A stretch of 64,000 bases of DNA from Primulina eburnea (lineage: Eukaryota; Streptophyta; Magnoliopsida; Lamiales; Gesneriaceae). The translations under genes were made by a program, and so were the position numbers. Below are positions 1-64,000 of this stretch, one piece after another. Each line of letters starts with the position of its first letter. Positions within the stretch are counted from its first letter, which is position 1. The notes under the pieces are model-generated. The model searched no databases. It worked only from the letters and a program-made list of their open reading frames with translations, and was not told the DNA's origin. The stretch spans positions 62,001 through 126,000 of the forward strand of contig NW_027331417.1 in the NCBI RefSeq assembly GCF_022965805.1. The letters run 5' to 3'.

Positions 1-418
1 GCTATGCTTTTGTACATGATTATGACATTGCATGCATCCATGTTTTATACTGGGATATGTTCTCACCGGAGTTATCCGGCTGTTGTCGTGTCTGTATGTG
101 TGCATGGCAACAGGTGGGGCAGGATCGGGGTCACGAGCTAGATGAGAGATGATGATAGCGTGGAGATCTCGGGCATCGCAGATTACTAGTGTTCCTTATG
201 AAACTTGTACTACTTATGTTTAGAGTTGTCATTTGAACACTAGTGAATGTTTGTACGAACAGACATGTATGTACATTATGTTGTTTATTTCAGTTAACGA
301 CATGTTATGCTTTATCTATACATTTGAATTAATGTTAAAAGCAAATTTTTGACCCACATTTTCGAACAAAGATCCAATTAAATCCCAAAAGAATTGAGTT
401 AGAGCCCGGGTCCCCACA
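1..418 (+). repeat. 3' part of a Ty3/gypsy LTR (A-related family), cut by window start
   Basis: The sequence ends in GGGTCCCCACA, the same terminus as the LTRs of elements A and D, and carries the module they share (TTCTCACCGG, CCGG, then a hairpin with stems 80-90 and 103-113). It is clearly diverged from A, so it belongs to a related family. The end is placed at 418 because copia gag coding sequence, read on the other strand, resumes at 419. Whether this is a solo LTR or the 3' LTR of a full element cannot be decided, because the left side is outside the window. Confidence 0.8.
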
Positions 419-2184
419 CTTTTGTAGTCATCTCTAAGTTTAAAACAGTAGGGTTTGATGTGACCAGGTCTAAAACAGTAGTGACAGATGAAGTGACGTT
501 TCCTAGACTTGGACTTCTTGGTAGACAATTGCCTCTTCGATGGAGCACCTTTACCAGTGTGTGGAACATTCAAAGTTTCAGCCTTTTCCTTGACAAAGAC
601 AGTTGGCTTTCTTTCAGTATTGGATGATTCTCCAATTTCAAACAAGCTATTTGAATAACCAAGTCCAGCTTTGTCATTCTTTCCATTCATTAGAAGTGAA
701 TCAAGTTTAGATGTACTTGAATTAAGCTTGGCAAAAATTTGAGATGATTTTTCAAGCTCCTCCTTGACTTTGCATAGCTCCGGATCTTTCTTGCTCAAGA
801 TTACTTCAAGTCGTGATACTTGAGACTTCAACTCAGTGTTCTCTTTGGATAGAATTGCATTCACTTTATTTCGTTTGATCCAGTCTTCGTACAATTCTTC
901 ATACATTGTCTGCACACTTTCCGGAGTGATCTCATCATCATCTATTTCTTGATTTTCAGACTGACTTGATTCATTAAGGGTTGTAGAATTGAGACATAAA
1001 GAATTTGAAGAGATGTTGCGACCAGGTATTGCAACACCGGTGGCAACACCCAATGGGTTGATTTGCATTAAGCGTTTCTCCTTGATCACAGCAGACAACG
1101 ATATATGTTTTTCAGATTCATTTGATTCTTGGTCATCATCAGACTCTTCATCACTTAGAGTGACAGTCATGCCTTTGTTTCTTCGAAGTCGATTGGCACA
1201 TTCATTGGCATAATGTCCATATCCGGAACAATCTCTACATTGCACTGAATCCAGATTTTTGACATTTGATTGGATTTGCAACTCGGTTTTCGGTCGAAAT
1301 TGTCCTTTCATAGGAGTAAACTTTTGAGCTTTTGCAGAAGTGGAGTTATTTGGCAACTCAGATTTTTGTCCAACTAACTTCTTTTCTCTCATAGTCTTCA
1401 AGTAATCTCCAAATTTCTTAGTAAACAGAGAGATCGATTCTTCACCTAAATCAGACTTATCCACCTCTTTAGATATTTGAAAGAATTCATCATAAGATTC
1501 GGTTGAGGCTTCAAAGGCTATTGTCTTCCCTTTATCCTTCCTTTGTAAATCAAGATTCATCTCAAAAGTTCTGAGAGAACTCATTAATTCATCCAGGTTG
1601 ATCGTTGAAGTGTCCTTAGATTCTTCAATAGCACAGACTTTGACATTGAATCTCTCAGGAAGAGATCTTAGGACCTTGTTCACCAGTCATTCATTTGGTA
1701 TGGGATCTCCTAGACCATGTGATTCGTTTGAAAGTTGTCTCAACCGGCAGTCATACTCAAGAATAGACTCCTTGTCCTCCATTCTCAGGCTTTCAAATTT
1801 TGATGCCACCATCGTCAGCCTAGTTTTACGCACACTTGCGGATCCTTCACAGTGCTTCTGGAGTATCTCCCAAGCATCTTTGGCGCATACACAAGTGGTG
1901 ATTAAATTAAACATCCTTGTGTCAACAGATGAAAATATAGCATTGAGAGCCTTGGAATTGTAGTTTGAAGATTGCACTTCATCGACAGTCCATGTACTTT
2001 CAGGTTTGAGCCGTGTGTCTCCATCAGCATCCTCGAGTTTTGGTGGACTCCAACCATCAAGTACACGTTGCCAAGCTCTTTCATCAATGGATTTAATAAA
2101 AACCCTCATTTTTACTTTCCACAATGCATAGTTTGATCCATCCAACACGGGAGGCCTAAAAACAGTATTTGTTGATCCTTCCAT
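419..2184 (-). pseudogene. copia gag, interrupted by one stop and truncated
   Basis: Nucleocapsid/capsid precursor of a copia element. It starts at 2184 with MEGSTN and a copia N-terminal motif (SNYALWKVKMRVFI), followed by a UBN2-type gag core. A TGA at 1687-1689 stands where a tryptophan codon is expected, and the same frame continues past it. In the second part a CCHC zinc knuckle (C149, C152, H157, C162 counted from the methionine at 1683) is followed by an acidic segment, a probable coiled coil (about residues 265-335) and a second motif, CHYCFRPGHIKPYC. The last 34 codons of the open frame, below 419, are gypsy LTR sequence, not gag. Confidence 0.8.
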
Positions 2185-2245
2185 GATCCCTTTTCACTCT
2201 GAAAACAAAACAAAACAGGATCTCACTTAGTAGCGTCAAGTGGAA

Positions 2246-2257
2246 GCTCTGATACCA
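2246..2257 (-). other. primer binding site (tRNA-iMet) of the copia element
   Basis: The minus strand reads TGGTATCAGAGC, complementary to the 3' end of plant initiator tRNA-Met. It lies two bases downstream (minus sense) of the LTR terminus at 2260, which fixes that LTR end. Confidence 0.85.
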
Positions 2258-2259
2258 AT

Positions 2260-3697
2260 TGAAAGTTCTGTTTCCACAGTGTATGTGTGAGTTGAGGGTC
2301 AGTGTTGTGTGTTACAGAATATAGGTGTTGTGCGTAGGTGTTGTAACACTCACGACAACATGCAGCGGAAGTTACGTTTTGACAAATTAACACACAACGT
2401 GAATTATAATAAAGTGACAACCGAGATATGAATTATGCACAAGTATAAAATACTTGTGCGGTGCCTCAGGGCAAAATAATTCACTAGAAAACTTGTAAGT
2501 TTACACAAACCAATACTAGTGAAAGAATAAAACAACTCCCTTATTAAGGCGAGTAACAAATTGCATCCTAAACCTCTAACAAACCGTATAACCAATATAC
2601 AAGGGATGCATCAACCGAGAAGTAAAAAGTCTTCAAAGATTCAACACACTAATCAACACAATGATTAGGTGTTGTCGTCATCGGATGTAAGCACTTCTCG
2701 GCAACACTTAAACAATAGTACGAGATAGCTTCGATCTCCAAACTCCTCGAACTCCTTCGTCTCTCTACTTGTCGTCTCCGGCCGTTTTCTTCTTGTAGTC
2801 CTATTTAACCTAGACAAAAAGCAATTTCATTAGGAAACAAACTCTTTAAACATAAGGATAATATCTTAAAGATATTGCCATATCATATCATAATATCATA
2901 TCAAATATTATTCACACGTCTAGAAAGGCAAAATATTAAAGATAAACATGGAAAGTATATCAAGGAATAAAATTCCTTTCAATATTTAAGGATTAATTAA
3001 GTAGATAACAAATTAGTTTATGGGCTTAAATTGTTTAATTAAAAGATTAAAAAGATAATTAATCCCTATAAACTCGAAAGTAAGATCATTAAGCTCAAAC
3101 TCACTAATGAAAAATATTTCGAATTGAAAAGATTTTGAAATGATTAGTCGAACCCTTAAAAATTCCCCCGATTCGATAAAATTTGAGTACCGATAAAAAT
3201 AAAATCTTACGGGTAAAAATACCCAAAAATGCTCATTTTTGTAAAATACACTTAAAAATGATTTACCTTAATTTATAAAAATAAATCATGTAATAAAATA
3301 ATTTTTCTGAAAATTCTCCGGTCTCCGATCCTCGTCTGAACGTGAAACGCAACTTAAAAAAAATATCTTAATGCACGAACTTTTAAAATTTCATGAACTA
3401 AATTCCATCATCATTAATTATGCATAAATTACATAAAATAATTAAAAACATAATTTAATGAAATAACATGCTAAGTAACACTTCTTAAATAAGTTTTTAT
3501 TCACTTATCTCAATATTCCATCTCCAGTCCGGCCTCACTGAAATAACTGAAATACTAAAAAAATCAACTACTGAACTGAACTAATAAAATAATTAACTTC
3601 AAAGAAATGCATTTAAATTAATCATGCAATGAAGTTAATTAAATTTAAAAATCTAGAATTATGCATGACTTATACGTAGACTGATTTACGGGTTCTA
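2260..3697 (-). repeat. putative 5' LTR of the copia element
   Basis: In minus sense it begins TGTAGAACCC at 3697 and ends AACTTTCA at 2260, two bases before the PBS. The inner end is well supported. The outer end is inferred from the abrupt loss of EPRV ORF2 similarity at 3698 and the TG start. A TATA-like TTAAATAGG near 2805 (minus) could mark the promoter. The left half is AT-rich and has no ORF I would defend. The second LTR is not in the window. Confidence 0.6.
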
Positions 3698-4265
3698 CAT
3701 TAATCCACCATGAATGTTTTCTTTGAGAATTCTCATAAATAAGAATTGTATCCCATGCCATGATATAATCATGATAATTAAACATATTTGGCATTGCCTG
3801 AAAAGTGTTTAATTGTCTGGCTTGTCCGAGAGGTAAACCCCAATTAGCCGCTGGGATAATTTTCTTTATAATCATTTTAGAGAATGCAAAATCGCGATTG
3901 CGATCCATATGTTGGATTTCAACTGAGCCAGTTTCGACTAGAATAGTTTCAAAATAATCACGAGTTTTTCTTCCCAATATGGGTTGTAAATCTTTAATTA
4001 AATAGCTTTGAGCTATATGAATTGGAGATAGACCTTTTAGATCTTTGTCAACAGGACAGCAATGAAGACATCCTGAAATTAGATAAGGATATTTTAATTC
4101 CTCTTTTGATCCCTTTAAGGCAAATATAGCATTATTATAATAATGAATGTCATATGCAGTTGGATCATCTGCGAATTCTTTAATGGGATCAAATTTCTCT
4201 TCATCTGTAGTAGCCATATTAGGCTGCTGAACATTAGCACCTCTTTTAAAAGGTGGCTTATTCAT
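3698..4265 (-). pseudogene. EPRV ORF2, N-terminal part (segment ii)
   Basis: Second viral ORF, function unknown. It starts with the ATG at 4265-4263 and overlaps the ORF1 stop by 8 nt (ATGAATAA). It is cysteine- and aromatic-containing, with no motif I recognise. The reading matches segment iii through the NSQ..KHSWWI region; here that region is open (CAA AGA), whereas segment iii has a stop. Viral sequence ends at 3698 and the frame runs on into copia LTR to 3645, so the last 18 or so codons are not viral. Confidence 0.7.
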
Positions 4266-5742
4266 AGGCTTTTTTCCTGTTGCTGGTCTCTTTAGAACCG
4301 TTTTCCAAGGTTGCTCCCTGCAAAAATTCTCTAGTTAGAAAATCTGGTAAAGAATTCGATTTTCCAGAGATATGTTCAATATCAAAATCAAAACATGCTA
4401 ATATAGCTTGCCATCTAGCAAATATTTGTTTAGAAGATGCTATTACTTTAACATCTTTTAAAAGAATATCTTTAGCAGATTTGCAATCAACTCTTAATAA
4501 AAATTTCTTATTTAAAAGATCACTTTCAAATTTTGTAATACATTTAACAATTGAAAGAATTTCTTTCTTTATTGTAGAATAATTCTTTTGAGTATTATTC
4601 CAAGTACCAGAAGTATATCTCACAAGAATTTCTTTATATGTATTATCTAATTTTTGTTTAAGTATTCCTCCATATCCAATATCAGAGGCGTCTGTTTCAA
4701 CTATTTTGAATGCTTCTGGATTAGCAATAGATAAACAAGGGAGTTCTTTAACTCTTTCTTTTATTTTTTGTATTGCTAAAGTATGACTATCAGTCCATGG
4801 TTGAGGATTTTTCTTCAACCTTTGAAATAATAATTTACAATCTTGAGCGAGATCTTTATAAAAATCGCCTATATAATTAAGACTTCCAAGAAATCTTTGT
4901 AATTGATTTACATCAGTGATTTTATCAGGAAATTTTTCAGCAAAAACAATTGCTCTTTCAATAGGAATTATTATTCCATTTTCAATATAATGTCCTAAGA
5001 ATGTTATCTTAGTTTGAAAAAGTTTTACTTTTTTCTGATTTACTGCCAAACCAGCTTTTTTAGTAACTTGAATAAATATATTTAAATGTTTAAAATGCTG
5101 ATCAATATTATCAGAATATATAAGGACATCATCTATATAGACAATAATATAGTCTATATATGAATTATAAATTTCATTCATTATAGTTTGGAATTCCATT
5201 GGAGCATTTTTTAATCCAAATGGCATTACATTCCATTCATAATGGCCAAATGGTACAGTAAAAGCTGTTTTATATTTATCTTCTTCTTTTAGAAGAATTT
5301 GATAAAATCCCGATTTTAAATCAAAAGAAGAGAAAACTTTTCCTTTAAATAATCTACTTAGCAAATCTCTTTTATTTGGTAATGGATGCTTTATCCATTT
5401 TAATGCTTTATTAAGCGGTTTATAATTGATAACAAGTCTTGGAGCTCCTCTTTCAATTTCGGCTGCATTTTCAACATAGAAAGCTGGACAACTCCAAGGA
5501 CTATTACTTGGTCTGATTAACTCTTTTTTAAGAAGACTATCAATTTCTTCTTTGCAATAATTTAAAAGTCTAGGCCCCATAGCTATAGGCCTTGCTTTTG
5601 TAGGAATTTTATCCTCATTAAAATCATCTGTATAAGGAAGACTGACCTGATGTTTTTTCCTATTCCAAAAGGCATTAGGAACATCAGCACATATCTCTTT
5701 GGATATATTTTCAGAAATAATTTTTATTTTTTCTTGAATTTT
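4258..5742 (-). pseudogene. EPRV reverse transcriptase-RNase H part of ORF1 (segment ii)
   Basis: C-terminal part of the viral polyprotein, which copies pregenomic RNA into DNA. RT motifs are visible: LKSGFYQI, FGLKNAP, and YIDD at about 5125-5135 (minus). RNase H follows, with ETDASDIGYGG and VDCKSAKDIL. An ATG at 5580 gives a 440-codon open stretch, but the frame is the same as that of the protease part upstream. The separation is a single nonsense codon at 5743, so the ATG at 5580 is an internal methionine, not a natural start. The stop overlaps the start of ORF2. Confidence 0.85.
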
Positions 5743-6843
5743 TTAAAAATTTAATTTTTCTTTAATATTTTTAAAATGAATTTCATCTTTTAATGAACTA
5801 ATAAAATTTTCTTTATTACACACTATTTTTTGTAAAATATTAATAGATTTTGAAACTGGTATTGTTGTGAATGGAAAAAATAAATCATTACCTTTAATGT
5901 TGGTATATAAACCCTTTTCATTAATTTTATTAATAGGAAACAACATTTGAAAAAATGGAGTTCCTAAAATCACAGGAGTAGATATATTTTTAATGAGAAT
6001 AAAAGTTGTATTTAAACAAACTCCAGAATTACATATTGCCACATCAGACAATTTGTAATTAACTATAAGAGGTTGCTTATTAGCAGCTGTTATAAATTGA
6101 GTAGTCTTTTTATAATATTTGGAAGGAACAATTCCTTCACTGATACAATTTACATCAGCTCCCGTATCTAATAATGCTTCAATAGTAATTTTAAATTTTT
6201 TATTAATAATTAATGTTACTTTTGAGTACCATTTTTGGGAAATAATCTGATCAATTTTATTGATCCATACCATTTGATTTATTTCATGATCATTATCATT
6301 TTTTGGTAAAATATCTTCTTCTTCATCAGAAGTCGAATCTTTTTCCCAAGTGTTATTATTGATACTAAGAATATTTACTCTTTCTTTTAAATATTTTATT
6401 TCAGATTTTATCTGATCTATTTCTCCTTTTAATTCAGAAATAGTAGGCTCTCTTTCTTTTTGTTTAGCCTTTTCTAATATTTTATTGTAAGAATATAATT
6501 CATGTTCTTGTACTGTATTTTGTACAAGTTTAGTAGGCTTATGATTTGCCATATTTAAATAATGTTCTATAGCTTTTCTTTTTTCTATAGGATCTTTAAT
6601 TTGATCTATGAGATCTAAAATGAAAGTTTCTTCATTTGATATAACATTTATTTCTAATTCCATAAAATTTATGAGACAGGTGTCACAATCACAATTTGGA
6701 TCACATATTTTATTTTCTGTTATTTCATTATCAGAATCATTATCTGAACTGCTATTAGAATATTCTGATAATTCATCAATAATATTAATATAGAAATCTT
6801 TTTGTTTTGAATCTTCTTCTTTATTTAGAAGAATGTTTATCAA
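5743..6843 (-). pseudogene. EPRV capsid C-terminus and aspartic protease (segment ii)
   Basis: It contains the acidic, serine-rich tail (SEYSNSSSDNDSDNE), a CDPNCDCDTC cysteine cluster, a lysine/glutamate helical stretch and the retropepsin motif LLDTGADVNCIS with the downstream ILGTPF. The protease would cleave the polyprotein. It ends at a TAA created by G-to-T at 5743-5745, relative to segments iii and v where the codon is GAA. The upstream frame is lost through single-base deletions between 6843 and 7160. Confidence 0.85.
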
Positions 6844-7093
6844 TGATTCTTTTAAATCATTGTTTATATTGAGATTATTAATCTTTTTCTTAACATAACA
6901 CTTATTAGCTTTATGTCCAATTTTTCCACATTTCCAGCATACTGGAACTTTAGAATCATTTTTTATAGGTTTTTTAAACCTTTTCTTAGAATATTTTTAG
7001 ATTTTTCTTTATCTTTTAAGTAATGTTTCTTTCTTTTAAAAGGAAATCGTTTCTTTTTCTTATCCCTTTTAGGATATTGTATTGGTTGAAAGC

Positions 7094-8809
7094 CTATTTG
7101 CTCTCAAAAATCACCAATAATATTTCTATTTTCTTCTTTTTGCATATCAAGTTGTCTTTTAACTTGATATCATTACAAAGATTAATTCCTTCTGCAGTTA
7201 TTTCTGCAGATAAATCTCCATAAGTAAGAATATTCCAATCTATAGAATTTGTTGGAGATTTAGATTTTAATCTATTTTTTACTCTTTCTGCAAAAAGTAC
7301 CGGAAGTCCGGATATAAATTTTTCTTTCCAGAAATTTGCATTGCAATCATTTCTGGTTAAGACTTTGGTCATAAAAACATCTTTATACCATCTGAATTCA
7401 GATAATGTTGGGCATCTCAGATTCATTAATTGTTCTTGAGATCTATCTAATTGGAGTTCATTTGCTCCAATAAAATTAGATAAAATTGTATAAATAAGTG
7501 TATTTACAGCATCTGACTCTTCTCGTCCATTAAGATCAACTATAGAAGAGTTTAGAATTTTATTCTTTGCTTCTTTAGAAAGATAAAAATCCCACCAAAC
7601 TTGAAGTTGGCCTGTGAAACCAGTAATAATGGCTTGAGCAATTTGCCTATCATTATTACCTTTTATCTTTGCTGCAGAAGAATATATTAACATTTGTTTA
7701 ATAATAGTTTTAATCTGATATTCAGATTTTCCATCTATATTCCATTCAGTAATAGCTTCTCCATTAAACTGAACATAATCTTTTTTCTCTTCAATTTGAA
7801 GATCAACAGGTGTTGCCTTTTTATAAAAAGGTTTTACAATTGATACTTTATGCATTTTATTAATCTGCATTTCATCTTCTGACGAACTAGAAATATTATC
7901 TAGTTGTTCAGATTTCTTAATTACTGAAATAGAACCTTTTTCTTTAATATTGATTTTTTGTAATCGATCTATTAGACCTTCCATAAAATCATCATCCTTT
8001 TTAGAACTTAAAAGAAAATTTTCTTTTTTAAGATTAGGAGGAGGTTTTATCATCAAAGTTTTTGAACTTTCCCCACTAGAAATTCCTGGTTTAGACTTTG
8101 ATAAAATTTCTTCAATTCTAGTAGTCTGATTTCTTATAGAATGTAAAGTAAGATTGGTAAAATTATTCTGTTGAATAATATGGTCAAAATTACCATGCCC
8201 TATTTCTGATTTTATAGGGGTAGCATAAATTTCTTTATTAGTATATCTCACAAGAATTTCTTTAGATGTATTATCTAATTTTTGTTTAAGTATTCCTCCA
8301 TATCCAATATCAGAGGCGTCTGTTTCAACTATTTTGAATGCTTCTGGATTAGCAATAGATAAACAAGGGAGTTCTTTAAATCTTTCTTTTATTTTTTGTA
8401 TTGCTAAAGTATGACTATCAGTCCATGGTTGAGGATTTTTCTTCAACCTTTGAAATAATAATTTACAATCTTGAGCGAGATCTTTATAAAAATCGCCTAT
8501 ATAATTAAGACTTCCAAGAAATCTTTGTAATTGATTTACATCAGTGATTTTATCAGGAAATTTTTCAGCAAAAACAATTGCTCTTTCAATAGGAATTATT
8601 ATTCCATTTTCAATATAATGTCCTAAGAATTTTATCTTAGTTTGAAAAAGTTTTACTTTTTTCTGATTTACTGCCAAACCAGCTTTTTTAGTAACTTGAA
8701 TAAATATATTTAAATGTTTAAAATGCTGATCAATATTATCAGAATATATAAGGACATCATCTATATAGACAATAATATAGTCTATATATGAATTATAAAT
8801 TTCATTCAT
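7094..8809 (-). pseudogene. chimeric EPRV ORF: RT/RNase H fragment joined in frame to movement-capsid region
   Basis: 571 open codons crossing the segment i/ii junction at 8241/8242. The first part (8809 to 8242) is RT from MNEIYNSYIDY through YIDD to the start of RNase H (ETDASDIGYGG). It then switches without a frame change to the region between movement protein and capsid (NKEIYATPIKSE), followed by the capsid core (ITGFTGQLQVWWDF; other copies have GWW). A single T missing in the run near 7155 shifts the frame, so the last residues and the stop at 7094 are out of frame; the zinc knuckle (CWKCGKIGHK, about 6910-6950) lies beyond another 1-nt deletion near 6996. Expression is unproven. Confidence 0.8.
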
Positions 8810-8814
8810 TATAG

Positions 8815-8986
8815 AAATTCTTCAGAAATTAATAAAAGTTATTCTTCTATTACGATCTTATTCTTTTATTCTGTAAGGAAGAAGGTAGTTATACCCAGGA
8901 GAAATCCGTAAGTCGGGTTCCATAAGGCCTGTAAAGCCAAAAGGTAAGGCAGGGTAAAGCCTTGACAGTATCTACCATATTCTTGA
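8815..8986 (+). other. EPRV segment between primer site and ORF1 (segment iii start)
   Basis: Matches 36748-36919 of segment v, which lies between the viral PBS and ORF1. It contains no ORF. Segment iii starts here, 28 nt downstream of where the PBS would begin; the PBS itself is missing. The junction with the inverted RT fragment (8813/8815) shares the bases AG with both parents. Confidence 0.8.
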
Positions 8987-11939
8987 ATGCATAAATTAAT
9001 ACGATCTTTTACGAAGAATAAATCTTCAAATAGTAATACTAAGAACAAAGAATTAATTATTTCTGAAAATTTCGAGAAAAATATTCAAAACTGGAAAATA
9101 CCAGCATCTTCTAATATGAAGATCTATAGATCTAATGGATTTAATTTTAAATCCGACTATATTATTAAAACAATTGAAGAAGCGATTCCTTTAAAAGGAG
9201 GATACGACTCATTTAGTTTATTATCTCAAAAACTTGTTAATATTCACAAGCAAAATTACAAATTTATGCATTTGGGAATGATACAAGTAGGTTTAAAACC
9301 TCTTACCAGATTAGGCCTAAATACTTCAGCTTTAATTTTGGTAAGAGACCAAAGGCATAATAAATTCGAGGATTCCTTATTAGGAATAGTAGAGTCCTCA
9401 TTATGTGAAGGACCAATACATTTTAGTTGTTTTCCTAATTTTCCAATTTCTCTTTCTGATCCAAATATCATGAAACCCCTCACCTTAAATATAAAAACTG
9501 AAGGTTTTGATATGATAGATGGAACAGAAAATGTTGTTCTATTATATAGAATTTGTTACAAGGTCATGAATTCAACGATATCTAATTTTAGAATCAATAC
9601 TAATCAAATTAGTTCAAAAAGAGGAGAAACTACTCTTTTCATAACTGATATTACTAAAAGCAATATTATGATTCCTAAAACAATTAATTGGAGTCAAGTT
9701 ACTTTGCCAAAAATCTGGAAAATGGAAAGTATAGCCCCTTCTCTAAAAGAAGAATCTAGAAAACTGGAAAGTATAGTTCAATATGTTGATGGAGATGTTG
9801 AAATAAAATTCTCATCTCAAAGACATCTACGAATTAAACTTCCTGAAGAAAGTAGAAATTCTACTTCTTCTATATCTGATTTTGAAAAAATTAGTATATC
9901 TGGTCTTCAAAAGACTAATGATAATGTATCTCATCCAGAATATAAAGTAGATATTCCCGAATCTAGTACTTCTCGATTTCAACGAAGTTATTCTGTTAAT
10001 AATAGAAAATCAGATTCCCCTACTTTTTCTGATATGGGATATAATGTTATGGTTATTAATAATAACTCTATTCAAAAAAGTTTAGATAAGATTAAAAATA
10101 TTAATACGAAAAAATGGTTTTTAAGTTGTTTAAATTCTAGACAACAAACATTATATGTTTCAAGATATTTAGAATGGATTGAAGAAACTAAATTAAATTT
10201 AGATTTTTTCAAATGGATGGAAAATTTATATTTTCCAGGAAGAAATAAAATATTTCCAAATTTTAAAGATGAGTTTTTTATAAATACTCTTGAATCAACA
10301 TATAAATTATATGTTCATGAAACTGGAGAAGAATCTTTTGAGATCCATCCTCCTTTTACTACTTTACAAATTAAAAAAGGTAATAAAGAAATTTATGCTA
10401 CCCCTATAAAATCAGAAATAGGGCATGGTAATTTTGACCATATTATTCAACAGAATAATTTTACCAATCTTACTTTACATTCTATAAGAAATCAGACTAC
10501 TAGAATTGAAGAAATTTTATCAAAGTCTAAACCAGGAATTTCTAGTGGGGAAAGTTCAAAAACTTTGATGATAAAACCTCCTCCTAATCTTAAAAAAGAA
10601 AATTTTCTTTTAAGTTCTAAAAAGGATGATGATTTTATGGAAGGTCTAATAGATCGATTACAAAAAATCAATATTAAAGAAAAAGGTTCTATTTCAGTAA
10701 TTAACAAATCTGAACAACTAGATAATATTTCTAGTTCGTCAGAAGATGAAATGCAGATTAATAAAATGCATAAAGTATCAATTGTAAAACCTTTTTATAA
10801 AAAGGCAACACCTGTTGATCTTCAAATTGAAGAGAAAAAAGATTATGTTCAGTTTAATGGAGAAGCTATTACTGAATGGAATATAGATGGAAAATCTGAA
10901 TATCAGATTAAAACTATTATTAAACAAATGTTAATATATTCTTCTGCAGCAAAGATAAAAGGTAATAATGATAGGCAAATTGCTCAAGCCATTATTACTG
11001 GTTTCACAGGCCAACTTCAAGGTTGGTGGGATTTTTATCTTTCTAAAGAAGCAAAGAATAAAATTCTAAACTCTTCTATAGTTGATCTTAATGGACGAGA
11101 AGAGTCAGATGCTGTAAATACACTTATTTATACAATTTTATCTAATTTTATTGGATCAAATGAACTCCAATTAGATAGATCTCAAGAACAATTAATGAAT
11201 CTGAGATGCCCAACATTATCTGAATTCAGATGGTATAAAGATGTTTTTATGACCAAAGTCTTAACCAGAAATGATTGCAATGCAAATTTCTGGAAAGAAA
11301 AATTTATATCCGGACTTCCGGTACTTTTTGCAGAAAGAGTAAAAAATAGATTAAAATCTAAATCTCCAACAAATTCTATAGATGAGAATATTCTTACTTA
11401 TGGAGATTTATCTGCAGAAATAACTGCAGAAGGAATTAATCTTTGTAATGATATCAAGTTAAAAAGACAACTTGATATGCAAAAAGAAGAAAATAGAAAT
11501 ATTATTGGTGATTTTTGTGAGCAAATAGGCTTTCAACCAATACAATATCCTAAAAGGGATAAGAAAAAGAAACGATTTCCTTTTAAAAGAAAGAAACATT
11601 ACTTAAAAGATAAAGAAAAATCTAAAAGATGTTCTAAGAAAAGGTTTAAAAAACCTATAAAAAATGATTCTAAAGTTCCAGTATGCTGGAAATGTGGAAA
11701 AATTGGACATAAAGCTAATAAGTGTTATGTTAAGAAAAAGATTAATAATCTCAATATAAACAATGATTTAAAAGAATCATTGATAAACATTCTTCTAAAT
11801 AAAGAAGAAGATTCAAAACAAAAAGATTTCTATATTAATATTATTGATGAATTATCAGAATATTCTAATAGCAGTTCAGATAATGATTCTGATAATGAAA
11901 TAACAGAAAATAAAATATGTGATCCAAATTGTGATTGTG
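8987..11939 (+). pseudogene. EPRV ORF1 N-terminal half: movement protein, capsid, zinc knuckle (segment iii)
   Basis: 984 viral codons in one uninterrupted frame, then cut by element B. Residues about 40-260 resemble a 30K-superfamily movement protein (LGMIQVGLKPLTRLG, LVRDQRHN, FPNFPISLSDPN), which would open plasmodesmata. A serine-rich linker follows, then a capsid core near residues 600-830 (ITGFTGQLQGWWDFYL) and a CCHC knuckle (C900, C903, H908, C913). The tail is acidic. The codon after the initiator methionine differs from segment v (His instead of Asp). The ORF continues in B's LTR to 11965, but those last codons are not viral. The coding path resumes at 29850. Confidence 0.9.
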
Positions 11940-14060
11940 TGTGGTGCCCCGGGTCCGATATCTAATACTAATAATTTTAGATGTATCAAACCCAACGATT
12001 TAATAAATACATAATTTCTTGTTCACAAACTGACATAAACATCGTCAGTATAATTTAAATGTCTCAATTATTTGAAATAAAATTTTCAACATGCCAAAAT
12101 AAAGTAGTAAACAAAGAAATCAAACATCATCACATAGCTCCTAAGACCCGAGAATCCCACTCTAACTCATATCTCCTCGCCTGGAGCTGGACTCTGGCAT
12201 CCCAAGCCTCGCCTCACCTACCATCAAGCACATGAAAACAAGAGGTAGCCGACATGCCGGTGAGTATAAACCCAGTATGATACAATCAATAACATATGAG
12301 AATTAAAATTTCAGATATCTCATATACAATTCATAAAGATGCAATATAATGCAATGCATGATCAGAAGCTGTGGGCTATAAATAAATCTCAAGATCAAGT
12401 GAATCATCTGGTCATCGGGTACCCAAGGGAATAGAATCACCCAACAACATCCACCGACTCATCCGCTCGAGGTGGTGTGTTGTGTTCTACAATCCCAAGA
12501 CTATGGTGCGCCTATAGAGAGTGTTCAGGCCATAGCAGCGACCTCCGCATACACTATGCCAACTCAACTATAGCTCCATACGTCCAATAAATCAATATAT
12601 CAAGGCGACCTCCGCCATATCAAATATGAATCGACAAGTGGCTCAATATGCAATGTAATGATGCAAATCAATATCATCATCTCGATATCATAATAAACTC
12701 ATCTCAAGGCCACAATCATCATCAAATCACAAGTAATTCATCGAACCATAGAATTTTAAATATTAAAATAAAAATGATACTTTTACCTCGTATGTTACCG
12801 ACCGTAACATACCTTTCAAATATTACCAAAAGAAGACCAAAATGCGTATGTGAGAAGTCTTGAACCTTTGAATTCTACTATAACTCAAGGACTTTGATCA
12901 TCTATCAAAATAGAGTAATTTCTGTTCAAAATTCATAATCAATCCAATACGGCTTCAAATCAAGATCCACAGATTTCTTAATCATAATATTCCATAAAAA
13001 CATTCATTGGATCATTTTGTCAAACACTTTGCGTGCCTGCTAAAGAGTTAGCTCCTCTTCAATTCTATTTTAAATTCAACCCAACACAATCACAACATCT
13101 CCAACATCTCTATATCTCAAATATCAATTCAATTATCAATTCTAAACTTCAACCCATTTCCAAACTTTAACAAAAATCGGAAAAACTTACATCCTTGTGA
13201 AGCCCGTGATGAGAGGATCACAAATCTAACTTCATTTCATATTTTCCTTGAACAAATCTCCCATGGATTGAAGAAATTAGAAGATGAAAGGAAAAATAAA
13301 GAACCCTAGCTTCCTTGCTCTGAAGAAACCGAGAGGATGGGAAAGAAATGAGATAAAAATGAAGTCTCCACTTATTTTATACCTTAAAACACCAAAAACA
13401 CGACTTTACTATTCACAGACCGCGGGTGCGCTAGCCTAAGCACCGCGGGTGCGGTGTGCCTTCGTCAAATCATCCAAAATTTTGATAATCAAGACCGCGG
13501 GTGCGGCAGAGTAAGGACCGCGGGTGCGCTCTCCACTCTGCGCACAGCTTCTCCAAAGATCGCTTCAGCAAAGCCTCTTCCGGTCAGAATTGGGAAAAGT
13601 GGTAAACTACAAAGTTGTAGCCCTATGTCTTGGCTTTCATCTCCCAAAATTTCAGCTCATTTGGATGTCCGAGTAAAAAGTTATGCCAATTCTCCCAACA
13701 TGTGTCATTGTAGGAACGACGATACGCACGACACACTTCGGGGCGCTTTTGGCTCGTCTTCCCTAATGATTTGAACAAAACTCAAAACTGGAAAGTTATA
13801 GCCTTATGTCTTATCTTTCTAATGGAAAAGGCCTCACATCAATTGGATGAATATACAAAACATTATGCTAAAAACCACAACTTGTGCCATATTTTTCATA
13901 CCGTTTCTGCACATCCATTACCTATTTAGCTCAAATTCCACGTTTGATTCTACTCATCCATTATCTATTTCATTCTATAACATCATTACCATTCATATCA
14001 TAATGTAAATCCAAGAACCATCACACTACTGCTATATTATATCAAAATTCGGGCATTACA
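11940..14060 (-). repeat. 3' LTR of element B
   Basis: Minus sense: starts TGTAATGCCCG (14060) and ends CGGGGCACCACA (11940). It differs from the other B LTR at scattered positions, including TGTGGTGCC here versus TGTGGGGCC there. It holds a box array, a TATA box and a shared ACTCACCGG module (about 12250-12280). Short open frames within it recur in both LTRs only because the LTRs are copies. Confidence 0.95.
13371..13528 (-). promoter_or_regulatory. LTR promoter of B: four paired CGCACCCGCGGT boxes plus TATA
   Basis: On the plus strand ACCGCGGGTGCG occurs at 13419, 13442, 13494 and 13517 (starts), so the spacings are 23, 52 and 23 bp. In the element's sense they lie upstream of TATAAAATAAG (13381-13371). 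The same four boxes sit in the other LTR at 29203-29312. Promoter role is inferred from position; the box pairing is seen directly. Confidence 0.6.
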
Positions 14061-14098
14061 ATTCCTCCCCTCTAAAAATAGATTTCGTCCTCGAAATC
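14061..14098 (-). other. polypurine tract and adjacent hairpin of element B
   Basis: Minus sense: GATTTCGAGGACGAAATC (14098-14081), a perfect 7-bp inverted repeat with a 4-base loop, followed by the purine run AGAGGGGAGGAAT up to the LTR at 14060. The PPT primes plus-strand DNA synthesis. The same hairpin-PPT pair occurs in A, C, C' and D. Confidence 0.8.
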
Positions 14099-14174
14099 AA
14101 TGATCTCTTTCAAGTCTAACATATAATAATCAATACTGAAAATAAAACCGAGAATAGAAGCGTACTTCATTTGA
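14099..14174 (-). pseudogene. end of element B pol (integrase C-terminus) and 3' untranslated part
   Basis: This is the piece of B split off by element A. The integrase C-terminal motif reads up to the A insertion at 22938. On this side the last two sense codons and a TGA follow directly (within 14164-14174), allowing for the ATAAC duplication. The remainder, about 70 bp, is the spacer leading to the hairpin and PPT. Confidence 0.7.
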
Positions 14175-14363
14175 ATAACTGTAAGGCTCGAAGATTTAGT
14201 TATCATAATCAGATGGATTCGTTGATAATTAAGATGATTGTAGATGTATTTTATTGGACTAGAAAAGAAAGGAAAATGTACAATAAAGATGTGAAAGATA
14301 GTCAAAAGAATAAACAAAGTCGAAGTTAATGCGCACATATGTATGGAAATTCCAGTAGACTCG

Positions 14364-14639
14364 GCGCACATGCGCGAAGATATGCGCGCACATGCGCGAG
14401 CAGGCCAGCAGCCTCGGCGCATATGCGCGAGAGTAGTGGCGCATATGTGCGGAGCGTCCAGCAACATTGGCGCATATGCGCGAGTTTAGTGGCGCATATG
14501 CGCGAGTGTGAAATTCTGCCAACTTGTCGAGACAGTAGGTCTCGCGCACATGCGCGAGTAATGCCGCGCATATGCGCGAGACGTGTACTTCAAAGGATTT
14601 GCCATGTGTGTGTTGGCATGCAAGGTATATATATATAAG
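14364..14639 (+). promoter_or_regulatory. LTR promoter of A: eight GCGCAYATGCGC boxes in four pairs, plus TATA
   Basis: Near-perfect 12-bp palindromes start at 14364, 14386, 14417, 14439, 14470, 14492, 14544 and 14566. Within-pair spacing is always 22 bp; gaps between pairs are 31, 31 and 52 bp. Each contains an E-box core (CACATG or CATATG). GGCATGC and TATATATATATAAG (14626-14639) follow 49 bp downstream. Regulation by a dimeric, possibly bHLH-type factor is inference; the periodic layout is directly visible. Confidence 0.65.
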
Positions 14640-15776
14640 TTGGCCTTTCTTTGCCATTTCATCAGAAGAGACCACCGAGAAAGCTTAGGAGAAAGGGTAA
14701 GGTGATTTCATTCTAGAATCAAGATTGTGTCACTTTTATACATCCAAACTAAAATCTAAATATAGATTTGGACTCCTCTCATCAAAGGCTACAAGGTGAT
14801 GTAAATATTGTTTACTTTCAACATAATTTGAGATATTGTTGTTGGAAGAATTAAGATTTGAACTCTAGGATATGTTCTTGTGAGTATGAAGATAATATAT
14901 TCGTAACCGGATCAAAGGACGGATGTCATATGCAATTATTACGATTTTATAGCATGTTTAGAACTAAATATGCAGATTTTGGATACTAGGGCATGTTTAG
15001 GATGATGATTATGAGTTGATGAGTTTAGATTGATAATGTGTTGATATGTGTTGAGAATTTGATTGACCGGTATCGAGGAATTACATCGTTATGCCGTCAA
15101 ATTGTACCGAGATCATGTATAGAATTAGATATGGGTTGATTAGGTTAGAGATTAATAGAATATGTATTCCCATTTGTATTTCAGATCGGATAGTGACAGA
15201 TTCGTCTTCGAGACTTCAACAATTGTGCGACGAAAGGTATAGTACATGTTTTGTTTGGGGAATCACGACTCAAATGAGATCACATTTGAGTTTCCCAACC
15301 AAAATCACATACTTGTTTTATTGTTCATACCTTGATATGATTATGATTGTTATAGATTTGTTTATAGAATTTGTATGCAGATCTTGCTATGCTTTGTTTA
15401 CAGATCGTGTAGCATTGCATTATGCTTGTTTACAGATTTTGTATTCATGCATTAAGATAGGGCAGTCTGGAGATCAGGCAGACTACTAGATGTTCGGCGA
15501 TATCTCAGCTTAGGGGAAGATAACCGCCCCTATTGTAGACGCGGATACAGATCAGGCCGAAGTCTAGGAATAAGACGTACAGCACCTCGATTGGTAGGGT
15601 AGGTGACAGCCAGTGACGTCTTATTCACAACGGGATCCCTAGAGTTCTAGTCGAGTCGCATCTAGACATGATTAGACTCGCATTGCATGATTATATATGC
15701 TTGTCATTCATATTAGCATGTTGCATGTTTTAGATTGTTTTACTGCATGTATACATGTTTATACTGAGATTTGTTC

Positions 15777-15825
15777 TCACCGGTTTTCCGGCTGTTGTTA
15801 TGTCTGTATGTGTGCATAACAACAG
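15777..15825 (+). other. conserved LTR double hairpin in A
   Basis: CACCGG-TTTT-CCGG is followed by an exact 11-bp stem CTGTTGTTATG/CATAACAACAG (15792-15802 and 15815-15825) around a 12-base loop TCTGTATGTGTG. The counterpart in the 3' LTR is at 22611-22644. The loop recurs in the other LTR families while the stem varies with compensation. Confidence 0.7.
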
Positions 15826-16118
15826 GTGGGGCAGGATCTGGGTCGAGACAGAGATGATCGTGTTAGCGTGGAGATCACGGGCATAGCAGATGGACCAGTA
15901 GTTGTCTTTTATTATGTACTGTCTTTTATTACTGGTTAGTTGAGAACATACAGAATAAGACATGTATTGTATGTTGTATGTTGTAAATTAAATAAAGAAT
16001 GTATGCTTTTTTGGTTACATGTGTTTTTATGTAAAAAGCGAAAATTTGACCCATGTTTTATAATAACGATCCATTTAATCCCAAGAAAAAGAATTAGAGC
16101 CCGGGTCCCCACAACAAG

Positions 16119-16130
16119 TGGTATCAGAGC
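16119..16130 (+). other. primer binding site (tRNA-iMet) of element A
   Basis: TGGTATCAGAGC five bases after the LTR end at 16113, complementary to the 3' end of initiator tRNA-Met. From here to the gag start is an untranslated leader without other recognisable features. Confidence 0.9.
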
Positions 16131-16363
16131 AGAGAGTTCCTTTAGACTGAGATAGGATAGAATGAGCGGGGTAGATCGAGTCTTCTTCCTTGCTTGATGA
16201 CGTGCTAGCATGATTATTGCTTTCCTATTACATGTTGTTGTTATTTGATTTCTTTCAGCATGTGATTGACTGAATCAGAACTGATTCTAGATCAGAGGTA
16301 ACTGACTAGAGGATGGCTGAGACAGTTGTATATCTTGTATACTAATCACTTGGGTTATTAGAT

Positions 16364-19027
16364 ATGCCTCCTAGAAGAGCAGCCGTACCTCTACGACCAG
16401 CAGCGCCAGAACAGGGGAGCACATCCGGAGATCCTATGGATGTTACAGCGACCCCTATGGAGACGTTGCTGAAGCGATTCCAATCCTTTCGACCTCCCGC
16501 ATTAAAAGGTACCGAGAATGCCATCGAGTGCGAAAGTTGGCTTGAGGACATTGAAATGCTATTTGACTCTTTGGAGTATAGTGATGAGAAGAGAATAAAG
16601 CTAATTGGCCATCAATTGCAAGATATAGCCAAGAATTGGTGGTTGAACATTAAGAGAGCTTTAGAGCAGCGGGGTACCGAGATTACTTGGAAGGGATTCA
16701 AGACGGAGTTCTATTTAAGGTTCTTTCCCATCTCCTACCGTAAAGACAAAGGTGCTGAATTTGCCAATCTGAGGCAAGGGCAATTAAACATTGAGGAGTA
16801 CGTTGCCAAATTTTCCTCTCTGCTTCGTTTTGCACCCCATGTTTCAGGAAATGATGAGGCCATGGCAGATCAGTTTATAAATGGCCTGAATCCAGATATC
16901 TTTACGTTGGTCAATACTGGGAGACCCGATAATTTCTCGGATGCATTGAATCGTGCCAAAGGAGCTGAAGCAGGATTGCTTAGGCAACGGAGTGCTCCGT
17001 ATGTTGCACCGAGTCCGAGACCGCCACCACCTCCATCCCAAGTTCCTCCTCCTCGATTCGAAAGCGGTGGTAGTAGTAGTGGACGCAAAGAACAGCTGAA
17101 GGCGAAGGGGAAACAGTTTAAGCGACCTGGGAGCAGTTCGTCCAGCTCCAGCGGATCAAGACAGATGGGTTTTGATCAAAGTTCAAGGACTTCAGGTGTT
17201 TACTGTAATTCTTGTGGAGGTAGGCATGCGACTGAACAGTGCCAAGGAGTTACAGGCCGATGCAACATTTGTAGGCAACCGGGGCATTTTGCCAAAGTCT
17301 GTCCCCAGAGGAGTGTACAGCAAGGCCAGAGTGGAAGAGCATCTGGTTCCATACCTCAATTTGAGCGACAGGCATCATCGGTCCACTCTTTTCAGCCTCC
17401 ACCAGCACCGACTCCACCCAGAGCTCTAGGTAGTCAGACGGTGAGTCAACCTCCGAGGCAACAGGCCCAAGTGTTTGCATTGACCGAAGAGCAAGCACAA
17501 GATGCACCAGATGATGTTATAGCCGGTAACTGCTCTCTTTATGGTTATCCTGCTTATATCTTGATAGATACAGGTGCATCGCATACATTCATTTCAGAGC
17601 GATTTGCATTGTTGCATTCTTTGCCTGTTGAGTCTTTGCTAGATGTTGTGTCTATTAATTCCCCGTTGGGAAGCGGATTGATATCTGTAACTACGGTTAG
17701 ACATTGCATTCTACAGTTTGAAGGGCATGAGATTGACCTAGATTGTATAGTGTTGGGTCTAGCTGATTTTGACTGTATAGTTGGTATTGACATGCTAACA
17801 AAGTATAGAGCTACCGTGGATTGTTTCCACAAGATTGTCAGATTCAGACCCGAGATGACAGACGAATGGAAATTCTACGGGAAGGGTTCCAGATCTCGGA
17901 TTCCCTTGATTTCGGCTCTTACTATGAACAGATTGTTACAGAAAGGAGCAGATGGTTTCTTTATTTATGCTGTAGATATGCAGAAGTCGAGCCCGGCGTT
18001 GGCAGATATACCAGTAGTGCGGGAATTTCCAGATATTTTTCCAGATGAGATCCCAGGATTACCTCCGGTTCGTGAGGTAGACTTCAGTATTGATCTTACA
18101 CCAGGTACCGTCCCTATTTCGAGAGCTCCGTATAGGATGGCACCCATCGAACTAAAAGAACTGAAAGCACAGTTAGAAGATCTTCTGGCCAAGGGATATA
18201 TCAGACCTAGTGTATCTCCTTGGGGCGCTCCGGTGCTGTTCGTGCGAAAGAAAGATGGTTCGATGCGATTGTGTATAGACTACCGGCAACTGAACAAGGC
18301 AACGATCAAGAATAAATATCCTTTGCCTAGGATTGATGATTTATTTGATCAGTTGCATGGATCCTCCGTGTATTCGAAGATTGATTTGCGTTCTGGATAT
18401 CATCAGCTTAGAGTTCGAGATATAGACATACCGAAGACAGCATTTCGAACCAGGTATGGACATTACGAATTTATTGTCATGCCTTTTGGTTTAACAAATG
18501 CTCCTGCGGTATTTATGGGCTTGATGAACCAAGTGTTTCAGAGGTATTTAGATGAATTTGTCATTGTTTTCATCGATGATATTTTTGTGTATTCGAAGAA
18601 CAGAAATGAGCATGCAGAGCATCTCAGAATTGTTTTGCAGACGTTGAGAAACGAACGACTGTATGCTAAATTGTCAAAGTGTGAGTTTTGGTTGAATCGA
18701 GTTGTATTCTTGGGGCATATCATTTCTGGAGATGGTATTTCTGTTGACCCGAGTAAGGTAGAAGCTGTGATCAGTTGTTCGAGACCGACTTCTGTACCAG
18801 AAATACGCAGTTTCATGGGCCTAGCCGGATACTATAGAAGATTTATCAAAGATTTCTCCAGCATTGCAAAGCCAATAACTCAATTGACGCAAAAGAATGC
18901 ACCATTTGTTTGGTCAGAGGAGTGCGAGTCTAGCTTTCTAGAGTTGAAGAAAAGGCTGACCAGTGCTCCAGTACTGACGATACCTTCAGGTACGGGTGAT
19001 TTCGTTGTGTATTGCGACGCCCCATAG
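16364..19027 (+). pseudogene. element A gag-pol, first part: gag, zinc knuckles, protease, RT
   Basis: 887 codons from ATG ([10 protein letters not shown]). Retrotransposon gag core at residues 40-200; proline-rich linker; two knuckles (C281, C284, H288, C293 and C300, C303, H308, C313); retropepsin DTGAS at D402; RT with [15 protein letters not shown] and FIDD; then the start of RNase H. The frame ends at TAG 19025-19027, immediately after the first RNase H motif (YCDA), because one base is missing there compared with elements C and D. The open frame is therefore truncated, not a natural gag-RT protein. Confidence 0.92.
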
Positions 19028-20897
19028 AGGTTTGGGATGTGTTCTTATGTAGCGAGGCCATGTGATCGCATACGCCTCGAGACAATTGAAGCCACATGAA
19101 GTCCGATACCCCATTCATGATCTGGAATTGGCGGCTATCGTATTTGCGTTAAAGATTTGGCGTCATAATCTCTACGGCGAAAAATTTGAAATCTTTTCCG
19201 ATCACAAGAGCCTAAAGTATCTATTCTCTCAATCAGAACTGAACATGAGGCAGCGTAGATGGCTTGATCTTTTGAAAGACTTTGACTGTGAAATCAAATA
19301 TTATCCAGGGAAGTCAAATGCAGCAGCAGATGCCTTGAGTCGTAAGGTATGTTCTTTGTCCTTATCGACGATAGGTGTTAACAAGTTAGTTGAAAATTGC
19401 TGTACATCTGGATTAGAATTTGAGGCAGATAGTAAGCCACTACGACTTTTTACGATCCAAGTTGAGCCCAATTTGATTATGAGGATCAAGAAAGCACAAA
19501 GAACTGATCAGAATGTGCAAAGATCAATCCAAATGGTCAGATCAGGGCATGTATCAGAATATCAGGTACGAGATCATGTGTTGTACGTGAATAACCGTCT
19601 AGTTGTGCCAGATGTTGCAGATTTGAGACAGCAGATTCTGACAGAGGCACATTGTAGTCGGTTCAGCATTCATCCGGGTGGCAGAAAGATGTACAATGAC
19701 TTGAAGACACAGTTCTGGTGGAAGCAAATGAAGTCAGACATTGCCGAATTTGTGTCTAAGTGTTTGAACTGCCAACAGGTGAAAGCTGAGAGGAAGAAGC
19801 CTGGTGGATTACTTCAAAGTTTAGCCATTCCAGAATGGAAATGGGATCACATTTCCATGGATTTTGTGACGAAGTTACCACGATCATCCAGAGGCTGCGA
19901 TGCGATTTGGGTTATTATTGACAGATTGACCAAATCTGCTTGTTTCATCCCATACAGAATGACATATAGACAGGATCAGATGGCGGAGATTTATATTCGT
20001 GAGATAGTCAGATTGCATGGAGTGCCGAAGTCTATCGTATCAGATCGTGATCCACGATTCACTTCACACTTCTGGCACAGTCTACAGCAGGCCTTAGGTA
20101 CGACATTACACCTGAGTACTGCTTACCATCCTCAGACAGACGGACAGTCAGAGCGGACTATCCAGACTTTAGAGGATATGTTGAGAGCCGTCGTGCTAGA
20201 TTTTGGCATTGGTTGGCAAGATTCCCTACCTCTTTGCGAATTCTCTTACAATAATAGCTATCAGACGAGTATTGAGATGGCACCGTTTGAAGCTTTGTAT
20301 GGCAAGAAGTGCAGATCTCCGCTATACTGGGATGACGTTTCAGAGGTACCAGAACTTGGGCCAGATATGATTCGTGACATGACAGAGAAGGTGAAACTCA
20401 TTCAGAAGAGGATGAAGACAGCACAAGATCGACAAGCAAAGTATGCCAATATCAGACGTAGACCGTTAGTATTCGAGGCGGGAGATAGAGTATTCTTAAA
20501 GATTTCTCCATTCAGAGGCGTTGTTCGATTTGGCAAACGCGGGAAACTATCTCCTCGATACATTGGTCCTTACGAGATTCTTGAGAAGATTGGCGATCGA
20601 GCTTATCAACTTGCACTTCCTCCTTCTCTATCCGGGATACATGATGTCTTTCATGTATCGATGTTGCGTAAGTATATGCCCGATATTTCTCATGTCATTC
20701 AGCCTGACGAAGCTAAGCTTGATCAGACCTTGAGCTATGTGGAACAACCGATACAGATTCTTGATCGGAAAGAAAAGAAGCTCAGAACGAAGAATATTCC
20801 ACTCGTGAAAGTTCAGTGGAGTCGTCATGGCATTGAGGAAGCGACATGGGAGACAGAAGCCAACATGCGACAGAAACACCCCGAATTATTTCAATAA
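19028..20897 (+). pseudogene. element A pol, second part: RNase H and integrase
   Basis: Continues in the +1-shifted frame. An extra in-frame TAG at 19050-19052 replaces a glutamine codon that C and D keep, so even readthrough of the frameshift would stop. From 19062 it is open for 611 codons: RNase H ([23 protein letters not shown]), integrase zinc domain (H..H..CLNCQQ), catalytic D/D/E region (MDFVTKL, SDRDPRF, GQSERTI), GPYE motif and the C-terminal VKVQW..EEATWE segment. It ends at TAA before the PPT. Confidence 0.9.
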
Positions 20898-20960
20898 TGT
20901 AAGTATTGATCTAACTTTGATATTATTACTTTTGATGTTATCATTAATAAAATGATGTGC

Positions 20961-20998
20961 GATTTCGAGGGCGAAATCATTTCTTAGAGGGGGAGAAA
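20961..20998 (+). other. pre-PPT hairpin and polypurine tract of element A
   Basis: GATTTCGAGGGCGAAATC at 20961-20978, then TTAGAGGGGGAGAAA directly abutting the 3' LTR at 20999. Confidence 0.85.
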
Positions 20999-22932
20999 TG
21001 TAAGGCTCGAAGATTTAGTTATCATAATCAGATGGATTCGTTGATAATTAAGATGATTGTAGATGTATTTTATTGGACTAGAAAAGAAAGGAAAATGTAC
21101 AATAAAGATGTGAAAGATAGTCAAAAGAATAAATAAAGTCAAAGTTAATGCGCACATATGTATGGAAATTCCAGTAGACTCGGCGCACATGCGCGAAGAG
21201 ATGCGCGCACATGCGCGAGCAGGCCAGCAGCCTTGGCGCATATGCGCGAGAGTAGTGGCGCATATGCGCGGAGCGTCCAGCAACATTGGCGCATATGCGC
21301 GAGTTTAGTGGCGCATATGCGTGAGTGTGAAATTCTGCCAACTTGTCGAGACAGTAGGTCTCGCGCACATGCGCGAGTAATGCCGCGCATATGCGCGAGA
21401 CGTGTACTTCAAAGGATTTGCCATGTGTGTGTAGGCATGCAAGGTATATATATATAAGTTGGCCTTTCTTTGCCATTTCATCAGAAGAGACCACCGAGAA
21501 AGCTTAGGAGAAAGGGTAAGGTGATTTCATTCTAGAATCAAGATTGTGTCACTTTTATACATCCAAACTAAAATCTAAATATAGATTTGGACTCCTCTCA
21601 TCAAAGGCTACAAGGTGATGTAAATATTGTTTACTTTCAACATGATTTGAGATATTGTTGTTGGAAGAATTAAGATTTGAACTCTAGGATATGTTCTTGT
21701 GAGTATGAAGATAATAGATTCGTAACCGGATCAAAGGACGGATGTCATATGCAATTATTACGATTTTATAGCATGTTTAGAACTAAATATGCAGATTTTG
21801 GATACTAGGGCATGTTTAGGATGATGATTATGAGTTGATGAGTTTAGATTGATAATGTGTTGATATGTGTTGAGAATTTGATTGACCGGTATCGAGGAAT
21901 TACATCGTTATGCCGTCAAATTGTACCGAGATCATGTATAGAATTAGATATGGGTTGATTAGGTTAGAGATTAATAGAATATGTATTCCCATTTGTATTT
22001 CAGATCGGATAGTGACAGATTCGTCTTCGAGACTTCAACAATTGTGCGACGAAAGGTATAGTACATGTTTTGTTTGGGGAATCACGACTCAAATGAGATC
22101 ACATTTGAGTTTCCCAACCAAAATCACATACTTGTTTTATTGTTCATACCTTGATATGATTATGATTGTTATAGATTTGTTTATAGAATTTGTATGCAGA
22201 TCTTGCTATGCTTTGTTTACAGATCGTGTAGCATTGCATTATGCTTGTTTACAGATTTTGTATTCATGCATTAAGATAGGGCAGTCTGGAGATCAGGCAG
22301 ACTACTAGATGTTCGGCGATATCTCAGCTTAGGGGAAGATCACCGCCCCTATTGTAGACGCGGATACAGATCAGGCCGAATTCTAGGAATAAGACGTACA
22401 GCACCTCGATTGGTAGGGTAGGTGACAGCCAGTGACGTCTTATTCACAACGGGATCCCTAGAGTTCTAGTCGAGTCGCATCTAGACATGATTAGACTCGC
22501 ATTGCATGATTATATATGCATGTCATTCATATTAGCATGTTGCATGTTTTAGATTGTTTTACTGCATGTATACATGTTTATACTGGGATTTGTTCTCACC
22601 GGTTTTCCGGCTGTTGTTATGTCTGTATGTGTGCATAACAACAGGTGGGGCAGGATCTGGGTCGAGACAGAGATGATCGTGTTAGCGTGGAGATCACGGG
22701 CATAGCAGATGGACCAGTAGTTGTCTTTTATTATGTACTGTCTTTTATTACTGGTTAGTTGAGAACATACAGAATAAGACATGTATTGTATGTTGTATGT
22801 TGTAAATTAAATAAAGAATGTATGCTTGTTTGGTTACAGGTGTTTTTATGTAAAAAGCGAAAATTTGACCCATGTTTTATAATAACGATCCATTTAATCC
22901 CAAGAAAAAGAATTAGAGCCCGGGTCCCCACA
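20999..22932 (+). repeat. 3' LTR of element A
   Basis: Same length as the 5' LTR. The box array is at 21183-21396, with one box altered (GCGCATATGCGT at 21311) and one that is degenerate in the 5' LTR intact here. The TATA box is at 21445. It ends at 22932, followed by the ATAAC duplication and element B's integrase. Confidence 0.95.
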
Positions 22933-22937
22933 ATAAC

Positions 22938-23574
22938 TCTGGATATTTATGTCTCATTTTATCTTCTAACTCCCAAGTTGCCTCCTCGACACCGTGTCTG
23001 TTCCACTGTACTTTAACCAATGGTATCAATTTATTTCTGAGTTGTTTATCTTTCCTGTCTAGAATCTGAATCGGTCTCTCAATGTAGCTCAAAGTCTGAT
23101 CTAACTCAACCTCATCGGGTGGAAGTACATGAGAAGGATCTGGATGATATTTCCTCAACATAGACACATGAAAAACATCATGAACACCTGATAATGCAGG
23201 AGGAAGAGCTAATCTGTAAGCCAAATCACCAACACGTTCCAAAATCTCATACGGACCTATGAATCTCGGTGATAATTTACCTTTCTTTCCAAATCTAACT
23301 GTACCACGAAAAGGAGATATTTTCAGAAAAACTCTGTCACCTTTCTCAAAATTCAACGGCCGTCTCCTGATGTTCGCATACTTAGCCTGTCTATCCTGAG
23401 CAGCTCTCATACGACTCTGAATCAACTTCACCTTCTCTGTCATATCTTTTATCATATCAGGTCCTACAATTGGTGCTTCAGATAAATCGTCCCAATACAG
23501 AGGAGATCGACACTTCCTGCCATATAATGCTTCAAATGGTGACATTCCAATGCTCACTTGATAACTATTGTTTA
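22938..23574 (-). pseudogene. element B integrase C-terminal part, shifted frame
   Basis: Reads [21 protein letters not shown], a GPYE motif, and the C-terminal [19 protein letters not shown] segment up to PELL, where element A is inserted. It is one frame away from the upstream RT-integrase part because a base is missing at about 23573, in the codon after EFS. The open frame starting at 23749 overlaps the upstream part, and its first ~57 codons are out of frame and meaningless. Confidence 0.85.
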
Positions 23575-25872
23575 AGAAAACTCGACAAGTGGTAATGAAT
23601 CCTGCCAACCAATACCAAAATCCATCACTACAGCTCTCAGCATATCCTCTAATGTCTGAATAGTACGTTCTGACTGTCCGTCTGTCTGAGGATGATATGC
23701 TGTACTCAAATGCAAACGAGTACCAAGGGCCTCTTGTAAACTTTGCCAAAAATGAGAAGAAAATCTGGGATCACGATCTGATACAATTGACTTAGGAACA
23801 CCATGCAATCTCAAAACTTCTCTGATGTACAATCTGGCCATCTGATCATGCCTATATGTCATCTGATAAGGAATAAAACATGAAGACTTGGTTAATCTAT
23901 CAACGATAACCCAAATTGCATCGCAACCCCTCGACGACCTCGGCAATTTTGTGACAAAGTCCATGGTGATATGATCCCACTTCCATTCTGGAACTTTAAG
24001 ACTATGCAAAAGACCTCCTGGTCGCTTTCTTTCTGCTTTCACTTGTTGACAATTTAAACAACGAGAAACAAATTCTGCTATGTCAGATTTCATTCTTTTC
24101 CACCAAAATTGTTTCTTCAAATCATTGTACATCTTTTTACTTCCAGGGTGTACACTGAATTTACTGCAATGAGCATCACGCAAAATCTGCATCCTCAACT
24201 CTGAAATATTAGCAACTACAATACGATCATTCACAAACAAAATACCCTCATTATTGACCTGAAATTCTGATCGATGTCCTGATTTGACAAGTTCAACTGA
24301 TTTCTGAATACTTTGATCTAACCTTTGGGCTTCTTTAATTTTTACAAACAACTCTGGCTCTGCCTGAATCATAAATACTCTTACAGGTTGAGTATCTACC
24401 ACAAAATCCAAACCAGAAAGACAACATTCTTCTACTAAATCAGATATACTGCTAGTGATCAAGGACATATTACATACTTTTCTGCTCAAAGCATCGGCTG
24501 CTGCATTCGACTTACCCGGATAATATTTTATCTCGCAATCATAGTCTTTCAACAAATCTAACCAACGCCTATGTCTCATGTTCAACTCTGCTTGTGAAAA
24601 GAGGTATTTCAAACTCTTATGATCAGTGAATATCTCAAATTTCTCACCATACAAGTAGTGTCGCCAAATCTTTAGCGCAAAAACCACTGCTGCTAGTTCC
24701 AAATCATGCACGGGGTATCTATACTCATGTGGCTTCAACTGTCTTGAAGCATAGGCAACAACACGACCATGTTGCATTAATACACAACCCAATCCTTGAA
24801 GTGAAGCATCAGTGTGCACTGTAAATCCTCCTACACCTGATGGAATAGTTAGAACTGGAGCACTAGTCAATCTCTGCTTAAGTTCAACAAAACTATTCTC
24901 ACATGCCGATGACCAAATAAATGGTGCATTCTTTTGTGTCAGCTGGGTAATTGGCCTTGCAATCTGTGAGAATCCTTCAATAAATCTGCGATAATATCCT
25001 GCCAAACCTATAAAACTACGTACCTCAGGAACTGATGTCGGTCTAGACCAATTGATGACTGCCTCAACTTTACTCGGATCAACTGATATACCTGCACTTG
25101 AAATCACATGTCCAAGGAAAACCACTCTATCCAACCAAAACTCGCATTTGGATAATTTAGCATACAACTTTAAAGTTCTCAAAATTTGCAAAACAGCTCT
25201 CAAGTGCTCGGCATGCTCAGATTCAGATTTTGAATAAATAAGAATATCATCAATGAAGATCACAACAAATTGATCTATATACCGTTGAAACACACGGTTC
25301 ATCAAATCCATAAATACCGCAGGTGCATTGGTCAACCCAAAAGGCATAACCAAAAATTCAAAATGCCCATACCTGGTACGAAAAGCAGTCTTAGGCACAT
25401 CTGCCTCTCTAACTCTTAACTGATGATATCCGGATCTTAAATCAATCTTAGAATATACTGAAGAACCCTGCAACTGGTCAAAGAGATCATCAATCCTTGG
25501 CAAAGGATACTTATTCTTTATTGTGGCTTTATTCAACTGTCTATAATCGACACAAAGCCTCATAGACCCGTCTTTCTTCTTTACGAATAAAACCGGAGCA
25601 CCCCAAGGTGAAACACTTGGTCTTATATATCCTTTAGCCAATAGATCCTCAAGTTGTTCCTTTAGTTCCTTCAGTTCAATTGGCGCCATCCTATAAGGAG
25701 CTCTAGAAATAGGCTGTGTACCTGGCATCAACTCAATGTTGAACTCAACCTCTCGGACTGGAGGAAATCCTGGAATTTCATCTGGAAATACATCTGAAAA
25801 TTCACTAACAATTGCAATATCTGCCAATTTAGGTACTGACCTTGAAATATCAATCGCATAAACCAAGAAACA
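23572..25872 (-). pseudogene. element B pol: RT, RNase H, integrase core
   Basis: 764 open codons from 25866. RT motifs [15 protein letters not shown] and FIDD; RNase [19 protein letters not shown] and TDHKSLKYL; integrase zinc domain ([16 protein letters not shown]), catalytic MDFVTKL, SDRDPRF and GQSERTI. The stretch ends at a TAA produced by the 1-nt deletion near 23573. The methionine at 25866 is not a natural start: the preceding protease part is in the same frame, split only by a TAA at 25873-25875. Confidence 0.92.
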
Positions 25873-26634
25873 TTAGGCTCCTTTCTGCAACAAACGAGTC
25901 ATGGACAAAACAGATATCAAAGGAATCTTAGCTCGAGAACCCTTACCATAGAACGTCCAGTGATCTGTCATATCAGGCTTAAACTTAACAACCTTCTGAA
26001 AACAATCTACAGTAGCCCTGTATCTTGTCAACATGTCAATGCCAACTATGAAGTCAAAATCAGACATCTCCAATACAATACAATCAAGCTCAATAACATT
26101 ATCATCATAACGAAATTCACAACCATTTATCATTTCAGCTGACCTCATCACTTTGCCCAGTGGAGTAGAAATAGATAAGGTAGATGATAATGGTATAGAA
26201 TGCAACGAATGCAATGTGACAAAGTGTTCAGCTATGAAAGTATGTGATGCACCAGTATCCATCAAAACATAAGCAGGATAACCTGAGAGAAAACAATTAC
26301 CTGCAATGACATTATCTGGAGCATTATGTGCCTCATCCTTAGTGAGTGCAAAAACTCGAGCCTGTTGTCTAGGTGGCTGTCCTACCCTGTGGCTACCACT
26401 CTGTTTGTTCTGATCTGACCGGTTTGACTGCTGATAGGAATTAACTGTAGGGTTCTGACGATTCTGGTGAGATGTCTGTCTCGATGATCCCCCACTCTGA
26501 GACATACCACTGCCACGGTTAGGACACACTCGAGCATAGTGTCCCACCTGGTTACACAAGTGGCAAGCTCCTGAGATTCCTCTACACTGATCGGTATAAT
26601 GTCTACCACCACATTGACCACAAGTCGGACTTGA
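25873..26634 (-). pseudogene. element B gag C-terminus (zinc knuckles) and protease
   Basis: Between two nonsense codons. It carries a first cysteine motif (CGQCGGRHYTDQC), the knuckle C..CNQVGHYARVC, a glutamine/serine-rich linker, then retropepsin [15 protein letters not shown] and [17 protein letters not shown]. Compared with A, the downstream stop (TAA 25873-25875) stands at the aspartate after KGA, and the upstream one (TAG 26635-26637) follows QSTG. Confidence 0.88.
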
Positions 26635-27465
26635 CTAACCAGTACTCTGAACTGAACCAGACTGTCTCGATCCACTAGAACTTGAAAAATTACTGCCATG
26701 TCTCTTAAATTGCTTCCCTCTAGCCTTGAACTGCTCTCTAATATTTCCACTGTTACCGCCACTATTACCCTGTCTGAACTGCTGTCGGAACTGTGGCTGT
26801 TGGGGTCGTTGCGAATACTGAAAACCTCTCTGCCTAATAATTCCAGTTTCAGCTCCCTTGGCTCGATCAAGAGCCTCAGCAAAAGTGTTAGGCCTTCCAG
26901 TATTAACCAGGGTAAAGATATCAGGATTAAGACCATTTATGAAATGATCGGCCTTCGCTTCTTCATCGGATGCTACATGAGGAGAAAATCTCAGTAAATT
27001 CGAGAACTTAGCAACATAGTCCTCAATATTCAGATTTCCCTGCTTTAAATTTGCAAACTCGGCTCCCCTATCTTTCCTGTAAGAGGTAGGAAAGAAACGC
27101 TGATAAAATTCAGATTTAAAAATATCCCAGGTAACAATCGTACCTCGACCCTCTAAAGCTTTCTTTGTCATGATCCACCAACTCTTAGCAACATCTAATA
27201 ACTGATGAACAACTAACTTGATTCTACGATCATCTGGATACTCAAGAGATTCAAATAATTGATCCATATTCTCCAACCAGTTCTCACACTCTAATGCATT
27301 CTCGGTACCCTTCAACATCGGTGGGTGCAAAGACTGAAATCTGGCTAACAGTATCTCCATCGGAGTCGGAGTTATATCCATCTGAGTATGAGTAGCACTA
27401 CCCTGATCTTGTGCAACCGGTATGTCCTGTCTAGGTCTACCACGACCTCTACCTCGAGTAGCCAT
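26635..27465 (-). pseudogene. element B gag N-terminal part
   Basis: Starts MATRGRGRGRPRQD; an in-frame ATG at 27501 lies upstream, but the arginine/glycine-rich start at 27465 matches the position of the gag starts in A and D. The gag core ([42 protein letters not shown]) is followed by a glutamine-rich linker. It ends at TAG 26635-26637. The leader 27502-27708 upstream holds no other feature I recognise. Confidence 0.85.
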
Positions 27466-27708
27466 GTCTGATATAAATAGATCAAACACATATAAAATCA
27501 CAATATCATAATCATCTCAATCTTGTATCAATCATCTCTGGCTCTTGAGACTCAACAATCTCAAAAATCTCGAATAAAGCTCAACAATATAATATCTCAA
27601 TTTAAATCATGTATTTCACATCATAGCACAATGAAAATGCTAGCAAATATATCACATGATCAAGCAATTCAAACTGACTCAATCTACCCTGTTCCCAAAT
27701 ATCTTACG

Positions 27709-27720
27709 CTCTGATACCAC
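27709..27720 (-). other. primer binding site (tRNA-iMet) of element B
   Basis: Plus strand GCTCTGATACCA, that is TGGTATCAGAGC in the element's sense, four bases from the LTR end at 27725. Confidence 0.9.
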
Positions 27721-27724
27721 CTAA

Positions 27725-29844
27725 TGTGGGGCCCCGGGTCCGATATCTAATACTAATAATTTTAGATGTATCAAACCCAACGATTTAATAAATACATAAT
27801 TTCTTGTTCACAAACTGACATAAACATCGTCAGTATAATTTAAATGTCTCAATTATTTGAAATAAAATTTTCAAATGACAACATAAAGTAGTGAACCAAG
27901 AAATCAAACATCATCACATAGCTCCTAAGACCCGAGAATCCCACTCTAACTCATATCTCCTCGCCTGGAGCTGGACTCTGGCATCCCAAGCCTCGCCTCA
28001 CCTACCATCAAGCACATGAAAACAAGAGGTAGCCGACATGCCGGTGAGTATAAACCCAGTATGATACAATCAATAACATATGAGAATTAAAATTTCAGAT
28101 ATCTCATATACAATTCATAAAGATGCAATATAATGCAATGCATGATCAGAAGCTGTGGGCTATCAATAAATCTCAAGATCAAGTGAATCATCTGGTCATC
28201 GGGTACCCAAGGGAATAGAATCACCCAACAACATCCACCGACTCATCCGCTCGAGGTGGTGTGTTGTGTTCTACAATCCCAAGACTATGGTGCGCCTATA
28301 GAGAGTGTTCAGGCCATAGCAGCGACCTCCGCATACACTATGCCAACTCAACTATAGCCCCATACGTCCAATAAATCAATATATCAAGGCGACCTCCGCC
28401 ATATCAAATATGAATCGACAAGTGGCTCAATATGCAATGTAATGATGCAAATCAATATCATCATCTCGATATCATAATAAACTCATCTCAAGGCCACAAT
28501 CATCATCAAATCACAAGTAATTCATCGAACCATAGAATTTTAAATATTAAAATAAAAATGATACTTTTACCTCGTATGTTACCGACCGTAACATACCTTT
28601 CAAATATTACCAAAAGAAGACCAAAATGCGTATCTGAGAAGTCTTGAACCTTTGAATTCTACTATAACTCAAGGACTTTGATCATCTATCAAAATAGAGT
28701 AATTTATGTTCAAAATTCATAATCAATCCAATACGGCTTCAAATCAAGATCCACAGATTTCTTAATCATAATATTCCATAAAAACATTCATTGGATCATT
28801 TTGTCAAACACTTGGCGTGCCTGCTAAAGAGTTAGCTCCTCTTCAATTCTATTTTAAATTCAACCCAACACAATCACAACATCTCCAACATCTCTATATC
28901 TCAAATATCAATTCAATTATCAATTCTAAACTTCAACCCATTTCCAAACTTTAACAAAAATCGGAAAAACTTACATCCTTGTGAAGCCCGTGATGAGAGG
29001 ATCACAAATCTAACTTCATTTCATATTTTCCTTGAACAAATCTCCCATGGATTGAAGAAATTAGAAGATGAAAGGAAAAATAAAGAACCCTAGCTTCCTT
29101 GCTCTGAAGAAACCGAGAGGATGGGAAAGAAATGAGATAAAAATGAAGTCTCCACTTATTTTATACCTTAAAACACCAAAAACACGACTTTACTATTCAC
29201 AGACCGCGGGTGCGCTAGCCTATGCACCGCGGGTGCGGTGTGCCTTCGTCAAATCATCCAAAATTTTGATAATCAAGACCGCGGGTGCGGCAGAGTAAGG
29301 ACCGCGGGTGCGCTCTCCACTCTGCGCACAGCTTCTCCAAAGATTGCTTCAGCAACGCCTCTTCCGGTCAGAATTAGGAAAAGTGGTAAACTACAAAGTT
29401 GTAGCTCTATGTCTTGGCTTTCATCTCCCAAAATTTCAGCTCATTTGGATGTCCGAGTAAAAAGTTATGCCAATTCTCCCAACATGTGTCATTATAGGAA
29501 CGACGATACGCACGACACACTTCGGGGCGCTTTTGGCTCGTCTTCCCTAATGATTTGAACAAAACTCAAAACTGAAAAGTTATAGCCTTATATCTTATCT
29601 TTCTAATGGAAAAGGCCTCACATCAATTGGATCAATATACAAAACATTATGCTTAAAACCACAACTTGTGCCATATTTTTCATTCCGTTTCTGCACATCC
29701 ATTACCTATTTAGCTCAAATTCCACGTTTGATTCTACCCATCCATTATCTATTTCATTCTATAACATCATTACCATTCATATCATAATGTAAATCCAAGA
29801 ACCATCACACTACTGCTATATTATATCAAAATTCGGGCATTACA
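27725..29844 (-). repeat. 5' LTR of element B
   Basis: 2120 bp; on the plus strand from TGTGGGGCCCC to GGGCATTACA. The paired box array is at 29203-29312 and the TATA box just left of it, near 29156-29166. It is followed by the TTGTG duplication and by the resumption of EPRV ORF1 at 29850. Confidence 0.95.
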
Positions 29845-29849
29845 TTGTG

Positions 29850-30826
29850 ACACCTGTCTCATAAATTTTATGGGATTAGAAATAAATGTTATATCAAATG
29901 AAGAAACTTTCATTTTAGATCTCATAGATCAAATTAACGATCCTATAGAAAAAAGAAAAGCTATAGAACATTATTTAAATATGGCAAATCATAAGCCTAC
30001 TAAACTTGTACAAAATACAGTACAAGAACATGAATTATATTCTTACAATAAAATATTAGAAAAGGCTAAACAAAAAGAAAGAGAGCCTACTATTTCTGAA
30101 TTAAAAGGAGAAATAGATCAGATAAAATCTGAAATAAAATATTTAAAAGAAAGAGTAAATACTCTTAGTATCAATAATAACACTTGGGAAAAAGATTCGA
30201 CTTCTGATGAAGAAGAAGAAGATATTTTACCAAAAAATGATAATGATCATGAAATAAATCAAATGGTATGGATCAATAAAATTGATCAGATTATTTCCCA
30301 AAAATGGTACTCAAAAGTAACATTAATTATTAATAAAAAATTTAAAATTACTATTGAAGCATTATTAGATACGGGAGCTGATGTAAATTGTATCAGTGAA
30401 GGAATTGTTCCTTCCAAATATTATAAAAAGACTACTCAATTTATAACAGCTGCTAATAAGCAACCTCTTATAGTTAATTACAAATTGTCTGATGTGACAA
30501 TATGTAATTCTGGAGTTTGTTTAAATACAACTTTTATTCTCATTAAAAATATATCTACTCCTGTGATTTTAGGAACTCCATTTTTCCAAATGTTGTTTCC
30601 TATTAATAAAATTAATGAAAAGGGTTTATATACCAACATTAAAGGTAATGATTTATTTTTTCCATTCACAACAATATCAGTTTCAAAATCTATTAATATT
30701 TTACAAAAAATAGTGTGTAATAAAGAAAATTTTATTACTTCATTAAAAGATGAAATTCATTTTAAAAATATTAAAGAAAAATTAAATTTTGAAAAAATTC
30801 AAGAAAAAATAAAAATTATTTCTTAA
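29850..30826 (+). pseudogene. EPRV ORF1 middle part: capsid tail and protease (segment iii)
   Basis: Continues the frame broken by B at 11939. It holds the CDTC motif, an alpha-helical lysine/glutamate-rich region and the retropepsin site LLDTGADVNCIS with ILGTPF. It stops at TAA 30824-30826, where segment v has GAA. The methionine at 29870 is internal, not a start. Confidence 0.88.
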
Positions 30827-32274
30827 AATATATCCAAAGAGATATGTGCTGATGTTCCTAATGCCTTTTGGAATAGGAAAAAACATCAGGTCAGTCTTCC
30901 TTATACAGATGATTTTAATGAGGATAAAATTCCTACAAAAGCAAGGCCTATAGCTATGGGGCCTAGACTTTTAAATTATTGCAAAGAAAAAATTGATAGT
31001 CTTCTTAAAAAAGAGTTAATCAGACCAAGTAATAGTCCTTGGAGTTGTCCAGCTTTCTATGTTGAAAATGCAGCCGAAATTGAAAGAGGAGCTCCAAGAC
31101 TTGTTATCAATTATAAACCGCTTAATAAAGCATTAAAATGGATAAAGCATCCATTACCAAATAAAAGAGATTTGCTAAATAGATTATTTAAAGGAAAAGT
31201 TTTCTCTTCTTTTGATTTAAAATCGGGATTTTATCAAATTCTTCTAAAAGAAGAAGATAAATATAAAACAGCTTTTACTGTACCATTTGGCCATTATGAA
31301 TGGAATGTAATGCCATTTGGATTAAAAAATGCTCCAATGGAATTCCAAAATATAATGAATGAAATTTATAATTCATATATAGACTATATTATTGTCTATA
31401 TAGATGATGTCCTTATATATTCTGATAATATTGATCATCATTTTAAACATTTAAATATATTTATTCAAGTTACTAAAAAAACTGGTTTGACAGTAAATCA
31501 GAAAAAAGTAAAACTTTTTCAAACTAAGATAAAATTCTTAGGACATTATATTGAAAATGGAATAATAATTCCTATTGAAAGAACAATTGTTTTTGCTGAA
31601 AAATTTCCTGATAAAATCACTGATGTAAATCAATTACAAAGATTTCTTGGAAGTCTTAATTATATAGGCGATTTTTATAAAGATCTCGCTCAAGATTGTA
31701 AATTATTATTTCAAAGGTTGAAGAAAAATCCTCAACCATGGACTGATAGTCATACTTTAGCAATACAAAAAATAAAAGAAAGAGTTAAAGAACTCCCTTG
31801 TTTATCTATTGCTAATCCAGAAGCATTCAAAATAGTTGAAACAGACGCCTCTGATATTGGATATGGAGGAATACTTAAACAAAAATTAGATAATACATCT
31901 AAAGAAATTCTTGTGAGATATACTTCTGGTACTTGGAACAATACTCAAAAAAATTATTCTACAATAAAGAAAGAAATTCTTTCAATTGTTAAATGTATTA
32001 CAAAATTTGAAAGTGATCTTTTAAATAAAAATTTTTATTAAGAGTTGATTGCAAATCTGCTAAAGATATTCTTTTAAAAGATGTTAAAGTAATAGCATCT
32101 AAACAAATATTTGCTAGATGGCAAGCTATATTAGCATGTTTTGATTTTGATATTGAACATATCTCTGGAAAATAGAATTCTTTACCAGATTTTCTAACTA
32201 GAGAATTTTTGCAGGGAGCAACCTTGGAAAACGGTTCTAAAGAGACCAGCAACAGGAAAAAAGCCTATGAATAA
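30827..32274 (+). pseudogene. EPRV ORF1 C-terminal part: RT and RNase H (segment iii)
   Basis: RT motifs LKSGFYQI, FGLKNAP and YIDD (about 31400), then RNase H ETDASDIGYGG. Open from 30956 to 32041, where a missing base in the A/T run near 32030 shifts the frame; further on a TAG at about 32173 replaces a serine codon seen in segment ii. The last codons overlap ORF2 by 8 nt (ATGAATAA, 32267-32274). Confidence 0.88.
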
Positions 32275-33232
32275 GCCACCTTTTAAAAGAGGTGCTAATG
32301 TTCAGCAGCCTAATATGGCTACTACAGATGAAGAGAAATTTGATCCCATTAAAGAATTCGCAGATGATCCAACTGCATATGACATTCATTATTATAATAA
32401 TGCTATATTTGCCTTAAAGGGATCAAAAGAGGAATTAAAATATCCTTATCTAATTTCAGGATGTCTTCATTGCTGTCCTGTTGACAAAGATCTAAAAGGT
32501 CTATCTCCAATTCATATAGCTCAAAGCTATTTAATTAAAGATTTACAACCCATATTGGGAAGAAAAACTCGTGATTATTTTGAAACTATTCTAGTCGAAA
32601 CTGGCTCAGTTGAAATCCAACATATGGATCGCAATCGCGATTTTGCATTCTCTAAAATGATTATAAAGAAAATTATCCCAGCGGCTAATTGGGGTTTACC
32701 TCTCGGACAAGCCAGACAATTAAACACTTTTCAGGCAATGCCAAATATGTTTAATTATCATGATTATATCATGGCATGGGATACAATTCTTATTTATGAG
32801 AATTCTCAATGAAAACATTCATGGTGGATTAAATTCCAATTAGATGATATTCATCAATTTATCCCTACCTGGTTCAAAACTTTTTTCTTCTCATGGGGGG
32901 TAATGCCCTCTATTTTCCCTAGAAATGTTAAAAACATATGGATTAAGTTTCAGCAAGCCAATCCACAATTCGACGGAATGACCGCAATAATTCAATTCTC
33001 CATTAATTATAATGTTCCCTGGATTATAAGATGGGAGTATGGATTACAGGATTTGCCAAAAGAAAAATTTGAAATCAAATTTGCCCCTACTATTTTGATC
33101 AGAAAAATATTAATAAAATGGTGGGGAAAAGAAGACTTCTTTGGAGAAGGTAAAGCTTATGATCGACAAGGGGTAATAGCTCTTGGACCTGCCAGAGAAA
33201 CACCGAAAAACAACTACTCTCTTTCTGAATAA
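32267..33232 (+). pseudogene. EPRV ORF2 with internal stop and 3' deletion (segment iii)
   Basis: Starts MNKPPFKRGANVQ. A TGA at 32810-32812 interrupts it, and the same frame continues (WIRWEYGLQDLPKE, WWGKEDFFGEGKAYD) to GPARET. There about 476 bp present in segment v (35815-36290) are missing, so the reading runs into viral promoter-region sequence and stops at 33232. Function unknown. By adding segments, the undeleted ORF2 would be roughly 400 codons. Confidence 0.8.
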
Positions 33233-33306
33233 AAGGTTTAATTTTCGAAGATTTCTCTCAAACTTTGCTTTTTCAAACTTCTGCAAGATTATGTAAGTTT
33301 TAGTTT

Positions 33307-33546
33307 ATGTCTTATAATTATATTTATGATCCACCCTTCGATTATATTATGCCATCTGCAAATTATCTTGTAATTTTAAAAAAGAAAATTAAATTAATTA
33401 AAACTCAAATTGAGGTTCTTGAGAATCAATTAAAAGACCCCGAAATCAATCATGTTTATAAACAGTGGTTTACACATCCTCATCTGGAAAGATCCAGAAT
33501 TACCTTAAAGGCTTACGAGAAACAAAGCTCACATTTAGCTGCTTAA
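33307..33546 (+). CDS. small EPRV leader ORF, 79 codons (segment iii)
   Basis: MSYNYIYDPP start, then a lysine-rich amphipathic stretch (VILKKKIKLIKTQIEVLEN) likely to be a coiled coil, and a histidine-containing tail. It lies between the viral promoter/poly(A) region and the primer site, that is in the leader of the pregenomic RNA. Segment v has the same ORF at 36398 with two residue differences (His/Pro and Ile/Phe). I do not recognise a family. Leader ORFs in plant pararetroviruses are usually regulatory; a real protein is possible. Confidence 0.5.
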   Translation: MSYNYIYDPPFDYIMPSANYLVILKKKIKLIKTQIEVLENQLKDPEINHVYKQWFTHPHLERSRITLKAYEKQSSHLAA

Positions 33547-33561
33547 AGTCGAAGATTTGAA

Positions 33562-33620
33562 GATTAGAGATTAAATCTCTTGTAAAATCTAGATTAGAGA
33601 TTAAATCTCTTGTAAAGTCT
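33562..33620 (+). repeat. tandem 30-bp palindromic repeat before the lost primer site (segment iii)
   Basis: Two copies starting GATTAGAG at 33562 and 33592, each containing the palindrome GAGATTAAATCTC. Viral plus-strand sequence ends at 33625, three bases short of where the PBS would start, and joins inverted segment iv. Confidence 0.75.
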
Positions 33621-33625
33621 TGTGT

Positions 33626-35513
33626 GAACTTTAGAATCATTTTTTATAGGTTTTTTAAACCTTTTCTTAGAATATCTTTTAGATTTTTCTTTATCTTTTA
33701 AGTAATGTTTCTTTCTTTTAAAAGGAAATCGTTTCTTTTTCTTATCCCTTTTAGGATATTGTATTGGTTGAAAGCCTATTTGCTCACAAAAATCACCAAT
33801 AATATTTCTATTTTCTTCTTTTTGCATATCAAGTTGTCTTTTTAACTTGATATCATTACAAAGATTAATTCCTTCTGCAGTTATTTCTGCAGATAAATCT
33901 CCATAAGTAAGAATATTCCAATCTATAGAATTTGTTGGAGATTTAGATTTTAATCTATTTTTTACTCTTTCTGCAAAAAGTACCGGAAGTCCGGATATAA
34001 ATTTTTATTTCCAGAAATTTGCATTGCAATCATTTCTGGTTAAGACTTTGGTCATAAAAACATCTTTATACCATCTGAATTCAGATAATGTTGGGCATCT
34101 CAGATTCATTAATTGTTCTTGAGATCTATCTAATTGGAGTTCATTTGCTCCAATAAAATTAGATAAAATTGTATAAATAAGTGTATTTACAGCATCTGAC
34201 TCTTCTCGTCCATTAAGATCAACTATAGAAGAGTTTAGAATTTTATTCTTTGCTTCTTTAGAAAGATAAAAATCCCACCAACCTTGAAGTTGGCCTGTGA
34301 AACCAGTAATAATGGCTTGAGCAATTTGCCTATCATTATTACCTTTTATCTTTGCTGCAGAAGAATATATTAACATTTGTTTAATAATAGTTTTAATCTG
34401 ATATTCAGATTTTCCATCTATATTCCATTCAGTAATAGCTTCTCCATTAAACTGAACATAATCTTTTTTCTCTTCAATTTGAAGATCAACAGGTGTTGCC
34501 TTTTTATAAAAAGGTTTTACAATTGATACTTTATGCATTTTATTAATCTGCATTTCATCTTCTGACGAACTAGAAATATTATCTAGTTGTTCAGATTTCT
34601 TAATTACTGAAATAGAACCTTTTTCTTTAATATTGATTTTTTGTAATCGATCTATTAGACCTTCCATAAAATCATCATCCTTTTTAGAACTTAAAAGAAA
34701 ATTTTCTTTTTTAATATTAGGAGGAGGTTTTATCATCAAAGTTTTTGAACTTTCCCCACTAGAAATTCCTGGTTTAGACTTTGATAAAATTTCTTCAATT
34801 CTAGTAGTCTGATTTCTTATAGAATGTAAAGTAAGATTGGTAAAATTATTCTGTTGAATAATATGGTCAAAATTACCATGCCCTATTTCTGATTTTATAG
34901 GGGTAGCATAAATTTCTTTATTACCTTTTTTAATTTGTAAAGTAGTAAAAGGAGGATGAATCTCAAAAGATTCTTCTCCAGTTTCATGAACATATAATTT
35001 ATATGTTGATTCAAGAGTATTTATAAAAACTCATCTTTAAAATTTGGAAATATTTTATTTCTTGCTGGAAAATATAAATTTTCCATCCATTTGAAAAAAT
35101 CTAAATTTAATTTAGTTTCTTCAATCCATTCTAAATATCTTGAAACATATAATGTTTGTTGTCTAGAATTTAAACAACTTAAAAACCATTTTTTCTTATT
35201 AATATTTTTAATCTTATCTAAACTTTTTTGAATAGAGTTATTATTAATAACCATAACATTATATCCCATATCAGAAAAAGTAGGGGAATCTGATTTTCTA
35301 TTATTAACAGAATAACTTCGTTGAAATCGAGAAGTACTAGATTCGGAGATATCTACTTTATATTCTGGATGAGATACATTATCATTAGTCTTTTGAAGAC
35401 CAGATATACTATTTTTTCAAAATCAGATATAGAAAAAGTAGAATTTCTACTTTCTTCAGGAAGTTTAATTCGTAGATGTCTTTGAGATGAGAATTTTATT
35501 TCAACATCTCCAT
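33626..35513 (-). pseudogene. EPRV segment iv: inverted movement-protein C-terminus to capsid fragment
   Basis: On the minus strand from the region after the movement domain, through the capsid core (about 34300), to just before the zinc knuckle. Broken by single-base deletions near 35415 and 35030, and by a stop at about 34005 where other copies have glutamate. Both ends join plus-strand viral sequence: at 33625/33626 to the leader, and at 35513 to ORF2. Confidence 0.85.
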
Positions 35514-36079
35514 CAATGCCCTCTATTTTCCCTAGAAATGTTAAAAACATATGGATTAAGTTTCAGCAAGCCAATCCACAATTCGACGGAATGACCACAA
35601 TAATTCAATTCTCCATTAATTATAATGTTCCCTGGATTATAAGATGGGAGTATGGATTACAGGATTTGCCAAAAGAAAATTTTGAAATCAAATTTGCCCC
35701 TACTATTTTGATCAGAAAAATATTAATAAAATGGTGGGGAAAAGAAGACTTCTTTGGAGAAGGAAAAGCTTATGATCGACAAGGGGTAATAGCTCTTGGA
35801 CCTGCCAGAGAAACTATGAAAAACATGAATCATGATACTCCAACTCAAACCACTTTACTTAAAGAACTTTTCCAACATTTGGACAAAGATACCATTACTT
35901 CTATGTTTTCAGAAGTATTTGGTGAAAAATCAAATATATCTACACAAGCATCTACCTCTTCAAAAGGAAAAGATAAAATGGAAGATGATACTACTATGGC
36001 AGAAAATGATGATCAAAATCAAGATGCGCAGGATCCCTATGATGATGATGGTGATATTTTCGCATTACTTAATGCATGA
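35514..36079 (+). pseudogene. EPRV ORF2, C-terminal part (segment v)
   Basis: Begins MPSIFPRNVKN at the inversion junction and contains the only copy of the ORF2 tail: a helical segment (TLLKELFQHLDKDTIT), a serine/lysine-rich patch and an acidic C-terminus (DPYDDDGDIFALLNA). The methionine at 35516 is internal to ORF2. Function unknown. Confidence 0.75.
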
Positions 36080-36397
36080 TTCAGTAGATGCAAGTTGGAT
36101 GCCACCACCGATTGAGCTGGATGCCACTACCGACTAAAAGTCTATTGTCATATGTGTGTATTATTGAGTCTGTAATTTTTATATTTTATTGAGTACGTGT
36201 CTTAATTGTATTGGTTTAAGTATTTCGATAGTGGATGTACTGTTTGCTTTTGGAGTCTATAAGAGTAGAGGTTTTCCTTTGTAATAGACACACCGAAAAA
36301 CAACTACTCTCTTTCTGAATAAAAGGTTTAATATTTCGAAGATTTCTCTCAAGCTTTGCTTTTTCAAACTTCTGCAAGATTATGTAAGTTTTAGTTT
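36080..36397 (+). promoter_or_regulatory. EPRV intergenic region: promoter and poly(A) signal
   Basis: About 320 bp without a coding frame. TATAAGAG at 36258-36265 is a plausible TATA box. AATAAA at 36318-36323 lies about 55 bp further downstream, the usual pararetrovirus arrangement in which the poly(A) signal lies inside the terminally redundant transcript. Segment iii has lost the promoter by deletion but retains AATAAA at 33228-33233. Confidence 0.6.
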
Positions 36398-36637
36398 ATG
36401 TCTTATAATTATATTTATGATCCACCCTTCGATTATATTATGCCATCTGCAAATTATCTTGTAATTTTAAAAAAGAAAATTAAATTAATTAAAACTCAAA
36501 TTGAGGTTCTTGAGAATCAATTGAAAGACCCCGAAATCAATCCTGTTTATAAACAGTGGTTTACACATCCTCATCTGGAAAGATCCAGATTTACCTTAAA
36601 GGCTTACGAGAAACAAAGCTCACATTTAGCTGCTTAA
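36398..36637 (+). CDS. small EPRV leader ORF, 79 codons (segment v)
   Basis: Second copy of the ORF at 33307. It lies downstream of the inferred transcription start and upstream of the PBS. Start and stop positions and length are conserved; only two amino acids differ from segment iii. The central lysine-rich heptad-like region suggests a coiled coil. Confidence 0.5.
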   Translation: MSYNYIYDPPFDYIMPSANYLVILKKKIKLIKTQIEVLENQLKDPEINPVYKQWFTHPHLERSRFTLKAYEKQSSHLAA

Positions 36638-36652
36638 AGTCGAAGATTTGAA

Positions 36653-36731
36653 GATTAGAGATTAAATCTCTTGTAAAATCTAGATTAGAGATTAAATCTC
36701 TTGTAAAGTCTTGTGTAAGTGGTATCAGAGC
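36653..36731 (+). other. EPRV tandem palindromes and primer binding site (segment v)
   Basis: Two 29-bp repeats (36653-36681 and 36683-36711), each with GAGATTAAATCTC, then TGGTATCAGAGC at 36720-36731, the tRNA-iMet site that primes viral minus-strand DNA. This is the only intact viral PBS in the window. Confidence 0.85.
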
Positions 36732-36919
36732 CATTGTAATTGAAGAGAAATTCTTCAGAAATTAATAAAAGTTATTCTTCTATTACGATCTTATTCTTTT
36801 ATTCTGTAAGGAAGAAGGTAGTTATACCCAGGAGAAATCCTTAAGTCGGGTTCCATAAGGCCTGTAAAGCCAAAAGGTAAGGCAGGGTAAAGCCTTGACA
36901 GTATCTACCATATTCTTGA

Positions 36920-37294
36920 ATGGATAAATTAATACGATCTTTTACGAAGAATAAATCTTCAAATAGTAATACTAAGAACAAAGAATTAATTATTTCTGAA
37001 AATTTCGAGAAAAATATTCAAAACTGGAAAATACCAGCATCTTCTAATATGAAGATCTATAGATCTAATGGATTTAATTTTAAATCCGACTATATTATTA
37101 AAACAATTGAAGAAGCGATTCCTTTAAAAGGAGGATACGACTCATTTAGTTTATTATCTCAAAAACTTGTTAATATTCACAAGCAAAATTACAAATTTAT
37201 GCATTTGGGAATGATACAAGTAGGTTTAAAACCTCTTACCAGATTAGGCCTAAATACTTCAGCTTTAATTTTGGTAAGAGACCAAAGGCATAAT
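36920..37294 (+). pseudogene. EPRV ORF1 start: movement protein N-terminus (segment v)
   Basis: Starts MDKLIRSFTKNK, 189 nt after the PBS, and reads through the movement-protein motifs LGMIQVGLKPLTRLG and LVRDQRHN, where element D is inserted. It resumes at 52251 on the far side of D. Confidence 0.88.
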
Positions 37295-38638
37295 TGTAAT
37301 GCCCAAGAATTAATCACTGTAACTATCGATGATTGATTTATCATTTCATGTGATTATGATGGGATTAATCGGGACACCGAGAAACGTATTCAGAACGAAA
37401 TTATGTAATGTGCAATGTGAGCAGCACCGCACCCGCGGCCTAAGAAGCACCGCACCCGCGGTGCTGCGTGTTGTGCGGAAATTGTGCCACTTCGCCTTAT
37501 GCATGCACGGATATATATAAAGCATGCAAGTCGGTTTTCAGAGGTAAAAATCTGGAAAAAGGGTCTGAAGAAGACATGAGAAAATCCTTACGCCTTTATC
37601 TTTCAATCCGTCCGTCCGAATTTGAATCCGACTTCGGTATTGAGTTCCTGGCAACGTAGGCTACAACTGGACACAGGCTGTGAGTTCAGGACATCGACCG
37701 AGCCAGAAACCGACGAAAGAAAGGTATAAGTCAATGTGGTATTGGGAGATGGACTTGAGTCGGTTTGGACTTGAGTTTCCCTAAATCACATACTTTACTT
37801 TATTGCATTGATATTTGCATTGAATTGATGATATACTTGTTCTCTTGATTTAGATGACAGGTATTAGACGAGTTATCTTGTGACAGAAGTGCCGGATAGT
37901 GGTGGTATCGCCACGGCACATTGCACGATGTCTCAAGATAGGATTTAGTGATTGAGTTACAGTCCATGACGGATAGGTCAGGACACCGGATGTTTGGTTA
38001 TATCGAGTAATTGGAAATGGGAATTCGTCTATTACGGAATTCGATATAGGAATACCAGGATATTGGTTATATCGAGTAATAGGAATACGGTTCCTTCTAT
38101 TACGGAATTCGATATAGGAATACCACATCTGGAAACCGGGATCCCTAGACTAGGATTGAGTCTAGTCTGAATTATGAGTTATGTCGACAGATTGATATTG
38201 ATTATGTTTCAGATTTTGATACATATATCTGTTACCTGATTACATGCTTTATATTGTTTTATATGATTGCATGTTTCATTGATTTATACTGGGATTATAT
38301 TCTCACCGGTATATCCGGCTGTTGTCTTGTCTGTATGTGTACTTGACAACAGGTGGGACAGGATCAGGGTCCAGGAGATGAGGAGAGATCGTGATTAGAG
38401 TGGAGGCTCCGGACTTGGATTAGAGATAGGGTTGAACACTTGACATTAGTTGTTAAACCTTAGTTTATTTTGAATGCATGCAGTACAGGACTCGTATTGT
38501 ATTTTATACGGATATGTAAATGAGTTTGATTTCACTACGTTCCGCATTTTAAAAAAAAAAAAAATTTAGACCCTGTTTTTAATTGATTAATTAGTCCCAA
38601 TTATGATTAAGAACTTGATTAGCGTCCGGGTCCCCACA
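37295..38638 (+). repeat. 5' LTR of element D (array shortened)
   Basis: 1344 bp, 75 bp shorter than the 3' LTR; most of the difference is two missing GC boxes. It contains two 69-bp-spaced copies of a unit with TATATCGAGTAAT and ATTACGGAATTCGATATA (from 37996 and 38065), the LTR hairpin at 38319-38352, and an A-run near 38550. Confidence 0.95.
37428..37521 (+). promoter_or_regulatory. LTR promoter of D (5'): one pair of CGCACCCGCGG boxes plus TATA
   Basis: Boxes start at 37428 and 37451 (23 bp apart). GCATGCA and TATATATAAA (37512-37521) follow; the last box ends 51 bp before the TATA box, the same distance as in the 3' LTR. Confidence 0.6.
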
Positions 38639-38643
38639 ACAGG

Positions 38644-38655
38644 TGGTATCAGAGC
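38644..38655 (+). other. primer binding site (tRNA-iMet) of element D
   Basis: TGGTATCAGAGC, five bases after the LTR end at 38638. The following leader to 38899 has no other recognisable feature. Confidence 0.9.
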
Positions 38656-38899
38656 GATAGATCCCTTAGACTGAGTTAGAAGCTAGTGAGCGGGGTAGAA
38701 CGAGATTTTCTTTCCTTGCTTTTGATTGCTAGCATGATTTACTGCTTTATAATGCATGTTTATCTGTTTATCTGACTTGATTTGAAAACATGTATTATTG
38801 AGAACGAATCAGAGCCGATTCTGGATCAGCAGTAAGATGATCGGAGGAGGACTGAAATAGAACTTTGGGTTGGGATTGCTAATCCTTTTGATTTCAGAT

Positions 38900-39815
38900 A
38901 TGCCTCCGAGAAGAATGCCAGAACAAGGGAGTACCTCGAATCCTCCCATGGATGTGACACCTACAGCAATGGAGAAATTGCTGAAAAGATTTCAGTCATT
39001 TCATCCACCGACTTTGAAAGGAACGGAGAACTCCGTGGAATGTGAAAGTTGGTTGGACGACATTGAATCACTGTTTGAATCTTTGGAGTACACTGAGGAA
39101 AAGAGGGTGAAACTGATAATACACCAGTTGCATGACGTTGCTAAACACTGGTGGATCACGACTAGAAGGGCATTGGAACAGCGAGGTACGGCCATTACCT
39201 GGAATGTGTTCAAGTCTGCATTTTATCTACGGTTCTTTCCAGTATCTTATAGGAAGGACAAGGGAGCCGAATTTGCAAACCTGAAACAAGGCCAGTTAAA
39301 CATTGAGGACTATGTGGCTAAGTTTTCAACATTGCTCCGATTTGCTCCTCATGTGGCGGGGAGTGATGAGGCCGTTGCAGACCAGTTTATAAATGGCCTA
39401 AATCCTGAAATTTTTACTTTGGTGAACACCGGGAGGCCCAATAATTTCACTGATGCCCTGAACAGAGCCAAGGGAGCCGAGGCAGGCCTGATGAGGCAGA
39501 GAGAGGCTTCGTTTGTGCTTCCAGTACCGGGACCACAACCACCTCCTAGATTTGAAGGTGGCAGCAGCGGTAGCGGAAAGAAGGATTTCTTGAAGGCTAG
39601 AGGGAAGCAATTCAAGAAATCAGGGACTACCTCGTCCAGTTCGAGTGGCTCTAGACAGACCGGTCAGAGCCAGAGCTATGCAGGACCGTACTGTGGTACT
39701 TGTGGAGGGAGGCATTCCACAGATCAGTGCCGAGGAGTGAGTGGCAGCTGTCGTATTTGTGGACAGCAAGGACACTTTGCTCGAGTGTGTCCCAGAGGAG
39801 TGCCCAGGGATCACA
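38900..39815 (+). pseudogene. element D gag, cut by element C
   Basis: Starts MPPRRMPEQGS, aligned with the start of A; an upstream ATG at 38870 is open but less likely. Gag core ([42 protein letters not shown]), then knuckles CGTCGGRHSTDQC and CRICGQQGHFARVC. Element C is inserted directly after the second knuckle, at 39815/39816; the coding path resumes at 47158. Confidence 0.9.
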
Positions 39816-41158
39816 TGTAGTATCCCGATGCCTAAATTGAGTAATTATTGGATTAATTATATTCTGCGAGTTCGGAAGGAACGAACCAGGATCGGACCGT
39901 CCGAAGAGGTTCGGATCGTCCGAAGTGGGTTCGGATGGACCGTTCGGTTCGGTGTCAGACCGAGTCTTGTCAACAGTAGACCGTGTCAGGGTTCGGATCG
40001 TCCGAAGAGGTTCGGATCGTCCGAAGACAGGTGGCTGGACACGTGGAAGACATGCAGAGTTCGGAACGTCCGAAGTGGATCGGATCGTCCGAAGTGCACA
40101 GGATCGGATCTTCCGAAGTGGATCGGATCGTCCGATCGTCGTCTATAAATAGAGGCGCGAGGCTTCACTTTTCAATTACCAATTCCGAGAGTTCCAGAGC
40201 GTTTTAGTCGTTTCTGATAGGTTTCTAGCTTTTCCCGAGGTTCGGGCACTAGCAGGGAGCTACTGGCTTTGTAGCGGAGCTGTGCTCTAGTTGGGAGCTA
40301 GCGGCATCAGTGGGCTGACTACGGACGCAGGTATGGTTCTAGGTTCCCTTGAGATTTGGAAGTATCTATTAGTCTAGTTAAGGCTTTTAGATGTGGTTTA
40401 GTGATATGGTATCACTTGGATTGTAGGCTTGATTCTAGGGCTGATTACTAGGATCTACTGGTTTGAGGTACGGAAGTACTATCCGAGATATCCTGGTTGA
40501 GTATGCTTTACTATGTGTTGCATGTTTATGTGTTGCATTATTATCTGACATATGATGCATGGTTTATTATGCGGCATTTGCATAATCATGTTGGGCCTGT
40601 TTATCTTTTGAGATAGCCTGTTCAGAGGGTGCTCAGCCCTCGGTTGTTGTGGATGGTTGGACCCCGTTGGCCGACGGTGGTCAGGATACCGGTATATCCA
40701 CAGGTTTATGGTATGGGAGCCACCTCCTGGTGCGACGGCGCAGAGTGCTACATACCTTGACGTCATTTGCCTGAGCAGTTTTTCGTTATACCCAGACCCT
40801 GGTATCCAGTACATTTTGCATACATGCATGTCATAGTCTTGTATACTCATTCTTTCGGTACTGAGCGTTTTATGCTCACGTCCTCGGTTTATCTCTGTTT
40901 TGGACACCCTATTCGATGGGGCAGGTCTCAGGTTGGACGGTCCAGGAGGGAGAGGACAGGGAGCTAGCAGGGGTTGACCTGTAGTTGCTGGTATTTTATT
41001 CTTGGGATTTAGTTTGATTTGGTTGTTTTAGTTTTCGTACTTACTGATTCGATCGGGCTGTATATGTTGTTTTTCCGCTGTTTATCTGATTCAGTTTTAT
41101 TAAGTTAATTGCATGCTTAAGTTCTGATTAGTAGGTGATTCTGGAACGGGTCACTACA
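39816..41158 (+). repeat. 5' LTR of element C
   Basis: TGTAGTATCCC to GGTCACTACA. The promoter array is at 39891-40136, followed by a TATA box. A 142-codon antisense frame at 40479-40907 recurs in every LTR of this family; that is expected from copying and is not evidence of a gene. Confidence 0.96.
39891..40151 (+). promoter_or_regulatory. LTR promoter of C: TTCGGATCGTCCGAA palindrome array plus TATA
   Basis: 15-bp sites with arms TTCGGA/TCCGAA start at 39891, 39910, 39930 (degenerate), 39992, 40011, 40060, 40079, 40103 and 40122. They form pairs 19-20 bp apart. TATAAATA at 40144-40151 lies 8 bp after the last site. Identical arrays occur at 45885-46130 and 57958-58203. Confidence 0.65.
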
Positions 41159-41162
41159 TTTA

Positions 41163-41174
41163 TGGTATCAGAGC
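41163..41174 (+). other. primer binding site (tRNA-iMet) of element C
   Basis: TGGTATCAGAGC, four bases after the LTR end at 41158. Confidence 0.92.
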
Positions 41175-41240
41175 ATGCATTAAGATTTTGGGATTTAGAA
41201 CTGTTCTTTTGGGTCTAATCTCTGGTGACTTTTTGTAGAG

Positions 41241-44200
41241 ATGTCTGGTTTTGACGACGATGCTAGTAGTCATGGCAGCGTGGGACGCTGGGGAGACCGC
41301 GACGATCGGGAGCGTCGTCGAGAGCATCGGGAACGTCGTCCACACCGACGAGATGAGCCTCGGAGTTTCAGTATGCATAGGTTCTTGCAGATGGGGCCGA
41401 AACCTCTTTCGGGCGGCGAGACTCCGGATGTTGCGGAGAACTGGCTTGAGAGGATGGAGAGCTGTTTCAAGTCTTTCCAGTGCTCGGCGGAGCAGCAGAT
41501 GGATACCCTTGATTTCTTGCTGGAGGGCGGTGCACGTAAGTGGTGGAGGTCTACCTCTGCACCGATAGTTCAGCGTCAGGGCCGAGTTCTTTGGGCCGAT
41601 TTCCGAGCTGCTTTCATGCTGCTTTACTTTCCGCCAGCTCTTCTGCAGACCAAGGCGATTGAGTTGATCAATCTGAAGCAGGGGAGTTTGTCTGTTGATG
41701 AGTATCAGCAGAAGTTCTTTGAGTTGCTCCCATATGTTCCGCACGTCAGTGACAATGCGGTGGCCAAGTATAATCATTTTCTTCAGGGCCTCAATCAGGA
41801 GATTTATGATCGGGTCGTGGTCTGTGATGATCCGACGTCATATGAGGGCCTTGTGAACCGTTGTCGCCAGGCAGAGGGCAGTTTGCTGAGGGGTCGAGCC
41901 ATGCAGTCTGCTCGTCCTACTAGTTCTTTGGGTCCCCGTGCCCAATCATTTAAGAAGGCTGGATCTACTTCTTCTTCCTCTGGATCTGGAGGAGTTCACC
42001 ATTTTGGGAAGAAGAAGGGCCCGTGTCAGCATTGCGGGAAGGACCATCCGACAGAGCGTTGTCGCAGAGTTGCGGGTGCTTGTTTCAGGTGCGGTGAGAT
42101 GGGCCACATGAAGAGAGATTGTCCACAGATGGGTGGAGGATCAGGATCTGGTTCTCAGGCTTCAGTTCATCAGAGGCCACAGCAGGGACAGTCTACTCAG
42201 GGCTCTAACCTCCGACCGCGTACTCAAGGGCAGGTCTTTGCTCTTAACCAGGATCAGGCTGCTGAGGAGAACGAGAGAGTTATTGCAGGTATTTGTAATT
42301 TATGTGGATTACCTGCTTACGTTCTCATTGATACTGGTGCATCGCATTCATTTATATCTGCGAGGTTTGCTAAGCGTCATGCTTTACCTTTCACTTCTTT
42401 GGACATTGTGGTATCTGTTTCCACACCGATGGGTCATTCGGTGTTAGCTAAACGTCTAGTGATGGGTTGTCCTCTAGAGTTTGAGGGTAATATCTTAACT
42501 GCTAATTTGATGATTCTTGCGATGGAGGATTTTGATGGCATTCTGGGAATAGATGTGCTGACTGTGTATAGAGATACTGTGGACTGTTACCAGAAGTTCG
42601 TGCAGTTTCGTCCAGTGGAGGGCGACAGTTGGTTTTTCTATGGAGAGGGAGCGCGACCCCCGATGCCTGTGGTTTCTGCTCTGAAAGCCTGTCGTGCCTT
42701 AGAGTCGGGCGGGGAAGGCTACCTTATCTATGCTATTGATTCGTCCGCAGACAGTGTCGGGGTCAGTGACATTCCAGTGGTTTGCGATTTTCCGGATGTT
42801 TTTCCCGAGGAGATTCCTGGTTTTCCTCCAGTTCGGGAAGTGGATTTCAGCATTGATTTAGTGCCAGGCACGGCACCAATCTCCAGAGCTCCTTATCGTT
42901 TAGCTCCATCAGAGATGCAAGAATTGAAACAGCAGTTGCAGGATCTTCTTGACAAGGGGTATATTCGACCCAGTGTGTCCCCGTGGGGAGCACCAGTTCT
43001 TTTTGTCAAAAAGAAGGATGGTTCTATGCGGCTCTGCATAGATTATCGGCAGTTGAATCGTGCTACGATAAAGAATAAGTATCCGTTGCCACGGATTGAT
43101 GATTTATTTGATCAACTGCAAGGTACCTCTGTGTATTCCAAGATCGATTTAAGGTCTGGTTATCATCAACTTCGAGTTCATCAGGGAGATATATCAAAGA
43201 CTGCATTCAGGACCCGGTATGGGCATTATGAGTTTCTGGTTATGCCTTTTGGGGTGACGAATGCACCAGCAGTTTTTATGGATCTGATGAATCGGGTATT
43301 TCGAGACTTCTTGGATAAATTTGTTGTGGTGTTCATAGATGATATCTTAATCTATTCGCGTGATCAGCGAGAACACGTACAACACTTGAGAATTATTTTA
43401 CAGATACTTCGCGAGAATCAGCTTTATGCGAAGTTGAGTAAATGCGAGTTTTGGATTGACAGGGTTGTATTCCTTGGTCATGTTATTTCTAGCGAGGGAG
43501 TTTCAGTTGACCCGAGCAAGGTGGAGGCGGTATTGAACTGGTCGCGTCCGACGACAGTAGCCGAGATCCGCAGTTTTCTGGGATTGGCTGGGTATTATCG
43601 CCGCTTCATTGTCAACTTCTCTCAGATTGCTAAGCCACTTACTCAGCTCACTCGGAAAGATGTTTCATTTGAGTGGACATCAGAGTGCGAAGAGAGTTTC
43701 TTGGAGCTTCGCAGACGGTTGACATCTGCGCCTGTTTTGGCCTTACCGGCTGGATCTGGTGGTTTTAGTGTTTACACCGACGCCTCTTTGCAGGGTCTAG
43801 GGTGTGTTTTGATGCAGAATGAGCATGTGATTGCTTATGCGTCGAGGCAGTTGAAGCCTCATGAGGAGAACTATCCTGTTCATGATCTGGAATTAGCAGC
43901 GATCGTTTTTGCTTTGAAAATCTGGCGCCATTATCTGTATGGTGAGCGATTTGAGATTTTCACCGATCATAAGAGTTTGAAGTATCTGTTCACTCAGGCA
44001 GAGTTGAACATGCGTCAGCGTCGCTGGATGGATCTACTCAAGGATTATGATTGTGAGATCAAGTATCATCCAGGATCTGCGAATCTCACGGCTGATGCTC
44101 TTAGTCGCAAGGTGAGATTGTCTGCTCTTCAGACTTGTGCTGTATCTGGGATTATTCAGGATTTCTGTTCGATGGGATTCAATTATAAGCATCGGAAGGG

Positions 44201-45668
44201 ATCAGAGAGTATCCGTGTGGCTACTATTTTGTCTGAACCAGTGTTGTACTCTCGGATTAGAGATGCTCAGATGTCTGATTCTAAGGTTCAGAAATTAGCT
44301 CGGTTGGCTGATGGAGTTAATACTTCTGGTTTCCACTATCAGTCTCAGGGTCTTTTGTGCTTATCTGGTCGTGTTGTTGTACCGGAGGATGACACTTTGA
44401 GGGAGGAGATTTTGTCCCAGGCTCATCGTAGCAAGTTGAGTGTTCATCCGGGGAGCAACAAGATGTATAAAGATTTAAGGACTCGATTTTGGTGGAAAGG
44501 TATGAAACGCAATGTTTATCAGTATGTCTCCAAGTGCCTGGTCTGTCAGCAGGTAAAGGCAGAGTATCGACGACCTGGAGGTTTGTTGCAGAATCTTCCT
44601 ATTCCGGAGTGGAAGTGGGAGCATATCACGATGGACTTCGTGACTCACTTGCCTATGTCTGTGGGGAATAGAGATGCTATCTGGGTTGTAGTAGATCGGC
44701 TTACCAAGTCTGCCCATTTTCTTCCGTATAACAGAGATTTCACTTTCGATCGGATGGCACGGTTGTACATTCAGGAGATTGTACGGTTTCATGGTGTGCC
44801 TGTGAGTATCGTTAGTGACAGAGATCCTCGATTTACGTCTAGATTTTGGGGTAGCTTTCAGCAAGCTTTGGGCACTACTTTGAGTTTGAGTACTGCGTAT
44901 CACCCAGAGACTGACGGACAGTCAGAGAGGACTATTCGTACGTTTGAGGATATGTTGAGGTCTTGTGTGATGGATTTCGGGCCAGCTTGGCAGGATCATT
45001 TGCCACTGATAGAGTTTGCATACAACAACAGCTTTCATAGGAGTATTGGTATGTCTCCGTTTGAAGCGTTGTATGGTCGACGTTGTCGTACTCCTCTGTT
45101 CTGGGAGGAAGTCGGAGAACGACAGGTCGAGGGTCCAGAATTGATTCAGCAGGCCAAGGATAAAGTTCTTGTGATCAAGCAGCGGATTAAGACTGCTCAG
45201 GATCGACAAGCGAGTTATGCGAACACCAAGCGCAGGCCTCTTCATTTTGATGCAGGCGAGAAAGTGTTTCTCAAGGTATCACCTTTTCGGAGGATTCTGA
45301 GATTTGGACTCAAGGGTAAGCTATCTCCGAGATTCATTGGTCCTTTTGAGATCTTGGAATGTGTGGGAGATTTGGCCTACAGATTAGCCTTGCCACCGTA
45401 TCTATCTAGTGTTCACAATGTGTTTCATGTGTCCTTGTTGAGACGATACGTAGCGGATGAGTCCCATGTTTTGCATCCGACAGAAGTTCAGTTGAATCCG
45501 GATTTGTCTTTTGTAGAAAGACCGGTTTCGATCTTAGACCGGAAGGATAAGGTACTGCGGAATAAGACTATTCCTCTTGTCTTAGTGCAGTGGCAGCGCC
45601 GAGGTACTGAAGAAGCTACTTGGGAACTAGAGAGTCGCATGCGGTCAGAGCATCCTGAGTTGTTCTAG
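41241..45668 (+). CDS. gag-pol: gag-pol polyprotein of element C, intact 1475 codons
   Basis: One open frame encoding all retrotransposon functions. It starts [10 protein letters not shown] with an arginine-rich N-terminus. Gag core about 60-215; knuckles C262/C265/H269/C274 and C281/C284/H289/C294; protease D364-T-G; RT about 560-735 with FIDD 698-701; RNase H D847, E884, D909, D952; integrase zinc site H1062/H1069/C1099/C1102 and catalytic D1132, D1193, E1229; GPFE and a C-terminal VLVQW..EEATWE chromodomain-like tail. Gag and pol share one frame, so processing depends on the protease. Glycine at 433 and aspartate at 445 differ from C' (Cys, Ala), which match the other families, so the copy may be slightly impaired. 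Confidence 0.95.
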
Positions 45669-45774
45669 TTGTAGCATTTTCAGTTATGATTGTAATTTCA
45701 GTTGGGCTTTCAATTTGTAATTCATTCTTGAGATGAATGTATTGATTGTTCAGAATTGTTATTCTTCAGACTCG

Positions 45775-45809
45775 ATTTCGCGGACGAAATCCTTTTTAGA
45801 GGGGGAGAA
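45775..45809 (+). other. pre-PPT hairpin and polypurine tract of element C
   Basis: GATTTCGCGGACGAAATC at 45775-45792, then CTTTTTAGAGGGGGAGAA up to the 3' LTR at 45810. The 100 bp between the stop codon and the hairpin show nothing else. Confidence 0.88.
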
Positions 45810-47152
45810 TGTAGTATCCCGATGCCTAAATTGAGTAATTATTGGATTAATTATATTCTGCGAGTTCGGAAGGAACGAACCAGGATCGGACCGTCCGAAG
45901 AGGTTCGGATCGTCCGAAGTGGGTTCGGATGGACCGTTCGGTTCGGTGTCAGACCGAGTCTTGTCAACAGTAGACCGTGTCAGGGTTCGGATCGTCCGAA
46001 GAGGTTCGGATCGTCCGAAGACAGGTGGCTGGACAAGTGGAAGACATGCAGAGTTCGGAACGTCCGAAGTGGATCGGATCGTCCGAAGTGCACAGGATCG
46101 GATCTTCCGAAGTGGATCGGATCGTCCGATCGTCGTCTATAAATAGAGGCGCGAGGCTTCACTTTTCAATTACCAATTCCGAGAGTTCCAGAGCGTTTTA
46201 GTCGTTTCTGATAGGTTTCTAGCTTTTCCCGAGGTTCGGGCACTAGCAGGGAGCTACTGGCTTTGTAGCGGAGCTGTGCTCTAGTTGGGAGCTAGCGGCA
46301 TCAGTGGGCTGACTACGGACGCAGGTATGGTTCTAGGTTCCCTTGAGATTTGGAAGTATCTATTAGTCTAGTTAAGGCTTTTAGATGTGGTTTAGTGATA
46401 TGGTATCACTTGGATTGTAGGCTTGATTCTAGGGCTGATTACTAGGATCTACTGGTTTGAGGTACGGAAGTACTATCCGAGATATCCTGGTTGAGTATGC
46501 TTTACTATGTGTTGCATGTTTATGTGTTGCATTATTATCTGACATATGATGCATGGTTTATTATGCGGCATTTGCATAATCATGTTGGGCCTGTTTATCT
46601 TTTGAGATAGCCTGTTCAGAGGGTGCTCAGCCCTCGGTTGTTGTGGATGGTTGGACCCCGTTGGCCGACGGTGGTCAGGATACCGGTATATCCACAGGTT
46701 TATGGTATGGGAGCCACCTCCTGGTGCGACGGCGCAGAGTGCTACATACCTTGACGTCATTTGCCTGAGCAGTTTTTCGTTATACCCAGACCCTGGTATC
46801 CAGTACATTTTGCATACATGCATGTCATAGTCTTGTATACTCATTCTTTCGGTACTGAGCGTTTTATGCTCACGTCCTCGGTTTATCTCTGTTTTGGACA
46901 CCCTATTCGATGGGGCAGGTCTCAGGTTGGACGGTCCAGGAGGGAGAGGACAGGGAGCTAGCAGGGGTTGACCTGTAGTTGCTGGTATTTTATTCTTGGG
47001 ATTTAGTTTGATTTGGTTGTTTTAGTTTTCGTACTTACTGATTCGATCGGGCTGTATATGTTGTTTTTCCGCTGTTTATCTGATTCAGTTTTATTAAGTT
47101 AATTGCATGCTTAAGTTCTGATTAGTAGGTGATTCTGGAACGGGTCACTACA
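45810..47152 (+). repeat. 3' LTR of element C
   Basis: 1343 bp, same ends as the 5' LTR, promoter array at 45885-46130 and TATA at 46138. Followed by the TCACA duplication and resumption of element D. Confidence 0.96.
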
Positions 47153-47157
47153 TCACA

Positions 47158-49293
47158 TGCAGCTGAGTCATCGGGATCAGTGGCTCAGGCAGGTAGACGA
47201 CCATCTGCCATTCATACTTTTCAGTCAGCACCGCCTACTCAGTCACAGCAGAGGCCAGGAGGTGGCCAGACCGCGAGCCAGCCTCCTAGACAGCAAGCCG
47301 ATTGTTTGCTTTGACCGAGGAGCAGGCACAGGATGCACCTGATGATGTTGTGGCAGGTAACTGTTTTATTTCTGGTTATCCTGCATATGTATTGATTGAT
47401 ACTTGTGCATCGCATACTTTTATTTCTGAGAGGTTTGCATTGAGTCGTGCATTACCAATTGAGTCATTGTCTGCGGTAGTGTCTGTTTCTTCTCCGTTAG
47501 GAACATGTTTGATATCAGTGAAATCTGTGAAACCTTGTATACTGCAGTACGATGGACATACGATTGAGCTAGACTGTATTGTGCTTGGTTTATCTGATTT
47601 TGATTGCATTATCGGTATCGATATGTTAACCAAGTACAGGGCTACAGTCGATTGTTTCCACAAGATTGTTCGATTCAGACCTGAGATGGCTGAGGAGTGG
47701 AAATTTTATGGTAAGGGTGCTCGTGCTAGAATTCCTTTGATATCTGCAATGAATATGACTCGATTATTGCAGAAAGGAGCAGAGGGATTCCTGGTATATT
47801 CAGTTGACTTACTGAAAACGAGCCCATCATTGGCGGATTTGCCAGTGGTGTGTGAGTTTGCTGATGTCTTTCCAGATGAGATTCCTGGATTGCCTCCGAT
47901 TCGAGAGATAGACTTCAGCATTGAGTTAATGCCAGGAACAGTTCCGATTTCTAGGGCTCCATACAGGATGGCACCGATCGAATTGAAAGAATTGAAAGAA
48001 CAGTTGGAGGATTTACTGGCCAAGGGATATATCAGACCGAGTGTATCTCCTTGGGGTGCTCCAGTACTGTTCGTGAGGAAGAAGGATGGGTCGATGAGAC
48101 TTTGTATCTACTATCGGCAACTGAACAAGGCAACGGTAAAGAATAAATATCCATTGCCTCGTATTGATGATTTATTTGATCAGTTACAGGGTTCATCGGT
48201 GTATTCCAAGATCGATCTGAGATCTGGATACCATCAACTGAGAGTCAGGGACTCTGATATCTCAAAGACAGCATTCAGAACGAGGTATGGACATTATGAG
48301 TTTATTGTCATGCCTTTTGGTTTGACGAATGCACCGGCGGTATTTATGGGATTGATGAACCGCGTCTTTCAGAAATACTTGGATGATTTTGTTATCATAT
48401 TTATTGATGATATATTGATTTATTCAAAGAATATGATTGAGCATGCTAATCATCTGAGGACTGTGTTGAGAATTTTGAGGGCAGAGAAACTGTATGCTAA
48501 ATTGTCGAAATGCGAGTTTTGGCTGAAACAGGTGATATTTCTGGGTCATATTATATCCGGAGACGGTATATCAGTTGATCCCAGTAAGGTTGAAGCCGTG
48601 ATTAGTTGGCCGAGACCTACATCTGTGCCAGAAATTCGGAGTTTTATGGGTTTGGCAGGATATTATCGCCGATTCATTAAAGATTTTTCGAGTATTGCCA
48701 AACCGATTACGCAGTTAACCCAGAAGAATGCTCCGTTTGTTTGGTCAGAAGACTGTGAATCCAGTTTTCTTGAGTTGAAAAAGAGACTGACCAGTGCGCC
48801 TGTGTTGACGATTCCTTCAGGCATTGGTGGATTTGTCGTTTATTGTGATGCATCTCACCGAGGATTGGGTTGTGTTTTAATGCAGCGAGGGCATGTGATT
48901 GCTTATGCCTCGAGACAGCTGAAACCCCATGAAACTCGTTACCCAATTCATGATCTTGAATTGGCAGCCATAGTCTTTGCATTGAAGATATGGCGACATT
49001 ACCTCTACGGTGAGAAATTCGAAATCTATTCTGATCATAAAAGCTTGAAATATCTGTTTTCGCAATCAGAGCTGAATATGAGACAGCGGAGATGGCTGGA
49101 TTTACTGAAAGACTTTGATTGTGAAATCAAATATTATCCAGGGAAATCCAACGCAGCAGCAGATGCGCTGAGTCGAAAGGTATGTGCACTATCCTTATCG
49201 ACGATAGGTGTCTCGAATTTGATAGAAGACTACTGTTTGTCTGGATTAATATTTGAGACAGATCGTCAGCCTCTGAGATTGTGTGTTGTTTGA
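47158..49293 (+). pseudogene. element D pol, first part: protease, RT, RNase H
   Basis: The gag-protease linker is open to 47314, then a base is missing near 47300 and the frame moves to the one open from 47302. Protease reads [12 protein letters not shown]: the catalytic DTG is DTC (TGT at 47404-47406). RT has FIDD, but the conserved CIDYRQL is CIYYRQL (TAC at 48109-48111). RNase [18 protein letters not shown] and SDHKSLKYL are present. It ends at TGA 49291-49293, at a glutamine position in A. Confidence 0.9.
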
Positions 49294-50322
49294 GCTGAAC
49301 CAGAGCTGCTTTTGAAAATTAAAACAGCTCAGAAAGTTGATCAGAATGTACAGAATTCGATTGCGAGTGTCAGAACTGGACATCAATCGGAATATCAGGT
49401 TCGTGACAATGTCTTGTATGTGAATAATCGTATTGTTGTGCCGAATGTTTCAGATTTGAGACAGAGAATACTGTCAGAAGCGCACAACAGTCGTTTTAGC
49501 ATTCATCCTGGTGGCAGGAAGATGTATAATGATTTAAAGACACAGTATTGGTGGAAACAGATGAAATCTGATGTGACTGAATTTGTTTCCAAGTGTCTGA
49601 ATTGCCAACAGGTGAAAGCTGAGAGGAAGAAACCAGGAGGATTGTTACAGAGTTTGTCCATTCCTGAATGGAAATGGGATCACATTTCCATGGATTTTGT
49701 GACACAGTTACCGAGATCCTCCAGAGGTTGTGATGCGATTTGGGTCGTGATTGATCGATTGACCAAATCTGCATGTTTTATTCCATACAAAATGACGTAT
49801 AGGTATGACCAGATGGCCGATATCTATGTCCGAGAAGTTGTTAGATTGCACGGAGTGCCGAAGTCGATTGTTTCAGACCGAGATCCTCGATTCACTTCGC
49901 ACTTCTGGCAGAGTTTACAGCAGGCTCTAGGTACGAAGTTACATCTGAGTACCGCATATCATCCACAGACCGATGGACAGTCAGAGCGGACTATCCAGAC
50001 ACTGGAGGATATGCTGAGAGCCGTAGTGCTCGATTTTAGCACTAGCTGGCAAGATGCATTGCCACTGTGTGAGTTTTCGTACAACAATAGCTATCAAACG
50101 AGTATTGAGATGGCACCTTTTGAAGCATTGTACGGAAAGAAATGCAGATCTCCTCTTTATTGGGATGATATCTCTGAAGTTCCTGAGACTGGACCAGATA
50201 TGATCAGAGATATGACCGAGAAAGTTAAATTGATTCAAAAGAAAATGAAGGCAACTCAGGACAGACAAGCTAAATATGCCAACCTCAGACGACGACCGTT
50301 GGTATTTGAGGTAGGAGACTGA
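49294..50322 (+). pseudogene. element D pol, second part: integrase
   Basis: Same frame as before the stop; the first methionine is at 49312. Zinc domain ([16 protein letters not shown]), catalytic MDFVTQL, SDRDPRF and GQSERTI. It ends at TGA 50320-50322, where A has an arginine codon (CGA to TGA, a typical CpG decay change). Confidence 0.9.
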
Positions 50323-50730
50323 GTATTCCTGAAGATTTCTCCTTTCAGAGGTGTTGTCAGATTTGGCAAGAAAGGGAAATTGTCTCCTCGATATGTTGGT
50401 CCTTATGAGATTCTTGAAAAGATAGGAGATCGTGCCTATCGACTTCCATTACCGCCTTCATTATCTGGGATACATGATGTTTTTCATGTGTCGATGCTGC
50501 GGAAATATCTCCCTGATGATTCTCACGTGATTCAGCCAGACGAGACCGAGCTGGATGAGACATTGAGTTATGTCGAGAAACCGATCTGGATTATCGATCG
50601 TAAAGATAAACAGCTCAGAACAAAGACGATTCCTCTTGTGAAAGTTCAATGGACTCGTCATGGTGTTGAAGAAGCCACTTGGGAGACTGAATCTGATATG
50701 AGACAAGAATTCCCAGCATTGTTTTGGTAA
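50323..50730 (+). pseudogene. element D pol, third part: integrase C-terminus
   Basis: Continues in the same frame after the [17 protein letters not shown], a GPYE motif, [12 protein letters not shown], and the C-terminal VKVQWTRHGVEEATWE, ending ALFW. The domain order matches A, B and C. Confidence 0.88.
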
Positions 50731-50788
50731 TGTAAATTCCTGATACTGTTCTGTATATATACTCCTTCTGATATGATTGATTGCTTGT

Positions 50789-50826
50789 GATTTCGAGCAC
50801 GAAATCGTATCTTAGGGGGGGAGAAA
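50789..50826 (+). other. pre-PPT hairpin and polypurine tract of element D
   Basis: GATTTCGAGCACGAAATC at 50789-50806 (perfect 7-bp stem), then TTAGGGGGGGAGAAA directly before the LTR at 50827. Confidence 0.85.
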
Positions 50827-52245
50827 TGTAATGCCCAAGAATTAATCACTATAATTATCGATGATTGATTTATCATTTAATGTGATTATGATGGGATTAA
50901 TCGGGACACCGAGAAACGTATTCAGAACGAAATTATGTAATGTGCAGTGTGAGCAGCACCGCACCCGCGGCCTAGGAAGCACCGCACCCGCGGTGCATGG
51001 GCAGTAGGGTGTGCAATTCTGCCGAAGCAGTACCGAACCCGCGGTGCAGCAGCGACCGCACCCGCGGTGCTGCGTGTTGTGCGGAAATTGTGCCACTTCG
51101 CCTTATGCATGCACGGATATATATAAAGCATGCAAGTCGGTTTTCAGAGGTAAAAATCTGGAAAAAGGGTCTGAAGAAGACATGAGAAAATCCTTACGCC
51201 TTTATCTTTCAATCCGTCCGTCCGAATTTGAATCCGACTTCGGTATTGAGTTCCTGGCAACGTAGGCTACAACTGGACACAGGCTGTGAGTTCAGGACAT
51301 CGACCGAGCCAGAAACCGACGAAAGAAAGGTATAAGTCAATGTGGTATTGGGAGATGGACTTGAGTCGGTTTGGACTTGAGTTTCCCTAAATCACATACT
51401 TTACTTTATTGCATTGATATTTGCATTGAATTGATGATATACTTGTTCTCTTGATTTAGATGACAGGTATTAGACGAGTTATCTTGTGACAGAAGTGCCG
51501 GATAGTGGTGGTATCGCCACGGCACATTGCACGATGTCTCAAGATAGGATTTAGTGATTGAGTTACAGTCCATGACGGATAGGTCAGGACACCGGATGTT
51601 TGGTTATATCGAGTAATAGGAAATGGGAATTCGTCTATTACGGAATTCGATATAGGAATACCAGGATATTGGTTATATCGAGTAATAGGAATACGGTTCC
51701 TTCTATTACGGAATTCGATATAGGAATACCACATCTGGAAACCGGGATCCCTAGACTAGGATTGAGTCTAGTCTGAATTAAGAGTTATGTCGACAGATTG
51801 ATATTGATTATGTTTCAGATTTTGATACATATATCTGTTACCTGATTACATGCTTTATATTGTTTTATATGATTGCATGTTTCATTGATTTATACTGGGA
51901 TTATATTCTCACCGGAATATCCGGCTGTTGTCTTGTCTGTATGTGTACTTGACAACAGGTGGGACAGGATCAGGGTCCAGGAGATGAGAAGAGATCGTGA
52001 TTAGAGTGGAGGCTCCGGACTTGGATTATAGATAGGGTTGAACACTTGACATTAGTTGTTAAACCTTAGTTTATTTTGAATGCATGCAGTACAGGACTCG
52101 TATTGTATTTTATACGGATATGTAAATGAGTTTGATTTCACTACGTTCCGCATTTTAAAAAAAAAAAAAAATTTAGACCCTGTTTTTAATTGATTAATTA
52201 GTCCCAATTATGATTAAGAACTTGATTAGCGTCCGGGTCTCCACA
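50827..52245 (+). repeat. 3' LTR of element D (full array)
   Basis: 1419 bp. Contains four GC boxes (50960-51067), TATA at 51118-51127, the paired TATATCGA repeats and the LTR hairpin at 51925-51958. Ends CCACA at 52245, followed by the ATAAT duplication. Confidence 0.95.
50960..51127 (+). promoter_or_regulatory. LTR promoter of D (3'): two pairs of CGCACCCGCGG boxes plus TATA
   Basis: Box starts 50960, 50983, 51034 (one mismatch) and 51057; spacings 23, 51 and 23 bp, essentially the spacing pattern of element B (23, 52, 23). The TATA box begins 51 bp after the last box. Confidence 0.6.
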
Positions 52246-52250
52246 ATAAT

Positions 52251-53348
52251 AAATTCGAGGATTCCTTATTAGGAATAGTAGAGTCCTCATTATGTGAAGG
52301 ACCAATACATTTTAGTTGTTTTCCTAATTTTCCAATTTCTCTTTCTGATCCAAATATCATGAAAGCCCTCACCTTAAATATAAAAACTGAAGGTTTTGAT
52401 ATGATAGATGGAACAGAAAATGTTGTTCTATTATATAGAATTTGTTACAAGGTCATGAATTCAACGATATCTAATTTTAGAATCAATACTAATCAAATTA
52501 GTTCAAAAAGAGGAGAAACTACTCTTTTCATAACTGATATTACTAAAAGCAATATTATGATTCCTAAAACAATTAATTGGAGTCAAGTTACTTTGTCAGA
52601 AATCTGGAAAATGGAAAGTATAGCCCCTTCTCTAAAAGAAGAATCTAGAAAACTGGAAAGTATAGTTCAATATGTTGATGGAGATGTTGAAATAAAATTC
52701 TCATCTCAAAGACATCTACGAATTAAACTTCCTGAAGAAAGTAGAAATTCTACTTCTTCTATATCTGATTTTGAAAAAATTAGTATATCTGGTCTTCAAA
52801 AGACTAATGATAATGTATCTCATCCAGAATATAAAGTAGATATTCCCGAATCTAGTACTTCTCGATTTCAACGAAGTTATTCTGTTAATAATAGAAAATC
52901 AGATTCTCCTACTTTTTCTGATATAGGATATAATGTTATGGTTATTAATAATAACTCTATTCAAAAAAGTTTAGATAAGATTAAAAATATTAATAAGAAA
53001 AAATGGTTTTTAAGTTGTTTAAATTCTAGACAACAAACATTATATGTTTCAAGATATTTAGAATGGATTGAAGAAACTAAATTAAATTTAGATTTTTTCA
53101 AATGGATGGAAAATTTATATTTTCCAGCAAGAAATAAAATATTTCCAAATTTTAAAGATGAGTTTTTTATAAATACTCTTGAATCAACATATAAATTATA
53201 TGTTCATGAAACTGGAGAAGAATCTTTTGAGATTCATCCTCCTTTTACTACTTTACAAATTAAAAAAGGTAATAAAGAAATTTATGCTACCCCTATAAAA
53301 TCAGAAATAGGGCATGGTAATTTTGACCATATTATTCAACAGAATAAT
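52251..53348 (+). pseudogene. EPRV ORF1: movement protein to linker (segment v, after D)
   Basis: Resumes exactly where D interrupted (KFEDSLLG region). Open from 52359 through SPTFSDIGYNV and the linker to NKEIYATPIKSE and GNFDHIIQQNN, then cut by solo LTR E at 53349. The open frame runs into LTR sequence up to 53390. Confidence 0.88.
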
Positions 53349-55298
53349 TGTGGGGACCCGGACGCTAATCAAGTTCTTAATCATCATTGAGACTAATTAA
53401 TCAATTATAAACAGGGTCTAAATTTTTTTTTTTTTTTTTTAATGCGGAACGTAGTGAAATCAAACTAATATACAACTCAGTATATAAAAGTACAAGTCCT
53501 GTACTACAAACATACATTCAACTAAGGTTTAAACAACTAATGTCAAGTGTCCAACCCTATCTACAATCCAAGTCCGGAGCCTCCACTCTAATCACGATCT
53601 CTCCTCATATCCTGGACCCTGATCCTGTCCCACCTGTTGTCAAGTACACATACAGACAAGACAACAGCCGGATATACCGGTGAGAATATAATTCCCAGTA
53701 TAAATCAATGAAACATGCAATCATATAAACAATATAAAGCATGTAATCAGGTAACATGAATATGTATCAAAATCTGAAACATAAACAATATCAAATAAAA
53801 CTGTCGACATTACTCATAATTCAGACTAGACTCAATCCTAGTCTAGGGATCCCGGTTTCCAGATGTGGTATTCCTATATCGAATTCCGTAAAGGATGGAA
53901 CCATAATCTTTATTACTCGATATAACCAGTGCCCTGGTATTCCTATATCGAATTCCGTAATAGAGGAATTCCAATACCCTTTACTCGATATAACCAAATA
54001 TGGTGTTCCTATATCGAATTCCGTAATATATTCCATTACTCGATATAACCAAACATCCAGTGTCCTGACCTAACCGTCAAGGAATGTAGCTCTATCGCTA
54101 GCATCCTATCTTGAGACATAGTGCAATGTGCCGTGGCGATACCACCACTATCCGGCACTTCTGTCACAAGATAACTCGTCTAATACCTGTCATCTAAATG
54201 CAAGAGAACAAGTACATTAATCATTGTAATGCAAATATCCATGCAATAAAATAAAGTATGTGATTTAGGGAAACCCAAGTCTAAACCGACTCAAGTCCAT
54301 CTCCCAATACCACATTGACTTATACCTTTCTTTCGTCGGTTTCTGGCTCAGTCGAAGTCCTGAACTCAAAGCCTGTCTGGTACTGACAATATCAATAATC
54401 TCATATCAATATACCAGTCAATTCCATAACAATCTGATCAATCTGGAATTAATTCAAAATCAACGGTATAACGGTACAATTCCAATATCCCCGTCTATAC
54501 CAATTCACCAGATAATAGTTACAATCTATAACCCATATCCAATACAATCTATAATCAATCCATAATCCAAATCTGTCCGGTATCAACTGATTATAATCAG
54601 AAAATCATAGTAATTCCATAATCAGTCCATTTCTTAACCTGACTTCGATTCTATGATGTCTAACACGTCATATATGAATTCCATTCAATTCTGACAATAG
54701 CATAATTTCAAAGCATGTCAAAACGTATTAAAACTTACGTCAAGTTGTAGCCTACGTTGCTAGGAACTCGGTACTGAAGTCGGATTTAAAATCAGACGGA
54801 CGGATTTCTCAGAAAAGGCGTAAGGATTTTTCACAACTCTACAGAGACTTTTCTCAAATCTATTCTCTCGTTTCTGAGGATTAAAACGTTTGTATATATA
54901 TATATATACTCCGCGCATGCATTTAGCCACCCGGCACAATTTCGCTTTGCATGCCTCGCGCTCGGGCGGTAGTAACTTACCGCTCGGGCGCGTGCTTGGC
55001 GCTCAGGCGGTTAAGACTTACTGCCCGGGCGCGAGGGGTTCTGCCCTTTCCTGATAGATGCTGGCGCTCGAGCGTTCACAATTTACCGCCCGGGCGCCAC
55101 ACTTTCTGCCCGAGACATTTCCTATTGAACTTTGGTGCTCGGGCGGTCATTTCTTACCGCTCGGGCGCCACTTGTTCTGTCCAAAGCTTGCACCCTTCAT
55201 ATCTAATTTTATTTCGTGTCCCGATTAATCCTTTCGTAATCATATCACATTATAATTCAATAATTCTAGATTACTAGGATTAAATTTCCGGGCATTAC
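53349..55298 (-). repeat. solo LTR E, sister family of D
   Basis: On the plus strand from TGTGGGGACCC to GGGCATTACA, 1950 bp, with TSD ATAAT (53344-53348 and 55299-55303) in viral capsid-linker sequence. No internal region, so it is a product of LTR-LTR recombination. Read on the minus strand, its ends and middle align by eye with the D LTR (GGATTAATCGGGACAC, AAATCCTTACGCCTTT, GCAACGTAGGCTACAACT), but the promoter box array is unrelated. It has three copies (53871, 53941, 54007) of the TCCTATATCGAATTCC unit, a T-run at 53427 and a hairpin at 53634-53667. Confidence 0.93.
54892..55168 (-). promoter_or_regulatory. LTR promoter of E: eight GCGCTCGGGCGGT-type boxes in four inverted pairs, plus TATA
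   Basis: Plus-strand starts 54958, 54979, 54999, 55020, 55064, 55085, 55135 and 55156. Each pair is 21 bp apart with the two boxes in opposite orientation (GCGCTCGGGCGGT and ACCGCTCGGGCGC). In the element's sense they precede an RY-like GCATGC and a TATATATATATA run (54892-54909), 49 bp from the nearest box. Confidence 0.6.
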
Positions 55299-55303
55299 AA
55301 TAA

Positions 55304-57240
55304 TTTTACCAATCTTACTTTCTATAAGAAATCAGACTACTAGAATTGAAGAAATTTTATCAAAGTCTAAACCAGGAATTTCTAGTGGGGAAAGTTCAAA
55401 AACTTTGATGATAAAACCTCCTCCTAATCTTAAAAAAGAAAATTTTCTTTTAAGTTCTAAAAAGGATGATGATTTTATGGAAGGTCTAATAGATCGATTA
55501 CAAAAAATCAATATTAAAGAAAAAGGTTCTATTTCAGTAATTAACAAATCTGAACAACTAGATAATATTTCTAGTTCGTCAGAAGATGAAATGCAGATTA
55601 ATAAAATGCATAAAGTATCAATTGTAAAACCTTTTTATAAAAAGGCAACACCTGTTGATCTTCAAATTGAAGAGAAAAAAGATTATGTTCAGTTTAATGG
55701 AGAAGCTATTACTGAATGGAATATAGATGGAAAATCTGAATATCAGATTAAAACTATTATTAAACAAATGTTAATATATTCTTCTGCAGCAAAGATAAAA
55801 GGTAATAATGATAGGCAAATTGCTCAAGCCATTATTACTGGTTTCACAGGCCAACTTCAAGGTTGGTGGGATTTTTATCTTTCTAAAGAAGCAAAGAATA
55901 AAATTCTAAACTCTTCTATAGTTGATCTTAATGGACGAGAAGAGTCAGATGCTGTAAATACACTTATTTATACAATTTTATCTAATTTTATTGGAGCAAA
56001 TGAACTCCAATTAGATAGATCTCAAGAACAATTAATGAATCTGAGATGCCCAACATTATCTGAATTCAGATGGTATAAAGATGTTTTTATGACCAAATTC
56101 TTAACCAGAAATGATTGCAATGCAAATTTCTGGAAAGAAAAATTTATATCCGGACTTCCGGTACTTTTTGCAGAAAGAGTAAAAAATAGATTAAAATCTA
56201 AATCTCCAACAAATTCTATAGATTGGAATATTCTTACTTATGGAGATTTATCTGCAGAAATAACTGCAGAAGGAATTAATCTTTGTAATGATATCAAGTT
56301 AAAAAGACAACTTGATATGCAAAAAGAAGAAAATAGAAATATTATTGGTGATTTTTGTGAGCAAATAGGCTTTCAACCAATACAATATCCTAAAAGGGAT
56401 AAGAAAAAGAAACGATTTCCTTTTAAAAGAAAGAAACATTACTTAAAAGATAAAGAAAAATCTAAAAGATGTTCTAAGAAAAGGTTTAAAAAACCTATAA
56501 AAAATGATTCTAAAGTTCCAGTATGCTGGAAATGTGGAAAAATTGGACATAAAGCTAATAAGTGTTATGTTAAAAAAAAGATTAATAATCTCAATATAAA
56601 CAATGATTTAAAAGAATCATTGATAAACATTCTTCTAAATAAAGAAGAAGATTCAAAACAAAAAGATTTCTATATTAATATTATTGATGAATTATCAGAA
56701 TATTCTAATAGCAGTTCAGATAATGATTCTGATAATGAAATAACAGAAAATAAAATATGTGATCCAAATTGTGATTGTGACACCTGTCTCATAAATTTTA
56801 TGGGATTAGAAATAAATGTTATATCAAATGAAGAAACTTTCATTTTAGATCTCATAGATCAAATTAACGATCCTATAGAAAAAAGAAAAGCTATAGAACA
56901 TTATTTAAATATGGCAAATCATAAGCCTACTAAACTTGTACAAAATACAGTACAAGAACATGAATTATATTCTTACAATAAAATATTAGAAAAGGCTAAA
57001 CAAAAAGAAATAGAGCCTACTATTTCTGAATTAAAAGAAGAAATAGATCAGATAAAATCTGAAATAAAATATTTAAAAGAAAGAGTAAATACTCTTAGTA
57101 TCAATAATAATACTTGGGAAAAAGATTCGACTTCTGATGAAGAAGAAGAAGATATTTTACCAACAAATGATAATGATCATGAAATAAATCAAATGGTATG
57201 GATCAATAAAATTGATCAGATTATTTCCCAAAAATGGTAG
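55304..57240 (+). pseudogene. EPRV ORF1: capsid, zinc knuckle, protease N-terminal side (segment v)
   Basis: Five bases (ACATT) are missing near 55321 compared with segment iii, breaking the link to the upstream part. From 55405 it is open for 611 codons through the capsid core (ITGFTGQLQGWWDFYL), CCHC knuckle, acidic tail and CDTC motif to QISQKW, where TAC has become TAG (57238-57240), just before the protease active site. Confidence 0.9.
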
Positions 57241-57882
57241 TCAAAAGTAACATTAATTATTAATAAAAAATTTAAAATTACTATTGAAGCATTATTAGAT
57301 ACGGGAGCTGATGTAAATTGTATCAGTGAAGGAATTGTTCCTTCCAAATATTATAAAAAGACTACTCAATTTATAACAGCTGCTAATAAGCAACCTCTTA
57401 TAGTTAATTACAAATTGTCTGATGTGGCAATATATAATTCTGGAGTTTGTTTAAATACAACTTTTATTCTCATTAAAAATATATCTACTCCTGTGATTTT
57501 AGGAACTCCATTTTTCCAAATGTTGTTTCCTATTAATAAAATTAATGAAAAGGGTTTATATACCAACATTAAAGGTAATGATTTATTTTTTCCATTCACA
57601 ACAATACCAGTTTCAAAATCTATTAATATTTTACAAAAAATAGTGTGTAATAAAGAAAATTTTATTACTTCATTAAAAGATGAAATTCATTTTAAAAATA
57701 TTAAAGAAAAATTAAATTTTGAAAAAATTCAAGAAAAAATAAAAATTATTTCTGAAAATATATCCAAAGAGATATGTGCTGATGTTCCTAATGCCTTTTG
57801 GAATAGGAAAAAACATCAGGTCAGTCTTCCTTATACAGATGATTTTAATGAGGATAAAATTCCTACAAAAGCAAGGCCTATA
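57241..57882 (+). pseudogene. EPRV ORF1: protease and start of RT linker (segment v)
   Basis: Same frame continues after the stop: LLDTGADVNCIS near 57295, ILGTPF near 57500, then KIISENISKEIC, where segment iii has a stop and this copy does not. Cut at 57882 by element C'. The open frame from 57415 continues artificially into C' LTR. The RT would lie beyond the window. Confidence 0.88.
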
Positions 57883-59226
57883 TGTAGTATCCCGATGCCT
57901 AAATTGAGTAATTATTGGATTAATTATATTCTGCGAGTTCGGAAGGAACGAACCAGGATCGGACCGTCCGAAGAGGTTCGGATCGTCCGAAGTGGGTTCG
58001 GATGGACCGTTCGGTTCGGTGTCAGACCGAGTCTTGTCAACAGTAGACCGTGTCAGGGTTCGGATCGTCCGAAGAGGTTCGGATCGTCCGAAGACAGGTG
58101 GCTGGACACGTGGAAGACATGCAGAGTTCGGAACGTCCGAAGTGGATCGGATCGTCCGAAGTGCACATGATCGGATCTTCCGAAGTGGATCGGATCGTCC
58201 GATCGTCGTCTATAAATAGAGGCGCGAGGCTTCACTTTTCAATTACCAATTCCGAGAGTTCCAGAGCGTTTTAGTCGTTTCTGATGGGTTTCTAGCTTTT
58301 CCCGAGGTTCGGGCACTAGCAGGGAGCTACTGGCTTTGTAGCGGAGCTGTGCTCTAGTTGGGAGCTAGCGGCATCAGTGGGCTGACTACGGACGCAGGTA
58401 TGGTTCTAGGTTCCCTTGAGATTTGGAAGTATCTATTAGTCTAGTTAAGGCTTTTAGATGTGGTTTAGTGATATGGTATCACTTGGATTGTAGGCTTGAT
58501 TCTAGGGCTGATTACTAGGATCTACTGGTTTGAGGTACGGAAGTACTATCCGAGATATCCTGGTTGAGTATGCTTTACTATGTGTTGCATGTTTATGTGT
58601 TGCATTATTATCTGACATATGATGCATGGTTTATTATGCGGCATTTGCATAATCATGTTGGGCCTGTTTATCTTTTGAGATAGCCTGTTCAGAGGGTGCT
58701 CAGCCCTCGGTTGTTGTGGATGGTTGGACCCCGTTGGCCGACGGTGGTCAGGATACCGGTATATCCACAGGTTTATGGTATGGGAGCCACCTCCTGGTGC
58801 GACGGCGCAGAGTGCTACATACCTTGACGTCATTTGCCTGAGCAGTTTTTCGTTATACCTAGACCCTGGTATCCAGTACATTTTGCATACATGCATGTCA
58901 TAGTCTTGTATACTCATTCTTTCGGTACTGAGCGTTTTATGCTCACGTCCTCGGTTTATCTCTGTTTTGGACACCCTATTCGATGGGGCAGGTCTCAGGT
59001 TGGACGGTCCAGGAGGGAGAGGACAGGGAGCTAGCAGGGGTTGACCTGTAGTTGCTGGTATTTTATTCTTGGGATTTAGTTTGATTTGGTTGTTTTAGTA
59101 TTCGTACTTACTGATTCGATCGGGCTGTATATGTTGTTTTTTCCGCTGTTTATCTGATTCAGTTTTATTAAGTTAATTGCATGCTTAAGTTCTGATTAGT
59201 AGGTGATTCTGGAACGGGTCACTACA
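57883..59226 (+). repeat. 5' LTR of element C'
   Basis: 1344 bp, one T longer than the C LTRs near 59140, with about four other substitutions noticed by eye (near 58166, 58285, 58859 and 59099). Promoter array at 57958-58203, TATA at 58211. The PBS TGGTATCAGAGC follows at 59231-59242. Confidence 0.95.
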
Positions 59227-59308
59227 TTTATGGTATCAGAGCATGCATTAAGATTTTGGGATTTAGAACTGTTCTTTTGGGTCTAATCTCTGGTGACTTT
59301 TTGTAGAG

Positions 59309-62300
59309 ATGTCTGGTTTTGACGACGATGCTAGTAGTCATGGCAGCGTGGGACGCTGGGGAGACCGCGACGATCGGGAGCGTCGTCGAGAGCATCGGGA
59401 ACGTCGTCCACACCGACGAGATGAGCCTCGGAGTTTCAGTATGCATAGGTTCTTGCAGATGGGGCCGAAACCTCTTTCGGGCGGCGAGACTCCGGATGTT
59501 GCGGAGAACTGGCTTGAGAGGATGGAGAGCTGTTTCAAGTCTTTCCAGTGCTCGGCGGAGCAGCAGATGGATACCCTTGATTTCTTGCTGGAGGGCGGTG
59601 CACGTAAGTGGTGGAGGTCTACCTCTGCACCGATAGTTCAGCGTCAGGGCCGAGTTCTTTGGGCCGATTTCCGAGCTGCTTTCATGCTGCTTTACTTTCC
59701 GCCAGCTCTTCTGCAGACCAAGGCGATTGAGTTGATCAATCTGAAGCAGGGGAGTTTGTCTGTTGATGAGTATCAGCAGAAGTTCTTTGAGTTGCTCCCA
59801 TATGTTCCGCACGTCAGTGACAATGCGGTGGCCAAGTATAATCATTTTCTTCAGGGCCTCAATCAGGAGATTTATGATCGGGTCGTGGTCTGTGATGATC
59901 CGACGTCGTATGAGGGCCTTGTGAACCGTTGTCGCCAGGCAGAGGGCAGTTTGCTGAGGGGTCGAGCCATGCAGTCTGCTCGTCCTACTAGTTCTTTGGG
60001 TCCCCGTGCCCAATCATTTAAGAAGGCTGGATCTACTTCTTCTTCCTCTGGATCTGGAGGAGTTCACCATTTTGGGAAGAAGAAGGGCCCGTGTCAGCAT
60101 TGCGGGAAGGACCATCCGACAGAGCGTTGTCGCAGAGTTGCGGGTGCTTGTTTCAGGTGCGGTGAGATGGGTCACATGAAGAGAGATTGTCCACAGATGG
60201 GTGGAGGATCAGGATCTGGTTCTCAGGCTTCAGTTCATCAGAGGCCACAGCAGGGACAGTCTACTCAGGGCTCTAACCTCCGACCGCGTACTCAAGGGCA
60301 GGTCTTTGCTCTTAACCAGGATCAGGCTGCTGAGGAGAACGAGAGAGTTATTGCAGGTATTTGTAATTTATGTGGATTACCTGCTTACGTTCTCATTGAT
60401 ACTGGTGCATCGCATTCATTTATATCTGCGAGGTTTGCTAAGCGTCATGCTTTACCTTTCACTTCTTTGGACATTGTGGTATCTGTTTCCACACCGATGG
60501 GTCATTCGGTGTTAGCTAAACGTCTAGTGATGGGTTGTCCTCTAGAGTTTGAGGGTAATATCTTAACTGCTAATTTGATGATTCTTGCGATGGAGGATTT
60601 TGATTGCATTCTGGGAATAGATGTGCTGACTGTGTATAGAGCTACTGTGGACTGTTACCAGAAGTTCGTGCAGTTTCGTCCAGTGGAGGGCGACAGTTGG
60701 TTTTTCTATGGAGAGGGAGCGCGACCCCCGATGCCTGTGGTTTCTGCTCTGAAAGCCTGTCGTGCCTTAGAGTCGGGCGGGGAAGGCTACCTTATCTATG
60801 CTATTGATTCGTCCGCAGACAGTGTCGGGGTCAGTGACATTCCAGTGGTTTGCGATTTTCCGGATGTTTTTCCCGAGGAGATTCCTGGTTTTCCTCCAGT
60901 TCGGGAAGTGGATTTCAGCATTGATTTAGTGCCAGGCACGGCACCAATCTCCAGAGCTCCTTATCGTTTAGCTCCATCAGAGATGCAAGAATTGAAACAG
61001 CAGTTGCAGGATCTTCTTGACAAGGGGTATATTCGACCCAGTGTGTCCCCGTGGGGAGCACCAGTTCTTTTTGTCAAAAAGAAGGATGGTTCTATGCGGC
61101 TCTGCATAGATTATCGGCAGTTGAATCGTGCTACGATAAAGAATAAGTATCCGTTGCCACGGATTGATGATTTATTTGATCAACTGCAAGGTACCTCTGT
61201 GTATTCCAAGATCGATTTAAGGTCTGGTTATCATCAACTTCGAGTTCATCAGGGAGATATATCAAAGACTGCATTCAGGACCCGGTATGGGCATTATGAG
61301 TTTCTGGTTATGCCTTTTGGGGTGACGAATGCACCAGCAGTTTTTATGGATCTGATGAATCGGGTATTTCGAGACTTCTTGGATAAATTTGTTGTGGTGT
61401 TCATAGATGATATCTTAATCTATTCGCGTGATCAGCGAGAACACGTACAACACTTGAGAATTATTTTACAGACACTTCGCGAGAATCAGCTTTATGCGAA
61501 GTTGAGTAAATGCGAGTTTTGGATTGACAGGGTTGTATTCCTTGGTCATGTTATTTCTAGCGAGGGAGTTTCAGTTGACCCGAGCAAGGTGGAGGCGGTA
61601 TTGAACTGGTCGCGTCCGACGACAGTAGCCGAGATCCGCAGTTTTCTGGGATTGGCTGGGTATTATCGCCGCTTCATTGTCAACTTCTCTCAGATTGCTA
61701 AGCCACTTACTCAGCTCACTCGGAAAGATGTTTCATTTGAGTGGACATCAGAGTGCGAAGAGAGTTTCTTGGAGCTTCGCAGACGGTTGACATCTGCGCC
61801 TGTTTTGGCCTTACCGGCTGGATCTGGTGGTTTTAGTGTTTACACCGACGCCTCTTTGCAGGGTCTAGGGTGTGTTTTGATGCAGAATGAGCATGTGATT
61901 GCTTATGCGTCGAGGCAGTTGAAGCCTCATGAGGAGAACTATCCTGTTCATGATCTGGAATTAGCAGCGATCGTTTTTGCTTTGAAAATCTGGCGCCATT
62001 ATCTGTATGGTGAGCGATTTGAGATTTTCACCGATCATAAGAGTTTGAAGTATCTGTTCACTCAGGCAGAGTTGAACATGCGTCAGCGTCGCTGGATGGA
62101 TCTACTCAAGGATTATGATTGTGAGATCAAGTATCATCCAGGATCTGCGAATCTCACGGCTGATGCTCTTAGTCGCAAGGTGAGATTGTCTGCTCTTCAG
62201 ACTTGTGCTGTATCTGGGATTATTCAGGATTTCTGTTCGATGGGATTCAATTATAAGCATCGGAAGGGATCAGAGAGTATCCGTGTGGCTACTATTTTGT

Positions 62301-63736
62301 CTGAACCAGTGTTGTACTCTCGGATTAGAGATGCTCAGATGTCTGATTCTAAGGTTCAGAAATTAGCTCGGTTGGCTGATGGAGATAATACTTCTGGTTT
62401 CCACTATCAGTCTCAGGGTCTTTTGTGCTTATCTGGTCGTGTTGTTGTACCGGAGGATGACACTTTGAGGGAGGAGATTTTGTCCCAGGCTCATCGTAGC
62501 AAGTTGAGTGTTCATCCGGGGAGCAACAAGATGTATAAAGATTTAAGGACTCGATTTTGGTGGAAAGGTATGAAACGCAATGTTTATCAGTATGACTCCA
62601 AGTGCCTGGTCTGTCAGCAGGTAAAGGCAGAGTATCGACGACCTGGAGGTTTGTTGCAGAATCTTCCTATTCCGGAGTGGAAGTGGGAGCATATCACGAT
62701 GGACTTCGTGACTCACTTGCCTATGTCTGTGGGGAATAGAGATGCTATCTGGGTTGTAGTAGATCGGCTTACCAAGTCTGCCCATTTTCTTCCGTATAAC
62801 AGAGATTTCACTTTCGATCGGATGGCACGGTTGTACATTCAGGAGATTGTACGGTTTCATGGTGTGCCTGTGAGTATCGTTAGTGACAGAGATCCTCGAT
62901 TTACGTCTAGATTTTGGGGTAGCTTTCAGCAAGCTTTGGGCACTACTTTGAGTTTGAGTACTGCGTATCACCCAGAGACTGACGGACAGTCAGAGAGGAC
63001 TATTCGTACGCTTGAGGATATGTTGAGGTCTTGTGTGATGGACTTCGGGCCAGCTTGGCAGGATCATTTGCCACTGATAGAGTTTGCATACAACAACAGC
63101 TTTCATAGGAGTATTGGTATGTCTCCGTTTGAAGCGTTGTATGGTCGACGTTGTCGTACTCCTCTGTTCTGGGAGGAAGTCGGAGAACGACAGGTCGAGG
63201 GTCCAGAATTGATTCAGCAGGCCAAGGATAAAGTTCTTGTGATCAAGCAGCGGATTAAGACTGCTCAGGATCGACAAGCGAGTTATGCGAACACCAAGCG
63301 CAGGCCTCTTCATTTTGATGCAGGCGAGAAAGTGTTTCTCAAGGTATCACCTTTTCGGAGGATTCTGAGATTTGGACTCAAGGGTAAGCTATCTCCGAGA
63401 TTCATTGGTCCTTTTGAGATCTTGGAATGTGTGGGAGATTTGGCCTACAGATTAGCCTTGCCACCGTATCTGTCTAGTGTTCACAATGTGTTTCATGTGT
63501 CCTTGTTGAGACGATACGTAGCGGATGAGTCCCATGTTTTGCATCCGACAGAAGTTCAGTTGAATCCGGATTTGTCTTTTGTAGAAAGACCGGTTTCGAT
63601 CTTAGACCGGAAGGATAAGGTACTGCGGAATAAGACTATTCCTCTTGTCTTAGTGCAATGGCAGCGCCGAGGTACTGAAGAAGCTACTTGGGAACTAGAG
63701 AGTCGCATGCGGTCAGAGCATCCTGAGTTGTTCTAG
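59309..63736 (+). CDS. gag-pol: gag-pol polyprotein of element C', intact 1475 codons
   Basis: Same length and domain order as the C protein, with six residue differences seen: 433 (Cys here, Gly in C), 445 (Ala/Asp), 722 (Thr/Ile), 1026 (Asp/Val), 1096 (Asp/Val) and 1235 (Leu/Phe). At 433, 445 and 1235 C' has the residue shared by A, B and D, so C carries the derived change. Position 1096 is the reverse: Asp in C' lies three residues before integrase zinc ligand C1099. All catalytic residues listed for C are present. Confidence 0.95.
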
Positions 63737-63841
63737 TTGTAGCATTTTCAGTTATGATTGTAATTTCAGTTGGGCTTTCAATTTGTAATTCATTCTTGAG
63801 ATGAATGTATTGATTGTTCAGAATTGTTATTCTTCAGACTC

Positions 63842-63877
63842 GATTTCGCGGACGAAATCCTTTTTAGAGGGGGAGAA
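63842..63877 (+). other. pre-PPT hairpin and polypurine tract of element C'
   Basis: GATTTCGCGGACGAAATC at 63842-63859, then TTTTTAGAGGGGGAGAA up to the LTR at 63878. Confidence 0.88.
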
Positions 63878-64000
63878 TGTAGTATCCCGATGCCTAAATT
63901 GAGTAATTATTGGATTAATTATATTCTGCGAGTTCGGAAGGAACGAACCAGGATCGGACCGTCCGAAGAGGTTCGGATCGTCCGAAGTGGGTTCGGATGG
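63878..64000 (+). repeat. 3' LTR of element C', truncated by window end
   Basis: Starts TGTAGTATCCC and matches the first 123 bp of the other C-family LTRs, including the first promoter palindromes. Confidence 0.95.

Follow-up and report, generated by a model that had tools for sequence, protein, structure and literature searches.

The window, by which we mean the whole 64-kb stretch of DNA analysed here, was resolved by self-comparison and Pfam searches into a nest of plant LTR retrotransposons with AT-rich endogenous caulimovirid pieces between them. Self-comparison delimited four elements (A-D) and a single LTR (E). Element A lies on the plus strand with LTRs at about 14177-16114 (5′) and 20996-22933 (3′), ends approximate, that are 99.2% identical; read from the letters, these LTRs span about 14180-16113 and about 20999-22932. 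Its gag-protease-RT-RNaseH-integrase reading frames (two frames) occupy 16346-20897 and end in a weak C-terminal chromodomain match. Element B is found on the minus strand (LTRs at 27725-29844 (5′) and 11940-14060 (3′), 98.9% identical), and element C on the plus strand (LTRs at 39815-41159 (5′) and 45809-47153 (3′), 99.9% identical), where a second copy of it begins at 57882. Element D, also on the plus strand, has LTRs at 37292-38639 (5′) and 50824-52246 (3′), and LTR E stands at 53344-55301 on the minus strand with no pol frame seen beside it. Pfam identified gag, protease, RT, RNase H and integrase in A, B, C and D, with RT preceding integrase, which is the gypsy order, and the four elements are plant Ty3/gypsy LTR retrotransposons. 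They are probably chromoviruses. The scan for a chromodomain covered the tails of A, B and C, and since the matches at the C-terminal end (E 4e-05, 0.0023 and 0.0054, respectively) are weak, each lying under the Pfam curated cut-off, we regard this status as probable only. The LTR termini and the primer binding site, tggtatcagagc, point, as we suspect, to the Tekay/Del lineage.

Element C was probably active recently, because its two copies (39815-45932 and 57882-64000) share 99.7% identity across 6.1 kb, and a frame of 1479 amino acids is uninterrupted in both. In a search with the RT region of C, which concerned the protein only, without LTR context, the best 120 of 7951 scored candidates bear plant names. 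In viral_contigs, from which the window's own genome was possibly excluded, the exact two-box patterns of A and C described below had no matching stretch, and the pol proteins of D and C gave 5 pattern matches each, with no relative confirmed. The caulimovirid pieces (3700-11939, 29844-37294 and 52246-57882; mostly 25-31% GC) encode a movement protein, a coat-protein domain, RT-RNase H and a protease. Several of them are inverted and about 99% alike, and they are broken up by the retrotransposons and LTR E. A fragment at 27-418 resembles the 3′ part of the A, D and E LTRs by self-comparison (75-85%), and a weak copia-type gag match at 316-1686 (E 9.6e-05, under the curated cut-off) adjoins it. 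Rfam gave no match at gathering score in the 64-kb window.

Arrays of palindromic CG-rich boxes lie upstream of the TATA box in all ten LTRs measured (two each of A, B and D, three of C and one of E), which is where a first-pass annotation of this DNA had placed them. In the 5′ LTR of A, eight boxes GCGC-AYAT-GCGC (one with a mismatch) occupy 14364-14577 on the plus strand with gaps of 22-31-22-31-22-52-22 bp, followed by the TATA box at 14626-14637 with GCATGCA before it; the eight boxes of the 3′ LTR (21183-21396, plus strand) repeat these gaps, so that the annotated series is found in both. The same is true of the 23-52-23 series given for B, whose LTRs each have four boxes (C/G)CGC-ACCC-GCGG on the minus strand, at 29204-29313 (5′, TATA 29165) and at 13420-13529 (3′, TATA 13381). 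For D, the annotated 23-51-23 holds in the 3′ LTR, where four boxes, one of them CCGA-ACCC-GCGG, lie at 50959-51067 (TATA 51118), but not in the 5′ LTR, which has just one pair of CCGC-ACCC-GCGG boxes at 37427-37461 with a gap of 23 (TATA 37512; both on the plus strand). The eight boxes of LTR E, around (C/G)CGC-CCGA-GCG(C/G), are located at 54958-55168 on the minus strand (TATA 54908). Their gaps, 22-49-22-43-22-19-22, are the earlier 21-20-21-44-21-50-21 read in reverse and off by 1 through centring. In the 5′ LTR of C we found eight boxes of the type TTCGGA-TCG-TCCGAA with pairs at 19-20 bp (39891-40136, plus strand, TATA 40144) and two further degenerate boxes with 4 mismatches of 15 at 39871-39885 and 39930-39944. 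The layout is the same in the 3′ LTR (45885-46130) and in the 5′ LTR of the second copy (57958-58203), both on the plus strand. With the two degenerate boxes counted, the gaps are 20-19-20-62-19-49-19-24-19 in all three C LTRs on which the spacing rests (the window also includes the start of a fourth), in line with the pairing at 19-20 bp first described.

A layout of two pairs separated by 49-52 bp occurs once each in A, B, D and E despite their differing spacers. The distance from the last box edge to TATA is 49 bp in A, 51 in D and 50 in E, as annotated (49-51 bp), 39 in B and 8 in C. Since D and E are homologous next to TATA and share a short stretch there with A, the constant 49-51 bp is not independent evidence. 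An unbiased 400-bp scan, set to report any dyad present at least three times, picked out A, C and the 3′ LTR of D and otherwise AT-rich dyads only; with this setting the arrays of B, E and the 5′ LTR of D escaped it. Among other promoter motifs, GCATGC is found directly 5′ of TATA in A, D and E (14600-14640, 37490-37520 and 54905-54925), extended in A and D to GCATGCA, which we take to be an RY-like motif. G(A/C)AATT(G/C)TGCC occurs above TATA in D and E and inside the array in A and D. On the 3′ side of the promoter, a 68-bp repeat with inverted ATATCGA/TCGATAT arms is present in about two copies in D (37994-38125 and 51600-51731) and is repeated in E (53866-54028).

The boxes are of two dyad types. 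A, B, D and E fit one half-site pair, CGC-N4-GCG, which occurs 36 times in the 64 kb, 34 times within the seven arrays of these families. It is matched by 7 of 8 boxes in the A 5′ LTR and by 8 of 8 in the A 3′ LTR, by 4 of 4 in each B LTR, by 2 of 2 in the D 5′ LTR, 3 of 4 in the D 3′ LTR and 6 of 8 in E. Dinucleotide shuffles of the seven arrays had means of 0.14-1.12 matches, and of 1000 shuffles 10 reached the observed count for the D 5′ LTR, 1 did for the D 3′ LTR and none for the five others; motif and array bounds were picked after the arrays had been seen, so these counts describe a concentration and do not amount to a blind test. N4 was the sole spacer length, of 0-12 tested, that is abundant in each of A, B, D and E. 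CGC-N6-GCG has 25 of its 28 occurrences in arrays, 21 of those 25 in A and none in B, and CGC-N8-GCG and CGC-N10-GCG are mainly found in A. The second dyad, CGG-N5-CCG, is that of C, with 29 of 33 occurrences in the C arrays. In a simulation with a post-hoc null, the probability of three random GC-rich dyads sharing three arm bases equidistant from the centre was 0.0009. Among A, B, D and E, spacer and outer bases change from family to family and mostly vary little inside any one of them, although B and D have the same box, CCGC-ACCC-GCGG, with the outer G in half of the B boxes. Box sequences had been said to differ between the families, which is correct for C against the others and for the spacers, but not for B and D or for the CGC-N4-GCG frame common to four of the five. 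The accompanying suggestion of different factors for different families is weakened, as a single class of factor would be enough for A, B, D and E. In E (54955-55175, minus strand), the arms within each pair are near reverse complements and the 4-bp centre keeps one orientation. The CACATG/CATATG centres of A raised an E-box (CANNTG) as a common principle, which we rejected because the boxes of B, D and E are without CANNTG. Searches of literature text with six box sequences gave matches in five papers, all of them unrelated by title.

The five families cannot be counted as independent cases, as the first-pass annotation had done. In best local alignments the pol proteins of A and D are 84.6% alike (519 aa), those of A and B 81.1% (355 aa) and those of B and D 80.4% (501 aa). 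C stands further away, at 69.4% with B, 67.2% with D and 52.6% with A, where the alignment is longer and takes in gag. The LTRs of D and E are homologous, and with the box shared by B and D this leaves fewer than five independent families. Because A, B, D and E are related, their CGC-N4-GCG may reflect common descent, and the features they share may simply have been inherited. Outside the boxes, A and D share sequence at a score reached by none of 300 shuffles, in a match that is out of register (the inter-pair linker of A against the TATA-proximal segment of D). A and E share a segment GCATGC...TATATATA (p 0.007), and B against D gave p 0.03 with a scoring that counted masked boxes as matches and 0.057 by a second scoring. 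Specifically, identity between the D and E LTRs is 78% in the opening 88 columns, 86% in 97 columns on the far side of TATA and 89-91% in most of what remains of the D LTR. Across the array itself (ACCC against CCGA boxes) they do not align, and the TATA-proximal sequence is alike again. Homology on either side of a non-homologous array suggests that the box type was exchanged within one promoter scaffold. B and D share their box, and other pairs are closer. Either A and E have departed from an ancestral ACCC box, or arrays moved between elements.

The arrays also differ between LTRs of one element. As a rule the two LTRs of an element are identical at insertion, and those of D (37292-37560 and 50824-51170) now differ in this region by exactly one 74-bp box-pair unit that ends in identical boxes, which is evidence of array turnover. 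Such turnover would also be expected if the arrays were a minisatellite by-product, in which one chance box pair was multiplied by slippage and neither boxes nor spacing were under selection. The 53-bp units in A and 19-bp units in C detected by Tandem Repeats Finder agree with this, and the relatedness of A, B, D and E means that the layout could be inherited. We nevertheless consider this explanation quite unlikely, as slippage leaves unexplained why CGC-N4-GCG recurs with three different spacers, why the two-pair layout with 49-52 bp recurs with different box types and why the arrays lie just above TATA in every LTR measured.

In A, the array has diverged faster between the two LTRs than the remainder (4 of 221 sites against 12 of 1717) and thus is not protected after insertion, a point against the enhancer reading given below. 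CpG transitions make up 3 of the 4 differences in the array and 1 of the 12 outside it, as methylated CpG would give. The GC content is 0.56-0.60 in four arrays. CpG observed/expected ratios, taken from one LTR per family (the one-pair 5′ LTR in the case of D), are 1.20-1.57 in the five arrays and 0.74-1.01 elsewhere in the LTR; the stretches of B and D are just 117-118 bp long. These data agree with methylation after insertion and leave room for a chromatin element, whose dense CpG dyads would attract or repel DNA methylation or place a nucleosome by the promoter, with no sequence-specific dimer involved; a centromeric gypsy LTR has been reported, in the available part of the source, to have a nucleosome-placing segment (PMC11302176). 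But CpG density alone does not call for dyads with a fixed spacer, the numbers are small, and the comparisons for B, C and D showed no CpG transition in the array. We regard a purely chromatin-based role as very unlikely.

The annotated proposal that paired sites lie on one face of the helix finds moderate support in A, B, D and E, and none at 10.5 bp in C. At 10.5-10.6 bp per turn the coherence of box centres (R) is 0.90-0.97 in A, 0.74-0.84 in B, 0.82-0.86 in D and 0.70-0.80 in E; the C boxes are not coherent at this period (0.34-0.40), whereas at 10.0 bp they reach 0.73-0.77. With each gap type taken once per family in A, B, D and E (11 gaps), the mean cosine at 10.5 bp is 0.60 (p 0.0026; p 0.007 with the period free from 10 to 11), and inter-pair gaps alone gave p 0.012. 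When A, B/D, E and C each contributed a single within-pair gap, p was 0.052, and the gaps of C gave p 0.073. When gaps common to A, B, D and E were counted once as inherited, p was 0.005-0.12, depending on the value representing the class, and the gaps agree just as well with a period of about 24.7 bp (mean cosine 0.63, compared with 0.60 at 10.5). For these two reasons we call the 10.5-bp helical phasing of A, B, D and E, in which C has no part, suggestive and not proved.

Taken together, the shared promoter architecture proposed earlier is supported, and at a probability of roughly 0.6 we favour the reading that the arrays are U3 enhancers of Ty3/gypsy elements, made up of rows of predicted sites for dimeric plant transcription factors, with pairs on about one face of the DNA and a box type that has been replaced. 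The location of the boxes above TATA, their dyad symmetry and repetition, and gaps close to whole turns all fit, which makes a dimer-site enhancer the most economical reading. In A, B, D and E the site would consist of two half-sites, CGC and GCG, around a 4-bp spacer. Sites would be paired at a distance of about two helical turns, and successive pairs would be separated by two to five turns, so that the dimers bound there could line up along roughly one face and together bring transcription to the TATA box, which lies some 50 bp further downstream (39 bp in B). C would use a Sirevirus-type dyad, CGG-N5-CCG, at 19-20 bp. The arrays may grow and shrink via box-to-box recombination or template switching, and the box type would be replaced within an otherwise homologous promoter. 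We know of no plant factor with an exact CGC-N4-GCG site.

The boxes might instead act in RNA. The genomic transcript carries U3 close to its 3′ end, and palindromes there could pair into hairpins that lead to small-RNA silencing or serve RNA packaging. Compared with dinucleotide shuffles, RNA folding of the arrays is strong (z -6.8 for A, -5.4 for E, -3.8 for D, -4.1 for C and -4.0 for B; one LTR per family), with 0 of 200 shuffles folding as well in each of the five, but this is expected of any palindrome array. A small-RNA excess at palindrome clusters has been described for maize Sireviruses (Bousios 2016, as cited in the accessible part of PMC10760457). In the E pairs, on the other hand, the centres of same orientation leave C-A mismatches in the box-to-box stem, which, on our reading of the pairs, are repaired on both sides in none of four pairs and on one side in two, and an RNA function needs neither a position just above TATA nor helical spacing. 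An action in RNA is an alternative to be taken seriously, given the strong folding, but unlikely in our view.

Under the preferred reading of the arrays as enhancers, a testable site is defined, namely CGC-N4-GCG in pairs two turns apart. D and E would then be natural sister promoters that differ in box type, with A further off, and studies could then address in practice which host factor drives transcription of these elements and whether they change host control by exchanging boxes. One could go further and propose a fixed scaffold with exchangeable sites in one plant gypsy clade, in which pair spacing, phase and TATA distance are kept, all boxes are replaced together and the CGG-type dyad has been adopted by copia and gypsy elements alike. 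We put this forward tentatively and hold it to be rather doubtful. If it were true, related retrotransposons could change to another host factor or evade silencing, and would not need to rebuild their promoter to do so.

Three described systems bear comparison with these arrays. The BII boxes of Tnt1 are simple tandem boxes, whereas those described here are pairs of dyads. Like our arrays they are repeated boxes in the U3 of a plant LTR retrotransposon, and in the accessible part of the source they are described as binding defence-induced factors (PMC3316501); Tnt1, a Ty1/copia element of tobacco, differs in superfamily and in sequence. For the wheat centromeric RLG_Quinta, the available text proposes that a promoter-side LTR segment was replaced while the rest of the LTR remained homologous, which resembles D and E, but what was swapped there is a nucleosome-placing sequence of 162 bp, also present in a copia element, and not a box array (PMC11302176).

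The closest likeness is to the Sireviruses, and the first-pass statement that no system of this kind had been described was wrong. According to the available part of Bousios et al. 2010 (PMC2829016), the LTRs of these Ty1/copia elements have, upstream of TATA, palindromic repeated motifs built on a CGG-CCG core; these form CpG islands and number at least eight per element in total, with 3-14 in the LTR in Table 3. In the literature searched (most subscription journals lay outside its scope) we found no description of such arrays in Ty3/gypsy. As far as that text goes, both systems have numerous palindromic boxes that contain CpG, are nearly identical to one another and lie a little upstream of TATA, and in both the box sequence varies between elements around a constant core (PMC2829016). 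Copy numbers upstream of TATA are Sirevirus-like in A, E and C (8-10 boxes), and the 2-4 boxes of B and D are at or under the low end of the range given (PMC2829016). They differ in that the elements here are Ty3/gypsy, with RT before integrase, and so fall outside the Ty1/copia Sireviruses; in that no arrays were seen near an env gene here; and in the pairing of boxes with near whole-turn gaps, the accessible text of PMC2829016 containing no statement on box spacing that we found. The CGG-CCG core is present in C and is not a recurring dyad of A, B, D or E. The arrays are best read as working like Sirevirus motifs; as A, B, D and E are without that core as a recurring dyad and none of the elements is Ty1/copia, we do not file them as such. 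One box in each of four C LTR starts contains CGGACCGTCCG, the HOPIE consensus of Table 3, and the remaining C boxes are about one base off it, to judge from the part of the source available (PMC2829016). Such Sirevirus-type boxes, one with the exact HOPIE consensus, in a gypsy element suggest that unrelated retrotransposons may use the same host factor. If our reading is true, the promoter design of the Sireviruses extends to the other large superfamily of plant LTR retrotransposons.
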